From: Thermoplasmata archaeon
Lineage (GTDB): Archaea > Thermoplasmatota > Thermoplasmata > Thermoplasmatales > GCA-001856825
DNA length: 64,000 nt
Direction: 5' to 3'
Assembly (NCBI GenBank): GCA_021792255.1
Contig: JAJYUZ010000003.1
Span: forward strand, 201,405-265,404
The notes beneath the pieces were generated by a model, which had not been told where the DNA came from, did not search any database, and worked only from the letters and a program-made list of their open reading frames with translations. How positions within the stretch are numbered: the stretch's first letter is position 1; each line of letters starts with the position of its first letter. Positions 1 through 64,000 of this stretch are shown here, one piece after another. A program made the position numbers and the translations under genes.

Positions 1-413
1 GAAATGAGCTAAAAGACATCTACCTAAAACTTATAGAAATGCTAAAGATCAAACGTCTACTGATATACGAACCCTTCGAGGCCGAAGATTTTGAGATCTA
101 CAATGAACTAAAAAGTGTCACTTCCTTATTTCTAGTAATAACTGGAAACAGTGGAAGATTCAGCGCTGATGGAGGAAAAAAATTCTATTCGATAATTGGA
201 AATGACCCTTACGCGTACTCTAAATATTGCGAGGTTCCAGGAATAAAAGTTGTCGATGCTCAAAGCACAAAAATTGACGATGGAGTACTGGAGAAGGTGA
301 AGGCTCTGTCTAGCGATTTTGATAAACTCATAGTCGCAAACACGGAAAGCTTTGATTTTCTACCTAGAATCATAGCTGACAAGAAAGTATTCAGTTTCAA
401 AGGTGATGCATGA
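1..413 (+). CDS. MetE N-terminal-domain-like protein (5' partial)
   Basis: The reading frame is open to the left edge, so the beginning lies outside the window; the ATG at 39 is probably internal. The visible part resembles the C-terminal portion of the separate N-domain protein that accompanies cobalamin-independent methionine synthase in many archaea. Seen: a stretch ending in VDAQSTKIDD, then a helix-loop with SFDFLPRIIADKKV near the C-terminus, a pattern I know from these proteins. The stop overlaps the next gene (metE catalytic domain) in an ATGA, so the two are translationally coupled. Inference: together they form the two-subunit archaeal methionine synthase. The family assignment rests mainly on context. 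Confidence 0.6.
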   Translation, partial: NELKDIYLKLIEMLKIKRLLIYEPFEAEDFEIYNELKSVTSLFLVITGNSGRFSADGGKKFYSIIGNDPYAYSKYCEVPGIKVVDAQSTKIDDGVLEKVKALSSDFDKLIVANTESFDFLPRIIADKKVFSFKGDA

Positions 414-1420
414 TGGAAGAACTTATAACCCAAGAAATAGGGAGTTTCAGGAAGCCCACTTATCTATCCTCTAAATTCAGATCTTTCAAAGAGAATGAAT
501 TTCAAGAGGTTGCGAAGAAAGCTACTCTAGAAACGCTAGACCTTTTCGAGAAGAGCGGACTGGAGAATATCGGGGTTGGCGGTGAAATGTTCAGATGGGA
601 GATGTACGAGCATCCCATTTCAAGAATGGATGGCGTGAAAATCTTCGGCCCAGTGAGGTCATTCGACAATAGGTACTACAACAAGGGAAGCGTGTACGAA
701 GACCTCAAGAGAAAAGAGCCCTTCCACTTGGAGGAGATCCAACTATTCAACCAACTGAAGATGAAGAACATCAAGCTCCCTGTGACGGGACCGTACACAC
801 TAATGGACTGGTCTTTTAACGACCACTACAAGAGCAGAGAGGAGCTTGCTCTTGTGTTTGGCAAGATAATGAATCAGGAGTTACGGGAACTGAAGTCTGC
901 GTGGGGAGACGGCACTCTCCAAATTCAGATAGACGAACCTGCTGCGACAACCCATCCCGAAGAGATGGAATTAGTCAGAGAATCCGTGAACGAAAGTGTG
1001 AAAGGAATAGATGGGATCGAAACGCATCTTCACGTTTGTTTCAGCACGGACTATGGTCTCCTTTACAGCATTGCTCCATCCCTAGATATTTCTGTCTATA
1101 ACTTGGAGTTCGCAAACAGGGATCCAATCTCACTCCAAGACCAACGGAATGGATACGATGACGTCAGAAGATTCAAGGAGACTGCAGAAACGATGACGAA
1201 AAAGATAAGTCTGGGGCTGGGGGTAACGGACATTCACAAGGATTTCATCGAGCCTCCCCAACTCATTAAGGAGAGAATCGAATACGCTCTCAAGTTCCTG
1301 GAACCCGATCAGCTAAGGATCAATCCGGACTGTGGATTGAGGACGCGAAGCAGGGAAATCGGGTATGAAAAACTGAAGAACATGGTGACAGCCACGAACG
1401 AGGTCGTGAAGGCTCTATAA
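410..1420 (+). CDS. metE: Cobalamin-independent methionine synthase, catalytic domain protein
   Basis: Transfers a methyl group from a folate-type or other donor to homocysteine to make methionine. The 336 residues match the C-terminal catalytic half of bacterial MetE, the usual archaeal form. The zinc and homocysteine ligands are visible: His and Cys in ETHLHVCFSTDYG, Glu in YNLEFANRD, Cys in INPDCGLRTR. An early conserved GSFRKP motif and IQIDEPA are also present. Two adjacent ATGs (410 and 413) are possible starts; GGTGA at 404-408 is better spaced for 413, while 410 overlaps the preceding stop. The gene is coupled to the upstream N-domain-like gene. The methyl donor in archaea may differ from that in bacteria. 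Confidence 0.9.
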   Translation: MMEELITQEIGSFRKPTYLSSKFRSFKENEFQEVAKKATLETLDLFEKSGLENIGVGGEMFRWEMYEHPISRMDGVKIFGPVRSFDNRYYNKGSVYEDLKRKEPFHLEEIQLFNQLKMKNIKLPVTGPYTLMDWSFNDHYKSREELALVFGKIMNQELRELKSAWGDGTLQIQIDEPAATTHPEEMELVRESVNESVKGIDGIETHLHVCFSTDYGLLYSIAPSLDISVYNLEFANRDPISLQDQRNGYDDVRRFKETAETMTKKISLGLGVTDIHKDFIEPPQLIKERIEYALKFLEPDQLRINPDCGLRTRSREIGYEKLKNMVTATNEVVKAL

Positions 1421-1431
1421 ACATATATTCT
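1421..1431 (+). promoter_or_regulatory. TATA box for the acryloyl-CoA reductase-like gene
   Basis: An ACATATATTC stretch sits directly after the metE stop and about 24 bases before the ATG at 1450. The spacing suits archaeal TATA-directed, leaderless transcription, so the dehydrogenase gene probably has its own promoter rather than depending only on metE readthrough. Confidence 0.5.
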
Positions 1432-1449
1432 AAAATTTCATCCTGAAGC

Positions 1450-2463
1450 ATGCAAAGAGCAGCGGTTCTCACCAAGATCAAGGAGTACCCTCAAGTCAAG
1501 GAAATTGAAGATGAACCTCTTAGAGAAAATGAAGTCCTGATCGAACAGACTGAGACTGGAATTTGTTATAGAGATATCCTGACGATGGAGGGATTTTTCC
1601 CCAGACTAGTCCTTCCTATCGTCCCGGGCCACGAAATTTCAGGAGTGATTAAGAAGACTGGTTCAAAGGTCACAAAGTTCAAGGAAGGAGAAAGAGTTTC
1701 TAGTCTGATCTATGTCCCGTGCGGAACGTGCGAATACTGCAAATCCGGTAGAGAAAATCTGTGCAGAAATAGGAAGACTTTCGGGGAAAGTATGAATGGA
1801 GCTTACAGGAAATACATTCACGTCCCAGAAATATCACTTGTCAAGGTTCCTCCTGGAGTTAGCAGTGAAGCGGCTGCAATATCTGCGTGCGTCACAGGAA
1901 TGATCGTAGAGGCACTGGAAGTAGTGGGAGGGCTGAAAGAGGGCCAAACAGTCTTGATAACTGGTGCAGGAGGGGGAGTCGGGTCCCACGCAGTTCAAAT
2001 TGCCAAAGCACTTGGAGCAAAAGTAGTTGCGGAAACTAGTAGCGAATGGAAGAAAGAGATGATTCAGAAAGTTGGCGCAGATTTTGTCGTTGGAGGACAG
2101 AATTTTTCACAGAAGGTTAAGGAGATCACTGGAGAGGGAGTCGATCTCACATTGGAGACAGTGGGATCACCTACCTTCAACGACACGTTCAGATCACTGA
2201 AATTTGGAGGCAGAGTAGTTGTCGTTGGCAACGTCGATGTCAATCCTGTCAGCCTACCACTAGGAAACCTGATACTCAAAGGAAACTCTATAGCAGGAAG
2301 CATCAGTTCGACCAAGAAGAGCGTGGAGAAGGCGCTGAATCTTTCAAAGGAAGGAAAAATATCCCCCGTCGTAGGCAAAGTGTTTGAGCTTAACCAAGTC
2401 GCGGACGCCTATAAGGCGATGAAGAACAGGGAACTGTTCGGTAGAGCCTTTTTAAGACTCTAA
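1450..2463 (+). CDS. Zinc-type MDR oxidoreductase, acryloyl-CoA reductase-like
   Basis: Medium-chain dehydrogenase/reductase of 337 residues. It resembles the NADPH-dependent acryloyl-CoA reductase of Sulfolobus tokodaii (EC 1.3.1.84) along its length: CYRDIL near residue 37, GHEISGV near 60, a structural-zinc cysteine cluster (CGTCEYCKSGRENLC, about residues 91-105), CVTGMI near 155 and the nucleotide-binding GAGGGVGSHAVQIAKALGAK near 175. In Sulfolobus the enzyme completes the 3-hydroxypropionate to propionyl-CoA segment; here no partner genes are adjacent, so the substrate is inferred only from similarity. An alcohol dehydrogenase or quinone reductase role is the alternative. The gene converges on 2460-2969 with a 4-base overlap. 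Confidence 0.75.
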   Translation: MQRAAVLTKIKEYPQVKEIEDEPLRENEVLIEQTETGICYRDILTMEGFFPRLVLPIVPGHEISGVIKKTGSKVTKFKEGERVSSLIYVPCGTCEYCKSGRENLCRNRKTFGESMNGAYRKYIHVPEISLVKVPPGVSSEAAAISACVTGMIVEALEVVGGLKEGQTVLITGAGGGVGSHAVQIAKALGAKVVAETSSEWKKEMIQKVGADFVVGGQNFSQKVKEITGEGVDLTLETVGSPTFNDTFRSLKFGGRVVVVGNVDVNPVSLPLGNLILKGNSIAGSISSTKKSVEKALNLSKEGKISPVVGKVFELNQVADAYKAMKNRELFGRAFLRL

Positions 2464-2969
2464 TTTTTTGGCTTTAGAGATATATTTTTCTCGTCAACGA
2501 ATTTCGATATATTTTCTATATTTCCGTTGATTATTTCAAGAACCACTGCATCGAAGTCTCCAGATATTGATGCGGACCTAAAACTGTTAATGTTGTCAAG
2601 TAGGTCTATGGAATTTCTGAATCCAGCTTCGTCCAAGAGATAGAGTTTCTGAGCGTCCGGCTCAGTTATCATAAGGGGCTCCGATGGGAGTGCCACTTTC
2701 ATGTTCTTTAGCTCTTCGATTTTCCTGTAGACCTCTCCCGCTTTGTCCTTTTCGTCGTGCTTGTCGTACATCTCCAGGTTGTCGATCGCTGCCTTGAAAT
2801 TCGTCAGAGATACATCTACCCTCTTTTTTATGTCATCACTGAGGATCTGTGAAGAAATCCTCGCATCCGTTCCAATCTTGTATCCTTTGTAGCCACTCAA
2901 TTTGTTTTGAATTCGCTTGAGAATGATTGCGGCCTTGTCTGGAGGTAGGTCAATTCTTATACTGCTCAT
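2460..2969 (-). CDS. Hypothetical protein
   Basis: I do not recognise the family. The frame is open further upstream, but the ATG at 2969 (MSSIRIDLPPDKAAI) is the better start: a TAATATATA box on the minus strand at about 2990-2999 lies some 25 bases before it, as expected for a leaderless archaeal mRNA. The 169-residue product is hydrophilic and mostly helical, with charged runs such as EMYDKHDEKDKAGEVYRKIEEL, and shows no membrane segment or metal motif. It converges on the dehydrogenase gene. Confidence 0.6.
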   Translation of the reverse strand: MSSIRIDLPPDKAAIILKRIQNKLSGYKGYKIGTDARISSQILSDDIKKRVDVSLTNFKAAIDNLEMYDKHDEKDKAGEVYRKIEELKNMKVALPSEPLMITEPDAQKLYLLDEAGFRNSIDLLDNINSFRSASISGDFDAVVLEIINGNIENISKFVDEKNISLKPKN

Positions 2970-3281
2970 CTTTCTTGCGATAATAGAGATATATATTAGG
3001 GTTGTGAGAGCCTGGAATTGACAATTTTCATTGCCAAGAGGATAGATCATTTCAATACTATGCCATTTTTATACCAGAAAATATAATTTAATTCTATTAT
3101 TCTACTCTGGTCCCCTCCTATAATAAAATAGGGACCAATCCATACCCTTATCTGTTATTGCACCATCAAATGCTCATTGCCCAGTTTCTAGGATATAACG
3201 GTTAGGATCAAATATCAGAGTCTTCATTTTCACAATATTCTGTTTCGCGGGAACTATGCTACACGACACAAAAGAGCTTTA
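2970..3281. other. Intergenic region with TATA box and a short inverted repeat
   Basis: About 310 bases without a convincing gene. It carries the TATA box for the minus-strand gene to the left (about 2990-2999) and a perfect 7-base inverted repeat, TGGTCCC at 3108-3114 and GGGACCA at 3131-3137, around an AT-rich 16-base spacer. The repeat lies downstream of the methyltransferase gene and could be a terminator or a protein-binding site. Nothing else stands out. Confidence 0.4.
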
Positions 3282-3908
3282 CTATTTCGATTTTCTGGCA
3301 TAGATGTAACAATAGTCAAATGGTCTCATATAGTCATCGGATTCGATAAACATCTCTGATATTTCGAAACGAGCCTTGTTCAGGAGCAATCGCAATTTAT
3401 CTGGGGTGTAATAGTTTACATTTATTTTCCCCCCTTCTCTAGATTCTTCCTCTCTTGTCAAATCTTCATTCCCGGTTCTTGTTGCGACAAAGAATGTGCC
3501 ATCTTGTTTTAGAACACGTCTTGACTCTTCTAAGGTTGCCATTACTCCATTTTCGTCAAGGTGGAGAAGACATCCAGAATTCCAGATTCCATCAAAATAA
3601 TCCTCGGAGAACCGGAGAAACCTCATGTCCATCTCAATAAACTCCGCGTCTGGATTCGCTCTAATGGCGATTTTGAGCATAGCTTTAGAGACATCTATTC
3701 CAGTGACTCTGTAACCATCCCTCATGAAATACTTGACAAATCGCCCTGTACCGCAACCGGCGTCCAGTATATGACCGGAATGCTTGACGTTCCTGATGAA
3801 CCTAGTATATCGCGTTATGGCTTTCTGAATCATCGCTGGATTGTTGATTTCTTCATTAAAACTCCGATGATAATTCTCCGCCGCTTCTTTGGAACTGTAG
3901 TGATCCAA
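3282..3908 (-). CDS. Class I SAM-dependent methyltransferase
   Basis: A 208-residue small methyltransferase of the UbiE/Methyltransf_11 type. Motif I is clear (ILDAGCGTGRFVKYF, about residues 46-60), followed by the acidic end of strand 2 in VTGIDVSKAML and a motif II-like FDGIWNSGCLLHL near residue 110. The substrate cannot be told from sequence: small-molecule, lipid and protein methylation are all possible. It stands alone between intergenic stretches, so context gives no help. Confidence 0.8.
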   Translation of the reverse strand: MDHYSSKEAAENYHRSFNEEINNPAMIQKAITRYTRFIRNVKHSGHILDAGCGTGRFVKYFMRDGYRVTGIDVSKAMLKIAIRANPDAEFIEMDMRFLRFSEDYFDGIWNSGCLLHLDENGVMATLEESRRVLKQDGTFFVATRTGNEDLTREEESREGGKINVNYYTPDKLRLLLNKARFEISEMFIESDDYMRPFDYCYIYARKSK

Positions 3909-4053
3909 CTACAAACAATAAGTCAGTAATGCTTAGACATTTTGTCTAAGGTAAAGAGACTTTAAAGAGAGGAGCGAAAGAAAGCACAAAATGGCCACAC
4001 TCAGTTCTTTATTCTGTCTCACTTGATTTGCATTCATTATAAAAAGAAATCAA

Positions 4054-4063
4054 TTTATAATAA
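4054..4063 (+). promoter_or_regulatory. TATA box for rpl15e
   Basis: TTTATAATAA about 35-44 bases before the TTG start of the L15e gene. The spacing implies a short 5' leader, in line with the AATAGGTGAAT ribosome binding site seen just before that start. Confidence 0.5.
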
Positions 4064-4097
4064 GTCACAATCCTGTTTGCTTAATAGGTGAATAAAA

Positions 4098-4691
4098 TTG
4101 CCCTCAAAAAGTAGCTATTCGTTCCAGTCTGATAACTTTCTCACATCCAAGGAAGAAATGAAAGGAATGGTCAGGCAAAGGATGACAGAGTGGAGAGCAT
4201 CAGGCACAGTAGAGAGGATTTCAACTCCAACAAAGTTATCGAGGGCCAGGGCACTCGGATATAAGGCCAAACCTGGATTTGTTGTCGTTAGAGTTAAGGT
4301 AAACAGAGGTAATATTCACAAACCAAAGATACTCGGTGGAAGAAGGCCAAGGAGATACGGTTACAACAAACTTACTCACGGAAAGAGCGAGAAATGGATC
4401 GCTGAAGAAAGGGCGCAGAGAAGATATCCCAATCTCGTTCTCCTGAATTCGTATTACCTAGCAGAGGATGGAAAGCACAAATTCTACGAAGTTATGTTTG
4501 TGGACCCGGAGCATCCCTCAATTGCAAAAGACAAGAATCTGAATTGGACCGCCGATAAAGCGCAGAAAGGGAGAGTATTCAGAGGACTTTCGACTGCGGG
4601 TAAGAAATCAAGAGGACTCGCAACAAAAGGCAAGGGCACTGTGAAATCCAGACCATCCATTAGGGCTAAGGGTAGACTCAGGAGACACTGA
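4098..4691 (+). CDS. rpl15e: 50S ribosomal protein L15e
   Basis: Archaeal/eukaryotic large-subunit protein with no bacterial counterpart. The 197-residue product shows the family hallmarks: TEWRASGTVERISTPTKLSRARALGYKAK in the first third, the basic GGRRPRRYGYNKLTHGKS segment, AEERAQRRYPNLVLLNSY, and a strongly basic C-terminus ending RAKGRLRRH. It starts with TTG at 4098, preceded by AGGTGA (4086-4091). The last 14 bases overlap the convergent gene on the minus strand. Confidence 0.95.
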   Translation: MPSKSSYSFQSDNFLTSKEEMKGMVRQRMTEWRASGTVERISTPTKLSRARALGYKAKPGFVVVRVKVNRGNIHKPKILGGRRPRRYGYNKLTHGKSEKWIAEERAQRRYPNLVLLNSYYLAEDGKHKFYEVMFVDPEHPSIAKDKNLNWTADKAQKGRVFRGLSTAGKKSRGLATKGKGTVKSRPSIRAKGRLRRH

Positions 4692-5043
4692 GTAAATATT
4701 TCTTTCCCCATCTCTTTATTTCTATCAGATTGTCAGGGTTCTCTAACTTGACCTTCAGACCCCTTTTCTCAAAGCTGGGAGCAAAAAGGTCTATGACCTC
4801 CCTAGAACCTTCTATTTTGAAAGTACTACCTTTGATCTCGACTTCTTCTGGATTCTCGTTGACTAAATAGCACCATTTACCGCTCACGTTCTTCGTTCCC
4901 TTCATATCTGGGAAAATGAACAGGAAATGAAAGTTGTTCCTTTCCTCGTAGAACTCGACGCTCATCGAGATCAGAGATTCCCTCGTTTCTTTGGAGCGCT
5001 CCCTTCGGACGAGTAATGCCTTCACGACTTTTAATTCCGACAA
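4678..5043 (-). CDS. Hypothetical protein, possibly RNA-binding
   Basis: A 121-residue protein I cannot place firmly. In several archaea a small DUF54-type RNA-binding protein is encoded beside L15e, and the size and neighbour fit, but I see no diagnostic motif, and here the gene is convergent with L15e rather than co-directional. Visible features: mixed alpha/beta pattern, VKALLVRRERSKETRESL at the N-terminus, a basic C-terminus (EIKRWGKKYLLSVS). It overlaps the L15e gene by 14 bases tail to tail. Confidence 0.6.
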   Translation of the reverse strand: MSELKVVKALLVRRERSKETRESLISMSVEFYEERNNFHFLFIFPDMKGTKNVSGKWCYLVNENPEEVEIKGSTFKIEGSREVIDLFAPSFEKRGLKVKLENPDNLIEIKRWGKKYLLSVS

Positions 5044-5079
5044 GGAAAATAAATTTATGCGTGAATTTATTGATATTTA

Positions 5080-5559
5080 GTGAATTTTTCAGTTGTGCAC
5101 ATCGAAAAAGATGACGAGAATGTTGTGCTAGGACAATCCCATTTCATCAAGACAGTAGAAGACCTCTATGAAGCAATAAAGAATTCTTCTCCATCGGCCA
5201 AGTTTGGGATAGCATTCTGCGAAGCATCGGGGAAGAGATTGATCAGATTTGATGGAAATGACGATGCTCTCACAAAGCGTGCAGTAAGGAACGCTGAAAA
5301 GCTAGGAGCGGGTCACGTCTTCATAATCCATCTAAGGGATTCTTTCCCGATTAACATCATTCCTCACCTGAGGGGGGTACCGGAGGTACTTTCTCTATTT
5401 GCAGCTACATCCAACTCTCTTTCCGTGATCATTGGCGAAGATGGAGACAGCAGAGGAGTAATTGGAGTGCTGGATGGAGACAGACCCCTTGGTGTCGAAA
5501 AGGATGAGGACATCAAAGAAAGACAGGAGTTTTTGAGGAATATAGGATATAAAAAATGA
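5080..5559 (+). CDS. Adenosine-specific kinase family protein (COG1839)
   Basis: The 159-residue product matches the small archaeal COG1839/DUF355 family, described as adenosine-specific kinase: KFGIAFCEASGKRLIRFDGND near residues 41-62, GAGHVFIIHLRDSFPINIIP near 82-101, EVLSLFAATSN and GVIGVLDGDRPLGVE near the end. The start is GTG at 5080. The last four bases overlap the following methyltransferase gene (ATGA), so the two are co-translated. The cellular role is not well understood; salvage of adenosine is the family proposal. Confidence 0.85.
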   Translation: MNFSVVHIEKDDENVVLGQSHFIKTVEDLYEAIKNSSPSAKFGIAFCEASGKRLIRFDGNDDALTKRAVRNAEKLGAGHVFIIHLRDSFPINIIPHLRGVPEVLSLFAATSNSLSVIIGEDGDSRGVIGVLDGDRPLGVEKDEDIKERQEFLRNIGYKK

Positions 5560-6248
5560 AGGAGATCGAAGATTTCTACGACTTCGAATCGCTGTACTAC
5601 GATGACATATACGGCATATTCAGTCAGGACATAACGTTCTATAAAGCAATGACAGCGACTTCCCCGTGCCTTGAACTCTTTGCAGGCACAGGGAGAATAA
5701 TATGCAAGTTTAGCGGTGGGATAGGTCTAGAAATTAATCCAAACATGTTGCGCAGGTCTAGAAATCATTTCACTAAAGTGATGGGAGATGCGAGGATTTT
5801 GCCTTTCAAGAAGCACTTCAACACCGTTATCATCGGATTGAACAGCCTTCTATTGGTTCCCAACGGGCAGAAGAGGCTGATACTAAGAGAGTCGAGGAGG
5901 GTACTGAATATAAATGGATACCTCTTCGTGGATGTGTTAAACGGGTTTAACCTTAATAAGGGAACCTACAACATTTCTGATTTCGACGACGGTAAGACCA
6001 ACATTTCTCTGAAAATGAGAGCGAAAAGTCTGAGAGATAGTTACCAGCTAAAGTACACCTACAGGATATTCAATAAGACCAAGAAAAAAGTGGAAAAGAC
6101 TATAACCATTTATCCGATAACTTCGATGGAGCTTGAGAAGATGCTGTCTACGGAGAATTTTGAAGTGGACGGAACTTTTGGCGATTACGATCTTTCTCCT
6201 CTACGAGATGACTCAGAGAAGCTGTTGGTGAGAGCAAGGGCTATTTGA
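5556..6248 (+). CDS. Class I SAM-dependent methyltransferase
   Basis: A 230-residue methyltransferase with a motif I of CLELFAGTGRIICKF (about residues 38-52), a following GIGLEINPNML strand and a motif IV-like NTVIIGLNSLLLV near residue 90. It begins with an ATG overlapping the preceding kinase gene and is followed after 7 bases by a Toprim gene, so the three form one operon. No target-recognition domain is visible, so the substrate is unknown. The GTG upstream and the operon spacing leave little doubt about the start. Confidence 0.78.
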   Translation: MKEIEDFYDFESLYYDDIYGIFSQDITFYKAMTATSPCLELFAGTGRIICKFSGGIGLEINPNMLRRSRNHFTKVMGDARILPFKKHFNTVIIGLNSLLLVPNGQKRLILRESRRVLNINGYLFVDVLNGFNLNKGTYNISDFDDGKTNISLKMRAKSLRDSYQLKYTYRIFNKTKKKVEKTITIYPITSMELEKMLSTENFEVDGTFGDYDLSPLRDDSEKLLVRARAI

Positions 6249-6255
6249 TTAGAGA

Positions 6256-6672
6256 GTGGGTCCGTTGAGTGCAAAAGACAACGTCGGAAGGATCTTCAAG
6301 TCACTAGAAGACCTGAGAGAAAGGAATCTCTCTGTACCCATAATAGTCGAAGGAATTAACGATGTTAGGGCCCTGAGAAAATTGGAGTTTAAAGGGGAAA
6401 TTCTTCAACTTCATTCGTTAATGACGATTGAAGGATTCTGTCGAAATCTATCGAAGAATCACAAGGAAGTCATCCTCCTCCTTGACTGGGACAAAAAAGG
6501 CAAGAGGCTCACCTCTTCGCTCATAAGGCATCTCAATTCCTATGAGGTCAAGAGTGATTATGATTTTTGGAAACTGTGTTTTTCAATGGTATCGCAGCTG
6601 TCGAATGTGGAATCTCTACCTTCAGTCTTTTATAGATTAAACGCTGGGAATGGAGCTTTCCCGCACACCTGA
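6256..6672 (+). CDS. Toprim domain protein (UPF0292-like)
   Basis: A 138-residue Toprim protein. The catalytic glutamate motif is in VPIIVEGINDVRAL (about residues 28-41) and the DxD-type metal motif in VILLLDWDKKGKRL (about 71-84). Such stand-alone archaeal Toprim proteins are related to the nucleotidyl-transfer fold of primases, topoisomerases and RNase M5, but their function is not established. Start is GTG at 6256 or TTG at 6265. The last 125 bases overlap the minus-strand zinc-finger gene. Confidence 0.75.
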   Translation: MGPLSAKDNVGRIFKSLEDLRERNLSVPIIVEGINDVRALRKLEFKGEILQLHSLMTIEGFCRNLSKNHKEVILLLDWDKKGKRLTSSLIRHLNSYEVKSDYDFWKLCFSMVSQLSNVESLPSVFYRLNAGNGAFPHT

Positions 6673-6784
6673 CACACAGTTCTAACTTTGCTACGTAGTG
6701 TTTCGTACAAACGGGTTTGCCACACATCTTACACGTTACGCCTGCGGGCAGTCCGCATATGTAGCAGAGAGAAAGAACTGTCAT
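6548..6784 (-). CDS. Small zinc-finger protein
   Basis: A 78-residue protein whose first half is a compact metal-binding module: CYICGLPAGVTCKMCGKPVC, then H24 and H25-region residues and CVRCAGK. This resembles B-box or HIT-type treble-clef fingers, with four CxxC pairs or their equivalents. The start codon overlaps the stop of the MFS transporter gene (ATGA), so it is translated from the same mRNA. The C-terminal tail, which lacks obvious structure, overlaps the convergent Toprim gene by 125 bases. Function is unknown; binding of nucleic acid or a partner protein is possible. Confidence 0.65.
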   Translation of the reverse strand: MTVLSLCYICGLPAGVTCKMCGKPVCTKHYVAKLELCVRCAGKLHSQRLIYKRLKVEIPHSTAAIPLKNTVSKNHNHS

Positions 6785-7941
6785 TTTTCTTTCCTGGCAT
6801 AATTCTCTTTGACGGATATGAACCTTTTGTAAAACGCCAAATCATAAGCTATTTTTATTGCTCCTCCGACCACGAAGGAAAGTGAGCCTGCGGCGATAGA
6901 AATCAAGTAGGAGGAGATGTACGGGCTGGCACCGTTAGATGCACTTCTGACGGCATTCGATACTCCTACAACGTAGCTCCTGTCATCTCCTTCCACTACG
7001 CTATTGAGGTACGACTGTCTTGTCGGCACGTCCATCTGACTTAAACTCTGCCTCAGAAAGAGGAATAGAAGGGATAGTGATAGGGTAGGGACCAACGGGA
7101 TTAGAATCAAGAAGACGTTAGAAGGTAGGTGAGTGAAAACGATCGTTCTGACCAGACCTATTTTGGAAGCAATATATGGAGTCAACAGGACCGATACGGC
7201 GGTTATTATATCGACAACCGTGAAAACGTACCCAAGCTGTGAAAGACTGAAGGAATATTTCTCGTGGAACCAGTATGCCATTAAGCTCTGCAGAACAAAT
7301 CCCCCGGCTATCGCATCGAGGGAGAAAAGGGCGCTTACATCCCTAGCAATGATTTTGCTCCTCTTCGTTACTGGAGCCTTTCTTACGCTCTTCTTCCCCT
7401 CAATGGACGGTATGAAGAAATACGAGCCTATCACCATAGCAGCAAACAACATCGAAAGCTCAAACGACAAATTCAATCCGAGGTTTAGTGCCAGAGCTCC
7501 TAGTGAAGCTGCGATGTAACCTCCAAAAGTGTAGCGTGCAAACAGTCTGTTTTTCTCTCTCTGATCCTCCTTGATCATTGCGATGATTGGTTGCTCGTAT
7601 GCAGAAAAAAGAGTGTTATCAGATGGATTCACTCCAAGGGATCCGACTATTGCAAACAGTGCCTTTGATGCTGGATTGGTTGTGAGAAAGAGACCAGAAA
7701 TTCCAATGAACAACAGCAAAGAAAAAACGATGAGGAAGACTCGAGAATAACCCGTACCAAATCTCGAAGTGATGAGAAAGGTGAAAAATGAATTAACTAT
7801 GATAGAGGCAGTTACCGCAATACCGGCTTCCAGAGGGGTTAGTCCACTCTCTATCAGATAGATTATTGTTATGACTGAGAACACTCCGTATATGAAGCCT
7901 CTAAGGGTTCTTGTCAGGAAGAGGAGATATCTCGAGTCCAT
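6781..7941 (-). CDS. Major facilitator superfamily transporter
   Basis: A 386-residue membrane protein with a 12-helix pattern: hydrophobic spans alternate with short basic loops, for example FGTGYSRVFLIVFSLLLF in the N half and GLVRTIVFTHLPSNVFLILIPLVP in the C half. A central basic loop (SIEGKKSVRKAPVTKRSK) separates the two six-helix bundles. Substrate cannot be inferred. It is the first gene of a two-gene operon with the zinc-finger protein and is divergent from the glycine dehydrogenase genes. Confidence 0.85.
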   Translation of the reverse strand: MDSRYLLFLTRTLRGFIYGVFSVITIIYLIESGLTPLEAGIAVTASIIVNSFFTFLITSRFGTGYSRVFLIVFSLLLFIGISGLFLTTNPASKALFAIVGSLGVNPSDNTLFSAYEQPIIAMIKEDQREKNRLFARYTFGGYIAASLGALALNLGLNLSFELSMLFAAMVIGSYFFIPSIEGKKSVRKAPVTKRSKIIARDVSALFSLDAIAGGFVLQSLMAYWFHEKYSFSLSQLGYVFTVVDIITAVSVLLTPYIASKIGLVRTIVFTHLPSNVFLILIPLVPTLSLSLLFLFLRQSLSQMDVPTRQSYLNSVVEGDDRSYVVGVSNAVRSASNGASPYISSYLISIAAGSLSFVVGGAIKIAYDLAFYKRFISVKENYARKEK

Positions 7942-8034
7942 TATGTCAAAACGTTGCTCCTTCTAAATACCTTTTCACTCGAATTGGACGGATAGAACAG
8001 TTTTATTCTTCTAAATCATACGGTAGCGATCGAT

Positions 8035-9366
8035 ATGAGCGGCGACCTATCAGAGTTGCTAAAAGAGTTGAAGATCCAAAGTACAGACGAACTTTTCAAG
8101 GACATTCCGGAATCAATCAGGACCAAGACACTTGGTCTCCCCAAAGGAATGGACGAAGACGAAGTCCGAAGAGTAGCAGGAGAGTATGCGGGAATGAACA
8201 AGACCGTAAACCAGTCACATTCATTTCTTGGTTTTGGTCTCTACAACCATTTCGTTCCAGCTGCTATCGCCAACGTGGTAAACAGGAATGAATTCTTGAC
8301 TGCTTACACCCCATACCAAGCAGAAATATCGCAGGGGATAATGCAGGCTTTGTTCGAATATCAAAGCTTGGTCGCAGAACTACTGGAGATGGACGCAGTG
8401 AATTCGTCAATGTATGATGTCTCTACTTCCCTGGGAGAAGCCGCTAGAATGGCTAAGAACATTACAGGTAAGGATGAATTCATTGTGCCAAAGTACATAA
8501 GCAGGAACAAGCGCGCGGTTCTGGAGAATTATGCCAAAGGTGCTGAAATAAAGATCAAGGAAGTAAATTTAGATGAGAATGGAATGATCGATCTCACCTC
8601 TCTTAGAAAGGAACTTACCGATGATACATGCGGGGTCTATGTAGAATATCCAAACATGTTTGGCATCATAGACACTAACGTCTCGAAGATAAAGGAAATA
8701 ATCGGAGACGAGAGAATATTCGTTGCCGGAATTAATCCGATATCCCTTGGTGTGCTTGCCCCGCCAGGCAAATTCGGAGTCGATATCGCGATAGGAGAGG
8801 GTCAAGTTTTGGGACTCGGACTCAACTTTGGCGGACCGGTCGTAGGTATATTTGGAACCAAGGAACAATACATAAGGAAGATGCCTGGAAAAATCATGGG
8901 AATTACCAAGGACCACAACGGAAAAGTCGCGTATTCGATGATTCTCCAGACAAGAGAGCAACACATTAGGAGAGAAAGAGCAGTCACGAATATGACGAGC
9001 AATCAAGCGCTGATGGCTATAGCATCGGCAGTTTACCTCTCACTGCTTGGCGATTCAGGACTCAGAAAGATTGGCGAAGTAAACATGGGAAGAACGAAAG
9101 AACTAATCGAAATTGTGAACGAATTCGGTATAACCATGCCGTATCAGGCATCTCCCGTATTCAACGAATTCCTAATCAGATTGAATGAATCCAAAACTTT
9201 CGTGGCAAGGATTGCCAAGAAATATAACCTCATACCGGGTTATATGCTCGGCAAAGAGTACGGATTCAACGATAGAAACAAGTCAAATATTGTAGTAAAC
9301 GTCACAGAAAGAAACACCGATGACGACTTCAATGCATTCAGGGAATTCCTGAGGGAGGTGGCATAG
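8035..9366 (+). CDS. gcvPA: Glycine dehydrogenase (decarboxylating) subunit 1
   Basis: N-terminal half of glycine cleavage P-protein as a separate 443-residue subunit, the archaeal arrangement. Together with subunit 2 it decarboxylates glycine and passes the aminomethyl group to lipoyl-H-protein. Seen: SFLGFGLYNHFVPAAI near residue 63, the FLTAYTPYQAEISQG signature near 87, GLGLNFGGPVVGIFGTKEQYIRKMPG near 260 and TREQHIRRERAVTNMTSNQALMA near 305. Subunit 2 starts directly after its stop codon. No gcvT or gcvH gene lies in the window. Confidence 0.95.
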   Translation: MSGDLSELLKELKIQSTDELFKDIPESIRTKTLGLPKGMDEDEVRRVAGEYAGMNKTVNQSHSFLGFGLYNHFVPAAIANVVNRNEFLTAYTPYQAEISQGIMQALFEYQSLVAELLEMDAVNSSMYDVSTSLGEAARMAKNITGKDEFIVPKYISRNKRAVLENYAKGAEIKIKEVNLDENGMIDLTSLRKELTDDTCGVYVEYPNMFGIIDTNVSKIKEIIGDERIFVAGINPISLGVLAPPGKFGVDIAIGEGQVLGLGLNFGGPVVGIFGTKEQYIRKMPGKIMGITKDHNGKVAYSMILQTREQHIRRERAVTNMTSNQALMAIASAVYLSLLGDSGLRKIGEVNMGRTKELIEIVNEFGITMPYQASPVFNEFLIRLNESKTFVARIAKKYNLIPGYMLGKEYGFNDRNKSNIVVNVTERNTDDDFNAFREFLREVA

Positions 9367-10839
9367 ATGTATCATCAGGCAATTTTCGATGAACCCAATA
9401 TCCTTGACTTGAAGGGAAGAAGGACAATCAAAATTCCCCACGAGGATGAAAAATTCAAAATAGACGTACCAGCAATAATGAGAAGACAGACAACCGGAAT
9501 TGGGGACAGGGAGGAATTTTCCATCATTAGACATTACGTAAAACTTTCCGAAATGAATTTTGGTGCGGATTCTGGGTTCTATCCTTTGGGTTCTTGTACG
9601 ATGAAATATAACCCCAAAATAAATGACGAAATCGCGAGCCTTGAAGGATTTAGGATGATCCATCCTCTTCAGAGTAGCAACGAGGTACAAGGCGCATTAA
9701 AGCTGCTTTACGAACTCACCGAATCGCTCAAAAAAATTACAGGGATGGATGCAATAACGCTACAGCCTCTTGCAGGGGCAAGCGGAGAATTTACAGGATT
9801 ATCCATAGTAAGAGATTATTTCGAATGTACAAAACAAATCGATTGTCGGAGAGAGGTTGTAGTTCCAGATTCGGCTCACGGGTCTAATCCTGCTTCTTCT
9901 CGGATGGCGGGTTTCGATGTTGTCCAGATACCTTCTACCAGCGATGGTACTGTTGATATGCAAAAGTTCAAGGAAGCCGTAACGGAAAAAACGGCAGCGT
10001 TTATGATTACTAATCCAAATACTCTTGGAATTTTTGAGGACAAGATTGTGGAGATGGCTAACTACGCTCACTCTAGGGGAGCGCTCCTGTACTATGACGG
10101 GGCGAATTTGAACGGAATCATGACGAAAACAACTCCCGCTAAAATGGGATTTGACATCGTTCATCTGAATCTCCACAAAACCTTCTCGACTCCCCACGGA
10201 GGAGGTGGCCCAGGCGCTGGACCCGTCGGTGTTGTAGAGAAACTGAAGGATTTCTTGCCATATCCTCAGGTCACGTTTGATGGCACAAAATATCACTGCG
10301 ATTACATTCCGCCCAAAACAATAGGTAAGGTGGCTAGCTTCTACGGTAACTTCGGAGTATTGGTCAGGGCTTGGACGTACATCAAAATGATGGGAGAAGA
10401 TGGACTCAGGGATGCCTGCGATACTGCGGTGCTAAACTCAAACTACATGCGAAAGAAAATGCAGGAGTTCATGCCAGTGCCGGGAAAGGCCATCAAGAAA
10501 CACGAGTTTGTCGCATCTTCGATGGGAGCCAATATGCCAAAGGCAGGAGACATCGCGAAGCATCTGATCGACAATGGAGTCCATGCACCGACGATCTATT
10601 TCCCGCTCATAGTGCCAGAGGCCCTAATGATAGAACCGACGGAGAGCGCAACTAAGTCTGAAATGGATTTATTCATTGAGACGGTCAGACAGACCCTGAA
10701 GCTACCTCACGAGACTTTCGAAAAGGAACCCGTGAACTTGAAGGTGACTAGAATAGACGACGTCGATGCTTCAAAGAACCCGAGGCCGTCTCTAAGACTC
10801 GTGAGGGAACAGAGAGAGCCTTTGCAACAGGTTATTTAA
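9367..10839 (+). CDS. gcvPB: Glycine dehydrogenase (decarboxylating) subunit 2
   Basis: PLP-carrying half of the glycine cleavage P-protein, 490 residues. The cofactor lysine lies in HLNLHKTFSTPHGGGGPGAGPVG (about residues 267-290). Other family blocks: GFYPLGSCTMKYNPK near 70, LQPLAGASGEFTGL near 130 and PDSAHGSNPASSRMAGF near 165. It follows gcvPA without a gap, with a GAGGTGG site at the end of gcvPA serving as ribosome binding site. Direction of the reaction (glycine breakdown or synthesis) depends on genes elsewhere. Confidence 0.95.
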   Translation: MYHQAIFDEPNILDLKGRRTIKIPHEDEKFKIDVPAIMRRQTTGIGDREEFSIIRHYVKLSEMNFGADSGFYPLGSCTMKYNPKINDEIASLEGFRMIHPLQSSNEVQGALKLLYELTESLKKITGMDAITLQPLAGASGEFTGLSIVRDYFECTKQIDCRREVVVPDSAHGSNPASSRMAGFDVVQIPSTSDGTVDMQKFKEAVTEKTAAFMITNPNTLGIFEDKIVEMANYAHSRGALLYYDGANLNGIMTKTTPAKMGFDIVHLNLHKTFSTPHGGGGPGAGPVGVVEKLKDFLPYPQVTFDGTKYHCDYIPPKTIGKVASFYGNFGVLVRAWTYIKMMGEDGLRDACDTAVLNSNYMRKKMQEFMPVPGKAIKKHEFVASSMGANMPKAGDIAKHLIDNGVHAPTIYFPLIVPEALMIEPTESATKSEMDLFIETVRQTLKLPHETFEKEPVNLKVTRIDDVDASKNPRPSLRLVREQREPLQQVI

Positions 10840-10860
10840 CTTCCCATCAATTCTCCCCCA

Positions 10861-10945
10861 GCGGGGGTTGCCGAGCTTGGCCAAAGGCGACAGACTCAAG
10901 ATCTGTTCCTATAGGGGTTCGCCGGTTCAAATCCGGCCCTCCGCA
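10861..10945 (+). tRNA. tRNA-Leu (anticodon CAA)
   Basis: An 85-base class II tRNA. The acceptor arms GCGGGGG and CCTCCGC pair, the anticodon stem ACAGA/TCTGT encloses the loop CTCAAGA with anticodon CAA, a long variable arm follows (about CCTATAGGGG), and the T arm is GCCGG-TTCAAAT-CCGGC. The discriminator base is A. No CCA end is encoded and no intron is visible. Confidence 0.93.
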
Positions 10946-11297
10946 TTCTCTTGGGTGTGCTATCTGCTACTGTAAATATTTCCCCTTTTGAATATAAATA
11001 CCCTTCGTTTTCCTTAGATTGTAGCTTGTGATGTCAATATGTAAACTTGTCCGTTTTCGAAATTGTAGCGTTTAAGAGATGACTAACAAAAAAGAACTTA
11101 GAATAGAAAATACAAAAATTACTTGACCACTCTTTGCAAGCCATTTGAGTTTCTAAGCAAATCCAATATCATCCAAGGATTCTAGTCACCTACTATTACA
11201 AATTTAAATTGAATCTCTCAGCCTTAATGAATTGAGAGCTTTCTAACGAAACTAAAAAAATTAATTAAAAAAAAAGATATTGATCATTGTTGCAGTT
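10946..11297. other. AT-rich intergenic region
   Basis: About 350 bases between tRNA-Leu and the aquaporin fragment with no supported gene on either strand. A 6-base inverted repeat (CTCTCA near 11216, TGAGAG near 11232) and the A-run that reads as a T-rich terminator for the minus-strand aquaporin gene are the only structures I see. Confidence 0.4.
11254..11275 (-). terminator. T-rich terminator after the aquaporin gene
   Basis: On the minus strand this reads as two runs of T separated by AATTAA, starting about 22 bases after the aquaporin stop codon. Archaeal RNA polymerase stops at such T-tracts without needing a hairpin, so this is the likely 3' end of the (now interrupted) aquaporin transcript. 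Confidence 0.5.
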
Positions 11298-11873
11298 CTA
11301 AGATTTTTCTGGCAAGTAGTGTACTTTCCCAGTCTCATGAAACATATACTTATAAGAAAGGGCACCGAGAGAGCCACCAAGTATGGGCGCGACCCAATAG
11401 ATCCACTGATAATACTGACCCTTGAGGAGTATTCCAGATAAGACGGCCGGTCCAAACGACCGAGCTGGATTAATTGATCCACCGCTCACGGTCGCAAGCA
11501 GGAATATCATTATGGTGACGTATATACCAATAACGATTGATATAATGGCTGTATTGGTAGTTCTTGAAGTGACTCCCATAATTGTCCAAAGGAAGAAAAA
11601 CGTCATTATGAACTCACCAAAGAATGCTACCCACGGACCCCTTATCCCGGGAATAGTTGCACCAAACTGAACAAGATTTGCAGTGTTATATCCATAAAAT
11701 ACTGCAACAGTCGCAGAAGCCAAGACAGCACCGATAAGCTGTGATACGATGTACGGAATAACGTGCTTGCCTGGGAATCTTCCGGCCAAATAGAGTGATA
11801 CCGTCACAGCCGGATTAACGTGACCGCCTGATATGTTTGCTACGGCCATAATTGCTATGGCTATACCGTTCTC
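11298..11873 (-). pseudogene. Aquaporin, C-terminal part, cut off by an IS607 element
   Basis: This is the last 191 codons of an MIP-family water/glycerol channel. Both half-helix NPA motifs are present (GGHVNPAVT and GGSINPARS), as is the RFPGKHVIPYIVSQ segment typical of archaeal AqpM-like channels. In frame upstream of the first ATG (11849) the codons read ENGIAIAI, continuing the protein up to 11873, where the IS element begins and a stop appears. The missing N-terminal part is found on the far side of the element at 13748-13906. Joining them restores an uninterrupted reading frame of 244 residues. Confidence 0.9.
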
Positions 11874-11878
11874 AAAAC

Positions 11879-11900
11879 ATTATGCATTGTTGTGCATAAT
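11879..11900. repeat. Inverted repeat at the tnpB-side end of the IS element
   Basis: ATTATGCA at 11879-11886 and TGCATAAT at 11893-11900 form a perfect 8-base stem with a 6-base loop. It overlaps the last codons and stop of tnpB and sits within a few bases of the element's right end. It may be part of the 3' scaffold of the TnpB guide RNA or of the recombinase-binding end. Confidence 0.65.
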
Positions 11901-13115
11901 ATCGTTCGAAGCGTATACCATCTCGGTCCCTCCTGCTCCCGCAATATCAGGTTTATTGCGGGTGTGAAGGTATTCATCCATCACCGATGGTAAAGAGGCT
12001 ATCGCACTCACGGTGAACGGGTCTCCGCACAGGTAGAGGCCACGGAGGGTTATTGCCAGTGATGACAACCTGTCCCTGTCGTAGTCCTTACCACAGTTTT
12101 CGCATCTGGATATCTTCCAGGTAGGGTGCTTCAGTCTTCCACCACAAACGGGACATTCAGAAGAAGTCCCTCCCGGATTCACGTATAGGGTCTTGTATTT
12201 ACTCTTGTATTCTATCATCCTCTGGAACTGGGAATAGGGCCACCTGTTCAGATATGTTCTCATCTTCTTTGATTGTGGTCTTGAAGTTTTTCTTATGTTC
12301 CTCAGGTCTTCAAGGACGAACGATGAGTCTTGGTGTTCTTTTACTATGGAAGAGGAGAGCTTGTGAAGGGCGTCGTTGATGCGTTTCCTCTGCCTTCCCC
12401 TAGTCTGCTTGAGTTTCACGATCCTCTTCCTCTTATTCCTTATGTGCTTCTGTAGTTTCCTTCTCCTCCTCGAGAAGTCGTTCTGTATTCCGACTATGTT
12501 AGAGGTTGATTTTCTTATGACCTCCCTTATGCCTTTGTCATAGACCGTACCAATTGTGTTGGAGAAGTTCAGGTCCATTCCGATCTTCCTATTTGATATC
12601 TCCCTGCTGTCGGGAATGGAGAAAGAGAGTGATATGACTCTGTCAGTGATGAGAACTTCTCCTATCCTGTGCTTCGAATACTCTTCCCACTTCTTATTCT
12701 TGGTGTTGATTGGGATGAATTCGTATTCACCTGGCCTAATTGTTACCCTTATGCTACCGTCAACGATCTTCACAAGCTCTGAATCGAGTCTGATAGCGAG
12801 CCTGTTGACTTGAGGGTATTTCTTGTCACGATTGTTCTTTCTGAAGGATCGGAGAATGGCCGTGGAAGATCTGCACACCGGGTTGATGTGGTGCTTCGCA
12901 TAGCCGTAATTGGAATCAAACCACGACTTCATCTCCCTCCTCAGGTCTATGGGGGAGGGTATAGTGCCATTATCCTTCCAGTGCAGGTAAGATTTCGTCA
13001 CCCCATACCTAATGGCATCCCTCATGTCGCTGAGGTAATGCATTATGGCGGGTGAAGGTTCGTAGTACCACCATACCGTCCTCTTTGAACCAGAAGACTT
13101 CCAGGGATGGGTCAA
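11880..13115 (-). CDS. tnpB: TnpB, RNA-guided endonuclease of an IS607 element
   Basis: A full-length 411-residue TnpB (OrfB, Cas12 ancestor). RuvC-I is in RKIGMDLNFSNTIGTVYD (about residues 175-192), RuvC-II glutamate in SFVLEDLRNIRKTS (about 269-282), the zinc ribbon in GGTSSECPVCGGRL and CENCGKDYDRD (about 313-350) with the RuvC-III aspartate in that last stretch (DRDRLSSLAI, a variant of the usual DRDxNAA). All catalytic residues therefore appear present. A basic linker (RRRRKLQKHIRNKRKR) precedes RuvC-II. The ORF runs to within 3 bases of the element end, so a guide RNA would overlap its 3' end. Confidence 0.93.
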   Translation of the reverse strand: MTHPWKSSGSKRTVWWYYEPSPAIMHYLSDMRDAIRYGVTKSYLHWKDNGTIPSPIDLRREMKSWFDSNYGYAKHHINPVCRSSTAILRSFRKNNRDKKYPQVNRLAIRLDSELVKIVDGSIRVTIRPGEYEFIPINTKNKKWEEYSKHRIGEVLITDRVISLSFSIPDSREISNRKIGMDLNFSNTIGTVYDKGIREVIRKSTSNIVGIQNDFSRRRRKLQKHIRNKRKRIVKLKQTRGRQRKRINDALHKLSSSIVKEHQDSSFVLEDLRNIRKTSRPQSKKMRTYLNRWPYSQFQRMIEYKSKYKTLYVNPGGTSSECPVCGGRLKHPTWKISRCENCGKDYDRDRLSSLAITLRGLYLCGDPFTVSAIASLPSVMDEYLHTRNKPDIAGAGGTEMVYASNDIMHNNA

Positions 13116-13696
13116 GACTTCACCTCGTCCAATATCCTCTTCATCTTGTGGGATCTCAACCCGTACAACCTTGCGGAAAAGGATGTTATGACGGATATCA
13201 GGTCTTTCTTGAGCTCTTCATTCGCTGAAAGAATTTCCTCGCCATCTATTTCAATTATTTCCGTTCCATGAATTTCACACACCCTTTCTACGAGATCGAA
13301 GCCGAAACGCGCCAGCCTGTCCTTGTGAGTTATGTAAATGGTTGAAACCTTATCGTTCTCGATCATGTCCAAGAGACTCAGGAAACCCTTGCGTCCAAAC
13401 TTCATACCGCTTCTAACATCTGAAAAAACTTCCGATTCCCTTGAGAATTCCCTGAGCCTCTTTATCTGGGTGACGAGGTCTCCCTTCTGGTCGTTCGAGG
13501 AAACTCTTGCATAGATGTACGATTTCCTGTCTTTTTTCTTACCCAGGATCCTGTCTATTTCGCTCTCGGGTATCCTTCTGTATCTGTTCTGGAGCCTCAC
13601 GCACCTGATCTTCCCTTCGTTGTCCCATCTCCGGAGTGTAAATGGGTTGACGCTTAACATCTCACTAGCCTCCCTGATTGTGTAGAGTTTTTCCAT
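13112..13696 (-). CDS. tnpA: IS607-family serine recombinase
   Basis: The transposase of the element. An N-terminal MerR-like winged helix (YTIREASEMLSVNPFTLRRWDNEGKI) is followed by the small serine-resolvase domain with the catalytic serine in YIYARVSSNDQKGDLVTQI and the conserved THKDRLARFGFDLVERVC block. I chose the ATG at 13696 because a CTTTATACT box at about 13722-13731 would place a leaderless start there; the ATG at 13717 is only about 5 bases from that box. The stop overlaps the start of tnpB in ATGA. Confidence 0.93.
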   Translation of the reverse strand: MEKLYTIREASEMLSVNPFTLRRWDNEGKIRCVRLQNRYRRIPESEIDRILGKKKDRKSYIYARVSSNDQKGDLVTQIKRLREFSRESEVFSDVRSGMKFGRKGFLSLLDMIENDKVSTIYITHKDRLARFGFDLVERVCEIHGTEIIEIDGEEILSANEELKKDLISVITSFSARLYGLRSHKMKRILDEVKS

Positions 13697-13747
13697 TGTG
13701 ACAGTATAGTATTGCATAAAAGAGTATAAAGATTGCGATTAACGGTT

Positions 13748-13906
13748 AAACCCCAGACCAAAGGTTGTTGCCAGGTAAAACAGGGTGGACGAATTCAGTG
13801 TTGTTTGAAATACAGCAATAAATGCTACGATGCTTCCGGGACCAAATAAGACAAAAATATAGGTACCTATCAATTCTGCTATGGATTTTCTTAATAAATT
13901 TTCCAA
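13748..13906 (-). pseudogene. Aquaporin, N-terminal part, cut off by an IS607 element
   Basis: Reading the minus strand from a TTG at 13906 gives 53 codons of a membrane-channel N-terminus (SIAELIGTYIFVLFGPGS, then a second hydrophobic span ending TFGLGF) before the frame runs into the IS element and stops after AACCGTTAA. The AE-IGT-FVLFGPGS block is the signature of the first helix of MIP channels. Joined to 11298-11873 it restores the gene. An ATTTATATAATT box at 13924-13935 lies about 24 bases upstream, matching a leaderless TTG start. Confidence 0.88.
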
Positions 13907-13923
13907 GGGCCGGGATTTTTTGT

Positions 13924-13935
13924 AATTATATAAAT
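13924..13935 (-). promoter_or_regulatory. TATA box of the interrupted aquaporin gene
   Basis: On the minus strand ATTTATATAATT is centred about 24 bases before the TTG start of the aquaporin gene. It should still drive a transcript, but only of the first 53 codons before the IS element. Confidence 0.55.
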
Positions 13936-14036
13936 CCTTGCGACTAAAAACAGGCTCTATGACATTATCGCGACAGTTCTTTGTGCGGGTGTCGTAGTTA
14001 GAACAGTTTATATAGACTCATTCTGTTTTACCTTCA

Positions 14037-14561
14037 ATGAACACTGAAGATAATTTGGGGGTTCTCATCGCCTCCTCAAGAAAAATTTCAGACAATGGTT
14101 CTCTAGTGATCTATAACCTCACAAATGGAATCGATTTTTCCGATCCTAGAAAGGTCGCAGACGCCCTTGCAACAGTCTTCTTTGAGAAGGACGCATCCAA
14201 ATGGTTCAAGACAGAGGGAGATCATGTAGAGTTCAATCCAACGTACAAGGTTAGAATTCTCTTGGCGGAGGAACACAATAAACTTCTAGGTAAGACCGTG
14301 ACGGATTTTCTTGAAGATCTCAAGAGCAAGGAACTGAATCTGAAGTTTTCAAAACAAATTAAGGATATTTCGACCAATGAAGAAAAACTCAGGACGGTCG
14401 TAGGATTAGCTGCAATTGGCGCTTTCTTCAATAGACCATTCGAAAAGAAGGACGATAAGTTAGAGATTGAGGATCAACTTTTCACCGAACTGCTTGGATC
14501 AATGGAGATAAGGACGCCAGACAACTCGGATCTGATTGACTGGGAAAATCTTCCTATATGA
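14037..14561 (+). CDS. Hypothetical protein
   Basis: I do not recognise this 174-residue protein. It is mostly hydrophilic with a mixed alpha/beta pattern (VRILLAEEHNKLLGKTVTDFLEDL near residue 72, TVVGLAAIGAFFNRPFEKK near 121) and ends with DLIDWENLPI. A TTTATATAG box at about 14008-14016 lies some 25 bases before the ATG, so the start looks right. In the same frame after the TGA stop there are 68 more open codons with protein-like composition (to 14768), raising the possibility that the gene carries a nonsense mutation. Confidence 0.6.
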   Translation: MNTEDNLGVLIASSRKISDNGSLVIYNLTNGIDFSDPRKVADALATVFFEKDASKWFKTEGDHVEFNPTYKVRILLAEEHNKLLGKTVTDFLEDLKSKELNLKFSKQIKDISTNEEKLRTVVGLAAIGAFFNRPFEKKDDKLEIEDQLFTELLGSMEIRTPDNSDLIDWENLPI

Positions 14562-14906
14562 AACCTTAGAGAATTCAATGCTGCTCTGAGGACAGTCTTT
14601 GTTCTCGCTGGTCGGACCATACAGCAAATGGATACGCCACATTTTTCTATCTCAACTTCAAAGATCTCACGGGAAGCATTGGATTATTGTCTACTTGACC
14701 TTCTCATCGCGCGAGGCGGATTTGCTTGGTATGTTTCCTCAAAATTGGAAGCGAGGCCCCGTCACTGACCGACCTCAAAAGTATGAATGTCAAGTGAGTT
14801 AATTTTGGAACAGTGGCTGGTTATGTAACTGCTTTAGAAGATATCTTGCGATATATGGAAAGAAGGAAGAACTGATCTGTCACTGGATTGAGAAGATACT
14901 TTGGTG
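14562..14906 (+). other. Open frame continuing past a TGA, then nothing recognised
   Basis: No independent gene is supported here. In frame with the preceding gene, codons from 14562 to 14765 are open and read like protein (RTVFVLAGRTIQQMD, DYCLLDLLIARGGFAWYV) before a TGA at 14766. There is no good start inside it. It may be the severed C-terminus of the upstream gene. From 14769 to 14906 I see no feature. Confidence 0.35.
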
Positions 14907-15899
14907 TCAGGTTCTTTCCAGTTTGAGCTTCCTGAGAGCAATTTCTTCATTTATCTGCTTCATCTGCTTCTCAGCCCTCTTGTGTGCGTCCATCAGCTCT
15001 TTGAGGGATTTCAAGTAGGCTAGTTTGTCTCTTACGTAGGCTGTTCTCTCGTTCAAGTATTCGTCAATGGTAACTCCGTCTTCCTTGACAGTATCGAGAA
15101 TTTTTTCCATTGTAGGAACGGTCAGTCCGAGATTCATTAGTTCCTCAAAGTACCTTGAGATTTTGAGAAACTGATCGATGCTTAAGTCTCTCTTTCCGAT
15201 CAGAGCAATCTGTGCTGAAATCTCTTGTATTTTAGCAACATCATAGTTAGAGTGCTTTAGACCCTCTATGACGTTCTTTATTGCGTTTTCGTCTTCCGAT
15301 TCTCTGGGGAGTTCCCGTTTCAGGTAATTAGAAAATGCTAGTTGCCTTGAAAAGTTCTTGCCCTGTTCTTCTATGCTCTCTAGCTCATTTCTTACTTTTG
15401 ATAATCTCTCACTCAATTCCAAATTCTGAATTTCCTTGCTCTTAATCTCCCTATTCAACTCTTTACCCCTTTCGACCATTTCTTCTATTGCCTTGGGAAT
15501 TTCAACGTAGTCTATGTTATCGTACTTTGCCAGCTTCATCATCTTTTCAGCCGTTTTCACAAATTGGTCTCTCTTTTCTTCGCTCAGCGAATAAATTTTG
15601 TTGACTATTCCGATGATCTTTTCCCTGTCCTTGTCTTTGAAAATGCCATAATATTGATACCCTTCAACTAAGTCGTGCGGCGTAATTTCCTTATCTCTAA
15701 TGAGAAATGCTAGTTCCTTGAGCTCCTTTGCAATGTCGTTTCCCAAGTCCATATTGATGTACCCTTGTCTCCATTCTTCTATCACCTCCTCTACAGTACT
15801 CAGCGATATTTTCTCTTCAAGTGAAATGTCTTCTAACTTCCTGCCATTTATGAACTTGACTATAACTCTATTTTGAGCTTTGATCGGAACTGAACTCAT
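14907..15899 (-). CDS. Coiled-coil protein with N-terminal helix-turn-helix-like segment
   Basis: A 330-residue, almost wholly helical, charged protein. Residues 8-45 (VIVKFINGRKLEDISLEEKISLSTVEEVIEEW) look like a resolvase- or sigma-type helix-turn-helix. Two coiled-coil regions follow, at about 135-185 (AIEEMVERGKELNREI and onward) and 290-328 (LMDAHKRAEKQMKQINEEI). No enzymatic motif is present. Long HTH-plus-coil proteins of this kind recur in archaea without assigned function; a structural or DNA-organising role is a guess. Confidence 0.7.
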   Translation of the reverse strand: MSSVPIKAQNRVIVKFINGRKLEDISLEEKISLSTVEEVIEEWRQGYINMDLGNDIAKELKELAFLIRDKEITPHDLVEGYQYYGIFKDKDREKIIGIVNKIYSLSEEKRDQFVKTAEKMMKLAKYDNIDYVEIPKAIEEMVERGKELNREIKSKEIQNLELSERLSKVRNELESIEEQGKNFSRQLAFSNYLKRELPRESEDENAIKNVIEGLKHSNYDVAKIQEISAQIALIGKRDLSIDQFLKISRYFEELMNLGLTVPTMEKILDTVKEDGVTIDEYLNERTAYVRDKLAYLKSLKELMDAHKRAEKQMKQINEEIALRKLKLERT

Positions 15900-16037
15900 C
15901 TAGGTTTCAAGGAAAATCCAATATTTAACTGTTTTTTTAATCCCTTATCCTGTTTAACTGTGATGAAGATTTCCCCTTCATTTTTGGCCTTATCCGAAGA
16001 AATTATATCTCTAGAATCTTCTAAGATTGGTAGGTTA

Positions 16038-16658
16038 ATGGAAATTGATAGGCTGATAGTTGGACCTTTGCGAACCAACTGTTACATACTTAGCGAAGGA
16101 AGAGACTGTATCGTGATAGATCCAGGAGGAGATCACGACATTATTATAGGACATCTGCAGAAGAAGAATCTTACGCCTACAAAGATACTTGCAACCCACG
16201 GACACTTTGATCACATTCTATCAGTTTCTGCAATCAAGTTGAAATTTGACATACCTTTTTTTGTTTCCAAAAAGGATGAGCCAATCATAGAAGGATTTAG
16301 GAAGTTCGTCAAGACTTATTTCGGTATGGATCCTGGAGATCCTCCAGTCCCAGACAAGGATATCAACAACGAAGATATCTTTAGGATTGGCAGCAAGTCC
16401 CTAAAGGCCGTTGAGAACCCTGGCCATACGCCTGGAAGCCATTCGTTTATGGTAGATAACGCAATGTTTTCAGGAGACTTCGTTTTCAATGGATCTATAG
16501 GCAGAACCGATTTTGGAGGTTCGTACAGTGAAATGTCGAACAGTATCCGAAGCCTTAAGAAACTAGAGGGCGACGTGAACATCTATCCGGGCCATGGAGA
16601 GTTTACCACATTAGAGGACGAAAAAAATAATAATCCGTTTTTCAAGGAAATATTCTGA
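16038..16658 (+). CDS. Metallo-beta-lactamase-fold hydrolase, glyoxalase II-like
   Basis: A 206-residue MBL-fold protein. The metal site motif is THGHFDHILSV (about residues 54-64), followed by a histidine in NPGHTPGSHSFMV, an aspartate in MFSGDFVFNGSIGRTDF and the last histidine in IYPGHGEFTTLEDE. These match the hydroxyacylglutathione hydrolase-like (GloB) subgroup, but archaea lack glutathione, so the thioester or other substrate is unknown. The frame is open to 15960, yet the conserved N-terminus (MEIDRLIVGPLRTNCYI) begins at ATG 16038, which I take as the start. Confidence 0.85.
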   Translation: MEIDRLIVGPLRTNCYILSEGRDCIVIDPGGDHDIIIGHLQKKNLTPTKILATHGHFDHILSVSAIKLKFDIPFFVSKKDEPIIEGFRKFVKTYFGMDPGDPPVPDKDINNEDIFRIGSKSLKAVENPGHTPGSHSFMVDNAMFSGDFVFNGSIGRTDFGGSYSEMSNSIRSLKKLEGDVNIYPGHGEFTTLEDEKNNNPFFKEIF

Positions 16659-16704
16659 TCTTCAACGGTCGCAGAAGCTTTGAAGGTTGATTTCCACGAC
16701 GTAA

Positions 16705-16971
16705 TCACCGTAACAGATCTGCGACACTAATCGATTTTTTGTCTTTTAGGATAACAACGGTGTCATCATACTCAGAGTCTATAGCCATATTTCTCCCCTT
16801 TCCCGTGACGATGAGAAAGAAAGATTTCTTTTCCTTCCCACCGAGTACTACTCTGAACTTGTTCGAAATTTTACCCCCAGATTCGTAACCATAAACGACA
16901 AATTCCCCAGAATCGAGGTAAACTCTTTTTTCTGTGATCCCTTTCTTTGTCACAGTTTCGTATTCTTCCAT
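16705..16971 (-). CDS. Small hypothetical protein
   Basis: An 88-residue, beta-rich protein I cannot assign. It begins MEEYETVTKKGITEKRVYL, has a glycine/lysine-rich middle (VVLGGKEKKSFFLIVTGKGRN) and ends ISVADLLR. No cysteine clusters or membrane spans. It is convergent with the MBL hydrolase gene and divergent from the CDGSH gene. Confidence 0.55.
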   Translation of the reverse strand: MEEYETVTKKGITEKRVYLDSGEFVVYGYESGGKISNKFRVVLGGKEKKSFFLIVTGKGRNMAIDSEYDDTVVILKDKKSISVADLLR

Positions 16972-17045
16972 AGAGAGAATAGGAACCTAGAGTTATAATA
17001 GTGTTCTTGATAAAAATTAAGATTTCTAATTACTTGGGGCAACAA

Positions 17046-17056
17046 AATTTTTTTAT
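17046..17056 (+). promoter_or_regulatory. TATA box for the CDGSH protein gene
   Basis: A TTTTTTTATGG stretch about 22-32 bases before the ATG at 17078, consistent with a leaderless mRNA. Confidence 0.45.
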
Positions 17057-17077
17057 GGAAGTTTCATTGTTACAATT

Positions 17078-17341
17078 ATGAGAATTGTAACTCACGAAAG
17101 ATCCGGACCGTACAAAATGAAAGTGAGAGACTTACCCGGAGCAGAAAAGCTTGACCCTAATTCAAAGCTACTAGATCTCCCACTAGAATTTTGTGGATGC
17201 GGACTTTCCCGCGATAAACCGTTTTGTGACGATAGTCACAGAATAACTAGAGATGAAGAACCCGGCAAAATATATGTCTATAGTGAAAGCAAAGAAAGAA
17301 TAATCTCTGGTAAATTTTATAGGTCGGAAGACAAAATCTGA
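17078..17341 (+). CDS. CDGSH-type iron-sulfur protein
   Basis: An 87-residue protein with one CDGSH domain, the mitoNEET fold that holds a [2Fe-2S] cluster with three cysteines and one histidine. The motif CGCGLSRDKPFCDDSH (about residues 40-55) supplies all four ligands, with Asp-Asp replacing the usual Asp-Gly. Prokaryotic single-domain CDGSH proteins are thought to act in iron, redox or cluster transfer; no partner is indicated here. It stands alone before the pirin gene. Confidence 0.9.
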   Translation: MRIVTHERSGPYKMKVRDLPGAEKLDPNSKLLDLPLEFCGCGLSRDKPFCDDSHRITRDEEPGKIYVYSESKERIISGKFYRSEDKI

Positions 17342-17388
17342 ACGATTCTCTTTCGATGTAAGTTAGCCCTTTTTCTTCCATACTAAGT

Positions 17389-17403
17389 ATTTTTTATATA
17401 CTT
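17389..17403 (+). promoter_or_regulatory. TATA box for the pirin gene
   Basis: TTTTTTATATACTTA, about 18-32 bases before the ATG at 17421, the best-formed TATA element in this part of the window. Confidence 0.55.
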
Positions 17404-17420
17404 AAGTCTCATTTAGTATT

Positions 17421-18314
17421 ATGAACAGTAATTTAGGAAACAATAATGGCTTAGTGGCCCCTATCCTCATTCTCAAAGGAAAAGAGGTTCGAGATGGCGC
17501 GGGAGTAAAGTTGTCGAGACTGTTTGGCTCCCCCAGAACTTATGAATTCACGGATCCTTTCCTTCTTTTGGACTATTTTGGTTCGGATCGGCCTGAAGAC
17601 TACTTGAATGGATTTCCCTGGCACCCTCATAGAGGAATAGAAACACTGACTTATTTGCTCAAGGGGAAGGTGGAACACGAAGACAGTATGGGAAACAAGG
17701 GAGTGATCCATCCCGGCGAGATCCAATGGATGACTGCCGGGAGTGGAATATTTCACCAAGAAATGCCCAGTTCCTTTGGGCAAAATAATGATATGCTTGG
17801 ATTCCAGCTCTGGATTAATCTTAGGAAGAACGACAAATTTGCAAAACCTACCTATAGGAGCATAGACGTGAATCATCTAAACAAGATACAATCAGAGAAA
17901 AAGGAAATAAAGGTAATATCGGGAAGCATCTTGGGTGCAGACAACCCATCTATGGAAAAGCACAGTCTAGACGTGAGCTATTTTGATGTATCCTCCAATG
18001 GTGGAATTCTTGAAATATCAAAGCAAGAAGGGTTCACATCTATGGTCATCCCGCTAGAAGGTAATTTAACTGCAAACGGTGCATCATTAAACAAGCTAGA
18101 AGTGGCTGTTTTCGGAACTAATGAGGGAATCATCAAGATAGAGGGCAAACAGAGGCATCGCTATATTTACATTTCGGGAAGAAGGACAAATGATAAGATA
18201 AGTTGGTACGGGCCAATAGTGATGAACGAGTGGAACCAAATAGAGGATTCTTTTAGAGAGCTTCAGAATGGCACCTTCATAAAAGATAAGAGTCCGAACT
18301 TTAGCTCATTCTGA
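17421..18314 (+). CDS. Pirin family protein
   Basis: A bicupin of 297 residues. The pirin signature is clear: DPFLLLDYFGSDRPEDYLNGFPWHPHRGIETLTYLLKGKVEHEDSMGN is read from about residue 43 on, with the metal-binding His pair in FPWHPHRG and His in GSGIFHQEMP (about 113-122). Pirins bind iron; some have quercetinase activity, others act as redox-sensing partners. The second cupin, with ASLNKLEVAVFG near 230, is less conserved, as usual. Downstream genes appear separately promoted. Confidence 0.9.
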   Translation: MNSNLGNNNGLVAPILILKGKEVRDGAGVKLSRLFGSPRTYEFTDPFLLLDYFGSDRPEDYLNGFPWHPHRGIETLTYLLKGKVEHEDSMGNKGVIHPGEIQWMTAGSGIFHQEMPSSFGQNNDMLGFQLWINLRKNDKFAKPTYRSIDVNHLNKIQSEKKEIKVISGSILGADNPSMEKHSLDVSYFDVSSNGGILEISKQEGFTSMVIPLEGNLTANGASLNKLEVAVFGTNEGIIKIEGKQRHRYIYISGRRTNDKISWYGPIVMNEWNQIEDSFRELQNGTFIKDKSPNFSSF

Positions 18315-18378
18315 ATTGAAAGGCATGTAGTTACCAGTGTAAGATAAGTCATATTTAGTCCATCGTTATCAATTCGCA

Positions 18379-19302
18379 ATGAAACTCCTCGTTCCGTTCA
18401 AACTGGATGAAAAGTACAGGAAATTAGGAATTGAAATTCTCGGAAAAGAAAATATCATTTGGTTTCCTGAGACGGGAGACGCAGAGATCATTCTGATAAA
18501 GGACAACGATTTTCCAAGGGACAGGAATTTCAAATTCATACAAACAATAAGCGCTGGAACAGATCATATAGACATGAGTGGTGTATCTGAAGGAACCATA
18601 ATAGCTAGCAATGCTACTGCATATTCTATATCGGTTGCCGAGCATGCCTTCGCCTTATTGCTAGAGAGGTCGAAGAGGATTTCTGTGTTTAACGATGAGA
18701 CAAAGAGAGGACTCTATGCTCCAAAACCGACGAAACTTCTCTATGGGAAGACCATCGGAATAATCGGTTATGGGGGGATTGGTAGCAGAGCAGCCTCCAT
18801 AGCAAAATCGTTTGGCATGAAAGTAATAGCGGTCGGTAGAAGTTACAGAGACGGAAACTCTGATAAATTCCTCAGGATGGATGAACTCGATGTATTACTT
18901 CAAGAGTCAGACTTTATTCTAATTTCAATTCCGTTGACCAGTAAGACAGCCAGCCTCATAGGAGAGGTACAATTGAAAGCGGTGAAGAGAGATTGCACTA
19001 TCATCAATGTTGCACGACCAGAGATAGTCAGAAAAGAAGACCTACTAAAGTTCCTGGAAGATAATAAGGAGGCATCGTACCTGACTGATGTTTGGTGGGG
19101 AGAACCCAAGCTAGAAGTTTCTAATCACGAGAATATCGTGATAACTCCTCATGTCGCTGGCGGTTTATCAGGAGAAGTCATGGAGCACGCCTTCGGACAA
19201 GCATTTGAAAACATCAAGAGATTTATGGAAGGACAGGAACCGCACAACTTGGTTAATAGAAAAGAGAGCATTTTCGTTGGCAGACAAAAAATTGGAGTTT
19301 AG
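18379..19302 (+). CDS. D-2-hydroxyacid dehydrogenase
   Basis: NAD(P)-dependent oxidoreductase of 307 residues in the D-isomer 2-hydroxyacid dehydrogenase family. The nucleotide-binding loop is IGIIGYGGIGSRAASIAKSFG (about residues 127-147), a catalytic Arg lies in INVARPEIVRKEDLL and the catalytic His in ITPHVAGGLSGEV (about 255-267). The N-terminal substrate domain carries the family's SAGTDHIDMSGV. Glyoxylate, hydroxypyruvate, phosphoglycerate or other 2-oxo acids are all possible substrates. The C-terminal regulatory domain of SerA is absent. Confidence 0.88.
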   Translation: MKLLVPFKLDEKYRKLGIEILGKENIIWFPETGDAEIILIKDNDFPRDRNFKFIQTISAGTDHIDMSGVSEGTIIASNATAYSISVAEHAFALLLERSKRISVFNDETKRGLYAPKPTKLLYGKTIGIIGYGGIGSRAASIAKSFGMKVIAVGRSYRDGNSDKFLRMDELDVLLQESDFILISIPLTSKTASLIGEVQLKAVKRDCTIINVARPEIVRKEDLLKFLEDNKEASYLTDVWWGEPKLEVSNHENIVITPHVAGGLSGEVMEHAFGQAFENIKRFMEGQEPHNLVNRKESIFVGRQKIGV

Positions 19303-19381
19303 ATATCAATTCGATAATTTTAGGAAAAGATATCGTATCCCGATAAGAGAAAATCCTTTAAGTCCGTCGAACTGAAGAATT

Positions 19382-20026
19382 ATGTCTTCTGGAGATATAA
19401 CCAAAATCAAGAGGCACCCCGAACGAGCTCATTCTGAAAAAGAGACTCTTCTGGACATCCTTAACAATGGTTTTGCCTGTCAGGTGGCATTTCAAGTAGA
19501 TGGACAACCCTTTATAATTCCTATGACCTATTATAACAATTCTGAGTACATCTACATCCACGGAAGCCCTGTTGCGAGAATTTCCGATACACTTAGAAAC
19601 AAGACTCCAGTTGCCATATCCGTTCTAGAATTGAATGGGCTCGTGCTTGCAAAGGGACTCGCAGACAATTCAATGAACTACAGGTCGGCTATTGTCTTTG
19701 GGAAACCAGAAGAAGTCGTTGGAGACGAAGAAAAACTCTCCTTCTTCATAGAGTGGATAGAAAGACTCGTTCCAGGGAGGAAGGAAAATACTGAGCTGCC
19801 CAACAAGGATGAGCTGAGAGGTGTTTCTGTATTCAGGGTAAAGTTAGAGCAATTTTCTGTGAAAATAAGAACTGGAGGACCATCGGAAGTTAAACGAAAT
19901 CCTGAAATATGGTCGGGTGTGGTGCCCTTCTCAATAAAATTATCGAACCCAGAATTTGCTTCTGGGACTCAAATTCCTGACTACGTGAAGAGATTTATAG
20001 ACATTAGAAACGGAGAAAAGAAGTAG
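19382..20026 (+). CDS. FMN-binding pyridoxamine 5'-phosphate oxidase-related protein
   Basis: A 214-residue split-barrel flavin protein. The typical opening of the nimA/PPOX-like subgroup is present (VAFQVDGQPFIIPMTYYNNSEYIYIHGSP, about residues 38-66), followed by VAISVLELNGLVLAK and a short-motif region with SAIVFGKPEEV near residue 102. Proteins of this subgroup bind FMN or F420; the substrate is unknown. TATA-like sequence is weak, but the ATG is preceded by a short AT-rich leader. Confidence 0.82.
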   Translation: MSSGDITKIKRHPERAHSEKETLLDILNNGFACQVAFQVDGQPFIIPMTYYNNSEYIYIHGSPVARISDTLRNKTPVAISVLELNGLVLAKGLADNSMNYRSAIVFGKPEEVVGDEEKLSFFIEWIERLVPGRKENTELPNKDELRGVSVFRVKLEQFSVKIRTGGPSEVKRNPEIWSGVVPFSIKLSNPEFASGTQIPDYVKRFIDIRNGEKK

Positions 20027-20126
20027 AAAATACAATTTAAAAGGAATTTAGAGAACTCTAATCCGTAGTACGATCAGGAATAGTCTAGGTTTAATTTACC
20101 TAGTTTCATTTGGTTTCTTCGCAAGC

Positions 20127-21971
20127 TCATTTTCGTTCTTTCAGCCACTTGAAAATCTCTTCATAGAACTGTTCTATGTGCTTTCTTTCCTTAAACCCGT
20201 GTCCTTCCCTCGGATATAATAGGAGTCTCACTTCCTTACCTTTGTCTTTTAGTGCTCTGTAGAATTGATAATATTGGCCAACTGGTACATAAGGGTCCTC
20301 TATGCCGTGTGCGAGCAGTACGGGAGTCTTAACTTTGTCTACGTACCATAGAGGTGAGAATTTTACGAACCGGTTGAATTTGTATGGATCCTCGTTGTAG
20401 TGTATACTGTCCCACTTTGGAAGATTGCTTACTCCGTGGAAGCTAATCCAGTCTGATATGCCAAAGAGCGAAACTGACCCCTTGAAAATGTCAGTCTGGG
20501 TAATGGCCCATGCGGAGATGTATCCGCCGTACGAACCACCAGTAATGAAGACATTCTTCCTATCTACCCCTTTGTTCTTGACTAGATATTCTATTCCTGA
20601 AAGGATGTCCTGCAGATCCATTCCCCCCATATCACCTAGGTTCTTTTCTGCAAACTTCCTCCCTTTTCCAACGCTCCCCCTGTAGTTCGGTAGAAATACG
20701 GAATAGCCATGCGAGATGAACAGAGTTGGGTTTCCGATGAATGAGTCTGTCGATGAACCTGTCGGACCTCCATGGACTATCACCATGAGTGGGGAATTCT
20801 TTCCCGCCGGTCTGTAAATGCCCGATATTTCTAATCCATCCTTGGACTTCCAGGTGATTCTTTCGGAATCGTAACTTTTGCAGTTCTCAAGCTGTTTGTT
20901 TATACTTGTTATTACCTTTTCCTTCCTAGTAGATAGATCAATAAGGAATACTTCATCAGGTTGGTTTGCACTTTCGAACGATAGAGCTGCCTTGTCATTA
21001 GAGATAGAAAATGAGGGAGACCACGGTTTATATACCGATCCATATTTTGACCAATTAGTTCTTTTCTTGTTCCCTGAGAACGTGGAAATTGAGAACGTGC
21101 CGTCCCTGTTGGAGAGTACGTAGAACTCTTTTTCATTAATCCACTGCATTTCTGAATAACTCTCTTCTTCTCCCTCTGTGAGATTCTTCGACTTGAGGGT
21201 CTTTAGATCTATTTCGACTATATCTCCCGAGTTTACTCCCCTATCGCTCCAAAGTGACTCAAGGAGGACAAGTTTCCTGTTGTTCGGAGATAGTCTCGGC
21301 TTGGCGACCTGTCTATCCTTTATTGAATAAATTTTCTTGACTCTTCCGTCTCTCAGATCAATTAAGGAAACTGCGGATTCGTACCATGACCATTCGAAAG
21401 GAAGGGAAGAGGTGATCGCACCGATCAGACCGTTATTGACGTCAAACTCCCAAACTTGGATTCCTTCAGTGATCCGGCGAAAACCAGATGCTGTATCGTA
21501 CTGCCATAGCGAATCAAATCTTGGGTCCTCTTCGAAGAAGTATCCATCATCTCCCTTGTCTTTCTCTTCTTTCAGTTGATCCTTGTCCTTTATGAGAAGG
21601 ACTAGGGAATCGTTATCGACCCAGTGCAGAGCATCCGCGGCGCCTTCCACGACAACTTCTTGCCCTGAATTTTTTTCTAAATCATAAATGAACAATCGGT
21701 ATTCTTCTTCCTTCTTCGATAAGTACGCGAGCTTTCCGCCAGATTTGTTCAACTTCGGAGAATAGTTATTCCACTTTTCGTGTGAGAATAACTTTTGTTT
21801 ACCATCTTTTACCGTAATTACAGCAACATCTGATCCAAATTCTTCTTTGAAATTCTTGTAAACTCCTGCGACAGTAAATGCGATTCGTGAACCGTCCTTA
21901 CTAAAATCTAAGTCAGATGCATACTTTGAATTCAGATAATTGTTTATGTTGTGGTCGTGAAGCCTTACCAT
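20127..21971 (-). CDS. S9-family serine peptidase (acylaminoacyl-peptidase-like)
   Basis: A cytoplasmic prolyl-oligopeptidase-type enzyme of about 614 residues: an N-terminal beta-propeller (WD40-like PD repeats such as SPKLNKSGGKLAYLS) and a C-terminal alpha/beta hydrolase. The triad is visible: Ser in FITGGSYGGYISAW, Asp in AHGIEDPYVP and His in YPREGHGF. The oxyanion region VIVHGGPTGSSTDSF precedes it. The ATG at 21971 has a GGGAG site just upstream and starts the conserved N-terminus, so I prefer it to the ATG at 22001. It probably trims peptides for amino acid use. Confidence 0.92.
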   Translation of the reverse strand: MVRLHDHNINNYLNSKYASDLDFSKDGSRIAFTVAGVYKNFKEEFGSDVAVITVKDGKQKLFSHEKWNNYSPKLNKSGGKLAYLSKKEEEYRLFIYDLEKNSGQEVVVEGAADALHWVDNDSLVLLIKDKDQLKEEKDKGDDGYFFEEDPRFDSLWQYDTASGFRRITEGIQVWEFDVNNGLIGAITSSLPFEWSWYESAVSLIDLRDGRVKKIYSIKDRQVAKPRLSPNNRKLVLLESLWSDRGVNSGDIVEIDLKTLKSKNLTEGEEESYSEMQWINEKEFYVLSNRDGTFSISTFSGNKKRTNWSKYGSVYKPWSPSFSISNDKAALSFESANQPDEVFLIDLSTRKEKVITSINKQLENCKSYDSERITWKSKDGLEISGIYRPAGKNSPLMVIVHGGPTGSSTDSFIGNPTLFISHGYSVFLPNYRGSVGKGRKFAEKNLGDMGGMDLQDILSGIEYLVKNKGVDRKNVFITGGSYGGYISAWAITQTDIFKGSVSLFGISDWISFHGVSNLPKWDSIHYNEDPYKFNRFVKFSPLWYVDKVKTPVLLAHGIEDPYVPVGQYYQFYRALKDKGKEVRLLLYPREGHGFKERKHIEQFYEEIFKWLKERK

Positions 21972-22104
21972 AGTACTCCCTTGTATTTTGAAAACGCGCA
22001 TGTCATAATAAAATTTGTCAAAACTTGGTTTTAATTATACTTGATTGTCTTATGACTTATAAAAGAGTTCGACCGTGGAGCTACTCTGTAATTGGAAATG
22101 ATTT

Positions 22105-23274
22105 TCAGGTTGAATTGAAATCTCTGGCTACGTCTTCTCTGAATTTTCTGTCCTCAGTAAACTCTTTTGCCGTTTGGCTCAGCACAGTTATTATTGTAAA
22201 TAGAGACTCTTTCGCCCTCTTGGTCTTTGCAGCTTCTAGCGACTGTCTAGAGTGCCAAGGCGTGCCTTCCGGTGCAATTTGGAAGCCCACTTCCAACGCG
22301 GGAACGACCTGCGAGACGTTGGCAAAATCAGTGGACCCCTTGGGCAACTCGGAGAACGTCTCTTCAAGAGTTAGACAGTCTATGCCTTCCTCAATGAGAT
22401 TTTTTCTTATTATATTTGAGAGCGTTCTGTTGATCTTTGTAGTCGAAAACAGGGGACCAATTTTCTTGATAGAATAATTCGTTTCGGTCGCAATTGCACA
22501 TCCTTTCACGATCTTCTTGAACCTTTCGACGAGTTCATCGTGATAGACTAAGTCTGAGGTCCTTATACCATAGGTTATAACGGATTTTTCTGGGGTGACA
22601 TTTGAAGCGGTCCCTCCATCCTTAATTATACCGTGCATTACAAAATTTGCATCTCTTCTAACGTGCTGTCGCATCATGTTGACTGCATTGTAGGTGAGTA
22701 CCGCTGCGTCAAGGGCACTTCTTCCTTCGTTCGGACTTGCCGCTTCATGTGCCGCTTTCCCCCTGAATGTGACCTCAAAGTCTTGAACTGCAAGGGACTG
22801 GTCTCCCACGCTCCATCTATCTCCGGGATGTGAACCTAGGACCAGATCTATATTTCTAAAAGCCCCTCTGTCGGCCATGAGAATCTTGGATCCTGCCCAT
22901 TCTCCCGAACCTTCTTCGTCTGGGGTACCTATCACGGAAATCGTTCCGTTGGTTATTTTTTCGGATGCCTTAATGGCAGAGAAGACAGCCGAAGACGCGA
23001 TCAGGTTGTGACCACAAGCGTGTCCAATGCCAGGGAGGGCGTCGTACTCTGCTAAGAAGGCAATAGATGGTCTACCATTGCCAATCTGTTTCTCTGCCTT
23101 GAATGCTGTAGGAATGTCCATGAATCTGTCCTTGATCGTAAAACCGTGTGTTCTTAGTACATTAATTAGAAGCTTAGATGATTCAAATTCTCTGCTTCCT
23201 ATTTCACTTAACTCGTGAATTCTAATGGCTATGTCCCAATAATCCGTATTTTCAGGTAAAAGATAACCTGACAT
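22105..23274 (-). CDS. M20-family amidohydrolase
   Basis: A 389-residue zinc amidohydrolase of the M20D group (IAA-amino acid hydrolase, AbgB-like). Metal-site motifs are in order: GIGHACGHNLIASSAV (about residues 77-92), the TPDEEGSGEWAGS glutamate pair (about 114-126), a histidine in VLGSHPGDRW and another near the C-terminus in GTPWHSRQSLEA. A dimerisation lid domain (FRGKAAHEAASPNEGRSALDA) lies in the middle. It likely cleaves N-acyl or N-aminobenzoyl amino acids or dipeptides. It is next to the S9 peptidase, a pairing that fits peptide catabolism. Confidence 0.9.
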   Translation of the reverse strand: MSGYLLPENTDYWDIAIRIHELSEIGSREFESSKLLINVLRTHGFTIKDRFMDIPTAFKAEKQIGNGRPSIAFLAEYDALPGIGHACGHNLIASSAVFSAIKASEKITNGTISVIGTPDEEGSGEWAGSKILMADRGAFRNIDLVLGSHPGDRWSVGDQSLAVQDFEVTFRGKAAHEAASPNEGRSALDAAVLTYNAVNMMRQHVRRDANFVMHGIIKDGGTASNVTPEKSVITYGIRTSDLVYHDELVERFKKIVKGCAIATETNYSIKKIGPLFSTTKINRTLSNIIRKNLIEEGIDCLTLEETFSELPKGSTDFANVSQVVPALEVGFQIAPEGTPWHSRQSLEAAKTKRAKESLFTIITVLSQTAKEFTEDRKFREDVARDFNST

Positions 23275-23323
23275 AGATTTGCATAAGAACTTAGGTAAAA
23301 AGACTTAGTTATTCTGAGACGAG

Positions 23324-24118
23324 TCAGATGTGATAGAAAGAAATAAAGTAAAGAATTGCAGAAAGGACTCCAAAGGCAATTATGATATATCCCTGAAAAA
23401 ATCTCAGCGAAGATTGAGGAGCTTTACTAATAACTCTTGAACCCAGAATTCCCCCAATCACAGCACCGATGACCAGCGGAGGAGCGAATAAGATGTTCAC
23501 GAATCCTGTATAGTAGAAGTGTATTGCCGTTCCTGCGATTGTGACGGGAAACATCGCTGCGATAATACTCGCAAATGCTATTTTCGGCGTGGATCTCTTT
23601 ATTGCAGTAAGATACGTTCCCATTATACCCCCTATACCAATGCCTATAAATCCCGACACCAGTCCAGCGATGAAAGAAAGAGCTCCGATATCTGGCGAGT
23701 GAGGAGGACTAACGTAGTGACCTTCAATCCCTCCCCTCGTCTGCGTGCGGGATGAGTATACTGAGAATAAACCGATGCAAATAACAATGATGCTGAAGAT
23801 CCCTTTGAAAGTGCTCGGGGATATGTAATTGGTTACCACCGATCCTGCTATCGTCCCTATGACCGCTGCGATTGCCATCACCTCGAACAATCTCATATCC
23901 ACAAGCCCTTTCCTCGTGTTTTGGATGAGCCCTGAGAGAGAGCTGAACACTATCGTTAGAAGGCTTAGGCCGGCTGCGTCCAGCGGACTGAGCTTGAACA
24001 CATAGATCAGGAAAATGACAATAATGACCCCACCACCTATACCTGCAATGTTCCCTATTACGCCAACAATCAAGGCAATTGCAAGCACTATTATGGCTGT
24101 AAGGAAGAGCACTGACAC
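23324..24118 (-). CDS. TauE/SafE family membrane exporter
   Basis: A 264-residue membrane protein with about eight hydrophobic spans and the duplicated family motif: GNIAGIGGGVIIVIFLIY in the first half and GLVSGFIGIGIGGIMGTYL in the second. Members export sulfite, sulfoacetate or similar small anions. Given a dissimilatory sulfite reductase operon about 4 kb away, sulfite or another sulfur oxyanion is an attractive substrate, but the two loci are separated by an ABC exporter and a secreted protein, so this is only a suggestion. Confidence 0.85.
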   Translation of the reverse strand: MSVLFLTAIIVLAIALIVGVIGNIAGIGGGVIIVIFLIYVFKLSPLDAAGLSLLTIVFSSLSGLIQNTRKGLVDMRLFEVMAIAAVIGTIAGSVVTNYISPSTFKGIFSIIVICIGLFSVYSSRTQTRGGIEGHYVSPPHSPDIGALSFIAGLVSGFIGIGIGGIMGTYLTAIKRSTPKIAFASIIAAMFPVTIAGTAIHFYYTGFVNILFAPPLVIGAVIGGILGSRVISKAPQSSLRFFQGYIIIAFGVLSAILYFISFYHI

Positions 24119-24212
24119 CTCAGGCGTTGCAGATATTTAAGAACGGTCTGCGCAGTCCAGGGGTTCAATTCATCCTTTCTGCCTCCCATCTTTCGCGTCA
24201 AATCGTCTGTGT

Positions 24213-25634
24213 TCATATAAACCCAGCTGCTACGAGCCTATTTATGATCTTACTTCCTACGGTCTTGCTGCTGATTAGTGCGATTGCTATTCCTCCCAAT
24301 ATGGCGGCGGCAAGCACCGTAATCGTTAAAGCAAGAAATTGCAACCCTAATTCTAGGAAGCCATAGGAGAGAGCGACGAAGAACCATGCCGGTGAAGCAG
24401 GGAGGAGTGTGGCCATCTGCCTCAAATTAAACTGACCGGGCATCATTAGGTCTTCCTTTATTTGAAATGGACTAAGGAAGGCCGATGTGTATACCACTAT
24501 CACGATAAGCGAGGGAATTTCCACCAATAACAGAAGACCAAAATTCAGAGCTTGCAGGTTACCCTGAACTGCAATGAGGAAATTGGACACAGCGAGTGGA
24601 GCAAGGAGTACGGTCATTGAGAGGGATTTGGCCGTTAATTTATCTCTCAAGTAGTGAGTTGGATCACGAGTCATGAAACCTAACCACAGTCTTTCGTTTC
24701 CAAGGACGCCCATCGTGAAAAACATGATGAAAATCACAGAGTAAATGGAAAGGACCATGATGGCTACTTCTGCCTCTTGCAATGGCAATTTTGTGATTGA
24801 GAATAGGTAATAATATACGGCAGCTAAGACCGCACTAACTATAATTCCATTTTTTAACTTGAATCTTGCTGATCGGTATGCCCCACCACCTCCGATAGAG
24901 TTCATTCTACCTGCTATTTCTACTGTGAAAAAATTCTCTGCATAAATTGCTTTTATTGGAGTCATCCCGCTAAATCTTCTTGTGTGCTTGACTTGGCCAG
25001 ATGTGTACCTCGTAAACGTCTTCATCAGATCAAGATCTACTCTTGAAAGTGATCTGAGTGCTAAGGGCACTGTGACTGCTGCAAGAACTACTGAAGACAC
25101 ATCTGCAAAAATGGGATGACCAGTATAAATCGCTGCAGGAGAAAGAGGAAATCCGAAGAAAACGGACAATGACCAAAGTGCAAGTAAAAGTGCCAGAAGA
25201 GCTCTCCACCAAGGTTTCAGCGAGTACGTTATGGGCCCCAACGAAGTCATTGCTAGGATTAGCCCAGTGATGTCAATAAGCGCATAAATGAATACGGGCT
25301 TTAAGTTTGAAAAAGAGTATCCCAATATATAAACGATTATCAGGCCAAAGCTAAGAAATTGCACTATAAAAAGCGAGACTGCAAGGTCCGATCTCTTTAC
25401 AGGGAGGGTGAACAGAAAATCTCTGTCTGATTTCAGAACTGCTATTCCGCCACTCAGAATGGGCAGTACTAGGAAGAACGCAAGAAATGCCGGTCCATAA
25501 ATTTCGAATACGTTACCAGAAGGACCAGTTTTAATTGATGTGTAAATCGAAAAGGCAAAAAGTACGATCATCAGAACCAGAAGTTGCTTAGAAAACCTGG
25601 ACATTATAACGAACTTTAGTAGCTTATAGAACAT
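24213..25634 (-). CDS. ABC transporter permease
   Basis: A 473-residue integral membrane protein with about 12 hydrophobic spans and no ATPase motif. It begins with [20 protein letters not shown], the ABC-2-like entry helix, and contains two similar halves. Its start overlaps the end of the ATP-binding gene by 11 bases, so the pair forms one exporter. The substrate is unknown: drug, lipid, polysaccharide and bacteriocin exporters all have this layout. Confidence 0.82.
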
Positions 25635-26379
25635 CGGTTAACATCCTCGCCACGACACGCTCAATCGACTCTCCCTCTTTTCCCAATTTCTTCAATTCTA
25701 CAAGCGTTCCTTTCCATATGACCACCCCACGTGAGATCATAATTACCTTGTCCGTCAATCTGGTCGCTACTTCCATTATGTGAGTGGACACCAGTTGCGT
25801 CGAATTAAAGCTCTTTAGATAGTCGATGACGTTCTCCTGAGTCGGTATATCGAGATAATTTAAGGGCTCGTCGAGCAAGAGTACTGAAGGCTTGTGAACG
25901 ATTGCAAGTGCCAAAGCCAGCTTTTGAACGTTTCCTCTTGATAGACTCCCTACCTTTGATCTTTCATATTCCCTCAGCTGGAGATAGTCGAGAAGTCTGT
26001 CCACTTTATCAGAAACATCCTCTACCCCTCTAAGTGCTCCTATGTACTCCAGATTCTCCCTTACACTGAAAGACCTGTAGGGTGAGGCATCGTCTGGCAG
26101 ATAACCCACGATCCTGTGTGCCTCTTCTGAGGATGGAGAAAAGTCCCCAATTCTAGCTTCTCCTGAATTAGGGCTCAGGAGCCCTACTAGGATTTTAAGA
26201 GTTGTTGTTTTCCCTGCGCCGTTGGGTCCCAGGAGAGCATATCTTTCCCCTGGCTCAAGTCTAAAGGTAAGTCCTTTCAATGCCTCAATGTTTCCGTAAT
26301 ATTTTGAAACACCTTTCAATTCTATTGATGGCGGGGTCATTGATCTTTCCATGAGCTCACTCACTCTCAGCAGAAACAA
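25624..26379 (-). CDS. ABC transporter ATP-binding protein
   Basis: ATPase of the two-gene exporter, 251 residues. Walker A is [16 protein letters not shown] (about residues 49-64), the signature is [16 protein letters not shown] (LSRGN in place of LSGGQ), and Walker B is [16 protein letters not shown]. The switch histidine is in [10 protein letters not shown]. Starts at 26379, 26352 and 26337 are all in frame; the conserved domain begins near 26337 ([17 protein letters not shown]). It is closest to the CcmA-type ABC-2 exporter ATPases. Confidence 0.92.
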
Positions 26380-26554
26380 GCCGAGATTCAGTTGAAGGGA
26401 ATTCAGAGTTCAGAACAGAAATGACGTTCCATATAGTTAGATATGAATCTGAATAGTTCGTCTGTCCCATTATTCTAAATTTTTCTCGACGATTTAACGA
26501 TTCTGTTCTTTTGTCAAGCCCGTTTACTGTGGTGTCTCTGATTTAAGCGTACAA

Positions 26555-27625
26555 TTATGGGATGCGTCTCCTTCTCGCTAGTCTCTTTGAGACCCCCCAA
26601 ACCAATCCAATAACGACACCGATTAAGGATACAAGAAGTATGAAATCTAATAGGGAGAACATGTGTGGTACTTCCAGTGGAACGAGTTCGACGTTGTGAA
26701 GCACTGTTGGATAGGTTTTAGACGTCACCGTGAAATTGTAAAAGTAATTCCAGTATCCTAGAGAAGTCACCTCCATTTCGTATTTATGGCCAGCCGGTAG
26801 GGTTAATGTGAAAACTCCGCCTATTGTAGTAACCTGCTTACCATTCATAAACATAGAGGCTCCGTCAGGCGTCACAGAACCCGTAAAGGTAATTGAGTAT
26901 ATACTGAACTGAATATTCACTGCTGCACCAGAGCCATCTATTATAATGGTTCCAGTCGTTGGAGAAGTTGTGTAATTCATCGGTACATTGATGGTATAAG
27001 GATAGGAACCATTTTTTTCCAATAGTAAGATGCTGTCTGATGAGGGAAAACTCGTGATTCCGTTGAATGCAATCGACCACTTAATTCCACTTGGAAGTCC
27101 TGTTTCACGGAACATCACTTGGTATAATCTAGAATACGTTATCGTAATGTTCTCCGAAGCGCCCGATACTGAAAATGAACCTGCGAATGGAGCCACCGTG
27201 AAGTTGTGTATTAGACCTACGATATAGCCATAACTGCCATTGGGTCTTAGGAAAGTTATTTCGTTCGACAATGATGATTCGTTTGTACCGTTAAGAGATA
27301 TATACCAACTGGTCCCGGTGGGGAACCCTCTTTCTATGAAAATGACATCATATTCCTTAGGACTCAAACTTGTCGTTTCTCTGACGTCGCTTAGGGAAGC
27401 AGTCTGTTTGTCTTCTCCACAAAGTTCGCACATTGCGAAACCGTTAGAATAGTCGGTAGGGATTAAATGGTGCGCCCCGGAGTCTCCAATGCTTGCAATT
27501 AAAGGAGGCGAGGGATGCGCATCTAAAATCATTGCCGATCCGGAAGGAACAACGTTTGAACTCGTAGTCATTGAAACGAGACAAAATAGAATAATTACCA
27601 GGAGTAATTTCTCTTTATCTAGCAT
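26555..27625 (-). CDS. Secreted, membrane-anchored repeat protein
   Basis: A 356-residue surface protein. It has an N-terminal signal segment (LLLVIILFCLVSMTTSS), two copies of a roughly 80-residue domain that starts VIFIERGFPTGTSWYISLNG and VMFRETGLPSGIKWSIAFNG, then a PEGA-like beta domain (FTGSVTPDGASMFMNGKQV) and a C-terminal helix with a basic stop-transfer end (SKRLARRRRIP). The GLPSGT-W repeat is widespread in secreted proteins of Thermoplasmatales. Many N-x-S/T sequons suggest glycosylation. An isolated CELCGED near residue 70 is unexplained. Role unknown; adhesion or cell-surface structure is likely. Confidence 0.8.
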   Translation of the reverse strand: MLDKEKLLLVIILFCLVSMTTSSNVVPSGSAMILDAHPSPPLIASIGDSGAHHLIPTDYSNGFAMCELCGEDKQTASLSDVRETTSLSPKEYDVIFIERGFPTGTSWYISLNGTNESSLSNEITFLRPNGSYGYIVGLIHNFTVAPFAGSFSVSGASENITITYSRLYQVMFRETGLPSGIKWSIAFNGITSFPSSDSILLLEKNGSYPYTINVPMNYTTSPTTGTIIIDGSGAAVNIQFSIYSITFTGSVTPDGASMFMNGKQVTTIGGVFTLTLPAGHKYEMEVTSLGYWNYFYNFTVTSKTYPTVLHNVELVPLEVPHMFSLLDFILLVSLIGVVIGLVWGVSKRLARRRRIP

Positions 27626-27874
27626 AAATTAGTTAAGGATAGTATCGCATAGTTCGTTTATTATATTTTCGATGAAGTTGCAGAAAGCTAACTCTTGGAC
27701 CGTTTTCAAATGCTAGATTCAATAAAAGAGGAATTCAAAATAGTGGAGATTCTTTGGTTCTGTTTGATGAATTTACATCATGCTGTTCCAACATTAAGAG
27801 GACACAGAGCAGTTCGAAGTTCATTATTTCTCAAGAAGTTAAAGAGTTTGGCCAAATCAGAATTTCGAAACTAT

Positions 27875-28504
27875 CTATTTCACTTTCTTTACTTTATTTT
27901 TTCCGTAATCTACAGCTTCTTGATATTTTCCCGTTCGCACGAATTGCCAGAATTTCTCATCGTCCAATAGATTTCCAAAGAGCTCTGAGCTAGCATGTTG
28001 GCCAATTCCCTTTGCTGACTTCCTTATCTCTTCTATCACGGGCAGAGCGACTGAACACTCCTCGGCCTTCTGCCTCAATTGTTTTCTGATGAACTTCGAG
28101 AATGAGGGGGAACGACCTTCGGTAGACACAGCCACTGTGACGCCATTTGTGGTAAACGCTGCCGGAAATATGAATGGGCTATCAACCCTATCAACGCTGT
28201 TGAAGAGCACTCTTTTGGCATCGCAGTACTTTCGCATCTCATCGTTAAATCTTGCGTCGTCGCTTGCTATTATGACTATAGTATCTCTATTTATAAAATT
28301 CTCCACAGATGATGGCGTGTCTAGATGCAGTACTATCTTTTCCACATCCATACCGTCTATGTATGGGTCGAATTTCTCAGAGATTACAGTAATTTTGTCG
28401 AATTTAGAATGAAGATTTCTCAGCTTAAGTGCTGCAGCCGTGCCGCCACCAATTATTGTGAGCTTTTTTCCGGTAACGTTGAGCATTACAGGTATAAATC
28501 TCAT
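27875..28504 (-). CDS. Precorrin-2 dehydrogenase / sirohydrochlorin ferrochelatase-like
   Basis: A 209-residue Met8p/CysG-N type protein that oxidises precorrin-2 to sirohydrochlorin with NAD and may insert iron to give siroheme. Visible: the Rossmann start LTIIGGGTAAALKLRNL (about residues 15-31), the DTIVIIASDDARFNDEM strand and the conserved FIFPAAFTTNGVTVAVSTEGRSPSFSKFIRKQL block (about 110-142). It lies 2 bases after the uroporphyrinogen methyltransferase gene at the end of the dsr operon, which needs siroheme for DsrAB. Confidence 0.9.
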   Translation of the reverse strand: MRFIPVMLNVTGKKLTIIGGGTAAALKLRNLHSKFDKITVISEKFDPYIDGMDVEKIVLHLDTPSSVENFINRDTIVIIASDDARFNDEMRKYCDAKRVLFNSVDRVDSPFIFPAAFTTNGVTVAVSTEGRSPSFSKFIRKQLRQKAEECSVALPVIEEIRKSAKGIGQHASSELFGNLLDDEKFWQFVRTGKYQEAVDYGKNKVKKVK

Positions 28505-28506
28505 TA

Positions 28507-29367
28507 TTACCTTTCCTTCGATCCGTCTTCGGGTGAACGCCTTGCTAAAATTATGCTATCTAAGGGGTTTTTTAAAGTTCCCCTCAAGTTCGTTGCAGTA
28601 ATGAAACCGCTGTCAGTGAGGGCATTGATCACCCTACCTATTACGATGATGCTGGGAGCCTTCACTTCAAACTTATCGACGATTTTTGGAAGGTCACTCA
28701 GCAGCCCAACGAATATTCTCTGATCTTTCTGGGTACCATTCTCAATTACCGTGACTCCCGTAAACGGGTCCATACCCCTCTCTATGAGATTTCTCGCTAT
28801 TTCTAATGAGCTTCCAACGCCCATTAGAACAACTATGGTACCGTCGAACCTCGCAATGTTGTCCCAGTCGTTCTCGATCACAGAATCCTTCCGATGGCCA
28901 GAAATAATAAGGAGAGATGAGGAATAATCTCTGTGAGTCAGGGGGATTCCTATTGCAGTCGCTACAGCTATGGCTGATGTCAGGCCAGGGACAACCTCGT
29001 ATGGAATGTTCTTCTTCTTCAGGAATTCTATCTCTTCGCCCCCTCTACCAAATATGAATGGATCTCCGGACTTGAGCCTGACAACGTTCTTCCCCTGTCT
29101 GTAATACTTCAGCACGAGTTCGTTTATTTTTTCCTGCTTAAAAGATGATTCAAGTCCGTGACTTGTCCCGACACATACCTTCTCGCAGGTATTGGGTACG
29201 AGTTTCACTATCTCGTAGCTGACCAGCCTATCGTACAAGAGAACGTCGCATTTTTTGATCAGTTTCGTGGCTTTGACAGTAAGATATTCTGGGTTACCTG
29301 GGCCAGCACCGACCAAGTACACTTTCCTGGATCTCTTACCGGATTTTCCGGACTTATTTGCCTTCAT
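28507..29367 (-). CDS. cobA: Uroporphyrinogen-III C-methyltransferase
   Basis: SUMT of 286 residues: two SAM-dependent methylations of uroporphyrinogen III to precorrin-2, the first committed step to siroheme and corrinoids. Motifs: VYLVGAGPGNPEYLTVKA at residues 17-34, the DVLLYDRLVS loop, VRLKSGDPFIFGRGGEEI near 98-115, PGLTSAIAVATAIGIPLTHRDYSSSL near 124-149 and DGTIVVLMGVG near 176. It directly follows dsrK, so siroheme precursor supply is co-expressed with the sulfite reductase. The basic N-terminal extension (SGKSGKRSRK) is unusual. Confidence 0.93.
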   Translation of the reverse strand: MKANKSGKSGKRSRKVYLVGAGPGNPEYLTVKATKLIKKCDVLLYDRLVSYEIVKLVPNTCEKVCVGTSHGLESSFKQEKINELVLKYYRQGKNVVRLKSGDPFIFGRGGEEIEFLKKKNIPYEVVPGLTSAIAVATAIGIPLTHRDYSSSLLIISGHRKDSVIENDWDNIARFDGTIVVLMGVGSSLEIARNLIERGMDPFTGVTVIENGTQKDQRIFVGLLSDLPKIVDKFEVKAPSIIVIGRVINALTDSGFITATNLRGTLKNPLDSIILARRSPEDGSKER

Positions 29368-29379
29368 GATACATCAATC

Positions 29380-30783
29380 TTAAGGCACGATTGCCTTGTA
29401 GACAAGGTCCATTAATCCGGAATAGGCAAGGGCCTGGTCGTGTTTCTTATTAAGGCGCGGAAGAGTGTGACTAAGTTGTGCTTTACAAATAGCGCAGGGT
29501 CTTATCACGTGTGTACCGCCAACAGATATGGCGTCCTCATACCATAACTTAGCATATTCTGTTCTCAATGGAAGCAGTTCATCACTGAGCAGACCGCCTC
29601 CACCTCCGCAACACCACGTTCTTTCTCTTGAATGTGGAGAGTTTTGATAACTACTTACCACACTAGATAGTACAGATCTTGGTTCATCAATCAGGTCCCC
29701 TCCTCTTGCATAATTGCAGGGGTCTTGGTATACGTAGGAGGGCCCATCGTTATTTTTGGGCTCTAGTTTTATTTTTGCACTTTCGATAGCATCCTCTACA
29801 AGATGGAACACGTGCAGCCCAGATAATCCTTTTTTCTCCAGTTCTGGAATTACATAATTCTTGAACGCTCTCCAACCGTGTCCACACTCTCCCGCAATAA
29901 CTGCTTTGACCCCAAGTTCCAGTGCGACATTCACCACGTGATTCCCTATTTCCCTGAGATGTTTCGCATCCGTAAACAGACCAAAATTTGCAAGCTCAGC
30001 GTGCTTAGTTGTGAACGTATAATCGAATCCTATGGAATGAAAAAATAACATGTACCCTTTCAGTGTTTCTATGTTACTAAAGAAATCAGCAGAAGGAGGA
30101 ATAAACATTGCATATGCGGGTTGATCGATTTTTGGAATCACTTTTACTCCCTTTTCTTCTAAGATCTCGTCTCTGGCAAATTCTATAGTGGATTTTAGTG
30201 CGGCGGGCGGGAGAGCCATGTTGTTTCCAGTCCTTTCCACATTACCAATGACTACTGCGGTATATCTCGATATTTTACCCATATCGTACAGAACTGACCT
30301 AATCGTTCTGGTAACATCTGCCTGGTCTATACCAAAAGGGCAGATTTCTCCACATCTCCTGCACTCTAGGCACTGATAATAGTAGGTCGAAACGTCCTCT
30401 AAGGATTTGTTGTTTAACTCCCTCGCTCCAACCGCTTTCTTAAATATCTTTCCAGAAAGTTTGGTCGATTTTAGGAGCCCCCTAATCAAATCGGCTCTTC
30501 CGACTGGAGAGTTGTATGTATCTTCAGTAGTTAAAAAAGTGGGACAGGCATTAAGACAGGCTCCGCAATGCACACACGCATCTATAGCGAGTTTGACGTT
30601 CCTATTCCGTTTAACTTCTCTCTTTACGTTCTCTACAAAAAAATCCACTTGATTTTGATTTGGGGTCTGCGTGTGACCAACCTTATCGTAAAGCGCATTT
30701 ACGAGCTTTTCGTCAGCCCAGAGAGATTCAAAATTTGAAGTGTCTCCTTTCCTAAACTCTATTTCGTGCGGTATTGTGTTCAC
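29380..30783 (-). CDS. dsrK: DsrK: HdrD-like iron-sulfur protein of a DsrMK complex
   Basis: A 467-residue cytoplasmic subunit of a membrane heterodisulfide-reductase-like complex. Two [4Fe-4S] ferredoxin motifs are complete: C70, C73, C76, C80 and C138, C141, C144, C148. Two CCG-type domains follow (YQDPCNYARGGD near residue 345 and TWCCGGGGGLLSDE near 388), which in HdrD and DsrK hold the catalytic cluster that handles disulfides or trisulfides. It overlaps dsrM by 32 bases. In sulfate reducers DsrMK is proposed to reduce the DsrC trisulfide with quinol electrons; the same role is inferred here. Confidence 0.88.
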   Translation of the reverse strand: MNTIPHEIEFRKGDTSNFESLWADEKLVNALYDKVGHTQTPNQNQVDFFVENVKREVKRNRNVKLAIDACVHCGACLNACPTFLTTEDTYNSPVGRADLIRGLLKSTKLSGKIFKKAVGARELNNKSLEDVSTYYYQCLECRRCGEICPFGIDQADVTRTIRSVLYDMGKISRYTAVVIGNVERTGNNMALPPAALKSTIEFARDEILEEKGVKVIPKIDQPAYAMFIPPSADFFSNIETLKGYMLFFHSIGFDYTFTTKHAELANFGLFTDAKHLREIGNHVVNVALELGVKAVIAGECGHGWRAFKNYVIPELEKKGLSGLHVFHLVEDAIESAKIKLEPKNNDGPSYVYQDPCNYARGGDLIDEPRSVLSSVVSSYQNSPHSRERTWCCGGGGGLLSDELLPLRTEYAKLWYEDAISVGGTHVIRPCAICKAQLSHTLPRLNKKHDQALAYSGLMDLVYKAIVP

Positions 30784-31558
30784 CTTCCTCGTCGATTCTT
30801 AGCATATACGCTTCCGTCTCCTTAAATCTCTTTATTTTGAAACTCGTCTTCGTTATAGTTGGCTGAAACAAGTATGCAACTATATGGATTATTTTTCCGA
30901 ATGGGATGTACGCTATGAATACAAAGGCTAAGGTTATGTGGATCGCTGTTACCGGACTGACTTGGGTCATCGTGGCTATTTCAGGCCTGAACTCTACTAT
31001 GGAGGTAAGCCAAGGCGAAACGGTAGAAATGAAATCGGGTCGTATATAGAGCGTCTGTGTAAGCCCGAGTATAATCAGCGCCAGAAGCATTGAGATTGCA
31101 AAATAATCGTCTAAGTAGCTTATGCGCCTCACTTTCTTTACTTGTAATCTCCTCGCAGCAAGAATTAGGATACCGATAAAAGCGCTGATGCCAGCACTTC
31201 CACCCATGTAGAGCGCTACCATCATATGAAATTGGATGGAGACGGGTAAGGGAACGACCATGGCAAGATGTCCCAGCAGTGAGAACCAGATTCCATAGTG
31301 AAACAAAATCGATCCGACGATGAGCGTTCTGTCTTTTTCCATTTTTGGGAGAGTATAAAAGAGAAAAACTCTTTTGGCCAGGTCTTTCACTATCGAAAAA
31401 AGACTGAATGTACCGGGAACTATAGCGACAGTCTTTAACTCCGTTAAACCCTTGGCAGAGATCCAGCTGGCTATTCTGTATATGAATCCGACAAGAAAAA
31501 TAGCAATTGCACTATAAGGAAGGAAAATAAATAAAATACTTGCGAGTAGATTGTTCAT
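30752..31558 (-). CDS. dsrM: DsrM: NarI-like membrane cytochrome b subunit
   Basis: A 268-residue protein with about five to six hydrophobic spans, related to nitrate reductase gamma, HdrE and DsrM. Histidines for haem b lie within spans (LFHYGIWFSLLGHLAMV near residue 86 and AIHITLAFVFIAYIPFGKIIHIVAYLF near 205-230). It passes electrons between the quinone pool and DsrK. The gene lies between dsrB and dsrK and overlaps dsrK by 32 bases. No DsrJOP-type periplasmic subunits are present, so this is the minimal DsrMK form. Confidence 0.87.
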   Translation of the reverse strand: MNNLLASILFIFLPYSAIAIFLVGFIYRIASWISAKGLTELKTVAIVPGTFSLFSIVKDLAKRVFLFYTLPKMEKDRTLIVGSILFHYGIWFSLLGHLAMVVPLPVSIQFHMMVALYMGGSAGISAFIGILILAARRLQVKKVRRISYLDDYFAISMLLALIILGLTQTLYIRPDFISTVSPWLTSIVEFRPEIATMTQVSPVTAIHITLAFVFIAYIPFGKIIHIVAYLFQPTITKTSFKIKRFKETEAYMLRIDEEGEHNTARNRV

Positions 31559-31566
31559 AATGATCT

Positions 31567-32676
31567 TTACCGAACGGGAAACTGCCTAATCCCGAACTCG
31601 GAACTTACGAACTCAGTGTTGTTCCACCTTGTTACAGGAATATCAAGTGCTTTTTGAAATTCCCTTAATCCAATTCTCCGCACATAGTCTGCGAGCCTTT
31701 CACCCGCCACAGCATTCCCCTTCCACATATCTATGATCTTCTGTAGAACCGCGACGACTTCACGATAATTTGGTGGGCTTATTGGAATCCAAGGGATGAG
31801 GACCATTGCAAGATTCTGTCCTCTTCCAGTGTTGCTACTCTTGCCTCCGACCAATATCGAGATTCCGATTTTTGTGGTATCAAATGTGATGTAATCGCAG
31901 ACATCCTTGCAACGACCACAGGCTATGCATTTTTCGCGATTGATTTGAATGCCGACGGTGTCATCGTCCTTTTTGAAAGCGGATATACATTTCATCGGGC
32001 AGACCATGACAACTTCAGGAACAGCAACCTCTAATGCCTTCGCACTTCTGGGGAGGCATAAACCTATTTTCTGTGGATCGAAAGAAGGAGCATCGCCGTA
32101 ATGGCCCACAACTACTATATCAGACGTGAGTCCACCACAGGCCGTAGGACATCCTGCAACACTAATCCTCAATTTGGCGGGAATACTTTCCTCATCAGTA
32201 AAATATTTTCCAAATTGATCGTAGAGGACTTTTGTGATAGAAGAAGAGTCTGCGACTGCCGTGGTACAGGAAAGGTACGCTGTGCACGACCCAATGGACC
32301 ATAATGAATTACGCCACCCTCCTGCGTGAAATCCCATTTTTTCTATCTCATTTTTGATCAGCAAAGACTTTTCAAGACTGTCGGAGATAAATTCCACATT
32401 TCCCGATCTTGTGAACCTCAGAGTCCCAATTCCAAATTTATCCTCTATATCAGCAAACACCCTGAGGGTATTAGAGCTAAATCTAGCATTTGGCGGGCTT
32501 CCGACCTTAATCGTAAACAAATGATCGCCTTTTTCAGAAATGTGTTCGATTATTCCGCCGCCGTGGAATTTTCTATCTGCCCATTTACCCAGATTACTCT
32601 TAATTTCCTCTGGAAGCGAGTCCGTGTATGGCACTGGCAATCTTTTTTTCATTCTTTCTGATAAGTTTGTTGACAT
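31567..32676 (-). CDS. dsrB: Dissimilatory sulfite reductase subunit beta
   Basis: DsrB, 369 residues. The siroheme/[4Fe-4S] site cysteines are C131-x5-C137 and C176-x3-C180 (in GSCTAYLSC and AGCPTACGG). The inserted ferredoxin domain is complete: CPMKC (226, 230) and C250, C253, C256, C260. The segment around 135-150 (TTAVADSSSITK) corresponds to the conserved HTPATDAS-type block of DsrB. The pattern C-x5-C plus C-x3-C is that of DsrA and assimilatory enzymes, whereas well-studied DsrB proteins have lost the first cysteine and gained one next to the third. It follows dsrA by 3 bases. Confidence 0.9.
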   Translation of the reverse strand: MSTNLSERMKKRLPVPYTDSLPEEIKSNLGKWADRKFHGGGIIEHISEKGDHLFTIKVGSPPNARFSSNTLRVFADIEDKFGIGTLRFTRSGNVEFISDSLEKSLLIKNEIEKMGFHAGGWRNSLWSIGSCTAYLSCTTAVADSSSITKVLYDQFGKYFTDEESIPAKLRISVAGCPTACGGLTSDIVVVGHYGDAPSFDPQKIGLCLPRSAKALEVAVPEVVMVCPMKCISAFKKDDDTVGIQINREKCIACGRCKDVCDYITFDTTKIGISILVGGKSSNTGRGQNLAMVLIPWIPISPPNYREVVAVLQKIIDMWKGNAVAGERLADYVRRIGLREFQKALDIPVTRWNNTEFVSSEFGIRQFPVR

Positions 32677-32679
32677 TCT

Positions 32680-33900
32680 TCACTCCCCGTACTCCTTTAC
32701 AATATTGTCTACCCATTTAGAGTAACCTTCTCTCTCTTCATCAGTCAGTACTGCACTGGCAATTATTCTTTGTTGTCCAGTTGGATGCCCTTCAATTTCA
32801 GTCGGAAGACTGCTGCTGACTGCTTCCACTGTTTTGGAGAATCCTGATTTGAAAAGCATGTCTCCTATCCTGTCTTTGTGGGGAGAGCCATCTTCCCAGA
32901 TGCTGATTATCTTCATTATGAATTCCTTAGCCTGGGCATAATCATCCAGAATTGATACAGGCTTTCCCATTTTTGGACCAAACCTTCCCTTTATATTTCC
33001 ACCTGCCAGAAGTGCAACTTTTCTGTTCTTTCCTGGTTTAATGGCAGGGAAGGCATACCTTATGCAGTTCATGGATTTTTTGCACTTTTCAGAATCTATT
33101 TTGATTCCTCCTGATTCTCGATTTTCAGATATTGCACCTGATGGACATTCCTTGATTAAACGTTCTATCTTCAGATCATCCTTCCTTATCTTGTCTTGAA
33201 GTAAACCCCAGTCAACATCTGGACTCCCCTCCCACGTTCCAATGAATCCGAAATCAGCCCTGTGAGACGCCCTCGCACAGTCCATAGGACATCCGCTGAA
33301 TTTGAGTTTCACCTTGAATGGGAATAACTGATTCGAAAGGTTGTTGTATATCGGTTCATAAGTCATGTAATGGTCCCTTGCTTGGAGGGTGTCGTATAAA
33401 GAATATTCGCACAGTGCAGGGCCGACGCAAGATGCAAAATCCCTGTAAGTATCGCCCGTATCTCCAACATCTGTTCCTAGGTTCCTTATTGCATCAATTG
33501 CCTCATCAGCCCTTTCCGGATTCATTGAAATTATCATCCCTCCTGTCTGTCCGATAACTTCTATGAGACCTAGTCCGTACTCATCAGAAAAATCAAGAAT
33601 TTTCCTTAACATTTCTGTTCTGTAGAATTGTCCGGAAGGATGATAAATTCTGAAGTGAAGTTCTGAGTCTTTTCCGTCCTTGGTCCGTCTGGCTATAAAA
33701 CCAGTATAGACATATCTTATCTTTGCCGACCCTCCATACCATTGAGTTTCGCCAATGGCTAGTCCACTGGAGTACGCCCTTATAGGATACTTAGTTTTCT
33801 TGATTTCTGTAACGTGACTTGGCCATTTCCCACTCTCCAAATATTCAAGAATTTTAGCACCTTTATCAGAGATGGCGATGTCTTTGTCATTTACAGTCAT
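32680..33900 (-). CDS. dsrA: Dissimilatory sulfite reductase subunit alpha
   Basis: DsrA, 406 residues; with DsrB forms the alpha2beta2 enzyme that interconverts sulfite and reduced sulfur bound to DsrC. Siroheme-cluster cysteines: C158-x5-C164 (SCVGPALCEY) and C204-x3-C208 (GCPMDCARASHRADFGFIGTW). The ferredoxin domain shows C252, C273 and C279, but the residue at the remaining ligand position is Ser276 (codon TCC, 33073-33075), so the extra [4Fe-4S] cluster may be altered. The C-terminal flavin-independent tail (GQQRIIASAVLTDEEREGYSKWV) is typical. It follows tusA by 19 bases with a GGTGA site just before the ATG. Confidence 0.92.
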   Translation of the reverse strand: MTVNDKDIAISDKGAKILEYLESGKWPSHVTEIKKTKYPIRAYSSGLAIGETQWYGGSAKIRYVYTGFIARRTKDGKDSELHFRIYHPSGQFYRTEMLRKILDFSDEYGLGLIEVIGQTGGMIISMNPERADEAIDAIRNLGTDVGDTGDTYRDFASCVGPALCEYSLYDTLQARDHYMTYEPIYNNLSNQLFPFKVKLKFSGCPMDCARASHRADFGFIGTWEGSPDVDWGLLQDKIRKDDLKIERLIKECPSGAISENRESGGIKIDSEKCKKSMNCIRYAFPAIKPGKNRKVALLAGGNIKGRFGPKMGKPVSILDDYAQAKEFIMKIISIWEDGSPHKDRIGDMLFKSGFSKTVEAVSSSLPTEIEGHPTGQQRIIASAVLTDEEREGYSKWVDNIVKEYGE

Positions 33901-33919
33901 TATCGCTCACCTTCCGTTA

Positions 33920-34147
33920 TTAAGGTCCGCGTTTTAAAAGAAATTCTACTGCCCCTTGCTTTTCAGTAATTTCAATAATCTTGTTCCCTGTCTGTTTGGA
34001 CCAAGCATCAAAGTCGGATTTCGCTGCGGGATCATCAACGATCACCCTGATTTCATCTCCGACTGCTATTTCCTTTATCGCCTTGGCCGTCTTAATAATC
34101 GGCAGGGGACATTGCAAACCCTTAAAATCAAAAACTTTAGCGTTCAT
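33920..34147 (-). CDS. tusA: TusA/SirA family sulfur carrier
   Basis: A 75-residue TusA with the active cysteine in the N-terminal CPxP motif (FKGLQCPLPIIKTAKAI, Cys13). TusA relays persulfide sulfur between rhodanese- or desulfurase-type donors and acceptors such as DsrE or DsrC. It is the first gene of the dsr operon. The ATG at 34147 is preferred; a TTG precedes it directly. A TATA box lies about 25 bases upstream and an 8-base palindrome just behind that. Its presence is more typical of sulfur-oxidising dsr loci but does not prove direction. Confidence 0.9.
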   Translation of the reverse strand: MNAKVFDFKGLQCPLPIIKTAKAIKEIAVGDEIRVIVDDPAAKSDFDAWSKQTGNKIIEITEKQGAVEFLLKRGP

Positions 34148-34167
34148 CAAATTTCAATCTACACTTG

Positions 34168-34177
34168 ATATTAATAA
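34168..34177 (-). promoter_or_regulatory. TATA box of the tusA-dsrAB-dsrMK operon
   Basis: TTATTAATAT on the minus strand, 21-30 bases before the tusA ATG. It is the only well-placed promoter for the seven-gene operon that runs to 27875. Confidence 0.5.
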
Positions 34178-34178
34178 C

Positions 34179-34202
34179 TTTCCCTTGAAATATTAAGGGA
34201 AA
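34179..34202. promoter_or_regulatory. Palindrome next to the dsr operon promoter (possible operator)
   Basis: TTTCCCTT (34179-34186) and AAGGGAAA (34195-34202) form a perfect 8-base inverted repeat with an 8-base spacer. It abuts the upstream side of the TATA box, where the transcription factor B recognition element would be. A dimeric regulator bound here could block or recruit the basal machinery. No known motif is assigned. Confidence 0.5.
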
Positions 34203-34203
34203 A

Positions 34204-34540
34204 TTAAATCCACGTTGATAATGGATGGTAGTAACGGTGCCACTGTGACATCCTCAGAATGCCTTCCTTCGTCTTGAATCTGTGCTTTAGCAACCATGAC
34301 ATTGCAGAAAGTCACTTCTACCCCTAAGGATCAATAGAAACGGCAGGGAAGTTCATATCATTTGGTGTGTAGGATGTTTCACCAGTAAAATCGTTCAAGT
34401 TGGTTGTGATGATTCTATTCTTGACGAATGTGTATCTGTGAATCTTCACATTACATTTCCTTTCATGTATATTTCATGCTTTCCCACATTATTTCTGGGA
34501 ATGTTCAAAACCTACTGAACGATACAAATTCAACTTATGC
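34204..34540 (-). other. Region between divergent dsr genes with possible gene remnant
   Basis: About 340 bases without an intact gene. On the minus strand two frames read like protein in sequence: KIHRYTFVKNRIITTNLND and onward to a TAG near 34325, then in another frame VEVTFCNVMVAKAQIQDEG to PSIINVDLIFP near 34203. This could be a frameshifted remnant, but no family is recognised. Confidence 0.3.
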
Positions 34541-34594
34541 TTGACATTCTCTATTCAGCAAAAGGTTCTTATAAGGGCTAAGCGTAGTATTAAC

Positions 34595-35029
34595 ATGAGT
34601 GAAGAAACTCCTTCAAAGAAAAACAAATTGGTAATAGTTTTAAGCAAAGGGACGCTGGATGCTGCATACCCAGCCCTGATAATAGCCACATCCGGCGTTT
34701 CTCTGGGGATGGAAGTTTACATGTACTTCACCTTTGGTGGAATGAAATTTCTTACAAAGGGACAGAGCGATACTGCCGAGCCCTCAAAAGATCTCGGTCT
34801 CTCAAAAGAAGAGTTGAAAAATTTGATTTCACAAGGAGGAATGCCATCTGTTCAAGATATGCTGAAAATGGCAGTCGAGATGGGAGTCCACATTAATGCG
34901 TGCTCCCCGACTATGAAATTGTTCGGTACTACCCAAGAGAATTTGACACTGAAAGAAGCTGACGTTGTTGGGGCATCAACTTTCCTAGGATGGGCATCGG
35001 ATCCTTCTGCTATAACGCTGTTCATATGA
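34595..35029 (+). CDS. DsrE/DsrF-like sulfur-transfer protein
   Basis: A 144-residue protein of the DsrE/DsrF/DsrH-like superfamily, in the longer, peroxiredoxin-annotated (DsrE2-like) group. The opening KLVIVLSKGTLDAAYPALIIATSGVSLGMEVYMYFTFGGM and the conserved cysteine in VHINACSPTMKLFG (about residues 96-109) are characteristic. The ATG at 34595 is the start: a TTCTTATAAG box lies about 25 bases upstream and the sequence before it is not conserved in type. Divergent from the dsr operon, followed by a second DsrE-like gene. Likely moves persulfide between TusA and DsrC or DsrAB. Confidence 0.85.
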   Translation: MSEETPSKKNKLVIVLSKGTLDAAYPALIIATSGVSLGMEVYMYFTFGGMKFLTKGQSDTAEPSKDLGLSKEELKNLISQGGMPSVQDMLKMAVEMGVHINACSPTMKLFGTTQENLTLKEADVVGASTFLGWASDPSAITLFI

Positions 35030-35080
35030 TATAACTAAAATTTGGTAACGATGGTCAATAACAATTAGGGAGGAAAGAAC

Positions 35081-35443
35081 GTGGAAGAAAATAGAAAGAA
35101 GATAGCTTTTTTCTGCACGATTTCTCCAGGAGATACAGCTAGGCTAGATACGATGCTTGGGTATGCGGCTGCAGGGATAGCGATGAACTATGAAATTAAA
35201 ATATTCCTAGCTCTTGATTCCGCACTCGTGGTGAAAAAAATGATATTTGAGAAGCTTGATACCAAAATAAAAGGACGGATAACGGACTCTATAAAAGAAG
35301 GAGCGGATATAGGTGTTTGTTCTGCCTCTGCAAAAACATTCGGGATCGGAGAAACTGACCTGATAGAGGGAGTTAAAATAGAAGGGATAGCCTCATTCTA
35401 CTACTATGCAGAAAACGCTGATATAGTGCTTTCCTGGAACTAG
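35081..35443 (+). CDS. DsrE-family protein
   Basis: A 120-residue second DsrE-like protein. It shares with its upstream neighbour the fold start (KKIAFFCTISPGDTARLDTMLGYAAAGIAMNYEIKIFLALDSAL) and the cysteine motif (ADIGVCSASAKTFGIGETDLI, about residues 85-105). It starts with GTG at 35081 behind a strong AGGGAGG site (35067-35073). The two genes are 51 bases apart and probably co-transcribed. They may act as a hetero-oligomer in sulfur relay, like DsrEFH, although no DsrH homolog is seen. Confidence 0.8.
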   Translation: MEENRKKIAFFCTISPGDTARLDTMLGYAAAGIAMNYEIKIFLALDSALVVKKMIFEKLDTKIKGRITDSIKEGADIGVCSASAKTFGIGETDLIEGVKIEGIASFYYYAENADIVLSWN

Positions 35444-35681
35444 GAAACCTTTCCTCTTACTGACAGTGATGCCCCCTACAGTGGGCACACTCCTTTCTTC
35501 TTCAGACAGCTTTACAGTAAAAATCTAATGGAGTTTCCGTCGTATCGGGGTGTTAGCATTCCAATGAAATTGAACGACTGATCATCAACAGCCCATGGCC
35601 GATAGAGGTCAGTAGCACTCTGGGAAACGATATCGCATTTTATTTGTCATAAAATCCAAGTCTAACTTATGTTAGTAAAAT

Positions 35682-35709
35682 GTCCTGGACAATTACACAG
35701 GACTATTTT
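35682..35709 (+). terminator. Possible hairpin and T-run terminator
   Basis: GTCCTG (35682-35687) and CAGGAC (35698-35703) form a 6-base stem with a 10-base loop, followed by TATTTTT. It lies about 240 bases after the DsrE-like genes and just before the convergent dsrN stop, so it could end transcription from the left. Weak evidence. Confidence 0.3.
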
Positions 35710-35710
35710 T

Positions 35711-37093
35711 CTAAGGTTTTTTCACAGCAAATTTTTGGGAGATAGTTTTGACAAAGTCGTGGACTGCTGGGTGAAGATGTGCATATTGAGCGAAAGTATT
35801 CTTCACCTGTATCCCATCAAACTTACCTTCTATTCCAGTTCCTTTTTCGTGTAAAAGATTGAATTCATATTTTTCCTTCAGAGAAATTTTCGAATAATGA
35901 AATTCATGCCCTTTCAGTATGTCGCCTTTGTCCGAAATCAGGTTGTCTTTTAAAACGCTCGCAATTGAATAACCATGCGCAACAGGTTGATCATTCATCA
36001 GAGTCCTTCCATTTATTAGTCCAACAAGATCGTATTCCTCACCATTGAAAGTGACAGAATTCGTTAGGTAAATGAGACCACCGCATTCTGCATATATGAT
36101 GCCCCCATTGTCGCCAAAAGACCACACGGAGTTGCGAAAACTTTTGTTTTTTTCAAGATGCTGAGCGTAGACTTCTGGGAAACCGCCTCCTATGATCAAC
36201 ACATCCAAATTAGGCAATTCATTATCTTTTTCGGGATCGATGAACCTTACAGTCCCATAAAGACTTGCCTTTTCAATAGTTTCTGGGTAGTAGAAAGTGA
36301 AGGATTTCCCACCCATTATTCCAAATTTCAAGTTAGACCTAGTCATCGATTTTTTTTCTGACCCACCTACCCACACATCAATGTCCTCTGACTCGCTTTT
36401 GGCAAGTTTCATTATTCTGTTTGTCTGAAACGATTCAGCTGGTAGTTTATCTAGTATGGTTTGAAAGTCGTAAGATGGGCCCTTCTCGGTAACAGGTTGT
36501 AATCCGAGATGCCTATAGTGGAAGATGTCTGTGATATCTCTGTTTCTGTATATAACTCCGAGGACGGGTACGCCTTCTTCCTCTATCACTTCCCTCATCT
36601 TGTCATACTGACGTGGAATTATATTTGTCAGGACTACCCCTATGATCTTCACCTTATGGTCAAATTGGATTAGTCCTCTGAGAATTGCACCTGCTGTCCT
36701 ATTTATTCTCTCCCCATCAATCACTAGTAAGATCGGGGCTCCCAGAAGCTTGGCCAACTGTGCCGTACTTCCGGTTTCGCTTATACCATCGATGCTGTCG
36801 TATAATCCGTGATTTCCTTCAATCAAGGCTATGTCGGACCCCTTTGATTGCTGGTAGAATAATTTTGTAACTGTATCTCCCATAAGGAAAAAATCAAGGT
36901 TTCTTGAATATTTGCCGCTTGCAGCTTTATGATAGGTAGGGTCGATAAAATCCGGTCCGTTTTTGAATGCGCTGACTTTGTAACCTTCCTTGGAAAGAGT
37001 TTTTAAGAGAGAGACAGTGACGAGAGTTTTTCCAGTTTTTCCCTTGATAGAGGTGATAACGATCCTTGGTACGGTTATTTTTTTTCTAATAAT
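35711..37093 (-). CDS. dsrN: CbiA-type cobyrinate/siroheme amidase, probable DsrN
   Basis: Glutamine-dependent a,c-diamide synthase family, about 460 residues. The N-terminal P-loop is IKGKTGKTLVTVSLLKTL, followed by FKNGPDFIDPTYHKAAS; a GATase domain carries the nucleophile cysteine in IIYAECGGLIYLTN and a histidine near the end (QYAHLHPAVHDF). In dsr loci the homolog DsrN amidates siroheme for DsrAB, the most likely role here. The first ATG (36883) lies well inside the domain, and between the upstream stop near 37121 and that ATG there is no ATG, GTG or TTG; ATT at 37090 or 37093 is the best-placed candidate start. Confidence 0.85.
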   Translation of the reverse strand: MIRKKITVPRIVITSIKGKTGKTLVTVSLLKTLSKEGYKVSAFKNGPDFIDPTYHKAASGKYSRNLDFFLMGDTVTKLFYQQSKGSDIALIEGNHGLYDSIDGISETGSTAQLAKLLGAPILLVIDGERINRTAGAILRGLIQFDHKVKIIGVVLTNIIPRQYDKMREVIEEEGVPVLGVIYRNRDITDIFHYRHLGLQPVTEKGPSYDFQTILDKLPAESFQTNRIMKLAKSESEDIDVWVGGSEKKSMTRSNLKFGIMGGKSFTFYYPETIEKASLYGTVRFIDPEKDNELPNLDVLIIGGGFPEVYAQHLEKNKSFRNSVWSFGDNGGIIYAECGGLIYLTNSVTFNGEEYDLVGLINGRTLMNDQPVAHGYSIASVLKDNLISDKGDILKGHEFHYSKISLKEKYEFNLLHEKGTGIEGKFDGIQVKNTFAQYAHLHPAVHDFVKTISQKFAVKKP

Positions 37094-37277
37094 GGTTATT
37101 TTACCCCATCCCCGATGCTATTTTTCACTCTGCAGCGAATTTTCAATAAAGACCTCGAAGGAACGTTTCAACGACCTGTCTAATTTAGCCTGAGGAACAG
37201 TAGTACATGGGAATCCACAGTATCGCGGCGGTCTCCACGTGTTTAACTCCTTAACAAATTAAACGGTTCGAAGAGTA

Positions 37278-37616
37278 TTAGACGCACCCAGTCGGTTTGG
37301 GAGCCCCTGCTACTTTACAGGCGCCATGGGCAGGGCCATCGGGAAAAAGTTCGAACATTTTTTCAAGTGTGATTCCGGTCTTTTTGACAATCATTTTGAT
37401 TGGCGGGCAGACTCCAAAGGTTCCCCAGTACTCTCTCAAATACCGAATGAGTACCCAGTGCTCTTCGGTCATATCTGGAACTCCTGCTTGCTCTTTTGCA
37501 ATCTTTTTGGCTATTTCTTCATTCCAAATTTCCGGACTTTGCATGAATCCATCCTCGTCAAACAGGACTTTTACCCCGTTGACCTCAAACGACTCAGATT
37601 TTTCATCCGTTGTCAT
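37278..37616 (-). CDS. dsrC: DsrC, sulfur-carrier partner of dissimilatory sulfite reductase
   Basis: A 112-residue DsrC. The C-terminal arm has both redox cysteines, Cys100 and the penultimate Cys111 (GACKVAGAPKPTGCV), the mark of true DsrC rather than TusE. Other family blocks: DEDGFMQSPEIWNEEIAK, LIRYLREYWGTFGVCPPIKMIVKKTG. In the cycle DsrAB loads sulfur on DsrC as a trisulfide, which DsrMK then opens. The frame is open to 37850, but the ATG at 37616 fits the family length and has a TTTATTTAAA box about 25-35 bases upstream. It is a separate transcription unit. Confidence 0.93.
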   Translation of the reverse strand: MTTDEKSESFEVNGVKVLFDEDGFMQSPEIWNEEIAKKIAKEQAGVPDMTEEHWVLIRYLREYWGTFGVCPPIKMIVKKTGITLEKMFELFPDGPAHGACKVAGAPKPTGCV

Positions 37617-37909
37617 ATTTATCGATTTGTACAATTTGATATTGTTTAAATAAATTGTGCGTGACTTTACATGATTCAATACTGATTGCCGGTAGTATTG
37701 CATTATACGATGTCTGTGGTACATTGGGACCGTTGTACCTATGTCTGTTCTATCGGATTCATTTTCTTCAGATAATAACCAAGGGTGAAATTTCCCAGAC
37801 CAGACATAATCTAATATTTCGAGAATAATACTGCCTGTTAAACGATGCAATAGACAGCGTGAGGAACGTGAGAATTTTTCTAGGGCAGAATAGTTTGGAT
37901 TTGGTGCGA

Positions 37910-37982
37910 CGCCCCGAACGGGATTTGAACCCGTGTCACGAGCTCGACAGACTCGTATGATAGGCCACTACACTATCGGGGC
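37910..37982 (-). tRNA. tRNA-Asp (anticodon GTC)
   Basis: A 73-base tRNA on the minus strand. Acceptor GCCCCGA pairs with TCGGGGC, the anticodon loop is CTGTCGA with anticodon GTC, the T arm is ACGGG-TTCAAAT-CCCGT, and the discriminator is G, as expected for tRNA-Asp. CCA is not encoded and no intron is seen. Confidence 0.92.
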
Positions 37983-38003
37983 TTTCCGTCGTATTGTCTG
38001 AGT

Positions 38004-38441
38004 TTATTTAACACTTTCTTGTGGATGGGTGAGTGGGAACAATCTCCTCAGTGCTTCTATCTCTCCCTTTAATATATGAATTGCGGCGAAGCGCGTAAAG
38101 GGATACCACAGCCCCTTCATTTTCAGATCCATCCTTATTACGACCTTTTTGTCAAAAACCTGAAAGACTTGATAGCCCTTTATGGGACCATCTCCATACT
38201 TAATCAGTATGGACAGATCCTCCTTCCTTCGACCGATCCATTCTGTCTGTCTCTTGTTCCTAAAAGCCAGTACGGACTCCCTGTTGTTTTGATCTATCCT
38301 CTTGATTGCAAGGTGCCCTCTCCAAATTTCGGTGTCGTCGATGCTTTCGATCAATTTCTGGAAGGCATCCTCGGGTTGTTCGATTAAAGGAAATTCGTAG
38401 TAGACACGCACCAAGTTGGATTGATTTCTGAAATATAACAT
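38004..38441 (-). CDS. Hypothetical protein, possibly SRPBCC-like
   Basis: A 145-residue protein. The N-terminal YYEFPLIEQPEDAFQKLIESIDDTEIWRG, alternating strands, and a long C-terminal helix (FAAIHILKGEIEALRRLFP) suggest a START/polyketide-cyclase (SRPBCC) helix-grip fold, but no residue pattern proves it. It lies 22 bases from tRNA-Asp with no obvious functional partner, and is divergent from an aldo/keto reductase gene. Confidence 0.6.
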   Translation of the reverse strand: MLYFRNQSNLVRVYYEFPLIEQPEDAFQKLIESIDDTEIWRGHLAIKRIDQNNRESVLAFRNKRQTEWIGRRKEDLSILIKYGDGPIKGYQVFQVFDKKVVIRMDLKMKGLWYPFTRFAAIHILKGEIEALRRLFPLTHPQESVK

Positions 38442-38521
38442 TTTAAATCATGATATAGTTTCTAAGCTTTTCTTCCCTTTCGTTTTGGAGCTAAAGGATT
38501 AATTGTCTGTTCAGATAATGT

Positions 38522-39508
38522 GTGATGGTTGGTCTATTCGATGAGAACGGAACAAACAAGATCGGGTTAGGGACGTGGCAACTCGGGCTTAAGGGGTGGG
38601 GAAGAGACTATGAAGAGAGTGAGCTCGTCGAGGGCCTAAAGTTTGGAATTAATAATGGACTGAACTTCGTCGATACCGCAGAAATATATGGAATGGGAAA
38701 ATCCGAGAGTCTCGTCGGAGAAGTTGTAAGTGAGTTCGAAAGAAAACAGCTTTTCATCGCCACAAAACTTGCAGGCTTTAACGCAACCAAGGGAAGAGTG
38801 CGCAAAAGCCTAACAAACAGTCTGAAAAGACTGAGAATGGACTATTTGGATCTCTACCAGGTCCACTGGGAACCCAGTCTATACACGAACCTGACGGATC
38901 TATTCAGGGAACTCGAGGAGGTAGCAAAAGAAGGCTTGATCAATCATATCGGAGTATCTAATTTTAGTGCCAAAAGCATAGAAAAAGCCAACGGTTCTAT
39001 GAAAGAACTAAAGATTGAAAGCAATCAGATCAAGTTCAATCTGGTAGAGAGACCAAATTCAGAACTATTGAGTTTTATGAAAGCAAACGCAATTAAACTT
39101 ATAGCTTGGAGCCCTCTGGCTCAGGGATTTCTTTCTGGAAAATACTCTAGCGAGAGCAAACCATCTGGAAGCGTCAGGAAAATCAATAGACTATTCTCTC
39201 CATCCAGTTTTGAAAGATTTGGCCCTTTGCTTTCAGAACTGCGCAGAATATCAGATGAGAGGAAACTTAGTCCGATTCAGCTGGTTCTGGCCTACGAAAA
39301 ACATATTGGTATCCTTCCTATCCCCGGATTCAAGAACGTAAAACAGGTGAAGGACTTGGTCTCTGCTAATTCTCTGGAGCTATCAGAACAAGAAGTCTTT
39401 TCAATTGACTCGGCTCTTCAAAAAAGCGGAGTTTTGGAAACGTCAATAGGTTTCTATCCAAGAATACTTCCAAATTTCATCGCAAGATTGGGGTTTCTGC
39501 TGATCTAG
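38522..39508 (+). CDS. Aldo/keto reductase
   Basis: A 328-residue NADPH-dependent TIM-barrel reductase. The catalytic tetrad is visible: Asp and Tyr in FVDTAEIYGMGKSESLVG (about residues 49-66), Lys in FIATKLAGF and His in LYQVHWEP. The C-terminal cofactor-binding IPGFKNVKQVKDLV is also present. Start is GTG at 38522 or the ATG right after it. Substrate unknown. It belongs to the broad AKR group often annotated as general stress or sugar reductases. Confidence 0.88.
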   Translation: MMVGLFDENGTNKIGLGTWQLGLKGWGRDYEESELVEGLKFGINNGLNFVDTAEIYGMGKSESLVGEVVSEFERKQLFIATKLAGFNATKGRVRKSLTNSLKRLRMDYLDLYQVHWEPSLYTNLTDLFRELEEVAKEGLINHIGVSNFSAKSIEKANGSMKELKIESNQIKFNLVERPNSELLSFMKANAIKLIAWSPLAQGFLSGKYSSESKPSGSVRKINRLFSPSSFERFGPLLSELRRISDERKLSPIQLVLAYEKHIGILPIPGFKNVKQVKDLVSANSLELSEQEVFSIDSALQKSGVLETSIGFYPRILPNFIARLGFLLI

Positions 39509-39576
39509 TATAGACAAATGTCGAATGATAATGTCGGCAAAGGCTAAATAACCGATGAAATTCTGAGATGATTGTA

Positions 39577-40623
39577 ATGAGTTCAATAGTGTCCTATGGA
39601 TCTTACGTTCCGAGGTTCCGAATCAAGTCCGAGGAGATCGCAAAAGAGTGGGGAGAGATTCCTGAAAACATCAAGAATGGACTCTTTATCTTCAGCAAAT
39701 CCGTTCCGGGACCTGACGAGGATGTCCTAACTATTTCAGCAGAGGCTGCAAAGAATGCACTCAAAAGGGTTGACCTTGATAAGAACAAAATAGGCGCAAT
39801 ATACGTTGGTTCTGAAAGTCATCCATACGCCGTAAAGCCTACGTCGTCAATTCTCGTTGAAGCTCTTGGCTTATCTTACGATATCCATTCTGCAGACTAC
39901 GAGTTTGCGTGCAAAGCGGGAACCGCCGCAATGCAAAATGTAATGTCTATGGTCGACAGCGGGCAGATCGAGAATGGAATCGCAATTGGGGCTGACACTT
40001 CCCAGGGAGCACCGGGAGATGCACTTGAATACTCCGCGTCCGCAGGTGGAACAGCGATTTTGATCGGAAAGAATGGTTTTGCGGACTTCAATGCTACTCT
40101 TTCGTTCACAACAGATACACCAGATTTCTGGAGGAGGGAGGGGGAGAAGTACCCGAGCCATGGGGGTAGATTCACTGGAGAACCTGCATACTTCAAGCAC
40201 GTTCTTACCGGTGCAAAGAAAATGATGGAAAGGCAATCGACGAAACCAGAAGATTACGATTACGCAGTGTTCCACCAACCCAACGGTAAATTTCCAACGA
40301 GGGCAGCAAAAATGCTCGGCTTTAAGGATGAACAGGTAAAAGATGGTCTGCTCACTCCATACATAGGCAACACGTATTCCAGTTCAATGATCATTGGTCT
40401 GTCAGCAATCCTGGACAAGGCAGAGAGCGGAGACAGGATACTCGCCGTTGCGTTTGGTAGCGGAGCAGGCTCGGATGTTTTCGATCTGACTGTCAACGAT
40501 CACATCAAAACCCTGAAAAGAGAGAAGGCTCCGGGAGTGATGGAGCAAGTCAACAAGCAGATATGGATAGACTACGCTACTTACGTTAAATACAGGGGCA
40601 AGATAATTATGAGGGGGGCGTGA
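39577..40623 (+). CDS. Hydroxymethylglutaryl-CoA synthase, archaeal type
   Basis: Condenses acetyl-CoA and acetoacetyl-CoA to HMG-CoA, the second step of the mevalonate route to archaeal isoprenoid lipids. About 348 residues. Seen: the [13 protein letters not shown] start, catalytic cysteine in [15 protein letters not shown] (about residue 111), [27 protein letters not shown], and the histidine in [22 protein letters not shown] prefer ATG 39577 (MSSIVSYG) over ATG 39568. First gene of an operon with thiolase and DUF35 protein, which in archaea form one complex that channels acetoacetyl-CoA. Confidence 0.93.
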
Positions 40624-40627
40624 TCCA

Positions 40628-41785
40628 ATGAGGGACGTTTACATTCTCGGGGTAGGTACGACAAAATTCGGAGAACTGTGGGATTCAAGTTTAAGGGAGC
40701 TAGCATCCGAGGCGGGTCTGAAGGCAATTGTGGATGCAGGAATCTATGCGGAAGATGTTGATGCTCTGTATGGCGCAAATACGAGTGGAGGTCAGTTTGT
40801 TGATCAGGAACAGATAGCTGCCCTGATTGCTGACTATTCTGGGATAACCGAGCTCAATATCCCTTCGATAAGGGTAGAGGCAGGATCGGCGAGTGGGGGG
40901 GCTGCGTTGATGCAGGCTTATCTGGCAGTAAAGTCCGGTCAATACGACACAGTAGTTGTCGGGGGTGTGGAAAAGATGACCGATGTCCCTTCCGAGGTCG
41001 CGAACGAAATAATTGGAGGATCGCTGGACGCAGAGTGGGAAACATTCTTCGGTGCTACTGAGTGTTCAATTGCAGCCATGATAGCCAGAAGACACGAGTA
41101 CGAGGGAGCAGCAAAAAGGGAAAACTACGCAGTGTTTCCCGTGATATCGCACAAACACGCATCAATGAACGATACATCCCATTTCAAGAGTGTTATCAAG
41201 ATTGAGGATGTAATAAGAGCTTCACCGGTCGCTGAACCGCTCACGGTCTTCGACAATGCACCCATTAGCGATGGAGCATCTGCACTGGTAATATCTGCCG
41301 ACACTAAGAAGATCAAAGGAGTCGCACGACCCATAAAGATAAAGTCGAGCTCGGCTGCGAACGATTTTCTATCCCTTCACGACAGAAAATCTATCGATTC
41401 ATTCAGGGCCGTTAAGAAAAGCACAAGCAATGCTCTGAAGTTAGCGGGTCTTGATGTCGGAAAGATCGATGGGTTCGAGATCCACGACTCTTACAGCATT
41501 GCAGCACTCATCCAGATGGAAGAGATTCTAGGAAAAGCGGCAGTGAAGATGACAGAGGGAAATGAATTCTACTACAATTCTTCTCATCCCGTCAACGTCT
41601 CAGGGGGTCTTAAGGCCCACGGAAATCCACTCGGGACCAGTGGACTGTACCAAGCAGTCGAGGCGACGTTGCAGCTCAGAGAAAAGGCAGGGCAACGTCA
41701 GGTAAAATCACCGAGCAATTTTCTCATACACAATATGGGTGGTCTCGGGACGACTTCCGTTTCGACTGTAATAGGAGTTGATTAA
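40628..41785 (+). CDS. Archaeal thiolase (acetyl-CoA acetyltransferase-like) with altered active site
   Basis: A 385-residue SCP2/thiolase-fold protein placed 4 bases after HMG-CoA synthase, where archaea encode the acetoacetyl-CoA thiolase of the mevalonate complex. The usual nucleophile motif (CASGG) reads GSASGG: residue 87 is Ser (codon 40886-40888, TCG). The usual GHP motif near the C-terminus reads HGNPLG, with Asn333 in place of His. Other blocks are intact (VVGGVEKMTD, FEIHDSYSIAALI, NMGGLGTTSVS). Some archaeal thiolase-like proteins lack the cysteine, so this may be a scaffold or a non-classical enzyme. No second thiolase is in the window. Confidence 0.85.
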   Translation: MRDVYILGVGTTKFGELWDSSLRELASEAGLKAIVDAGIYAEDVDALYGANTSGGQFVDQEQIAALIADYSGITELNIPSIRVEAGSASGGAALMQAYLAVKSGQYDTVVVGGVEKMTDVPSEVANEIIGGSLDAEWETFFGATECSIAAMIARRHEYEGAAKRENYAVFPVISHKHASMNDTSHFKSVIKIEDVIRASPVAEPLTVFDNAPISDGASALVISADTKKIKGVARPIKIKSSSAANDFLSLHDRKSIDSFRAVKKSTSNALKLAGLDVGKIDGFEIHDSYSIAALIQMEEILGKAAVKMTEGNEFYYNSSHPVNVSGGLKAHGNPLGTSGLYQAVEATLQLREKAGQRQVKSPSNFLIHNMGGLGTTSVSTVIGVD

Positions 41786-41786
41786 A

Positions 41787-42191
41787 TTGAGCGAAGTACC
41801 GAGGTTTTGGAGAGAGTCGAGGCACAGGTACAGATTAGTTGGAACTAGGTGCCTAAACTGCAATACACTATATTTCCCCCCGAGGGTAATATGCCCATCT
41901 TGCAGAAGAGAATCTGTGGGAAAAATGAAGGAGGAAGAGATGTCTGGAGCGGGGGAAGTATTTTCCTTCACCGTCGTTCACGATGGATTAGAGCAGTTCA
42001 AGATGCAGATTCCGTACATTATGGCATTGATCAAGATGAAAGAAGGTCCGTTTGTAACTGGACAGATCGTCGACTGTTCTCCCGATGACGTCAAGATTGG
42101 GACCAAGGTCTCGGCCACACTGAGGAAAGTGAGGTCAGAGGGGAAAGAGGGCATAATACAGTACGGGTATAAGTTCACCGTTTCTCCCTGA
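41787..42191 (+). CDS. DUF35 zinc-ribbon/OB-fold protein of the thiolase-HMGCS complex
   Basis: A 134-residue protein with an N-terminal zinc ribbon (CLNCNTLYFPPRVICPSC, about residues 21-38) and an OB-fold acyl-CoA binding domain (GEVFSFTVVHDGLEQFKMQIPYIMALIKM). In archaea the homolog bridges thiolase and HMG-CoA synthase and shares their CoA channel. TTG 41787 is a better start than TTG 41778 because GGAG at 41774-41777 lies 9 bases before it. It overlaps or abuts the thiolase stop, completing the three-gene operon. Confidence 0.9.
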   Translation: MSEVPRFWRESRHRYRLVGTRCLNCNTLYFPPRVICPSCRRESVGKMKEEEMSGAGEVFSFTVVHDGLEQFKMQIPYIMALIKMKEGPFVTGQIVDCSPDDVKIGTKVSATLRKVRSEGKEGIIQYGYKFTVSP

Positions 42192-42287
42192 TTGAGTTAC
42201 GTCGGGCTGACTGCGTTTTCTATCCTTGGATCGTATTACCTTTATCCCTGCTCACCAGAAGCTAACTGGCTGTCATTTTTGCGTTAC

Positions 42288-43106
42288 TCAGGCCTTCACC
42301 GTTACTATCTCTACGTAAAAATACAGAGTCTTTCCTACGAGGTAGGAGTTATCGTTTATGCAGTAGTAGCTGCCAGTTACGGCGCTAATATAAGAACCGG
42401 AGTTTAGTATAGTGCCGTTCACAACGTTGGTGTAATAGTCGATAGTAGTGTTGTTTCCACTTCCCGTAATATTCTGAGTCACAATACTGAATCCCTTGGT
42501 CGTTTCATATGGGTAGTACTGCCCACCGACGACCGGTTCGTTTTCAATTTGTGCATACCATCCATTGAAGCTCAGCACGTGAACGCTCCATCCATAAATA
42601 GGGCTGGTTAATGTTTCTCCAGCATTGGGAAACACTCCGAACTCGGCTCTGAATGCGCTATAGTTGAGTAGCTGGTAGGCCGGAACACTTCCGTTGATAC
42701 TGTGCCTGTGAATCAGGCTGGTATTCTCTAGACCGTACCCTTGAGACGGCTGGATCGTTATGATCCCAGATTCTCCCTTTGCCATACCGACCAGCCCGCT
42801 GTCAAATCCCTTTATCATGGATCCGGAACCAACGGTGTCGTTGAGGACTTTGAACGGAGGGTGATAGCTGAAATCAGGAGCCTTGATGTAAGTCGTGTTG
42901 TTGTTGGCCACGTTCGCTATGTTTGTGTCGAAGATCAACGGATTGCCATCCACGACTATATACCCGTAATACCAGAGCGTGACGTTATCTCCTTGTTTAA
43001 TAACAGTTAGCTTGGGCTGGAGATAATAGTGGTACGCCCCGTATGATGCCACTGGGACTATAATCACCAGTGCAATCAACAGTATTATCAGGGTCCTGAA
43101 CTGCAT
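42288..43106 (-). CDS. Membrane-anchored FKBP-type peptidyl-prolyl isomerase
   Basis: A 272-residue extracytoplasmic protein. An N-terminal hydrophobic anchor (TLIILLIALVIIVPVASYGAYHYY) is followed by an FKBP domain with GDNVTLWYYGYIVVDGNPLIFDTN, the GSMIKGFDSGLVGMAKGESGIITIQPSQGYG core (about residues 93-123) and a long insert-in-flap region with many N-x-S/T sequons. The C-terminal half (about 175-272) has no known motif. It should assist folding or stability of secreted proteins. It converges on the DUF35 gene and is divergent from the EamA transporter. Confidence 0.85.
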   Translation of the reverse strand: MQFRTLIILLIALVIIVPVASYGAYHYYLQPKLTVIKQGDNVTLWYYGYIVVDGNPLIFDTNIANVANNNTTYIKAPDFSYHPPFKVLNDTVGSGSMIKGFDSGLVGMAKGESGIITIQPSQGYGLENTSLIHRHSINGSVPAYQLLNYSAFRAEFGVFPNAGETLTSPIYGWSVHVLSFNGWYAQIENEPVVGGQYYPYETTKGFSIVTQNITGSGNNTTIDYYTNVVNGTILNSGSYISAVTGSYYCINDNSYLVGKTLYFYVEIVTVKA

Positions 43107-43213
43107 TTACCCTGCAACAGTATCACAAATAAAAAACTACTCATTTATTTAAGTAATTAGAAATTCAAATTGCTGCGACACAAAGCATTTTTTATTAAGA
43201 GCGCTTCAGCCCG

Positions 43214-44065
43214 ATGGATAGGAAAGTTGCTTTCGGGAGCCTTTTATTCGTAGCAATAGTCTGGGGTTCGACGTTTCCTATCATCAAAGTATCCCTGAGC
43301 TACATAGATCCTATGTCATTTCTTCTCTTCAGGTTTGTCATCGCTTCACTCGTACTGTTACCGTTTATATACAAGAAGATAAACAGGAGAGACGCCCTCT
43401 ACGGTTCTCTTGTAGGAGTGCCACTTTTCGTGGGCTATGTTACTCAGACCATCGGCCTGGAATATACCTCTCCGTCAATGTCTGGTCTTATCACCGGGAT
43501 TTACATCATCTTGACCCCCATTCTCTCGATCTTCGTATTGAAGAATGGAGCCGATTTGGTCAAAATTTATCTTGCCATGGCGGCATTCGTCGGGATGGCC
43601 CTAATGACCGTGTCTTCCACATCAGGGGAGATCATTGGGAATTTACTGACCCTGGTGACAGCCGTGTGTTATGCTTTGCAGATGGTCCTAACCGAAAAGT
43701 ATCTGTTGAAGGGAGACCCATTGGTCTTTACCTTCTTTCAGTTGGTCATCGTTGCGGTGCTGAGCTTGCTGGTAAGTCCCGGCTCGGTAATGAAGGTCGG
43801 TGCTCTGACAAACAGCTACGTCCTATTCTCGGTATTATTCAACGCGATATTGGGTACCTCGCTTGCCATCTGGTTCATGAGCGCTGCGATCAGGAGTATA
43901 AGCGCTTACCTATCCGCACTGATATTGGTAATAGAACCCGTTTCAGCAGTGGTCGTCTCCACCATATTCTTCCACTTCCCAATCTCTGGATTGATGGTAT
44001 TAGGTGGAGTAATCATACTGGTCGCGATGGTGCTTGCGATAAATAGGGAAAACAAGAAAATTTAG
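43214..44065 (+). CDS. EamA/DMT-family transporter
   Basis: A 283-residue protein with ten hydrophobic spans and the duplicated EamA domain. The first half has the family motif VWGSTFPIIKVSLSYIDPMSFLLFRFVIA (about residues 14-42), the second SAYLSALILVIEPVSAVVVSTIFF (about 231-254). Members export amino acids or other metabolites; substrate here is unknown. A TTTTTTATTAAGAG promoter-like stretch lies at about 43187-43201. Confidence 0.87.
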   Translation: MDRKVAFGSLLFVAIVWGSTFPIIKVSLSYIDPMSFLLFRFVIASLVLLPFIYKKINRRDALYGSLVGVPLFVGYVTQTIGLEYTSPSMSGLITGIYIILTPILSIFVLKNGADLVKIYLAMAAFVGMALMTVSSTSGEIIGNLLTLVTAVCYALQMVLTEKYLLKGDPLVFTFFQLVIVAVLSLLVSPGSVMKVGALTNSYVLFSVLFNAILGTSLAIWFMSAAIRSISAYLSALILVIEPVSAVVVSTIFFHFPISGLMVLGGVIILVAMVLAINRENKKI

Positions 44066-44108
44066 GAAAGACAGTTGAAAGTGCCTCTCTTTTTTCTTAA
44101 CCTCCATT

Positions 44109-44588
44109 CTATTGCTTGGAACTTTCTACTGCTCTCCTGAAAAGAGATTTCCTGAGAGACTGCAGACCACCAAATCTTGCATATGTAAATCCCTCAGCAA
44201 ATCTCGGTATTCTGGACATCTTTACGTAGAGCGACATAACGTCTCGTGCCTTTGACTGTGCCCGGATCAAGATGGCTGGAGCCTCAGTTTTGGCCCGCAG
44301 GAGAACGTCGGGTATTTCATCTTGTGAGTCCACATCATCTAACAGGTCCTTCAGAAAGTCTGACTCTGGAGCACCTCTTTTAAAAATAATGGATGTCTCT
44401 AAATCGGCTAGGTAACGCAGAATTTTCTCGTAATTCTCCTTCCATTCCCTGTCCTTGGACAATAACAGCCCTATGTCGGATTCAAGTGATGCCATCGCAG
44501 TAAAGAAAGTCTCAACCTCCGAATCGTACTCCTCTTCTGTGTTTGAAATTGCGCACCCAAACTTCGGAAACTCTTTCGCATGCTCCAT
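44109..44588 (-). CDS. Hypothetical protein, tandem paralog 1
   Basis: A 159-residue, helix-rich soluble protein of a family I do not recognise. It aligns along its length with the neighbour at 44698-45174: both start with FP-F-C-I, have an ESD-GLL or ESD-GIL segment near residue 35, a SIIFKRGAPESDFL or SIIMKRSPPDSGFL block near 75, PAILIR near 105 and end with RFGGLQSLRKSLFRRA or RFDGLRILSEALFIRA. No catalytic or metal motif is visible. Confidence 0.65.
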   Translation of the reverse strand: MEHAKEFPKFGCAISNTEEEYDSEVETFFTAMASLESDIGLLLSKDREWKENYEKILRYLADLETSIIFKRGAPESDFLKDLLDDVDSQDEIPDVLLRAKTEAPAILIRAQSKARDVMSLYVKMSRIPRFAEGFTYARFGGLQSLRKSLFRRAVESSKQ

Positions 44589-44697
44589 ACTTTCCTAACT
44601 GTGTGCTGCATCTAAACTTATTGATTGAAGAGACGCTAAAAGAAATGGTTCAAGTGAAGGACCTTTTCGGAAGCTGCGCTAGCCTGATACGAATACC

Positions 44698-45174
44698 CTA
44701 CCTCGATTTCTTGATTGCCCTGATAAATAATGCTTCGCTCAGGATCCTTAGACCATCGAATCTTTCTTCAGAGAATCCTTTTGAAAATCTCTCTATTCTG
44801 GATACTCTTATGTAGAGTGCCATCAGTTCTTCTACCTCCGCGGCGGTTCTGATTAGTATTGCGGGAACACTGCTACTAGAATGCAGCATAACATCAGCTT
44901 CGTCAACATCCTTCGGTTTGTCGACCAGAAATTTGTCCAAAAAACCAGAATCTGGAGGACTCCTCTTCATGATTATTGACGAGCCAACGTCCGAGACGTA
45001 CTGGAGCATCTTGGCATATTCATCATTCCAATCTTGGTCTAGATGCATTAGGATGCCCAGATCAGATTCGAGATAGATTAGATGTCTGAAAAACTCCCAC
45101 GCTCCAGAGTCATAGTCTTCTGGCGCGCCCGTAATCACGCATTCAAAAGTCGGAAACTGCTTCGTATCCTTCAT
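44698..45174 (-). CDS. Hypothetical protein, tandem paralog 2
   Basis: A 158-residue protein, the second of two tandem paralogs (see the gene at 44109-44588). Conservation of PAILIR, the SII-KR-P-S-FL block and the C-terminal RF-GL-L-ALF-RA pattern across two diverged copies shows which positions matter. The roughly 110-base gap between them carries no obvious promoter, so they may be co-transcribed. Function unknown; they lie next to the str-type translation operon but on context alone nothing can be said. Confidence 0.65.
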   Translation of the reverse strand: MKDTKQFPTFECVITGAPEDYDSGAWEFFRHLIYLESDLGILMHLDQDWNDEYAKMLQYVSDVGSSIIMKRSPPDSGFLDKFLVDKPKDVDEADVMLHSSSSVPAILIRTAAEVEELMALYIRVSRIERFSKGFSEERFDGLRILSEALFIRAIKKSR

Positions 45175-45256
45175 CTTTATCGCGATCTATTCTAAGACTG
45201 GGTTTAAGTCTATTGTTATGTGGTTAATGAAAAAAAACAGAATGATAAATGGGTGT

Positions 45257-45571
45257 TTATGATTGAAGTTTCACTTCTATGTTTATTCCATCAGGTAGCT
45301 GAATCCTCATCACTTGCCTGATCGTTCTCTCGTCTGCATCGATGTAAATGAGTCTTCTGTGTACCCTCATTTCCCATCTGTCCCAGGTTGCTGTTCCAGC
45401 CCCATTCGGAGCTTTTCTTATGGGGACGAGTAACCTCTTTGTGAGAAGCGGAATCGGACCCTTCATCTCGACGCCTGTCCTGCTGGCCAATTGCCTAATC
45501 TCTGTGCAGACATTATCGACTTTTTTGACATTGGTTCCGGACAGTGAAATTTTCATTCGGTAAGAAGGCAT
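45257..45571 (-). CDS. rps10: 30S ribosomal protein S10
   Basis: A 104-residue S10, last gene of the archaeal S12-S7-EF2-EF1A-S10 set. Typical blocks: [62 protein letters not shown] and the C-terminal [14 protein letters not shown]. It follows tuf by 9 bases and must be co-transcribed with it. Confidence 0.96.
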
Positions 45572-45580
45572 TGAGATCCA

Positions 45581-46861
45581 CTACTGTGTTTTCTTTTCCA
45601 GATCAATACACTGTCCAGCTGCCACGGTCTGTCCCATATCCCTTACTGCGAATCTCGCCATCTGGGGGAATTCTGACATCTTCTCTATGACCATTGGCTT
45701 GGAAGGAATGATCTTGACAATTGCGGCATCTCCAGTCTGGATGTGCTGGGGATTTTCTTCTTTCGTTGTTCCCTGTCTTGGATCTATTGTCTTGATGATT
45801 TCTGTGATCGTACACGCGACCTGTGCTGTGTGGGTATGGAATACGGGCGTATATCCTGCAGCGATTACGGAGGGGTGGTTGAGTACCACTATCTGACCAG
45901 TGAAACTCGAAACTACGGTCGGAGGGCTCGAAACCAAACCGGCAACGTCTCCTCGCCTTATGTCTGTCTTTGAGATTCCTCTGACGTTGAATCCAACGTT
46001 GTCTCCAGGCTCTGCTTGCTGAATGTTTTCGTGATGCTCCTCGATCGATTTGACCTCTCCCACTTTGTGAGAAGGTTCGAATATGATGTTATCTCCAACC
46101 TTCATTACCCCGGTCTCGACTCTTCCTACTGGGACCGTTCCTATACCTGTAATGGAATAGACGTCTTGTACGGGGAGTCTGAGGGGCTTGTCGGTTGGTT
46201 TTGGCGGAATTGTAAGCTGATTAAGGAGGTCAAGTACGGTCGGTCCAGACCACCAGGAGAGGTTGGGGCTCTTCTTCATTATGTTGTCTCCCTTGTATCC
46301 TGATATCGGGACGACTGGAACATTCTTGTATCCAACGGAGAGAAGGAGCTGCTCAATCTGTTTCTTGACTTCCTCAAATCTCTTTTGAGAATAGGGCGGC
46401 TGGGTGGCGTCCATCTTGTTTACTAGAACTATCAACTGTGGAACCCCTAGGGTCCTTGCAAGGAAAACGTGTTCCCTCGTCTGGGCCATGACACCTTCTC
46501 CATCTCTCGCTGAAACGACGAGGAGAGCAGCGTCCGCCTGACTCGTTCCTGTTATCATGTTCTTTACGAAGTCTCTGTGACCGGGAGCATCGATGAGGGT
46601 GAAGTAGTACTTGTCAGTCTCGAATTTTCTGTGTGCTACATCGATAGTAACACCTCTTTCTCTTTCCTCTTTCAGCCTATCCATAACCCAAGCAAACTCA
46701 AAAGTTGCCTTTCCTTTCTCTTCTGCTTCTTTCTTGTATTCTTCTATGATATGAGCAGGGATTTCGCCGTGCTCGAATAGCAGTCTTCCTACTGTTGTTG
46801 ATTTACCATGATCCACGTGACCAATGGTTACGAGATTCAGATGTGGTTTTTGCGTAGCCAT
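45581..46861 (-). CDS. tuf: Elongation factor 1-alpha
   Basis: GTPase of 426 residues that delivers aminoacyl-tRNA to the ribosome. G1 is [16 protein letters not shown] (about residues 12-27), the switch II motif [15 protein letters not shown] near 91, NKMDAT near 148, and the C-terminal domains end with [21 protein letters not shown]. Archaeal-type insertions and the [16 protein letters not shown] block are present. It is separated from fusA upstream by a small membrane-protein gene. Confidence 0.97.
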
Positions 46862-46994
46862 ACTATTGTGCCTCCATATTTGTACCTAGCTACCGCCTAT
46901 TTTATCTCCGTATAAATCTTTTGTTGTGTTCATTTCCCGGTTCTATCATTGAGCGTGGTGGTCACACCGCCAGATCACGTCAAAAACTGATAGG

Positions 46995-47576
46995 TCAGCC
47001 GTAGAAGTAGATATAGATCGAAGTCAAAAATAGTGCGACCACGAGTATATAGTCCACAGTCGTCGGTTTCAATTTTGACAGATTCTTCACCACTCCTGTC
47101 ATGACCACCGCAAGCACTACCAGTAAAGCCAAGATACTCACCGCTATGAACGTCACGCCGATAACGGTCAATTCAACATTTCCCAGCGGGTATGATGCCA
47201 TTATGATCGGCAGGAGAACTGGATCTGGAAGTATGCTCACTATTAGTGATGTGCTTTGTATATTCTTGGAGCCCTTCTTTTCCCTTAGAGTGTTTATTAG
47301 TACATACATCGCTACCAAGACGAGAACCACGATCGAGACTTCTTTAAGGTCATTCAGACCAAACGCGCTGACGCCCACGAATAACGCCAGCATGGAGAGA
47401 AGCACAGAAGTCGATCCGTGGAGGAACCCCAGGACCGTCGAAATTTCTAAAACTCTTCTCCTCTTGTAACCCTCCTTTAGAGATAGGGCGGTAAGAGGGA
47501 GCCAGTGATCTGGTGCGATCATATGAAGAGATGCAACCGCAGTCGCGAGAGCAATGAAGACCAGAGGAGAATACAT
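46995..47576 (-). CDS. Membrane protein of the NiCoT/RcnA-like type
   Basis: A 193-residue protein with about six hydrophobic spans. The first span holds HMIAPDH, matching the HX4DH signature of nickel/cobalt permeases, and the second span has FLHGSTSVLL, similar to the second histidine motif of that superfamily. A DP-LLP motif sits near residue 116. It may move a divalent metal or belong to the related UreH/LysE-like branch. Its position between fusA and tuf, in the same direction, is unusual. Confidence 0.6.
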   Translation of the reverse strand: MYSPLVFIALATAVASLHMIAPDHWLPLTALSLKEGYKRRRVLEISTVLGFLHGSTSVLLSMLALFVGVSAFGLNDLKEVSIVVLVLVAMYVLINTLREKKGSKNIQSTSLIVSILPDPVLLPIIMASYPLGNVELTVIGVTFIAVSILALLVVLAVVMTGVVKNLSKLKPTTVDYILVVALFLTSIYIYFYG

Positions 47577-47696
47577 TTACTCCCGATGCCTTAAAGTTAT
47601 TAATAAATCCTTGTTGCAGAGAATCAAAATTGCGAAAAGAAAAATCGTTGACCAGAGAGAGTTTTCCCTCCCTCCAGTCATTTCTGAAAAGTGCGG

Positions 47697-49901
47697 CTAT
47701 AGGTTTGCGTAGTAATTCGCATCGTAGGGTTCCGGTTTTAGTCCCTTTCTTTCCCTGATCTTCGCAACCACGCCGGCCTGCAGGTCCCTCGGGACTATCT
47801 GGTGGCCGTGATTCTCCGTCGACCACAGGACTCTTCCACCCGTCGCACCCCTTATGGCGGATGCAAATCCGAACATTTCGGGTACTGGAACCATGGCTGA
47901 TATCTTTGACTGCTCTCCTTCCTGCTCCATTTCAGTGATGACTCCCCTTCTCTGCTGGAATTCCCTTGTGACCGATCCGGATTCCTCCAACGGCGTATCT
48001 ACGAATACCTTCTGAATCGGTTCAAGAAGTATCCTGTTGGCCAGACACATTGCGCCGTAGATCGCATTCCTCACCGCAGGAATTACCTGGGCTGGTCCTC
48101 TGTGGATGCTGTCTTCGTGAAGCTTTGCATCGACCAGCATGATCTTTGTTCCGTACACTCTTTCGGCGGCCAACGGTCCCCTGTCTATAGCTTCGACGAA
48201 GGCCTCCTTCACTAGTTCCATCGTCTCATTGAGGTACTGTATTCCTTTTGTAAGATCTAGCAGGATGTTTGGACCATGAACGGCTTCTATCCCCTTGGCC
48301 TCATCTCTATCGAGACCGAGTTCCTGGAGGGTCGCAATGACCGCCTTTTTGTCCTTGATCCTCTCAGCCTGTAATATGTCTCCCTTGAGAATTGCTTCCG
48401 TGATGGACTTTTCTAGTGGTGCAACTTCTATGTAAAACCTGTTGTGCTTGTTTGGGGACTTGCCTTCGAATGGTCCGCCCTTCCCTTGAACCGTTTCTCT
48501 GTAAACTACGATTGGATCCGAGGTATCTACCTCGACTTTGTGCTCGTTCTTTATCCTGTAGAGAGTCACATCCAGATGGAGTTCTCCCATACCGGACATA
48601 AGGTGTTCCCCTGTTTCTTGATTGATTTCGACTTCGATGCTGGGGTCTGCCTTTGCAATAGTCCTCAAAACTTCGATGAGTCTCGGAAGATCTTTGGTGT
48701 GCTTCGCTTCTATTGCGACCGTCACGACCGGTTCCGAGTAATGTATCATCGGCTCGAAGACTTCCATATCGGCTATGCTGGATACTGTAGATCCGGCTAT
48801 GGCATCCTTCAGTCCAACAACTGCCGAAATGTTTCCTGCGTCCAATTCATCGACAGGAATCCTGTCCGGTCCGACCATCATGGCAAGCTGCTGCACTTTG
48901 TATCTTCTATCCCCTGCCCCTGAAATGTAGAGTTCTACCCCCTTGACGAGCTTTCCGCTAAAGAGCCTTCCGACTGCGACTTCGCCTGCGTGCTCATCGA
49001 CTATGATCTTGGTGACCATCATCATCACCGGACCATTAGAATCGCAAGTAGTCATTGCCTTTCCGACATCAGACGTAATGTCACCCTTCCAGATCTGTGG
49101 TATCCTGTAGACCTGGGCCACTTTCGGCGGAGGGAGATGGTGTACCACTGCGTCCAAGAGGACCTTATGCAGAGGAGTTTTTTTGGCTAGCGTTTTCTGG
49201 TCTCCGGCCGTCAGGTGCTGGTATACCTCCTTGAAACCTATTGATGATTTTGGGGTATACTTGGTGGAGAGAGCCCAGTTATTGAACGCGGATCCAAATA
49301 TGACGGATCCGTTCTCGACGTTTACCTGCCAGGCTTCCTTGAACTCTTCTGGGGCATATCTCTTCAGCAACCTGTTGACTTCTGTGATTATCTTCACGAA
49401 ACGCTTCATCATGTCGTCTGGTCCGAGCTTCAGTTCGTTTATCAGCCTGTCGACCTTGTTAATGAAGAGAATTGGCTTAACTCTCTCTCTTAGCGCCTGC
49501 CTGATGACAGTCTCTGTCTGCGGCATTGGACCTTCAACTGAGTCAACGACGATGACCGCACCGTCGACTGCCCTCATTGCCCTCGTGACGTCTCCTCCAA
49601 AGTCAACGTGTCCTGGTGTATCTATTAGATTTACGAGATATGAAGTCCCTTCAACTTCGTGAACCATTGATGCCGATGCAGCGTTGATCGTGATTCCTCT
49701 TGCCTGCTCTTGCTCATCGAAATCCAGGACGAGCTGTTTGCCAGCTAGCTCCTCGCTCATCATTCCCGCGCCAGCGATCAGATTGTCCGATAACGTCGTC
49801 TTTCCATGATCTATGTGGGCGGCTATTCCTATGTTTCTTATTCTGGTTATATCCTTCATTATTTCGGAGGCTTTCTGAATGTTGTCTTCTTTTCTTCCCA
49901 C
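47697..49901 (-). CDS. fusA: Elongation factor 2
   Basis: Translocation GTPase of 734 residues. G1 is IAAHIDHGKTTLSDNL (about residues 28-43), followed by RGITINAASASM, DTPGHVDFGGDVTRAMRAVDGA and NKVDRLI. The C-terminal domain includes the histidine region around SENHGHQIVPRDLQAGVVAKIRERKGLKP-type sequence (read as TENHGHQIVP here), where archaea and eukaryotes make diphthamide at the first of these histidines. Start is GTG at 49901 behind a GAGGTGA site (49907-49913) that overlaps the end of rps7. Confidence 0.97.
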   Translation of the reverse strand: MGRKEDNIQKASEIMKDITRIRNIGIAAHIDHGKTTLSDNLIAGAGMMSEELAGKQLVLDFDEQEQARGITINAASASMVHEVEGTSYLVNLIDTPGHVDFGGDVTRAMRAVDGAVIVVDSVEGPMPQTETVIRQALRERVKPILFINKVDRLINELKLGPDDMMKRFVKIITEVNRLLKRYAPEEFKEAWQVNVENGSVIFGSAFNNWALSTKYTPKSSIGFKEVYQHLTAGDQKTLAKKTPLHKVLLDAVVHHLPPPKVAQVYRIPQIWKGDITSDVGKAMTTCDSNGPVMMMVTKIIVDEHAGEVAVGRLFSGKLVKGVELYISGAGDRRYKVQQLAMMVGPDRIPVDELDAGNISAVVGLKDAIAGSTVSSIADMEVFEPMIHYSEPVVTVAIEAKHTKDLPRLIEVLRTIAKADPSIEVEINQETGEHLMSGMGELHLDVTLYRIKNEHKVEVDTSDPIVVYRETVQGKGGPFEGKSPNKHNRFYIEVAPLEKSITEAILKGDILQAERIKDKKAVIATLQELGLDRDEAKGIEAVHGPNILLDLTKGIQYLNETMELVKEAFVEAIDRGPLAAERVYGTKIMLVDAKLHEDSIHRGPAQVIPAVRNAIYGAMCLANRILLEPIQKVFVDTPLEESGSVTREFQQRRGVITEMEQEGEQSKISAMVPVPEMFGFASAIRGATGGRVLWSTENHGHQIVPRDLQAGVVAKIRERKGLKPEPYDANYYANL

Positions 49902-49907
49902 TTAAAA

Positions 49908-50474
49908 TCACCTCGCCGAGGAAGCCTGCCTTTCCTTGTCGTCCTTCTCCTTTATAGAATAACAGTTCGGGTCGTTCTTCGCTGCTGCGATTATTTCATC
50001 CGCTAGCGCTACCCACATGTTTTTCTTTGTCTTCTTGGCCGTTTGCCTGGCTCCAAATGAGATGTTTCTAATCGCCAGATCCAATCTTCTAGATGAACTC
50101 GTATCAACGGACTTAGGAACGGCGATTCCTCCATATTTCAGTCTCGTGATCTCTTCCCTCGGCCCAGCATTCTGTATTGCGTTGACGTAAACCTGGACGG
50201 GATTCTCTTTCGTCTTCTTCTCTACCGATTCGAAAGCGAGTTTTACCGTCCTGTAAGCGCTCTGCTTTTTTCCAGTCCATCTGATGGTCCTCATAAGATT
50301 GTTTATGAGGCGCTCGACCACATTCATTCCTGCTTTGCCCATGAACTTGTTTGCGTGTTTCCCTCCGCTGTGGAGAGTAGCGGTTGGTTTCAGAGAGATG
50401 TATTTCGAAAGTGCAGGATCTACGACAGAAATTCCCTCCGTTTCCCACTTTTCAAAAACGAGAATACCCACCAT
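49908..50474 (-). CDS. rps7: 30S ribosomal protein S7
   Basis: Small-subunit assembly protein of 188 residues. Typical: YISLKPTATLHSGGKHANKFMGKAGMNVVERLINNLMR, ENPVQVYVNAIQNAGPREEITRLKYGGIAVPKSVDTSSSRRLDLAIRNI. The ATG at 50474 is preceded by GGTGA (50480-50484) overlapping the rps12 stop, so the pair is tightly coupled. Confidence 0.96.
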   Translation of the reverse strand: MVGILVFEKWETEGISVVDPALSKYISLKPTATLHSGGKHANKFMGKAGMNVVERLINNLMRTIRWTGKKQSAYRTVKLAFESVEKKTKENPVQVYVNAIQNAGPREEITRLKYGGIAVPKSVDTSSSRRLDLAIRNISFGARQTAKKTKKNMWVALADEIIAAAKNDPNCYSIKEKDDKERQASSAR

Positions 50475-50479
50475 TCATA

Positions 50480-50908
50480 TCACCTTACTGGTTTCTCCTT
50501 TCTTCCCTTTACTAGCTCTTTCAAGGAAACGTTGTTCACCTTAATGACCTTGTATCTCACGCCGGGGATGTCTCCTTTTGACCTTCCCATTCTTCCACCT
50601 ATTCCTTCCACAACGACTTCGTCGTGTTCGTCTATGAAATTTATCGCTCCGTCTCCCGGTGCAAATGCGGTCAGTTGTCTTCCGTTCTTTATCAACTGTA
50701 TCTTCACGCATTTCCTTATTGCGGAATTAGGCTGTTTTGCTTCAATACCAACTTTTTCAATGACGATTCCTCTTGCCTGAGGTGCACCCTCAAGCGGGTC
50801 ACTTTTTATCTTCAATCTCAGTACTCTTCTCTTGTAGTCTCTATCCGACCATCGTAACTTGTCTCTATTGACTCTAACTTGTTTTCCACCCATTAGTCCG
50901 TTAGGCAA
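50480..50908 (-). CDS. rps12: 30S ribosomal protein S12
   Basis: Decoding-centre protein of 142 residues. Conserved: [87 protein letters not shown]. The frame is open to 50947 but the real start is the TTG at 50908: GAGGTGA (50914-50920) lies 5 bases before it and the product then begins MPNGLMGG, matching archaeal S12 in sequence and length. Confidence 0.96.
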
Positions 50909-51054
50909 TTTATTCACCTCAAGGCGCCTTTCAAAATGGAGAAGCAATATAAGAGACTATCGATGTACGTCTTGGATATGTGCTCTTACTTACGAGGACG
51001 AAATCTTTTCCAAAAACTGGAAAATCCCTATTGATAGAAAGACCGTTCCCTCTT

Positions 51055-51468
51055 TTAGAGGAGAGAAATCACTTTAGGATAGAGCTCTGCTTCTTCCTGT
51101 TTATTGTGCTCGGCCAGAAATTCTTTCAGCGTATTGAGATCGTTCTCCGTTTCTGTCCATCCAGTGTATGTTGATTCAACGGACTGCTCGACCAGCTTCA
51201 TTATCTTTGGATGATCCTGGAGTATCTTTATGTAAGGTTCTGATGCCTCCTTGCCTAACTTTTCCAAGAGAAATTTCAGCAACGTGGCTTCCTCATCGAT
51301 TATGTGCTGCGAGAGAGTTTCCCTCACTTCTGCAATCACGGGAAAGGCACCGCTGAGATTTCCAGTTTTGTAAGTTATGATTGCATCATCTATCAAGCCA
51401 GGGAGAGATGAATGCTCCTCCTTCAATTTTTCTATCAGTTCCTTTATGGGAATTTCTCTGGGTTTCAT
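51055..51468 (-). CDS. Hemerythrin-like (HHE) domain protein
   Basis: A 137-residue four-helix protein with the HHE metal-ligand pattern: His in LKEEHSSLPGLI (about residue 19), His and Glu in LSQHIIDEEATLLKF (about 54-68), His in LQDHPKIMKL and the final EHNKQEEAELYP (about 119-130). Such proteins bind a di-iron site and sense or store O2, NO or iron. The neighbours give no clue to partner. Confidence 0.82.
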   Translation of the reverse strand: MKPREIPIKELIEKLKEEHSSLPGLIDDAIITYKTGNLSGAFPVIAEVRETLSQHIIDEEATLLKFLLEKLGKEASEPYIKILQDHPKIMKLVEQSVESTYTGWTETENDLNTLKEFLAEHNKQEEAELYPKVISLL

Positions 51469-51487
51469 AAGCCGTTAATTAGAATCA

Positions 51488-52501
51488 TCATTTAACCTTT
51501 TCAACCCTTTCTGCTAAATAGAGGATGTCTTTGATTTTGAATACGAAAATCTGCTTCTCGCCTTGAAGGTCCTTTTCAAGAACTCTTCTCATCTCATAAT
51601 ACTGAGAGGGATCGACCGAGTACCTGATAAAGACGCTCTTAGCATTCAGATCTAGTAGTCTCCTTCTTAACTCTTGGATGCTCCTCGCACTCTCTAAGAG
51701 TGAGTACGATTTTATGAGAAACGGGTTCTCGATGAGCTTATCGGATGTCAGCAGCGTCTTTTGCCTGTCTTGATGCAGTAAACTCAGTCGATCATCTTCT
51801 CGTAGATATTCTGGTACTAGGTCAGAATTAGAGAGGGAACCATCCAGATCGTAGATCCATTTTGAGGGTCGATCCACGATTTCAACTTTCCTCGTCAGGT
51901 CTTTGTCGCCTACAACTCTCGTCTTTGAAGGAAGGGTGATCGCGCTCCTTTCGAATCTCTTGGCTCCTCCAAGATAAACGCTCAATCTCTTTAGTTCTCC
52001 TTGAAGTGAAATATACTCGAGTTCCCAAGTGCTTGGGATGAGGCTAGGAGACATAGAAGCTGGAAGATCAAATGATACGTTGTCGGACTTATACAACTTC
52101 AGTATTTCCATCGGATTGGGTGATAAATCTGAAAACGACCACCTATCCGCTGACTTTTGTCTGGATGGATCGGAGTGGACTACTTCCACATCTCCTATCA
52201 TCTCTACGGTGGATTTGTCAAGTGCATTTGAGGCTATAAACTCGATATTGGTGAGCCCCATTATTCCTGCGTTCTTTCTGCACGCTTCAATTCTCTCTGA
52301 ATTGTTCTCAACGACCACCACTCTCTTCGAAACGAGTGCGAAGTTCAACGATTGGATTCCGATTCCAGCACCTAGATCTGCAATGCTATCCGCCTTCAGT
52401 CTCTCCGCCTTGTATTCTGCAATTAGGGGAGGTGTGCTCATCCTGAATCCCTCACTATCGTATAGCAGCTTTTCGTCGAGCCTCTTCTTGACTTCAGTCA
52501 T
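51488..52501 (-). CDS. Class I methyltransferase with THUMP-like C-terminal domain
   Basis: A 337-residue SAM-dependent methyltransferase. Motif I is IADLGAGIGIQSLNFAL (about residues 40-56), followed by VVVVENNSERIEACRKNAGIMGL and a DPSR motif (VEVVHSDPSRQKSADRWSFSDLSPNPMEIL, about 127-156) typical of the THUMP-like methyltransferase family. The C-terminal region (after about 240) fits the THUMP-like domain. An RNA or nucleotide substrate is plausible but unproved. It overlaps no gene and follows the hemerythrin gene direction. Confidence 0.78.
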   Translation of the reverse strand: MTEVKKRLDEKLLYDSEGFRMSTPPLIAEYKAERLKADSIADLGAGIGIQSLNFALVSKRVVVVENNSERIEACRKNAGIMGLTNIEFIASNALDKSTVEMIGDVEVVHSDPSRQKSADRWSFSDLSPNPMEILKLYKSDNVSFDLPASMSPSLIPSTWELEYISLQGELKRLSVYLGGAKRFERSAITLPSKTRVVGDKDLTRKVEIVDRPSKWIYDLDGSLSNSDLVPEYLREDDRLSLLHQDRQKTLLTSDKLIENPFLIKSYSLLESARSIQELRRRLLDLNAKSVFIRYSVDPSQYYEMRRVLEKDLQGEKQIFVFKIKDILYLAERVEKVK

Positions 52502-52609
52502 ATAAGGTCCCTGCGATAAGGCGGTCAGATGAAATTTTCAATCCTTCGGAAACGTAGTTACAGCATAGAAAACTGATTTGAACGGTGCGATAGACGGCGG
52601 ACAGTTCAG

Positions 52610-53200
52610 TCACTTTTCATCCTTATTATTTTCCTCTCCTATCATTCCTGTGACCTTCACGAATCCTTCTGAGATTGAATCCTTCATATCTTTTACGCCA
52701 TACGTCTTGAGGAAGCACTTGATCGCATCAGCGGTTATCCTTGAGGCCGCAAGACTGTATCCCGTGCCCATAAGAAGTAGTTCCACTTCATTTCCATCGT
52801 TCTTGAGCTCCATTCTGGTCAGCGGGCTAAATAGAGAATACTCTTTGAATTCTTGAGATAAATTATTGATGTCAGGTATTGCGCTCTTTATTACCTCTCC
52901 AGCTATTCTACCAGCCTCGCACCACAAATCCATCACTTTGTTTTCGGAGGCATCAAGAGCCAAGTTAAGAGTTGCATCGAGGAGCAGGTTCGGAACCGGG
53001 ACAGCGTTGAGCGACTTGGATACCTCTTGGTACTTTAACAATCTCATCAGTTGGTTTCTAGATAATCCCATGCCTTTGAGGTGTAGATAAAGGTCCACAG
53101 ATTCCGTAATTACAGAGCTTATGGTTTTCCCATCTGCATCTGCGGATTCCTGAATCTTCTTAGCCATCTCGTTAGTAAGGGAGACATTGAGCCTAGCCAT
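52610..53200 (-). CDS. Ribbon-helix-helix DNA-binding protein
   Basis: A 196-residue regulator. Residues 1-45 form a ribbon-helix-helix domain (ARLNVSLTNEMAKKIQESADADGKTISSVITESVDLYL), and the rest is an effector or oligomerisation domain of unknown type with paired helices and strands (VPVPNLLLDATLNLALD; EVELLLMGTGYSLAASRITADAIK). A TTTATACTT box lies about 25 bases upstream of the ATG, flanked by a short inverted repeat that may be its own operator. Confidence 0.75.
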   Translation of the reverse strand: MARLNVSLTNEMAKKIQESADADGKTISSVITESVDLYLHLKGMGLSRNQLMRLLKYQEVSKSLNAVPVPNLLLDATLNLALDASENKVMDLWCEAGRIAGEVIKSAIPDINNLSQEFKEYSLFSPLTRMELKNDGNEVELLLMGTGYSLAASRITADAIKCFLKTYGVKDMKDSISEGFVKVTGMIGEENNKDEK

Positions 53201-53208
53201 TGACGCTT

Positions 53209-53238
53209 GTGAATAACTAGAAGTATAAATGTGTTCAC
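53209..53238. promoter_or_regulatory. Inverted repeat around the TATA box of the RHH gene
   Basis: GTGAA (53209-53213) and TTCAC (53234-53238) flank a TTTATACTT TATA box (minus strand, about 53221-53229). The placement around the promoter of a ribbon-helix-helix gene suggests self-repression. The arms are only 5 bases, so chance is possible. Confidence 0.4.
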
Positions 53239-53310
53239 TTGGGCAAAGATGTGTCCTGAAGTGTCTGATAAGAGAAATAGACTGCAGTAATCTTGAATTG
53301 GTGACCTAAA

Positions 53311-53907
53311 ATGGCGTGGTTATTTACAGACCCATTGGCTGCGAATCTTTTCGTGGTAGGAATAATGTTTTTTGGCTTTGGATCTTATGCAGTCTACAGG
53401 TTCCTATTAAACAAGAACAATACGGAGGTGAATACTGGCTTTGCCTACTTTCTCATAGGAACCGGAGCATACGCTCTGCTTTATGGATTGCTTTACAGTA
53501 TTATCGTCCCATCACCTTTCACCGTAGCTGACGGAGAACTTTTCGGAGACCCCCTTGTATTCCTTGGAATTGTTTCAATCATAACCGGAATCATTTTGAT
53601 AAAGCACGTTTCGCTGAGCTTCGCAAGCATATTTGCTTTCTTCGCTGGAATCTTTGGAATAACGTACGGCGTGGACGGATACAAACTCGGAATGTCTAGT
53701 CCCTTAGTGCTGTTACTGATGTACGTTGGCGCTGGAATAGGCGGTATACTGGTGGTTCCTCTCGTACTGACTCCCAACAGGAAGGTAGTGGCAGTCACTG
53801 CAATAATAGCTGCAATAGCCTTCTTTGGAGTTGCGGTCCTGACGCTCTACGTTGGCACGACGGCAATTGGGGGACATCTCGTAGACTTCGCTAAAGCAAG
53901 GGCCTAA
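53311..53907 (+). CDS. Membrane protein, DUF981-like
   Basis: A 198-residue protein with about six transmembrane spans evenly spaced from residue 10 to 190 and few charges. Features such as FGFGSYAVYRFLLNKN, a short extracellular VPSPFTVADGELFGDPLVFLGIVSI loop and MYVGAGIGGILVVPLVLTPNR agree with the DUF981 family of small archaeal membrane proteins, and some resemblance to AmiS/UreI channels exists. Function is unknown. A run of T follows the stop (53909-53925). Confidence 0.65.
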   Translation: MAWLFTDPLAANLFVVGIMFFGFGSYAVYRFLLNKNNTEVNTGFAYFLIGTGAYALLYGLLYSIIVPSPFTVADGELFGDPLVFLGIVSIITGIILIKHVSLSFASIFAFFAGIFGITYGVDGYKLGMSSPLVLLLMYVGAGIGGILVVPLVLTPNRKVVAVTAIIAAIAFFGVAVLTLYVGTTAIGGHLVDFAKARA

Positions 53908-53908
53908 A

Positions 53909-53925
53909 CTTTTTTTTATTTTTTT
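53909..53925 (+). terminator. T-rich terminator between DUF981-like gene and zinc-ribbon gene
   Basis: CTTTTTTTTATTTTTTT directly after the upstream stop codon and ending at the next ATG. It is a good archaeal termination signal for the membrane-protein gene; readthrough would reach the zinc-ribbon gene. Confidence 0.45.
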
Positions 53926-54108
53926 ATGAAAACTCTGCTGGTCTCCTGTCCAAATTGCGGATCTAAGGATTTTGTAGTACGGGAACCAGCAGCAATTACT
54001 TATGAATGCTTTGTTCGGGTTCCATTTATCTGCAAAGGATGCGGCTACAAGGGTGACATAAAGGTCCTGAAAGAACGAGATAACGAAATAGAAGTAGTAA
54101 TAGAGTAG
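53926..54108 (+). CDS. Small zinc-ribbon protein
   Basis: A 60-residue protein with two CxxC pairs, CPNCGSKDF at the N-terminus and CKGCGYKGD near residue 37, forming one zinc ribbon. A third cysteine (ECFVRVPF) lies between. Small zinc ribbons of this kind are frequent in archaea and of unknown role. It begins only 18 bases after the DUF981-like gene, so the pair may share a transcript. Confidence 0.7.
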   Translation: MKTLLVSCPNCGSKDFVVREPAAITYECFVRVPFICKGCGYKGDIKVLKERDNEIEVVIE

Positions 54109-54201
54109 ACAGAAGTTCACTCTTCCTGGTAATGAAGACAAATTTTGGTTTGTTGAGAACTTTACCGAAAAATTTATCCTAAAGTAGAGCTAAACTAATG
54201 T

Positions 54202-55596
54202 GTGTTTCTAAAGAAAGTGCAGATTTTCGTCGTTTTGATGATCGTCTTACTTTCTTCGGTGACATTTCTGGATTCTGCAATAAAAAATTCTCCGACAACG
54301 AATGTTATACAGCAGGATCCTATCATCGCCAGACCCCCGTTGGGAAGTTTTGCGTTCTTGTCTGAGTTTGGATCAGGCGGTACTTACTCGAACTACGGTT
54401 GGTCGCTCATAGATAAAGGCTCGGCTCCGCCTATAACGAATTCTCCTAACTATTTCGGCGAACCTTCTCTGAACGTTACGAACGGCACTACTCTTTTTTC
54501 GGACAGGAATATCACAAAGGGAGATCGATCTGTTTCGTTCCAATTCGCGATAAATGCAAGAGATGGAAATGGCTCATTTACCGTGACGAATGGTTCCGGG
54601 AAAGAAATAGCGACTATTCGCGTGTGGGGTAACAATGTATCGGTTCGTACTGCAGATGAAAATGCTTCCGTTAACGGAACCGCACCAGTGACCCCAAACG
54701 GCACTGGCTGGATCCTCATCACTGGCAATCTGTTTAATGAGAGCGGTGGAAACGGATCTGGATGGAAGCTGGAAGTTTTCGTAGACAGGACCATATCGGT
54801 TTTCGCGAACATCAGTGCGCCGGTGGGATATTCGTACAGTGGGCTTGAAATCTCGTGTGTCCGGGGAAGTGTATTTTTCACCGACATAATCTTTTCTAGT
54901 TATAACATGGCAGTGTTCCTGCCAGGTTATAACAACATGGAAGGATATGGTCAGGGATCAGGGTTTTTGGTAAATCTCCTGCAGCCATTCACCATTCTTC
55001 ATGCAGATTTCGTTCTCTACAATTGGTCTGTCGCTAGATACTCAACACTGAGTTTTCAGATAAACGCTATGAATTTGATTGCTGCGGAGAATCAAACGGC
55101 GAAAGGTTTCTTTCAACTAGGAATCGATCTTGACCCCAATGGAAAAATAGCCCCGTGGTACGTTGGAGGAAATAATGCAATCGCGGTCTATTTCAAGAAT
55201 TACATAGGTCCAGATTTTATGCCCGGGTTTAATACGCCCAGTGGAACTGTTCTGGGGCTCACCATTCAGTACCTCCCTCTAGAAAAGATAATATTTTTCC
55301 AGATTGTCGACTACAACAAAACGGGAGAAACCAGGTTTTGTAATGCAAGCGTGTCCTATAGTGGTCCCGAATTTTATGCCGCTTACACGCAGCTTGAGAC
55401 CACATCCTTGGATGAATCTCAGCTTAACGGTTACCGCTTCAATGGAAGCGTATTCGATATTACGCACGGGTCAGATTTCTCGAGCATGACCCCATTTAAT
55501 AGCAGCTACATGTTGCCCTTTTCGATTGATACACCGGTCACTTGGTCTCTCACCTATTACAACAATTATGTGTCTGGCTACAATCAGGTTGATTAA
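54202..55596 (+). CDS. Secreted glycoprotein-like hypothetical protein
   Basis: A 464-residue extracellular protein. The signal peptide is FLKKVQIFVVLMIVLLSSVTFLDSA. The mature part is beta-rich, nearly without lysine/arginine clusters, and holds more than ten N-x-S/T sequons (NVTNGT, NITKGD, NGSGKE and others), so it is probably N-glycosylated. No membrane anchor is present at the C-terminus. The pattern suggests a jelly-roll or concanavalin-like fold, but I do not recognise a family. Start is GTG at 54202. Confidence 0.7.
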   Translation: MFLKKVQIFVVLMIVLLSSVTFLDSAIKNSPTTNVIQQDPIIARPPLGSFAFLSEFGSGGTYSNYGWSLIDKGSAPPITNSPNYFGEPSLNVTNGTTLFSDRNITKGDRSVSFQFAINARDGNGSFTVTNGSGKEIATIRVWGNNVSVRTADENASVNGTAPVTPNGTGWILITGNLFNESGGNGSGWKLEVFVDRTISVFANISAPVGYSYSGLEISCVRGSVFFTDIIFSSYNMAVFLPGYNNMEGYGQGSGFLVNLLQPFTILHADFVLYNWSVARYSTLSFQINAMNLIAAENQTAKGFFQLGIDLDPNGKIAPWYVGGNNAIAVYFKNYIGPDFMPGFNTPSGTVLGLTIQYLPLEKIIFFQIVDYNKTGETRFCNASVSYSGPEFYAAYTQLETTSLDESQLNGYRFNGSVFDITHGSDFSSMTPFNSSYMLPFSIDTPVTWSLTYYNNYVSGYNQVD

Positions 55597-55630
55597 CAGA
55601 GCGAAATTCTGAAGGTAAATCGGTCCTCTT

Positions 55631-56257
55631 TTATGCCACTGGACCCTGATTACTCAGTTCCTTCTTGAAATCGCTCATCAGCTCTTTTATATTTACGATC
55701 TCGTATCTCACCCTCTTGTTAGAGATAGCGTCTCTGACCAGCCTTTCCCTCTTTATGAGACCCGAGCTCTCCCCACTCTTTATTTCCAGAAAAATGACCT
55801 CCATCTCTTCCGTTTCGTCACTCAGCCCTCTGAAAGCTATGAAATCAACCGGAGTACCCAAGTGTCTGAAATCCTTAAGGTTGACACCAAATCTGTTTGA
55901 AAGAAGTACGGGAGAAAACTCTTCACCTATTTTGCCAAGCAGGGTGTTTATGGACTTTTGAATTGCATCCTCTCTGATCTTTTTCTCTTCCTGTTTCTTC
56001 CAGGACTCAAGCTGTACCTGATAGTCCTTCCTGACCGTGTCATTAATCTGGGTTCTCATAACATTGACGCTGGTTTCGGTCCATTGATTGAAGAGCTTTT
56101 GCGCTAATTCCTGGGCCGATTTTTGTCCTGTCAATCTTTCCCTCTCGATGAGTACTCTCAGTCTCGAGATTCTCCTTTCAAATATGAAACTGATAATCAG
56201 AATTATTACTGCGGAAACAAGAAGCAGTCCTATTATCAGAGTGTCTGATAATGTCAT
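55631..56257 (-). CDS. Membrane-anchored Holliday junction resolvase-like endonuclease
   Basis: A 208-residue protein with an N-terminal transmembrane helix (TLIIGLLLVSAVIILIISFIF), a basic linker, and a C-terminal PD-(D/E)xK nuclease-like domain: FRHLGTPVDFIAFRGL with the acidic residue and VIFLEIKSGESSGL with ExK (about residues 155-169). This matches the Endonuc_Holl family. Such membrane-tethered nuclease-like proteins occur in Thermoplasmatales and others; activity has not been shown to my knowledge. Confidence 0.8.
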   Translation of the reverse strand: MTLSDTLIIGLLLVSAVIILIISFIFERRISRLRVLIERERLTGQKSAQELAQKLFNQWTETSVNVMRTQINDTVRKDYQVQLESWKKQEEKKIREDAIQKSINTLLGKIGEEFSPVLLSNRFGVNLKDFRHLGTPVDFIAFRGLSDETEEMEVIFLEIKSGESSGLIKRERLVRDAISNKRVRYEIVNIKELMSDFKKELSNQGPVA

Positions 56258-56376
56258 CTGAGATTATCATCATCAGACCTAAAAAGATTTAACTATAATG
56301 CAGCCAAGGGAGGAATTCCTTTGATGACAGGTATCCAGAGATTCCTGACATATCTGTTCTTCAAAAGGCGTGAACG

Positions 56377-56742
56377 TTAAGATGTTACACTGGCCATTAC
56401 TGGCGAAATGTCCATGTATATTCTGTAGTCTTCTATCATATTCTCTCTGTACTTCAGGACACTGACAACTGGAATGGAAATTACTCTCCCATCCTTCATG
56501 GTGTAGTTTGCGACCGCCTCGACAGCATATCCATTTCCTTGCACATAGACCCCCTTGATATCGTGTCTAAGTCCATTTATCTTCGAGAAAAGATAGTTCA
56601 GTCCAGAAATTAATGCATCTCTTCCTGTCCATAGATCATTATTAGAAAATCGAAATTTCACATCGATAGTCATGAGTTCAGAAAATTCAACTGCATTCAT
56701 TTTGTCTGCAGTCCTAAAGACTTCTTCCACATTTTTGGTCAT
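56377..56742 (-). CDS. NTF2/SnoaL-like fold protein
   Basis: A 121-residue cone-shaped alpha+beta protein of the SnoaL/NTF2-like kind. Features: an N-terminal helix pair (VEEVFRTADKMNAVEFSELM), VKFRFSNNDLWTGRDALISGLNYLFSKI and three long C-terminal strands ending DYRIYMDISPVMA. Members act as ketosteroid-isomerase-like enzymes or binding proteins. No partner is obvious. Confidence 0.72.
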   Translation of the reverse strand: MTKNVEEVFRTADKMNAVEFSELMTIDVKFRFSNNDLWTGRDALISGLNYLFSKINGLRHDIKGVYVQGNGYAVEAVANYTMKDGRVISIPVVSVLKYRENMIEDYRIYMDISPVMASVTS

Positions 56743-56840
56743 ATTTCCGATATCGCGATGGTGACTAAATTAGTTTCTTTTCCACACAATCACCTACCGT
56801 ACATCGACTCTGTACAACTTTACCGCCATCCGACCTGTTT

Positions 56841-57190
56841 TCACTTCGTTGCAATGACATCTATTTCCACCAAAATATCGTTGTTTGCAAATCCCGATAC
56901 TATTGTTGTTCTTGCAGGTGGGTCCGTCGCGAAGTACCTAGAATAAAGTTCGTTCATTTTCTGAAAGTCTTCACTCTTGGAGAGTTGGACTGTCACCTTG
57001 ACCACGTTCTTCAGAGTAAGTTCTCCGATCTCAAGGATTTTTGCACCTTCACCATTTCATTTCCAAACTGTTCCTCAAGGTTTGCGGCCCTGTTAGATAC
57101 CATACTACCTGTCCTGAGAGATACATAAAATTACCAGTGGCTACCGCATGGAAATAAGGTCCTGCATTGGCGATGTCTGAAACATTTATG
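56841..57190 (-). pseudogene. ridA: ridA (YjgF/UK114 family) remnant
   Basis: On the minus strand the whole RidA protein can be followed in pieces. From 57190 one frame reads NVSDIANAGPYFHAVATGNFMYLSGQ, another continues NRAANLEEQFGNEMVKVQK, a third gives LKNVVKVTVQLSKSEDFQKM and on through NELYSRYFATDPPARTTIV to the stop TCA at 56841-56843. At least two frameshifts and the lack of a start codon make it non-functional. RidA removes reactive enamine intermediates. The order of domains is undisturbed, so decay is by small changes only. Confidence 0.9.
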
Positions 57191-57254
57191 TTTATGCATA
57201 CCCATAAGTCAGGTCCCGAAATTTAAGATTTTATTGATTTTGATATTTCTGTTT

Positions 57255-57417
57255 TCAATCGAGATTTTTTGACAGGAGTTTCTCGACAATTGTTACGTCC
57301 TTCCATTCTCCATCAAGTTTACCGTGTTTTTAGTAGGTTCCAACTTCCCTGAATCCGACTTTCCTGAGAAGTGAACGACTTGCTGCATTTTCTACAAAGA
57401 CTCTGGAAACAAGCTTC
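57255..57417 (-). pseudogene. GNAT (phosphinothricin acetyltransferase-like) C-terminal remnant
   Basis: The minus strand encodes the last 50 or so codons of a Pat/Bar-type N-acetyltransferase: KLVSRVFVENAASRSLLRKV, then GFREVGTY, an in-frame TAA (57330-57332), then KHGKLDGEWKDVTIVEKLL. The sequence ends abruptly near 57417, where DNA of the integrative element begins. The N-terminal part is not found beyond the tRNA-Pro either, so it was lost. Confidence 0.85.
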
Positions 57418-57670
57418 CACGGAACAGCCCAAGAATCAACCTGCACAGCAGAAACCAGTCCAGCCTCAGGGTGGCTGGAAATCCGAGGTTCTTAGGCTTC
57501 TCAACGAGTTCCCGCAGAATCTTGAGAGGAAATCGCAGTCCAAGATCCAGATTGTGAGGGAGATTCCAAGAAGCGACTGGAACATTGTGAAGAAAGGTTT
57601 TGAGAAGGAAGGGTGGATATACGACTGGAAGGAGAAGGCCTTCTTGATCTCCGAGGAGATGAAGGCATGA
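57371..57670 (+). pseudogene. Left-truncated element protein fused to antisense GNAT sequence
   Basis: The ORF starts with GTG at 57371, but its first 15 or so codons are the complement of the GNAT remnant, so the original start of this element gene is gone. The authentic part reads EQPKNQPAQQKPVQPQGGW, then WKSEVLRLLNEFPQNLERKS and a winged-helix-like SDWNIVKKGFEKEGWIYDWKE near the end. Its stop overlaps the ATG of the next gene (ATGA at 57667). Function unknown; whether a protein is made is doubtful. Confidence 0.6.
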
Positions 57671-58257
57671 CAGAAGAAAATGAGACTGCAGCCACTTCAG
57701 GTATTTACTATCAAATATGCCAAGAACGCCAAGATGAATGGAACGGCAATGAACTTCCATCTCCTTATCAGTCTGGCCCTAATGTAGAGGAGGATAAGGA
57801 TGAAGTAAAGTCCAATGCAGGCGAAGAAACAAGGGACCGAGTACTTTATGTAAAAGAGAATCCAAGTATAGAAAGAGGGGTAGATGAAAAAGAAAATGAT
57901 GGGAAGCAACACGAGGATGAAGAAGTAGCCTGCAACGATCAAAGAGAAGGGCTGGAATCGGTTGCTCCCGACAAATTTAGCCCACCCTCTGCCCGGCTTC
58001 ACCAGAAGTCCAAGGTAGCCAATGACGAGACCGGTAATGAGGATGTAAAGAATCTCAATCCAGTTGCTGATAAATTCACTAGACATTTAAGGAATACCTT
58101 GGCAATATCATTTACAGCAGGTATAATAATTTCTTCGCTACTATCCACTCTCAGCTTCGATCTGGCCTTTATTGCTCTAGCTTCCGCTCTTGGCTTATCT
58201 GGTGGACTGATTCTTTCGGAAGTCCTGTTTCTTGAAATAATGGAGGAAAAGGCATGA
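57667..58257 (+). CDS. Element protein, acidic N-part with C-terminal membrane hairpin (uncertain)
   Basis: A 196-residue reading frame beginning at the ATGA shared with the gene to its left and ending in the ATGA shared with the gene to its right, which argues that it is translated. Residues 1-135 are hydrophilic and low in structure; the C-terminal 60 residues form two hydrophobic spans (AISFTAGIIISSLLSTLSF, AFIALASALGLSGGLILSEV). However, its hydrophilic part is the exact codon-by-codon complement of a convincing membrane-protein ORF on the minus strand (57697-58086). It uses CGN arginine codons, unusual here. Both may be real, or only one. Confidence 0.45.
   Translation: MTEENETAATSGIYYQICQERQDEWNGNELPSPYQSGPNVEEDKDEVKSNAGEETRDRVLYVKENPSIERGVDEKENDGKQHEDEEVACNDQREGLESVAPDKFSPPSARLHQKSKVANDETGNEDVKNLNPVADKFTRHLRNTLAISFTAGIIISSLLSTLSFDLAFIALASALGLSGGLILSEVLFLEIMEEKA
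57697..58086 (-). CDS. Possible four-helix membrane protein, antisense to 57667-58257
   Basis: A 129-residue ORF with about four transmembrane spans: IEILYILITGLVIGYLGLLV, FSLIVAGYFFILVLLPIIFF, IKYSVPCFFACIGLYFILIL, FIAVPFILAFLAYLIV, and basic residues at the loops (RARLIRRWK). Its codons look natural for this genome: arginine is mostly AGA/AGG and the third positions are C/T rich. It lies in register opposite the plus-strand ORF, so hydrophobic codons here complement hydrophilic ones there. No clear ribosome binding site is seen; an ATTATTATAC promoter-like box is 35-45 bases upstream of the ATG. Confidence 0.5.
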   Translation of the reverse strand: MSSEFISNWIEILYILITGLVIGYLGLLVKPGRGWAKFVGSNRFQPFSLIVAGYFFILVLLPIIFFFIYPSFYTWILFYIKYSVPCFFACIGLYFILILLYIRARLIRRWKFIAVPFILAFLAYLIVNT

Positions 58258-58871
58258 CACTCGAATCAGAAATCATTGAAATTTTCAGGACAAACAACCT
58301 GAGGCATCTGAGCGCAGTTGTCACTTCTGACGGGCTGATCAAGGTCTCGATACAGGAGAGGAAACCTCCCAGAGTCAAGGGATTCGATCCGGCAGCATAC
58401 TATAGAAACAACAAGGAAAAAATCAAGAAGTACCAGCACGAGTATTATCTGAGGAAGAGAGGGAAGAACCAGAAGACAAGTATTGTCTCCGGAGGGACTT
58501 ATGTTCCGACTCCTGAAGATCTTGCTAAGGCAATGGCATCTCTCTATTCTAAAGATGGAACTGCTCTCAAGGCAGATGAACTCAGGGACACAGCTCTGCA
58601 TGTGATGCAGTTCTTTGGGTTCGAGAGGGAGGTCGTTGGAAATCATCTGGAACCGGACGAGATATCGCTGATGTACCAGCTTGAGGACATCGGGCTGATA
58701 AGCACGAGAATAGAGGAACACAATCTCCTGGATGGGAAACCCTGGAGGGTCAACTACTTCATTCTCAATGTTGGGAAGATCAGGGAATATTCCTCAAAGA
58801 CAATTGAAGGAAATTCAGCTGATGCGTGCCAGGTCTACGAGAATCTTCCAGAGGAGATGTGGGCGAGATGA
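58254..58871 (+). CDS. Element protein, DUF6015-like winged-helix domain
   Basis: A 205-residue protein. Residues 44-70 (FDPAAYYRNNKEKIKKYQHEYYLRKRGK) form a basic helix of a kind common in virus and element proteins. Residues 85-175 (YVPTPEDLAKAMASLYSKDG, then DELRDTALHVMQFFGFEREVVGNHLEPDEISLMYQLEDIGLISTRI) resemble a DUF6015-type winged helix that I associate with Thermoplasmata. It ends PWRVNYFILNVGKIREY. Overlaps both neighbours by 4 bases. DNA binding and control of the element are likely. Confidence 0.65.
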   Translation: MTLESEIIEIFRTNNLRHLSAVVTSDGLIKVSIQERKPPRVKGFDPAAYYRNNKEKIKKYQHEYYLRKRGKNQKTSIVSGGTYVPTPEDLAKAMASLYSKDGTALKADELRDTALHVMQFFGFEREVVGNHLEPDEISLMYQLEDIGLISTRIEEHNLLDGKPWRVNYFILNVGKIREYSSKTIEGNSADACQVYENLPEEMWAR

Positions 58872-59032
58872 AGTATTTTTATTCAGATGCGTGCACCCAC
58901 AACCAGCACCCAATCTGCAAGGAGCAGGAATGCCAGTGCGGATGTCACTTCATTGCAAGAAACAACGGAATTACCCCGGAGGAGTGGAAATCCTACCAGG
59001 CCAGGGTCGCGAAAGCGGAGGAATCGCTATGA
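58868..59032 (+). CDS. Small cysteine/histidine-rich element protein
   Basis: A 54-residue protein starting at the ATGA shared with the preceding gene. Its N-half is a dense metal-binding stretch, CTHNQHPICKEQECQCGCHF, with five cysteines and three histidines, which could hold one or two zinc ions. The C-half is a short helix (PEEWKSYQARVAKAEE). The stop overlaps the next ATG. Probably a small zinc finger of the mobile element; function unknown. Confidence 0.6.
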   Translation: MKYFYSDACTHNQHPICKEQECQCGCHFIARNNGITPEEWKSYQARVAKAEESL

Positions 59033-59328
59033 GGTACAATTGCTCCCTTGACTTCGGGGCTCTGGAAATAGACGGGATCGAGGCAAACAGTAGGGAGGAA
59101 GCCAGGGAAATAGCTATGAGGTCCTTCAAGCCGGTGATCCTCGCCATTGATGAAACAAGCATCAAGGCAACTGCAGGAGAAAGGAAGAGAAGACCGATAA
59201 TAGTCACTGGCCCAAGCACACTTGAGCCTGCCAAAAGGAAGGAATCTTCCAAAGAGATTTTTGAACGCAGGGTCAAGCGTTGCAGGTTGGTTGCAAAGAA
59301 TGCTGAGCTGGAGACGGGAGTGAGGTGA
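59029..59328 (+). CDS. Element hypothetical protein
   Basis: A 99-residue protein of unknown family. The start ATG overlaps the preceding stop (ATGA). The N-terminus, RYNCSLDFGALEIDGIEANSREEAREIAMRSF, resembles small beta-beta-alpha domains found in phage and element proteins; the C-terminal half is basic and helical (AKRKESSKEIFERRVKRCRL). No catalytic motif is seen. Confidence 0.55.
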   Translation: MRYNCSLDFGALEIDGIEANSREEAREIAMRSFKPVILAIDETSIKATAGERKRRPIIVTGPSTLEPAKRKESSKEIFERRVKRCRLVAKNAELETGVR

Positions 59329-59332
59329 GACA

Positions 59333-59446
59333 ATGAGCATGGAGAGCATTTTTCCATTTATCAAGAAAGAGGCAGACGACCGGATCGACGGGGAGCCAAA
59401 CCTGCTGAGGTCACTGCTCAGGGTTATGGAGAGGGATGAGAGATGA
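59333..59446 (+). CDS. Very small element ORF (37 aa)
   Basis: A 37-codon ORF from ATG 59333 to TGA 59446, reading MSMESIFPFIKKEADDRIDG then EPNLLRSLLRVMERDER. It fits tightly between its neighbours: 4 bases after the preceding gene (with GAGGTGAG just before the ATG) and 4 bases overlapping the integrase start. The operon packing, rather than similarity, is the evidence that it is translated. Function unknown. Confidence 0.5.
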   Translation: MSMESIFPFIKKEADDRIDGEPNLLRSLLRVMERDER

Positions 59447-60411
59447 ACGGAGACCTAGGGATAAAATTGGAGGAGTACCGGATCTGGGCCTTAACGTTGG
59501 GACGCTACTCATCGTCGACCGTAACAAGGTCCGTGAGGAGGATAAGGGAGCTCTCGAAGGCGATCGACGTCCTGAGACCGACGCAGAAGCAGGTCCTTGA
59601 CTTCTTTGCAAGGGAGGCAGAGAAGGGGATGAAGCCCCATACCATGAACAACCAGAGGAAGGACCTCGCGTCCTGGTTCAGGTTCCTGGGAATAAAGATA
59701 CAGCTCCCCGTTTTCAAGGAGCCTCCTCTCCCGGATCCATGGATACCCACGGACGATGAGGTGAAGAAGGTGCTTGCTGCGGCGGAGAGGTCGGGGGACA
59801 GGATGAGTTCCGCTAGGAACAAGGTTATGGTCGAGCTGCTCTTCTTCGGGGGGATAAGGATAGGCGAACTGATCAAGATAAACCTCACCGACCTCAGGTC
59901 CAACGGAATAAGGATAAGGAGCGAGAAGGGCGAGGCCGAGAGGATCATAGGACTGCCCGGGAGCATCATGGAGGAAATAGCGGAGTTCGTGAGATACTAC
60001 AGGTACAACAGCGACCCTGCCGCATTCTTCACCACCAGGGATGGCAGGATGAGCTATTACTATGCCAGGAACATCCTGAGCCGAATCGGTGCAAGGGCAG
60101 GGGTTCCGAGGTTCCATGCCCATGCTGCAAGGCACTGGTGCGCCACTGCGCTCCTGAGGGGGATTTTCGGCCAAAAACCCCTGGACATCCGCATGGTCCA
60201 AATCCATCTGGGCCACAGATCCCTGAGGACCACCCAGAGGTATACTCACGTAACCCAGGAGGAAGTTGCGGAACAGGTAAGGGGGAGGCTCGCGGACTTT
60301 TTTCGAGTCGATGAAGAAATGAATTTAGGCACGATGAAAGTCGAATCCGAACCAGAACCAAGTGGGGCTGCCCGGATTTGGACCGGGGTCACAGACTCCC
60401 AAAGCCCGTAG
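59443..60411 (+). CDS. int: Tyrosine recombinase / integrase
   Basis: A 322-residue tyrosine recombinase, XerA/XerD-like. An N-terminal SAM-like core-binding domain (residues 1-90) precedes the catalytic domain with Arg139 (FGGIRIGELIKI), the HxxR pair His227/Arg230 (HAHAARHW), His258 (LGHRSLR) and the nucleophile Tyr267 (TTQRYTHV). The last 16 residues are encoded by the 3' part of tRNA-Pro (60363 on), placing the attachment site at the end of the gene. All catalytic residues are present, so the enzyme may still be active. Confidence 0.92.
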   Translation: MNGDLGIKLEEYRIWALTLGRYSSSTVTRSVRRIRELSKAIDVLRPTQKQVLDFFAREAEKGMKPHTMNNQRKDLASWFRFLGIKIQLPVFKEPPLPDPWIPTDDEVKKVLAAAERSGDRMSSARNKVMVELLFFGGIRIGELIKINLTDLRSNGIRIRSEKGEAERIIGLPGSIMEEIAEFVRYYRYNSDPAAFFTTRDGRMSYYYARNILSRIGARAGVPRFHAHAARHWCATALLRGIFGQKPLDIRMVQIHLGHRSLRTTQRYTHVTQEEVAEQVRGRLADFFRVDEEMNLGTMKVESEPEPSGAARIWTGVTDSQSP

Positions 60412-60435
60412 GATACCAAGCTACCCCACAGCCCC
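60363..60435 (-). tRNA. tRNA-Pro (anticodon TGG), attachment site of the integrative element
   Basis: A 73-base tRNA on the minus strand. Acceptor GGGGCTG pairs with CAGCCCC, discriminator A; the anticodon loop TTTGGGA carries TGG. Two deviations: the anticodon stem CGGGC/GTCTG has two G-U pairs, and the T loop reads TCCAAAT instead of TTCAAAT (C at position 55). The integrase gene ends inside the 3' half, so that half could come from the element. It probably still works as a tRNA, but I cannot exclude damage. Confidence 0.85.
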
Positions 60436-60478
60436 TTCCGACCTTATTTTCATTCGGTTTATATTCCTTTCCACGGGA

Positions 60479-61039
60479 TCAGTTTTTCATTTTCTTTTTT
60501 ATTATTCTTGATATATTGTCCAGTACCTCTTTCCTTCCCCGATCCGCATTTACTTCAATACCAAAATTGAATTCTGTTGATTTCTTGTGTACCATTCTCG
60601 TTTCGTTTTCTCCAAGAGAGCTCCTCCTGGAAGCATCTCTTCGCATGCACACTTCCAGAGGGACCGCGAGTGTTATCACTATGCCCTCAAACTCTTTCAG
60701 CCGCCCAATCAAATCAAGAATAACACTCTTGTAATAGAAATTTCCGTCAAAAATTACGGGCAATCCGTTTTCAAGTTGCATCATTGATTCCTTCGCCGCA
60801 ATTTCATTAACTCTCAAGAAACTCATTTCCGAAATATAGCCATCTTCCCATTCTTCGAGATTGAATTTTTCAAGAATTTCATCTATAGAGATGTGGTGAG
60901 CATTGTAATCTCTGGCTAATTCCTTGGAGATTGTTGTTTTCCCAGCCCCCAAAGGACCTCTGATTATGACGAAGAATGCTTGATGCACCTTTTCACTACC
61001 TTGATTAATTCCTTTTAGTGCCACAACTTTCCCAGCCAT
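60479..61039 (-). CDS. P-loop kinase-like protein
   Basis: A 186-residue P-loop NTPase of the adenylate-kinase or AAA_33 type. Walker A is IIRGPLGAGKTTISKELA (about residues 27-44), followed by HISIDEILEKF (lid start), FDGNFYYKSVILDLI and a lid-like CMRRDASRRSSLGE near residue 130. The substrate could be a nucleoside, a sugar or an RNA end. It stands between tRNA-Pro and the aMBF1 gene, divergent from the latter. Confidence 0.75.
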   Translation of the reverse strand: MAGKVVALKGINQGSEKVHQAFFVIIRGPLGAGKTTISKELARDYNAHHISIDEILEKFNLEEWEDGYISEMSFLRVNEIAAKESMMQLENGLPVIFDGNFYYKSVILDLIGRLKEFEGIVITLAVPLEVCMRRDASRRSSLGENETRMVHKKSTEFNFGIEVNADRGRKEVLDNISRIIKKKMKN

Positions 61040-61072
61040 TAAAATTATCTACTAATTGTCGCTTCTAAGACC

Positions 61073-61507
61073 ATGAACTGTGAATTGTGTGGAAATGTGA
61101 TGGACCGCTACCACGAAGTCATCATAGACGGAGTGACGATGAAGGTCTGTCATGACTGCGCGAAATATGGAAAGGAGGTCAATAAGAAACCGGTCGCAGT
61201 CCAGAGGGAACAGATTCCACAAACCGTTCAGAAGAAAAATTTTATTCACGTGCCTCCGCCCCCTCCACCAAGAAGGAAGGCTGCAGGCAACCCTGAAGAT
61301 ACGGAAGAACCGATCATTGATTTTGGCAAGTCAATAAAGAAGAGACGGGAGGAGATGGGTCTGTCCCAGGAAGAGCTAGCAAACAAATTGCAGGAAAAGA
61401 AGAACCTGGTCGCTAAGATAGAGAGGGAAGAGATCAAGCCCGATAAACAAACCGCAAGAAAGATTGAGAAACTGATGGGCATAAAGATCCTTGAGAAGGT
61501 CCAGTGA
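61073..61507 (+). CDS. Archaeal multiprotein bridging factor aMBF1
   Basis: A 144-residue transcription factor. The N-terminal zinc ribbon is CELCGNVMDRYHEVIIDGVTMKVCHDC (about residues 3-29), a proline-rich linker follows (VPPPPPPRRK), and the C-terminal XRE-type helix-turn-helix is DFGKSIKKRREEMGLSQEELANKLQEKKNLVAKIEREEIKPD (about 82-124). aMBF1 is broadly conserved in archaea and associates with translation and transcription machinery. Confidence 0.93.
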   Translation: MNCELCGNVMDRYHEVIIDGVTMKVCHDCAKYGKEVNKKPVAVQREQIPQTVQKKNFIHVPPPPPPRRKAAGNPEDTEEPIIDFGKSIKKRREEMGLSQEELANKLQEKKNLVAKIEREEIKPDKQTARKIEKLMGIKILEKVQ

Positions 61508-61558
61508 AGATCCCGAGTCTTATTGCGACTCTCTCTGCAACTTGTCCTATTCTTTGAG

Positions 61559-63058
61559 TCACTTCATTGGAGGGAACAGGATTACTTCCTTTATCGAAGT
61601 CTGATCTGTGAACAGCATTGAAGGTCTATCAATGGATATTCCGATTCCAGCAGTGGGAGGCATTCCGTACTCCATTGCCCCGATAAATTCCTCATCGAAT
61701 GGAGGGGCCTCTTCGTCTCCCTTCTTCCTCTCTGTTTCTTGATCTTCAAACATTTTCCTCTGGTACATAGGATCTGTGAGCTCTGAATATGAGTTGGCGA
61801 CTTCCATTTTTCCAACGTACAGTTCGAATCTCTCCGCGAGAAGCGGATTCCCTCTCTTTATCTTTGTCAGGGGGCACATGTATGCGGGAAAATCCATGAT
61901 GAAAGTTGGCTGTACGGTCTTGCTCTTCAGGTACTTGTCAAAGAGTGAATCTGCCACATGGTACGGGTCCGGATGTTTCAGCTCAAGTTTCTCCGCTTTG
62001 TTGATCTTCTCTGCCTCTTCATCCGACATCGTAGAGACATCAGTTCCCATAATGTTCTTCAGTTGTTCCACCCAGTACATTCTTGCAAACGGAGGCGTGA
62101 AATCTACAGTCTCGCCCTGATACTTGATTTTCAGAGTTCCAAACGTCTTGAGTACGAAGGAACTCAACATATCTTCCATCATTTTCATGAAAGTTTCATA
62201 GTCGCTGTAAGCTTCATAGTATTCTATTTGAGTGAATTCTGGATTGTGAGTCGTATCTGCATCCTCATTCCTGAAGTCTTTTGAGACTTCGTAGACACGC
62301 TCTGCGCCGCCGATGATCAATCTTTTCAAATACAGCTCGTCCGAAATCCTGAGGAACATCTGTTTGTCATCCAGGGTATGATAGGTCGTCTTGAACGGTT
62401 TGGCCTTGGCACCACCGTAGACGTCTTGCAGAATTGGAGTCTCTACTTCGATTCCTCCTCTCGAATCGAGGGTATCTCGAACGTGACGTAAGAATTTTGA
62501 TCGTATCTCAAAAGTTCTAAGGACTTCCTGATTCATCATCAGGTCCACGTGTCTGTACCTGTACCTAGCTTCCGTGTCCGTCAGCCCTTGCCACTTATTC
62601 GGCAGAGTTCTCAACGTTTTTGAGAGCATGGTAATTTCTCTGACTCCAACGCTGATCTCTCCCCTCTTGCTTTTCATTACTATTCCTCTGATTCCTAGGG
62701 TATCGCCTATGGAGGAGTTAGCTAGTACCAGGAGTGATTTCTGGTCTAGTTCGTTGTTCCGAACCAGCGACTGAATCTTCCCCGACCGGTCCTGGATATC
62801 TATGAAGGTTATTCCACCCATCTGCCTCATTTGCATTGCCCTACCTGCCATACTAACTTCCTTCCCTTCCATTTCATCAAAATTGTCCTTGATCTCCTTT
62901 GCGTGGTGGGTGACCGCATAAGAATACGGGTATGGTTCTATTCCAGCCATTCTTAGGGCATTTATACTCTCGAGCTTCGCCTCGTCTATAGTGGAAATAA
63001 TACCACCTCGGTACGAATTAATGTGCGTAGCATTGTCACTATCATAAACTTCATTCAC
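61559..63058 (-). CDS. lysS: Lysyl-tRNA synthetase, class II
   Basis: Class II LysRS of about 499 residues: OB-fold anticodon domain (VSMAGRAMQMRQMGGITFIDIQDRSGKIQ) and catalytic domain with motif 2 (FRNEDADTTHNPEFTQIEYYEAY) and motif 3 (GIGISIDRPSMLFTDQTSIKEVILFPP). Most euryarchaea use a class I enzyme, but Thermoplasmatales have the class II form. The start is uncertain: the frame extends to 63118, overlapping gfcR by 26 bases, while GTG at 63058 gives a more typical N-terminus. The two genes are co-directional and probably one operon. Confidence 0.93.
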   Translation of the reverse strand: MNEVYDSDNATHINSYRGGIISTIDEAKLESINALRMAGIEPYPYSYAVTHHAKEIKDNFDEMEGKEVSMAGRAMQMRQMGGITFIDIQDRSGKIQSLVRNNELDQKSLLVLANSSIGDTLGIRGIVMKSKRGEISVGVREITMLSKTLRTLPNKWQGLTDTEARYRYRHVDLMMNQEVLRTFEIRSKFLRHVRDTLDSRGGIEVETPILQDVYGGAKAKPFKTTYHTLDDKQMFLRISDELYLKRLIIGGAERVYEVSKDFRNEDADTTHNPEFTQIEYYEAYSDYETFMKMMEDMLSSFVLKTFGTLKIKYQGETVDFTPPFARMYWVEQLKNIMGTDVSTMSDEEAEKINKAEKLELKHPDPYHVADSLFDKYLKSKTVQPTFIMDFPAYMCPLTKIKRGNPLLAERFELYVGKMEVANSYSELTDPMYQRKMFEDQETERKKGDEEAPPFDEEFIGAMEYGMPPTAGIGISIDRPSMLFTDQTSIKEVILFPPMK

Positions 63059-63092
63059 CACTGTTATGGAACAAACTGACCGCGCCGAATCA

Positions 63093-63683
63093 TTACTTGA
63101 GCAACCTAGCTCTGACAAGAGACCTCAGCGGAACTCCGTCGATTTCGTCCTTTACCGTTTTGTTCGTTAGAACCACGACAAGTATTGGGTTTCCTTTCTC
63201 CTTCTTTACTGCGCTCAGTGCTTTGGAAATTGTTTCCCCAGTGCTCACAACATCATCGACCAGCACGACGTTCTTTCCGGAGATATCGGCGTAGTTACTA
63301 GAAAATGTTCCCTCTCCCTTTGTGGTTATTGATCGGTAAATTCCGAGTTCCGTTCCGAGAATGTCAGAAAGGAAGGTTGCATAGGGTATTCCATTGATCG
63401 TTATACCGACAATAGTGTCTATTTCCTTCTCCAGTCTCTGAGTTTCTTCCTCAATTATATCTGCCATTATTTCGGCAATATTGTAGATTCTGTTTGAATA
63501 GACCCCGATGCTTCTCCACCCTATCTTGACATCCCCGGGAGCCTTCTCAATCTTCGATTCGCCGCTGAGCAACCAAATTATGGTATTAACGGAAAGGTGC
63601 ATCTCGGTAGCAATATCTTTGTCATTCATCCCTTTCTGCTTGAGTTGTTTTGCAGACTCTGCTAGTTCTTCGATACTCTTCAT
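63093..63683 (-). CDS. gfcR: GfcR-type transcriptional regulator (PRT domain with HTH)
   Basis: A 196-residue protein with an N-terminal helix-turn-helix (ELAESAKQLKQKGMNDKDIATEMHLSVNTIIWLLSG) and a C-terminal phosphoribosyltransferase-like domain holding the PRPP motif VVLVDDVVSTGETISKAL. This is the orotate phosphoribosyltransferase-like GfcR family, shown in haloarchaea to regulate sugar metabolism. GGTGAT lies just before ATG 63683, which I prefer to the ATG at 63695. It may regulate itself or other genes; an inverted repeat lies upstream. Confidence 0.88.
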   Translation of the reverse strand: MKSIEELAESAKQLKQKGMNDKDIATEMHLSVNTIIWLLSGESKIEKAPGDVKIGWRSIGVYSNRIYNIAEIMADIIEEETQRLEKEIDTIVGITINGIPYATFLSDILGTELGIYRSITTKGEGTFSSNYADISGKNVVLVDDVVSTGETISKALSAVKKEKGNPILVVVLTNKTVKDEIDGVPLRSLVRARLLK

Positions 63684-63707
63684 ATTTATCACCATTCAGC
63701 ACTCATA

Positions 63708-63745
63708 GGGGTCATCACAGCCTTAGCTCAGCTGACCCTTATATC
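63708..63745 (-). promoter_or_regulatory. gfcR promoter region with inverted repeat
   Basis: A GATATAAG TATA box (63738-63745 on the minus strand) lies near a GGGTCA (63709-63714) and TGACCC (63733-63738) inverted repeat, which would span the transcription start. It could be a self-regulatory operator for GfcR. The stem is only 6 bases. Confidence 0.35.
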
Positions 63746-63867
63746 ATCACACATTCCAATATGTATTAAGAATATAAACTCTTTTTTGGGGATGAATCAC
63801 TAAGAGCCTTGCTTTTGGCATCTGTATTGCGCTCTAATTCAATTTATAGCCGTAGAGGAGGTGAGGG

Positions 63868-64000
63868 ATGTACAGTGCTTATGCACTATGGCACACAGCT
63901 AAAATATCAGCAGGTGATGTTCAGAGCGTGCACACTGTTTTGGACTCAAGAATTTTGGACGCTAACGCGCAGTTTTCGGGGGTCAACATGGAAGCACTCA
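63868..64000 (+). CDS. Start of an unidentified gene (3' partial)
   Basis: An open frame from ATG 63868 to the right edge (44 codons), reading MYSAYALWHTAKISAGDVQ and then a region with VLDSRILDAN. A strong AGGAGGTGA site (63855-63863) precedes it at the right distance. Too little is visible to assign a family. Confidence 0.6.
   Translation, partial: MYSAYALWHTAKISAGDVQSVHTVLDSRILDANAQFSGVNMEAL

Follow-up and report, generated by a model that had tools for sequence, protein, structure and literature searches.

A dsr island apparently imported at a tRNA-Asp gene, with a sulfur-relay module beside archaeal-type DsrAB, in a relative of Thermoplasma

What does a compact dissimilatory sulfite reductase (dsr) island do in an uncultured relative of Thermoplasma (Thermoplasmatales), and how did it arrive there? 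A first-pass annotation of the window, a 64,000-nucleotide stretch of one contig, had placed a tusA-dsrA-dsrB-dsrM-dsrK-SUMT-precorrin-2 dehydrogenase run in a Thermoplasmata-like host, with two DsrE-like genes, DsrN and DsrC alongside, and had read from it DsrABCMK and siroheme logic. Our searches recovered all of these genes at their coordinates, and both the host and the pathway logic hold:

27875-28504, minus strand: precorrin-2 dehydrogenase / siroheme synthase N-domain, CysG-B type (NAD_binding_7, 1.2e-16; TIGR01470, above cut-off)
28507-29367, minus strand: SUMT, uroporphyrinogen-III C-methyltransferase (TIGR01469, 9.8e-87)
29380-30783, minus strand: DsrK, HdrD-like Fe-S subunit with CCG domain (NF045796 DsrK, 1.2e-94, below cut-off; conserved synteny)
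30752-31558, minus strand: DsrM, NarI-like di-haem cytochrome b (Nitrate_red_gam, 5.9e-36; NF038037 DsrM, 3.2e-17)
31567-32676, minus strand: DsrB (TIGR02066, 1.2e-95; 3mm5_B, 5e-50)
32680-33900, minus strand: DsrA (TIGR02064, 1.9e-94; 3mm5_A, 7e-47)
33920-34150, minus strand: TusA sulfur carrier with CPLP motif (PF01206, 1.9e-21)
34541-35029, plus strand: DsrE2-type sulfur carrier (NF047629, 5.3e-18, below cut-off; DrsE_2, 1.2e-24)
35081-35443, plus strand: DsrE-like sulfurtransferase with conserved cysteine, GVCSAS (PF02635, 7.6e-16; orthologues adjoin dsrAB in the clade)
35711-37093, minus strand: DsrN-type siroheme amidase, CbiA/CobB family (TIGR00379, 6.3e-95)
37278-37616, minus strand: DsrC with two C-terminal cysteines (TIGR03342, 1.3e-29; alignment)

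From TusA through precorrin-2 dehydrogenase, neighboring genes are 2-19 bases apart or overlap, with an overlap of 32 bases between DsrM and DsrK. DsrC, which occurs once in the genome, ends in CKVAGAPKPTGCV and has both conserved cysteines; the two-cysteine DsrC, DsrMK, and DsrN of the minimal DsrABCMK(N) pathway are thus all present. The island's SUMT is the only one in the genome, and C121 of DsrE2 is invariant across four genomes. DsrN has no ATG, GTG, or TTG 5′ of its P-loop (TSIKGKTGKT), which precedes the first ATG; comparison with locus L023 (MIKERITVPRI) indicates that translation apparently starts at the ATT at 37093. Given the matches of DsrA and DsrB to the solved enzyme and the recurrence of the cluster in other genomes, the dsr cluster is not a chance grouping.

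The annotation had also called the system dissimilatory, a label borne out by the phylogeny and the structure matches, by which DsrAB is of the archaeal reductive type and not assimilatory. In a tree of 740 columns, from which oxidative-type DsrAB sequences were left out, it grouped with Pyrobaculum and other Thermoproteales at 100/100 support, away from the Desulfovibrio and Archaeoglobus sequences, while the Thermoplasmata MV2-Eury and EUR_06 formed a separate clade. The siroheme-cluster cysteines are kept in DsrA (C158, C164, C204, and C208), as are C131, C137, C176, and C180 and four ferredoxin cysteines in DsrB. R84, R153, K196, K198, and K200 of DsrA are conserved at positions aligned with Archaeoglobus fulgidus, where the structure leads us to presume that these basic residues form the sulfite pocket. 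The auxiliary ferredoxin motif of DsrA, CKKSMNC, is one cysteine short of CxxCxxC. We rejected this Cys-to-Ser change as a novelty, since Pyrobaculum and other Thermoproteales DsrA have the same serine, making it a lineage trait. Neither protein reached its curated NCBIfam cut-off (TIGR02064, 316.8 versus 392.85 bits; TIGR02066, 320.5 versus 341.5 bits). The TIGR02064 (dsrA) cut-off was passed by 0 of 400 Thermoplasmata genomes, and because the published MV2-Eury also fails, it leaves out known archaeal DsrA.

Comparison with congeners revealed that the island is wider than the annotated interval of 27875-37616 and that it abuts a tRNA gene:

26308-37905, no strand: genome-specific segment (the island), delimited by blastn collinearity with congener G007 on both flanks
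37838-37909, plus strand: 72-bp remnant of a tyrosine integrase gene (its 3′ end), contiguous with tRNA-Asp (comparison with G001)
37910-37982, minus strand: tRNA-Asp(GTC), the island insertion site (ARAGORN and Rfam)

G007 is collinear with 18997-26307 and 37906-44573 and has, at the same site, no dsr and ~3.2 kb of other genes. Collinearity restarts at 37906, and the island junction falls exactly at the tRNA-Asp 3′ end. The remnant is identical to the 3′ end of the G001 integrase at 43 of 72 positions, compared with 37 of 72 for the next best match genome-wide and 15-27 of 72 for six other congeners; intact integrases (PF00589) lie beside the same tRNA in G001, G002, and G010. A direct repeat (att) of the tRNA 3′ end was not found at the island's far end. 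Base composition proved a weak sign of transfer, as the island's GC3 (0.43) is within about one standard deviation of the flank mean (0.49, SD 0.06). We also rejected carriage of Dsr on viruses or plasmids: IMG/VR yielded no DsrA relative, and plasmids gave only asrC-type matches. The integrase, too, was not found in IMG/VR. A transporter gene of the TauE/SafE type, from the sulfite exporter family, lies near the island at 23324-24118.

From the junction, the dsr-free site, and the integrase remnant, the island appears to have been imported. That it was instead created by misassembly or binning is very improbable. The draft assembly consists of 11 contigs, but the island is embedded in one of 345 kb, both of its flanks are collinear with G007, and similar islands occur in separate genomes.

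The genes for both AprBA subunits lie in another insertion, which adjoins the 3′ end of tRNA-Arg. AprA scored 924 bits, over its cut-off, and AprB matched PF12139. Sat is present as well (324 bits), so that both AprBA and Sat of dissimilatory sulfate reduction are found. However, the Sat of the source genome is not the dsr-linked kind but a family-wide type, present also in relatives that lack dsr; this led us to reject the idea that Sat came with the imported module, and it weighs against the reading favored below. Within the 15-genome family, aprA and siroheme synthase/SUMT are confined to the two dsr-bearing genomes, whose dsr and apr versions differ; co-occurrence of aprA with dsr would arise by chance about 1 time in 105 (hand calculation, 15 genomes). 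Two of 11 species in the genus have dsr, each in a different version, and 8 of 61 relatives in the order are positive for dsrA, most being without it.

A reading that we consider probable is that a tyrosine-integrase element brought an archaeal-type Dsr module to tRNA-Asp, and that the host is a facultative reducer of sulfite (and probably sulfate) that also respires oxygen. The element would have inserted the module at the tRNA-Asp 3′ end, its integrase decaying later. SUMT, precorrin-2 dehydrogenase, and DsrN would make siroheme (amide); DsrAB would carry out four-electron reduction of sulfite onto DsrC, forming the DsrC trisulfide; and DsrMK would draw electrons from the quinone pool of the membrane to reduce this trisulfide and set sulfide free. 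TusA, DsrE2, and DsrE may carry cytoplasmic sulfane or thiosulfonate sulfur to or from the Dsr system, while AprBA and Sat would link it to sulfate. The sequence itself establishes the genes present and their families, the DsrAB clade, the conserved residues, the insertion sites, the integrase remnant, and the co-occurrence pattern; we infer the reaction direction, substrates, electron donors, and role of TusA/DsrE. The presence of DsrAB, DsrC, DsrMK, and DsrN, the grouping of DsrAB with Thermoproteales, and the retained sulfite pocket favor reduction, and published work regards the Dsr of archaea as reductive only (PMC10591310).

The rest of the genome could also serve the opposite direction. 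It encodes Nuo, SDH, Rieske/cytochrome b, and a haem-copper oxidase, a full aerobic chain, and has a second DsrE2-TusA cluster with an SQR-like gene, all of which would suit sulfur oxidation. SQR and TusA/DsrE2/DsrE would then load DsrC with sulfane sulfur, DsrAB would release sulfite, electrons from DsrMK would pass through the quinone pool to the oxidase, and AprBA with Sat would yield sulfate and ATP, amounting to an archaeal reverse-Dsr built on a reductive-type enzyme. We regard this as a serious but less probable account. In four genomes, each with COX1, archaeal DsrAB comes with the TusA/DsrE2/DsrE module, and sulfur oxidation has been raised for an archaeon with dsrAB and dsrEFH (Luo 2024, PMC10833072). 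AprBA with no clear Qmo partner also fits oxidation: a search of the source genome for a QmoABC like that of G002 turned up nothing beyond HdrA-like matches that were weak (25-31%) and belonged to a 2-oxoacid oxidoreductase-like cluster, which leaves the electron supply to AprBA unexplained under the reductive reading. Against it stand the grouping of DsrAB with Pyrobaculum and other Thermoproteales, in whose dsr loci TusA and DsrE are likewise neighbors, and UBA61, which is of the same clade but without COX1.

The partners expected of an oxidative system were also sought. DsrL is a protein of ~650 aa; no Fer4_20 protein of that size was found, the source genome having one homologue of 491 aa and G060 none. 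The island has DsrE and DsrE2 but no DsrFH partners, so no DsrEFH trimer is encoded there, and neither DsrJOP genes in the island nor a DsrJ-like ORF (two or more CxxCH motifs) was found. Because DsrL-sized, DsrFH, and DsrJOP genes were not found, we consider sulfite reduction the most likely direction. It is rather doubtful, though conceivable, that archaeal reductive-type DsrAB, the TusA-DsrE2-DsrE relay, and AprBA from a separate tRNA site run oxidatively in an oxygen-respiring archaeon as a reverse-Dsr that dispenses with DsrL and DsrEFH and spreads in islands. This locus is well suited to testing whether Dsr of the archaeal type runs oxidatively when accompanied by sulfur carriers and aerobic electron transport.

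Alternatively, the island could serve detoxification or assimilation of sulfite or thiosulfate/tetrathionate and not energy conservation. This would accord with the nearby TauE/SafE-type transporter and with Neukirchen 2023 (PMC10504309), where detoxification is the proposed primordial role. We think it unlikely, as DsrMK and AprBA suggest coupling to respiration, the transporter gene is outside the island and retained in dsr-lacking G007, and Sat is family-wide without dsr.

The annotation's suggestion that the system is undescribed in this lineage did not survive, as dsrAB was published for Thermoplasmatota, Thermoplasmataceae included, between 2015 and 2026. Reports cover TMEG-bg1 (as cited in PMC9287336), MV2-/SJ3-Eury (PMC7174415), and Thermoplasmatales EUR_06 (PMC9326234), and Diao 2023 (PMC10591310) is another. 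Tang 2026 (PMC12948486) assigned DsrAB clades 1 and 5 to Thermoplasmataceae, GCA-001856825, ARK-15, and UBA184, and had DsrEFH joining at a later stage, with the oxidative type of bacteria. Its RA-DsrAB clades 5 and 1 resemble the island in combining archaeal-type DsrAB with DsrC, DsrN, DsrM, and DsrK in Thermoplasmatota families, and the window's DsrAB plausibly belongs to clade 5. A search of that paper's main text gave no mention of an operon, gene cluster, or aprA, nor did we find there an account of TusA/DsrE2/DsrE neighbors or tRNA insertion.

The Pyrobaculum/Thermoproteales loci (L030, L031) are alike in having DsrAB mostly 46-60% identical in one 100/100 clade, the same CxxSMxC ferredoxin motif, and TusA or DsrE nearby; in contrast to the compact TusA-A-B-M-K island, the sampled loci have two dsrA(B) copies and a dispersed order. 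MV2-Eury, ARK-15, and EUR_06 (PMC7174415, PMC9326234), of the same GTDB order, share DsrC-A-B-M-K, some with SUMT and precorrin-2 dehydrogenase, but their DsrA is ~32-37% identical with an intact CxxCxxC, and no TusA/DsrE2 lies beside it. The DsrE3A-DsrE2B-TusA module of Metallosphaera cuprina (PMC4175335) is likewise a DsrE-family and TusA relay in an acidophilic archaeon, but is tied to an Hdr-like sulfur-oxidation complex and not to DsrABMK. Bacterial oxidative rDsr of the Allochromatium type also joins DsrABCMK to TusA/DsrE2 sulfur trafficking, whereas the island is without a DsrL-sized protein, DsrFH, and DsrJOP, and its DsrAB appears not to be of the bacterial type.

As for gene order, at least three other genomes share it, which goes partway toward refuting novelty on the annotation's own terms, but the literature examined yielded no description of the order with TusA/DsrE2/DsrE included, and none of the tRNA sites. 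Thus, while the dsr genes themselves are known in the phylum, the island's layout and insertion history appear undescribed. Apparently new are the conserved sulfur-relay module attached to archaeal DsrAB, the island at the tRNA-Asp 3′ end that is absent in G007 and ends in a remnant of an integrase intact in G001, and the AprBA insertion at tRNA-Arg. Movement of dsr among archaea is usually read from trees; here physical evidence survives, since the island joins a tRNA gene, a congener lacks it at that site, the tail of an integrase is still present, and the pathway's other half sits in a second tRNA insertion. The two species of the genus that bear dsr differ in version. An in-place cassette swap with congener G002 was rejected, as the two islands are at unrelated loci; the affinity between the SUMT genes of the source genome and G002 (58% identical) still stands.

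Gene calls and profile searches of the window confirmed the dsr genes listed in the first-pass annotation. The window corresponds to G000:C7:201405-265404, G000 being a 1.59 Mb archaeal genome of 11 contigs (completeness 93.6%). DsrA and DsrB matched solved DsrAB structures, and assimilatory sulfite reductases and other fold neighbours scored far below these, upholding the dissimilatory label. The frame of DsrN (35711-37093, - strand) continues 5′ of its first ATG to include the P-loop, with no ATG, GTG or TTG ahead of the P-loop; the likely start is a non-canonical ATT at 37093.

Related DsrA was encoded in 8 of 61 genomes of the order and, at a threshold of >250 bits, in ~18 of 400 genomes of the class. 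The islands were of two kinds, and the gene order of the window recurred in other Thermoplasmata:
Kind A: the window, YP4.bin104 (locus L023), FK_Sedi_B_Bin.146 (L024) and TL1-3.bin39 (L016/L025)
Kind B: MV2-Eury, ARK-15, EUR_06, the congener G002 and others
Kind A consists of TusA-DsrA-DsrB-DsrM-DsrK with DsrE-DsrE2 divergent from that run, DsrN close by, and DsrC also close by wherever the contig extends far enough. Kind B has the order DsrC-A-B-M-K, and SUMT and precorrin-2 dehydrogenase often come next. LL4.bin73, UBA61, WH2.bin83 and YP1.bin27 carry A-like DsrAB with DsrE; no TusA/DsrE2 was seen adjoining it on these contigs, some of which are short.

In a maximum likelihood tree of concatenated DsrAB (30 sequences, 740 columns, without oxidative-type bacterial DsrAB), all A-like sequences formed one clade with Pyrobaculum oguniense and an uncultured Thermoproteales (support 100/100), kind B formed a separate clade (100/100), and Rokubacteria, Archaeoglobus and Desulfovibrio stood apart. 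Among the clades that the first-pass annotation had considered, this places the window DsrAB with the archaeal Thermoproteales; the oxidative bacterial type is excluded only via the published three-lineage topology. Trees of DsrK, DsrM, DsrC and DsrN largely agreed, but those of SUMT and precorrin-2 dehydrogenase placed the window proteins with G002 homologues instead. A serine in the DsrA ferredoxin motif was common to every kind A and Thermoproteales sequence in which the motif was read. Two Thermoproteales loci (L030 and L031) have two dsrA(B) copies near each other.

The suggestion that such a system might be undescribed in this lineage did not survive, as dsrAB of Thermoplasmatota is already published; Tang 2026 (PMC12948486) may include the window's genome among those it took from acid mine drainage. 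The literature searched, with supplements and subscription papers outside the search, yielded no description of a TusA/DsrE2/DsrE-linked island and no account of tRNA or integrase traces at a dsr island.

Comparison with G007, a congener lacking dsr (6 contigs), revealed collinearity with window positions 18997-26307 and 37906-44573. Between these blocks G007 has ~3.2 kb of other genes, including an amino-acid permease, and collinearity breaks at the 3′ end of tRNA-Asp. Tyrosine integrases adjoin this tRNA in the congeners G001, G002 and G010, and the G001 integrase gene extends into it. The 72 bases preceding the window tRNA-Asp match the G001 integrase end at 43/72 positions, compared to a genome-wide maximum of 37/72 at other sites (both strands) and 15-27/72 in six other congeners. 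We interpret this stretch as what is left of the 3′ end of an integrase gene that has decayed. Separately, an apparently intact tyrosine integrase (59443-60411, + strand; ~31% identical to that of G001 across 320 aa) overlaps the 3′ end of tRNA-Pro (60362-60435, - strand) and is probably part of a second integrated element.

The AprBA genes also lie beside a tRNA, on contig C3 of the same genome (G000; extracted locus L093):
G000:C3:351171-353450 (L093:16171-18450), AprB-AprA, inside a variable segment whose edge is the tRNA-Arg(TCT) 3′ end
L093:18714-18789, tRNA-Arg(TCT)
The gap between AprBA and the tRNA 3′ end is 264 bases. The segment differs in G007, G003, G001 and G002, with tRNA-Arg as the boundary in each, and AprB-AprA is absent from this site in all four. 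In L023, 175 bases separate the start of the island from the 3′ end of a tRNA-Thr; in the remaining loci examined, no tRNA was as near to the island as this. Positions within 300 bases 3′ of a tRNA make up just 0.85% of G000, so three tRNA-adjacent cases are unlikely to be due to chance, although the pattern was spotted post hoc.

Among 15 family genomes, full AprA and SUMT were confined to the two that carry dsr, G000 and G002. Since these genomes share this co-occurrence yet differ in their versions of DsrA (~34% identical) and AprA (52% identical), the comparison suggests that a linked function was gained twice, separately, with the count weakened by genome incompleteness. The G000 AprA is 76% identical to AprA proteins from another family. 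In G002, sat-aprBA and Qmo-like genes form one run close to dsr, while the Sat of G000 is a gene present family-wide.

Our reading of the system as putatively reductive rests on the DsrAB clade and on absent oxidative markers. No DsrL-sized homologue was found in G000, nor was an ORF with at least two CxxCH motifs, and archaeal Dsr has been characterised as solely reductive (PMC10591310). A NiFe-hydrogenase motif pair was likewise not found. The oxidative reading draws on TusA/DsrE2, AprBA, an SQR-like gene and encoded oxygen respiration; sulfur oxidation has been proposed as possible in one Nitrososphaeria genome that carries dsrAB and dsrEFH (PMC10833072). A second DsrE2-TusA pair followed by the SQR-like flavoprotein lies apart from the island (G000:C6:39586-41432; partly identified by reading of sequences), and G000 encodes complex I, succinate dehydrogenase, Rieske/cytochrome b and a haem-copper oxidase (those beyond the profile-tested ones identified by such reading). 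However, TusA or DsrE also occurs near dsrAB in Thermoproteales, which makes these genes a weaker sign of oxidation. Close to the island is a TauE/SafE-type transporter of the sulfite exporter family (23324-24118, - strand), conserved in G007. Elsewhere (G000:C11:126-139 kb), a 2-oxoacid oxidoreductase-like cluster encodes an HdrA-like protein of 1144 aa and a molybdopterin oxidoreductase-like protein, and includes ETF-like genes.
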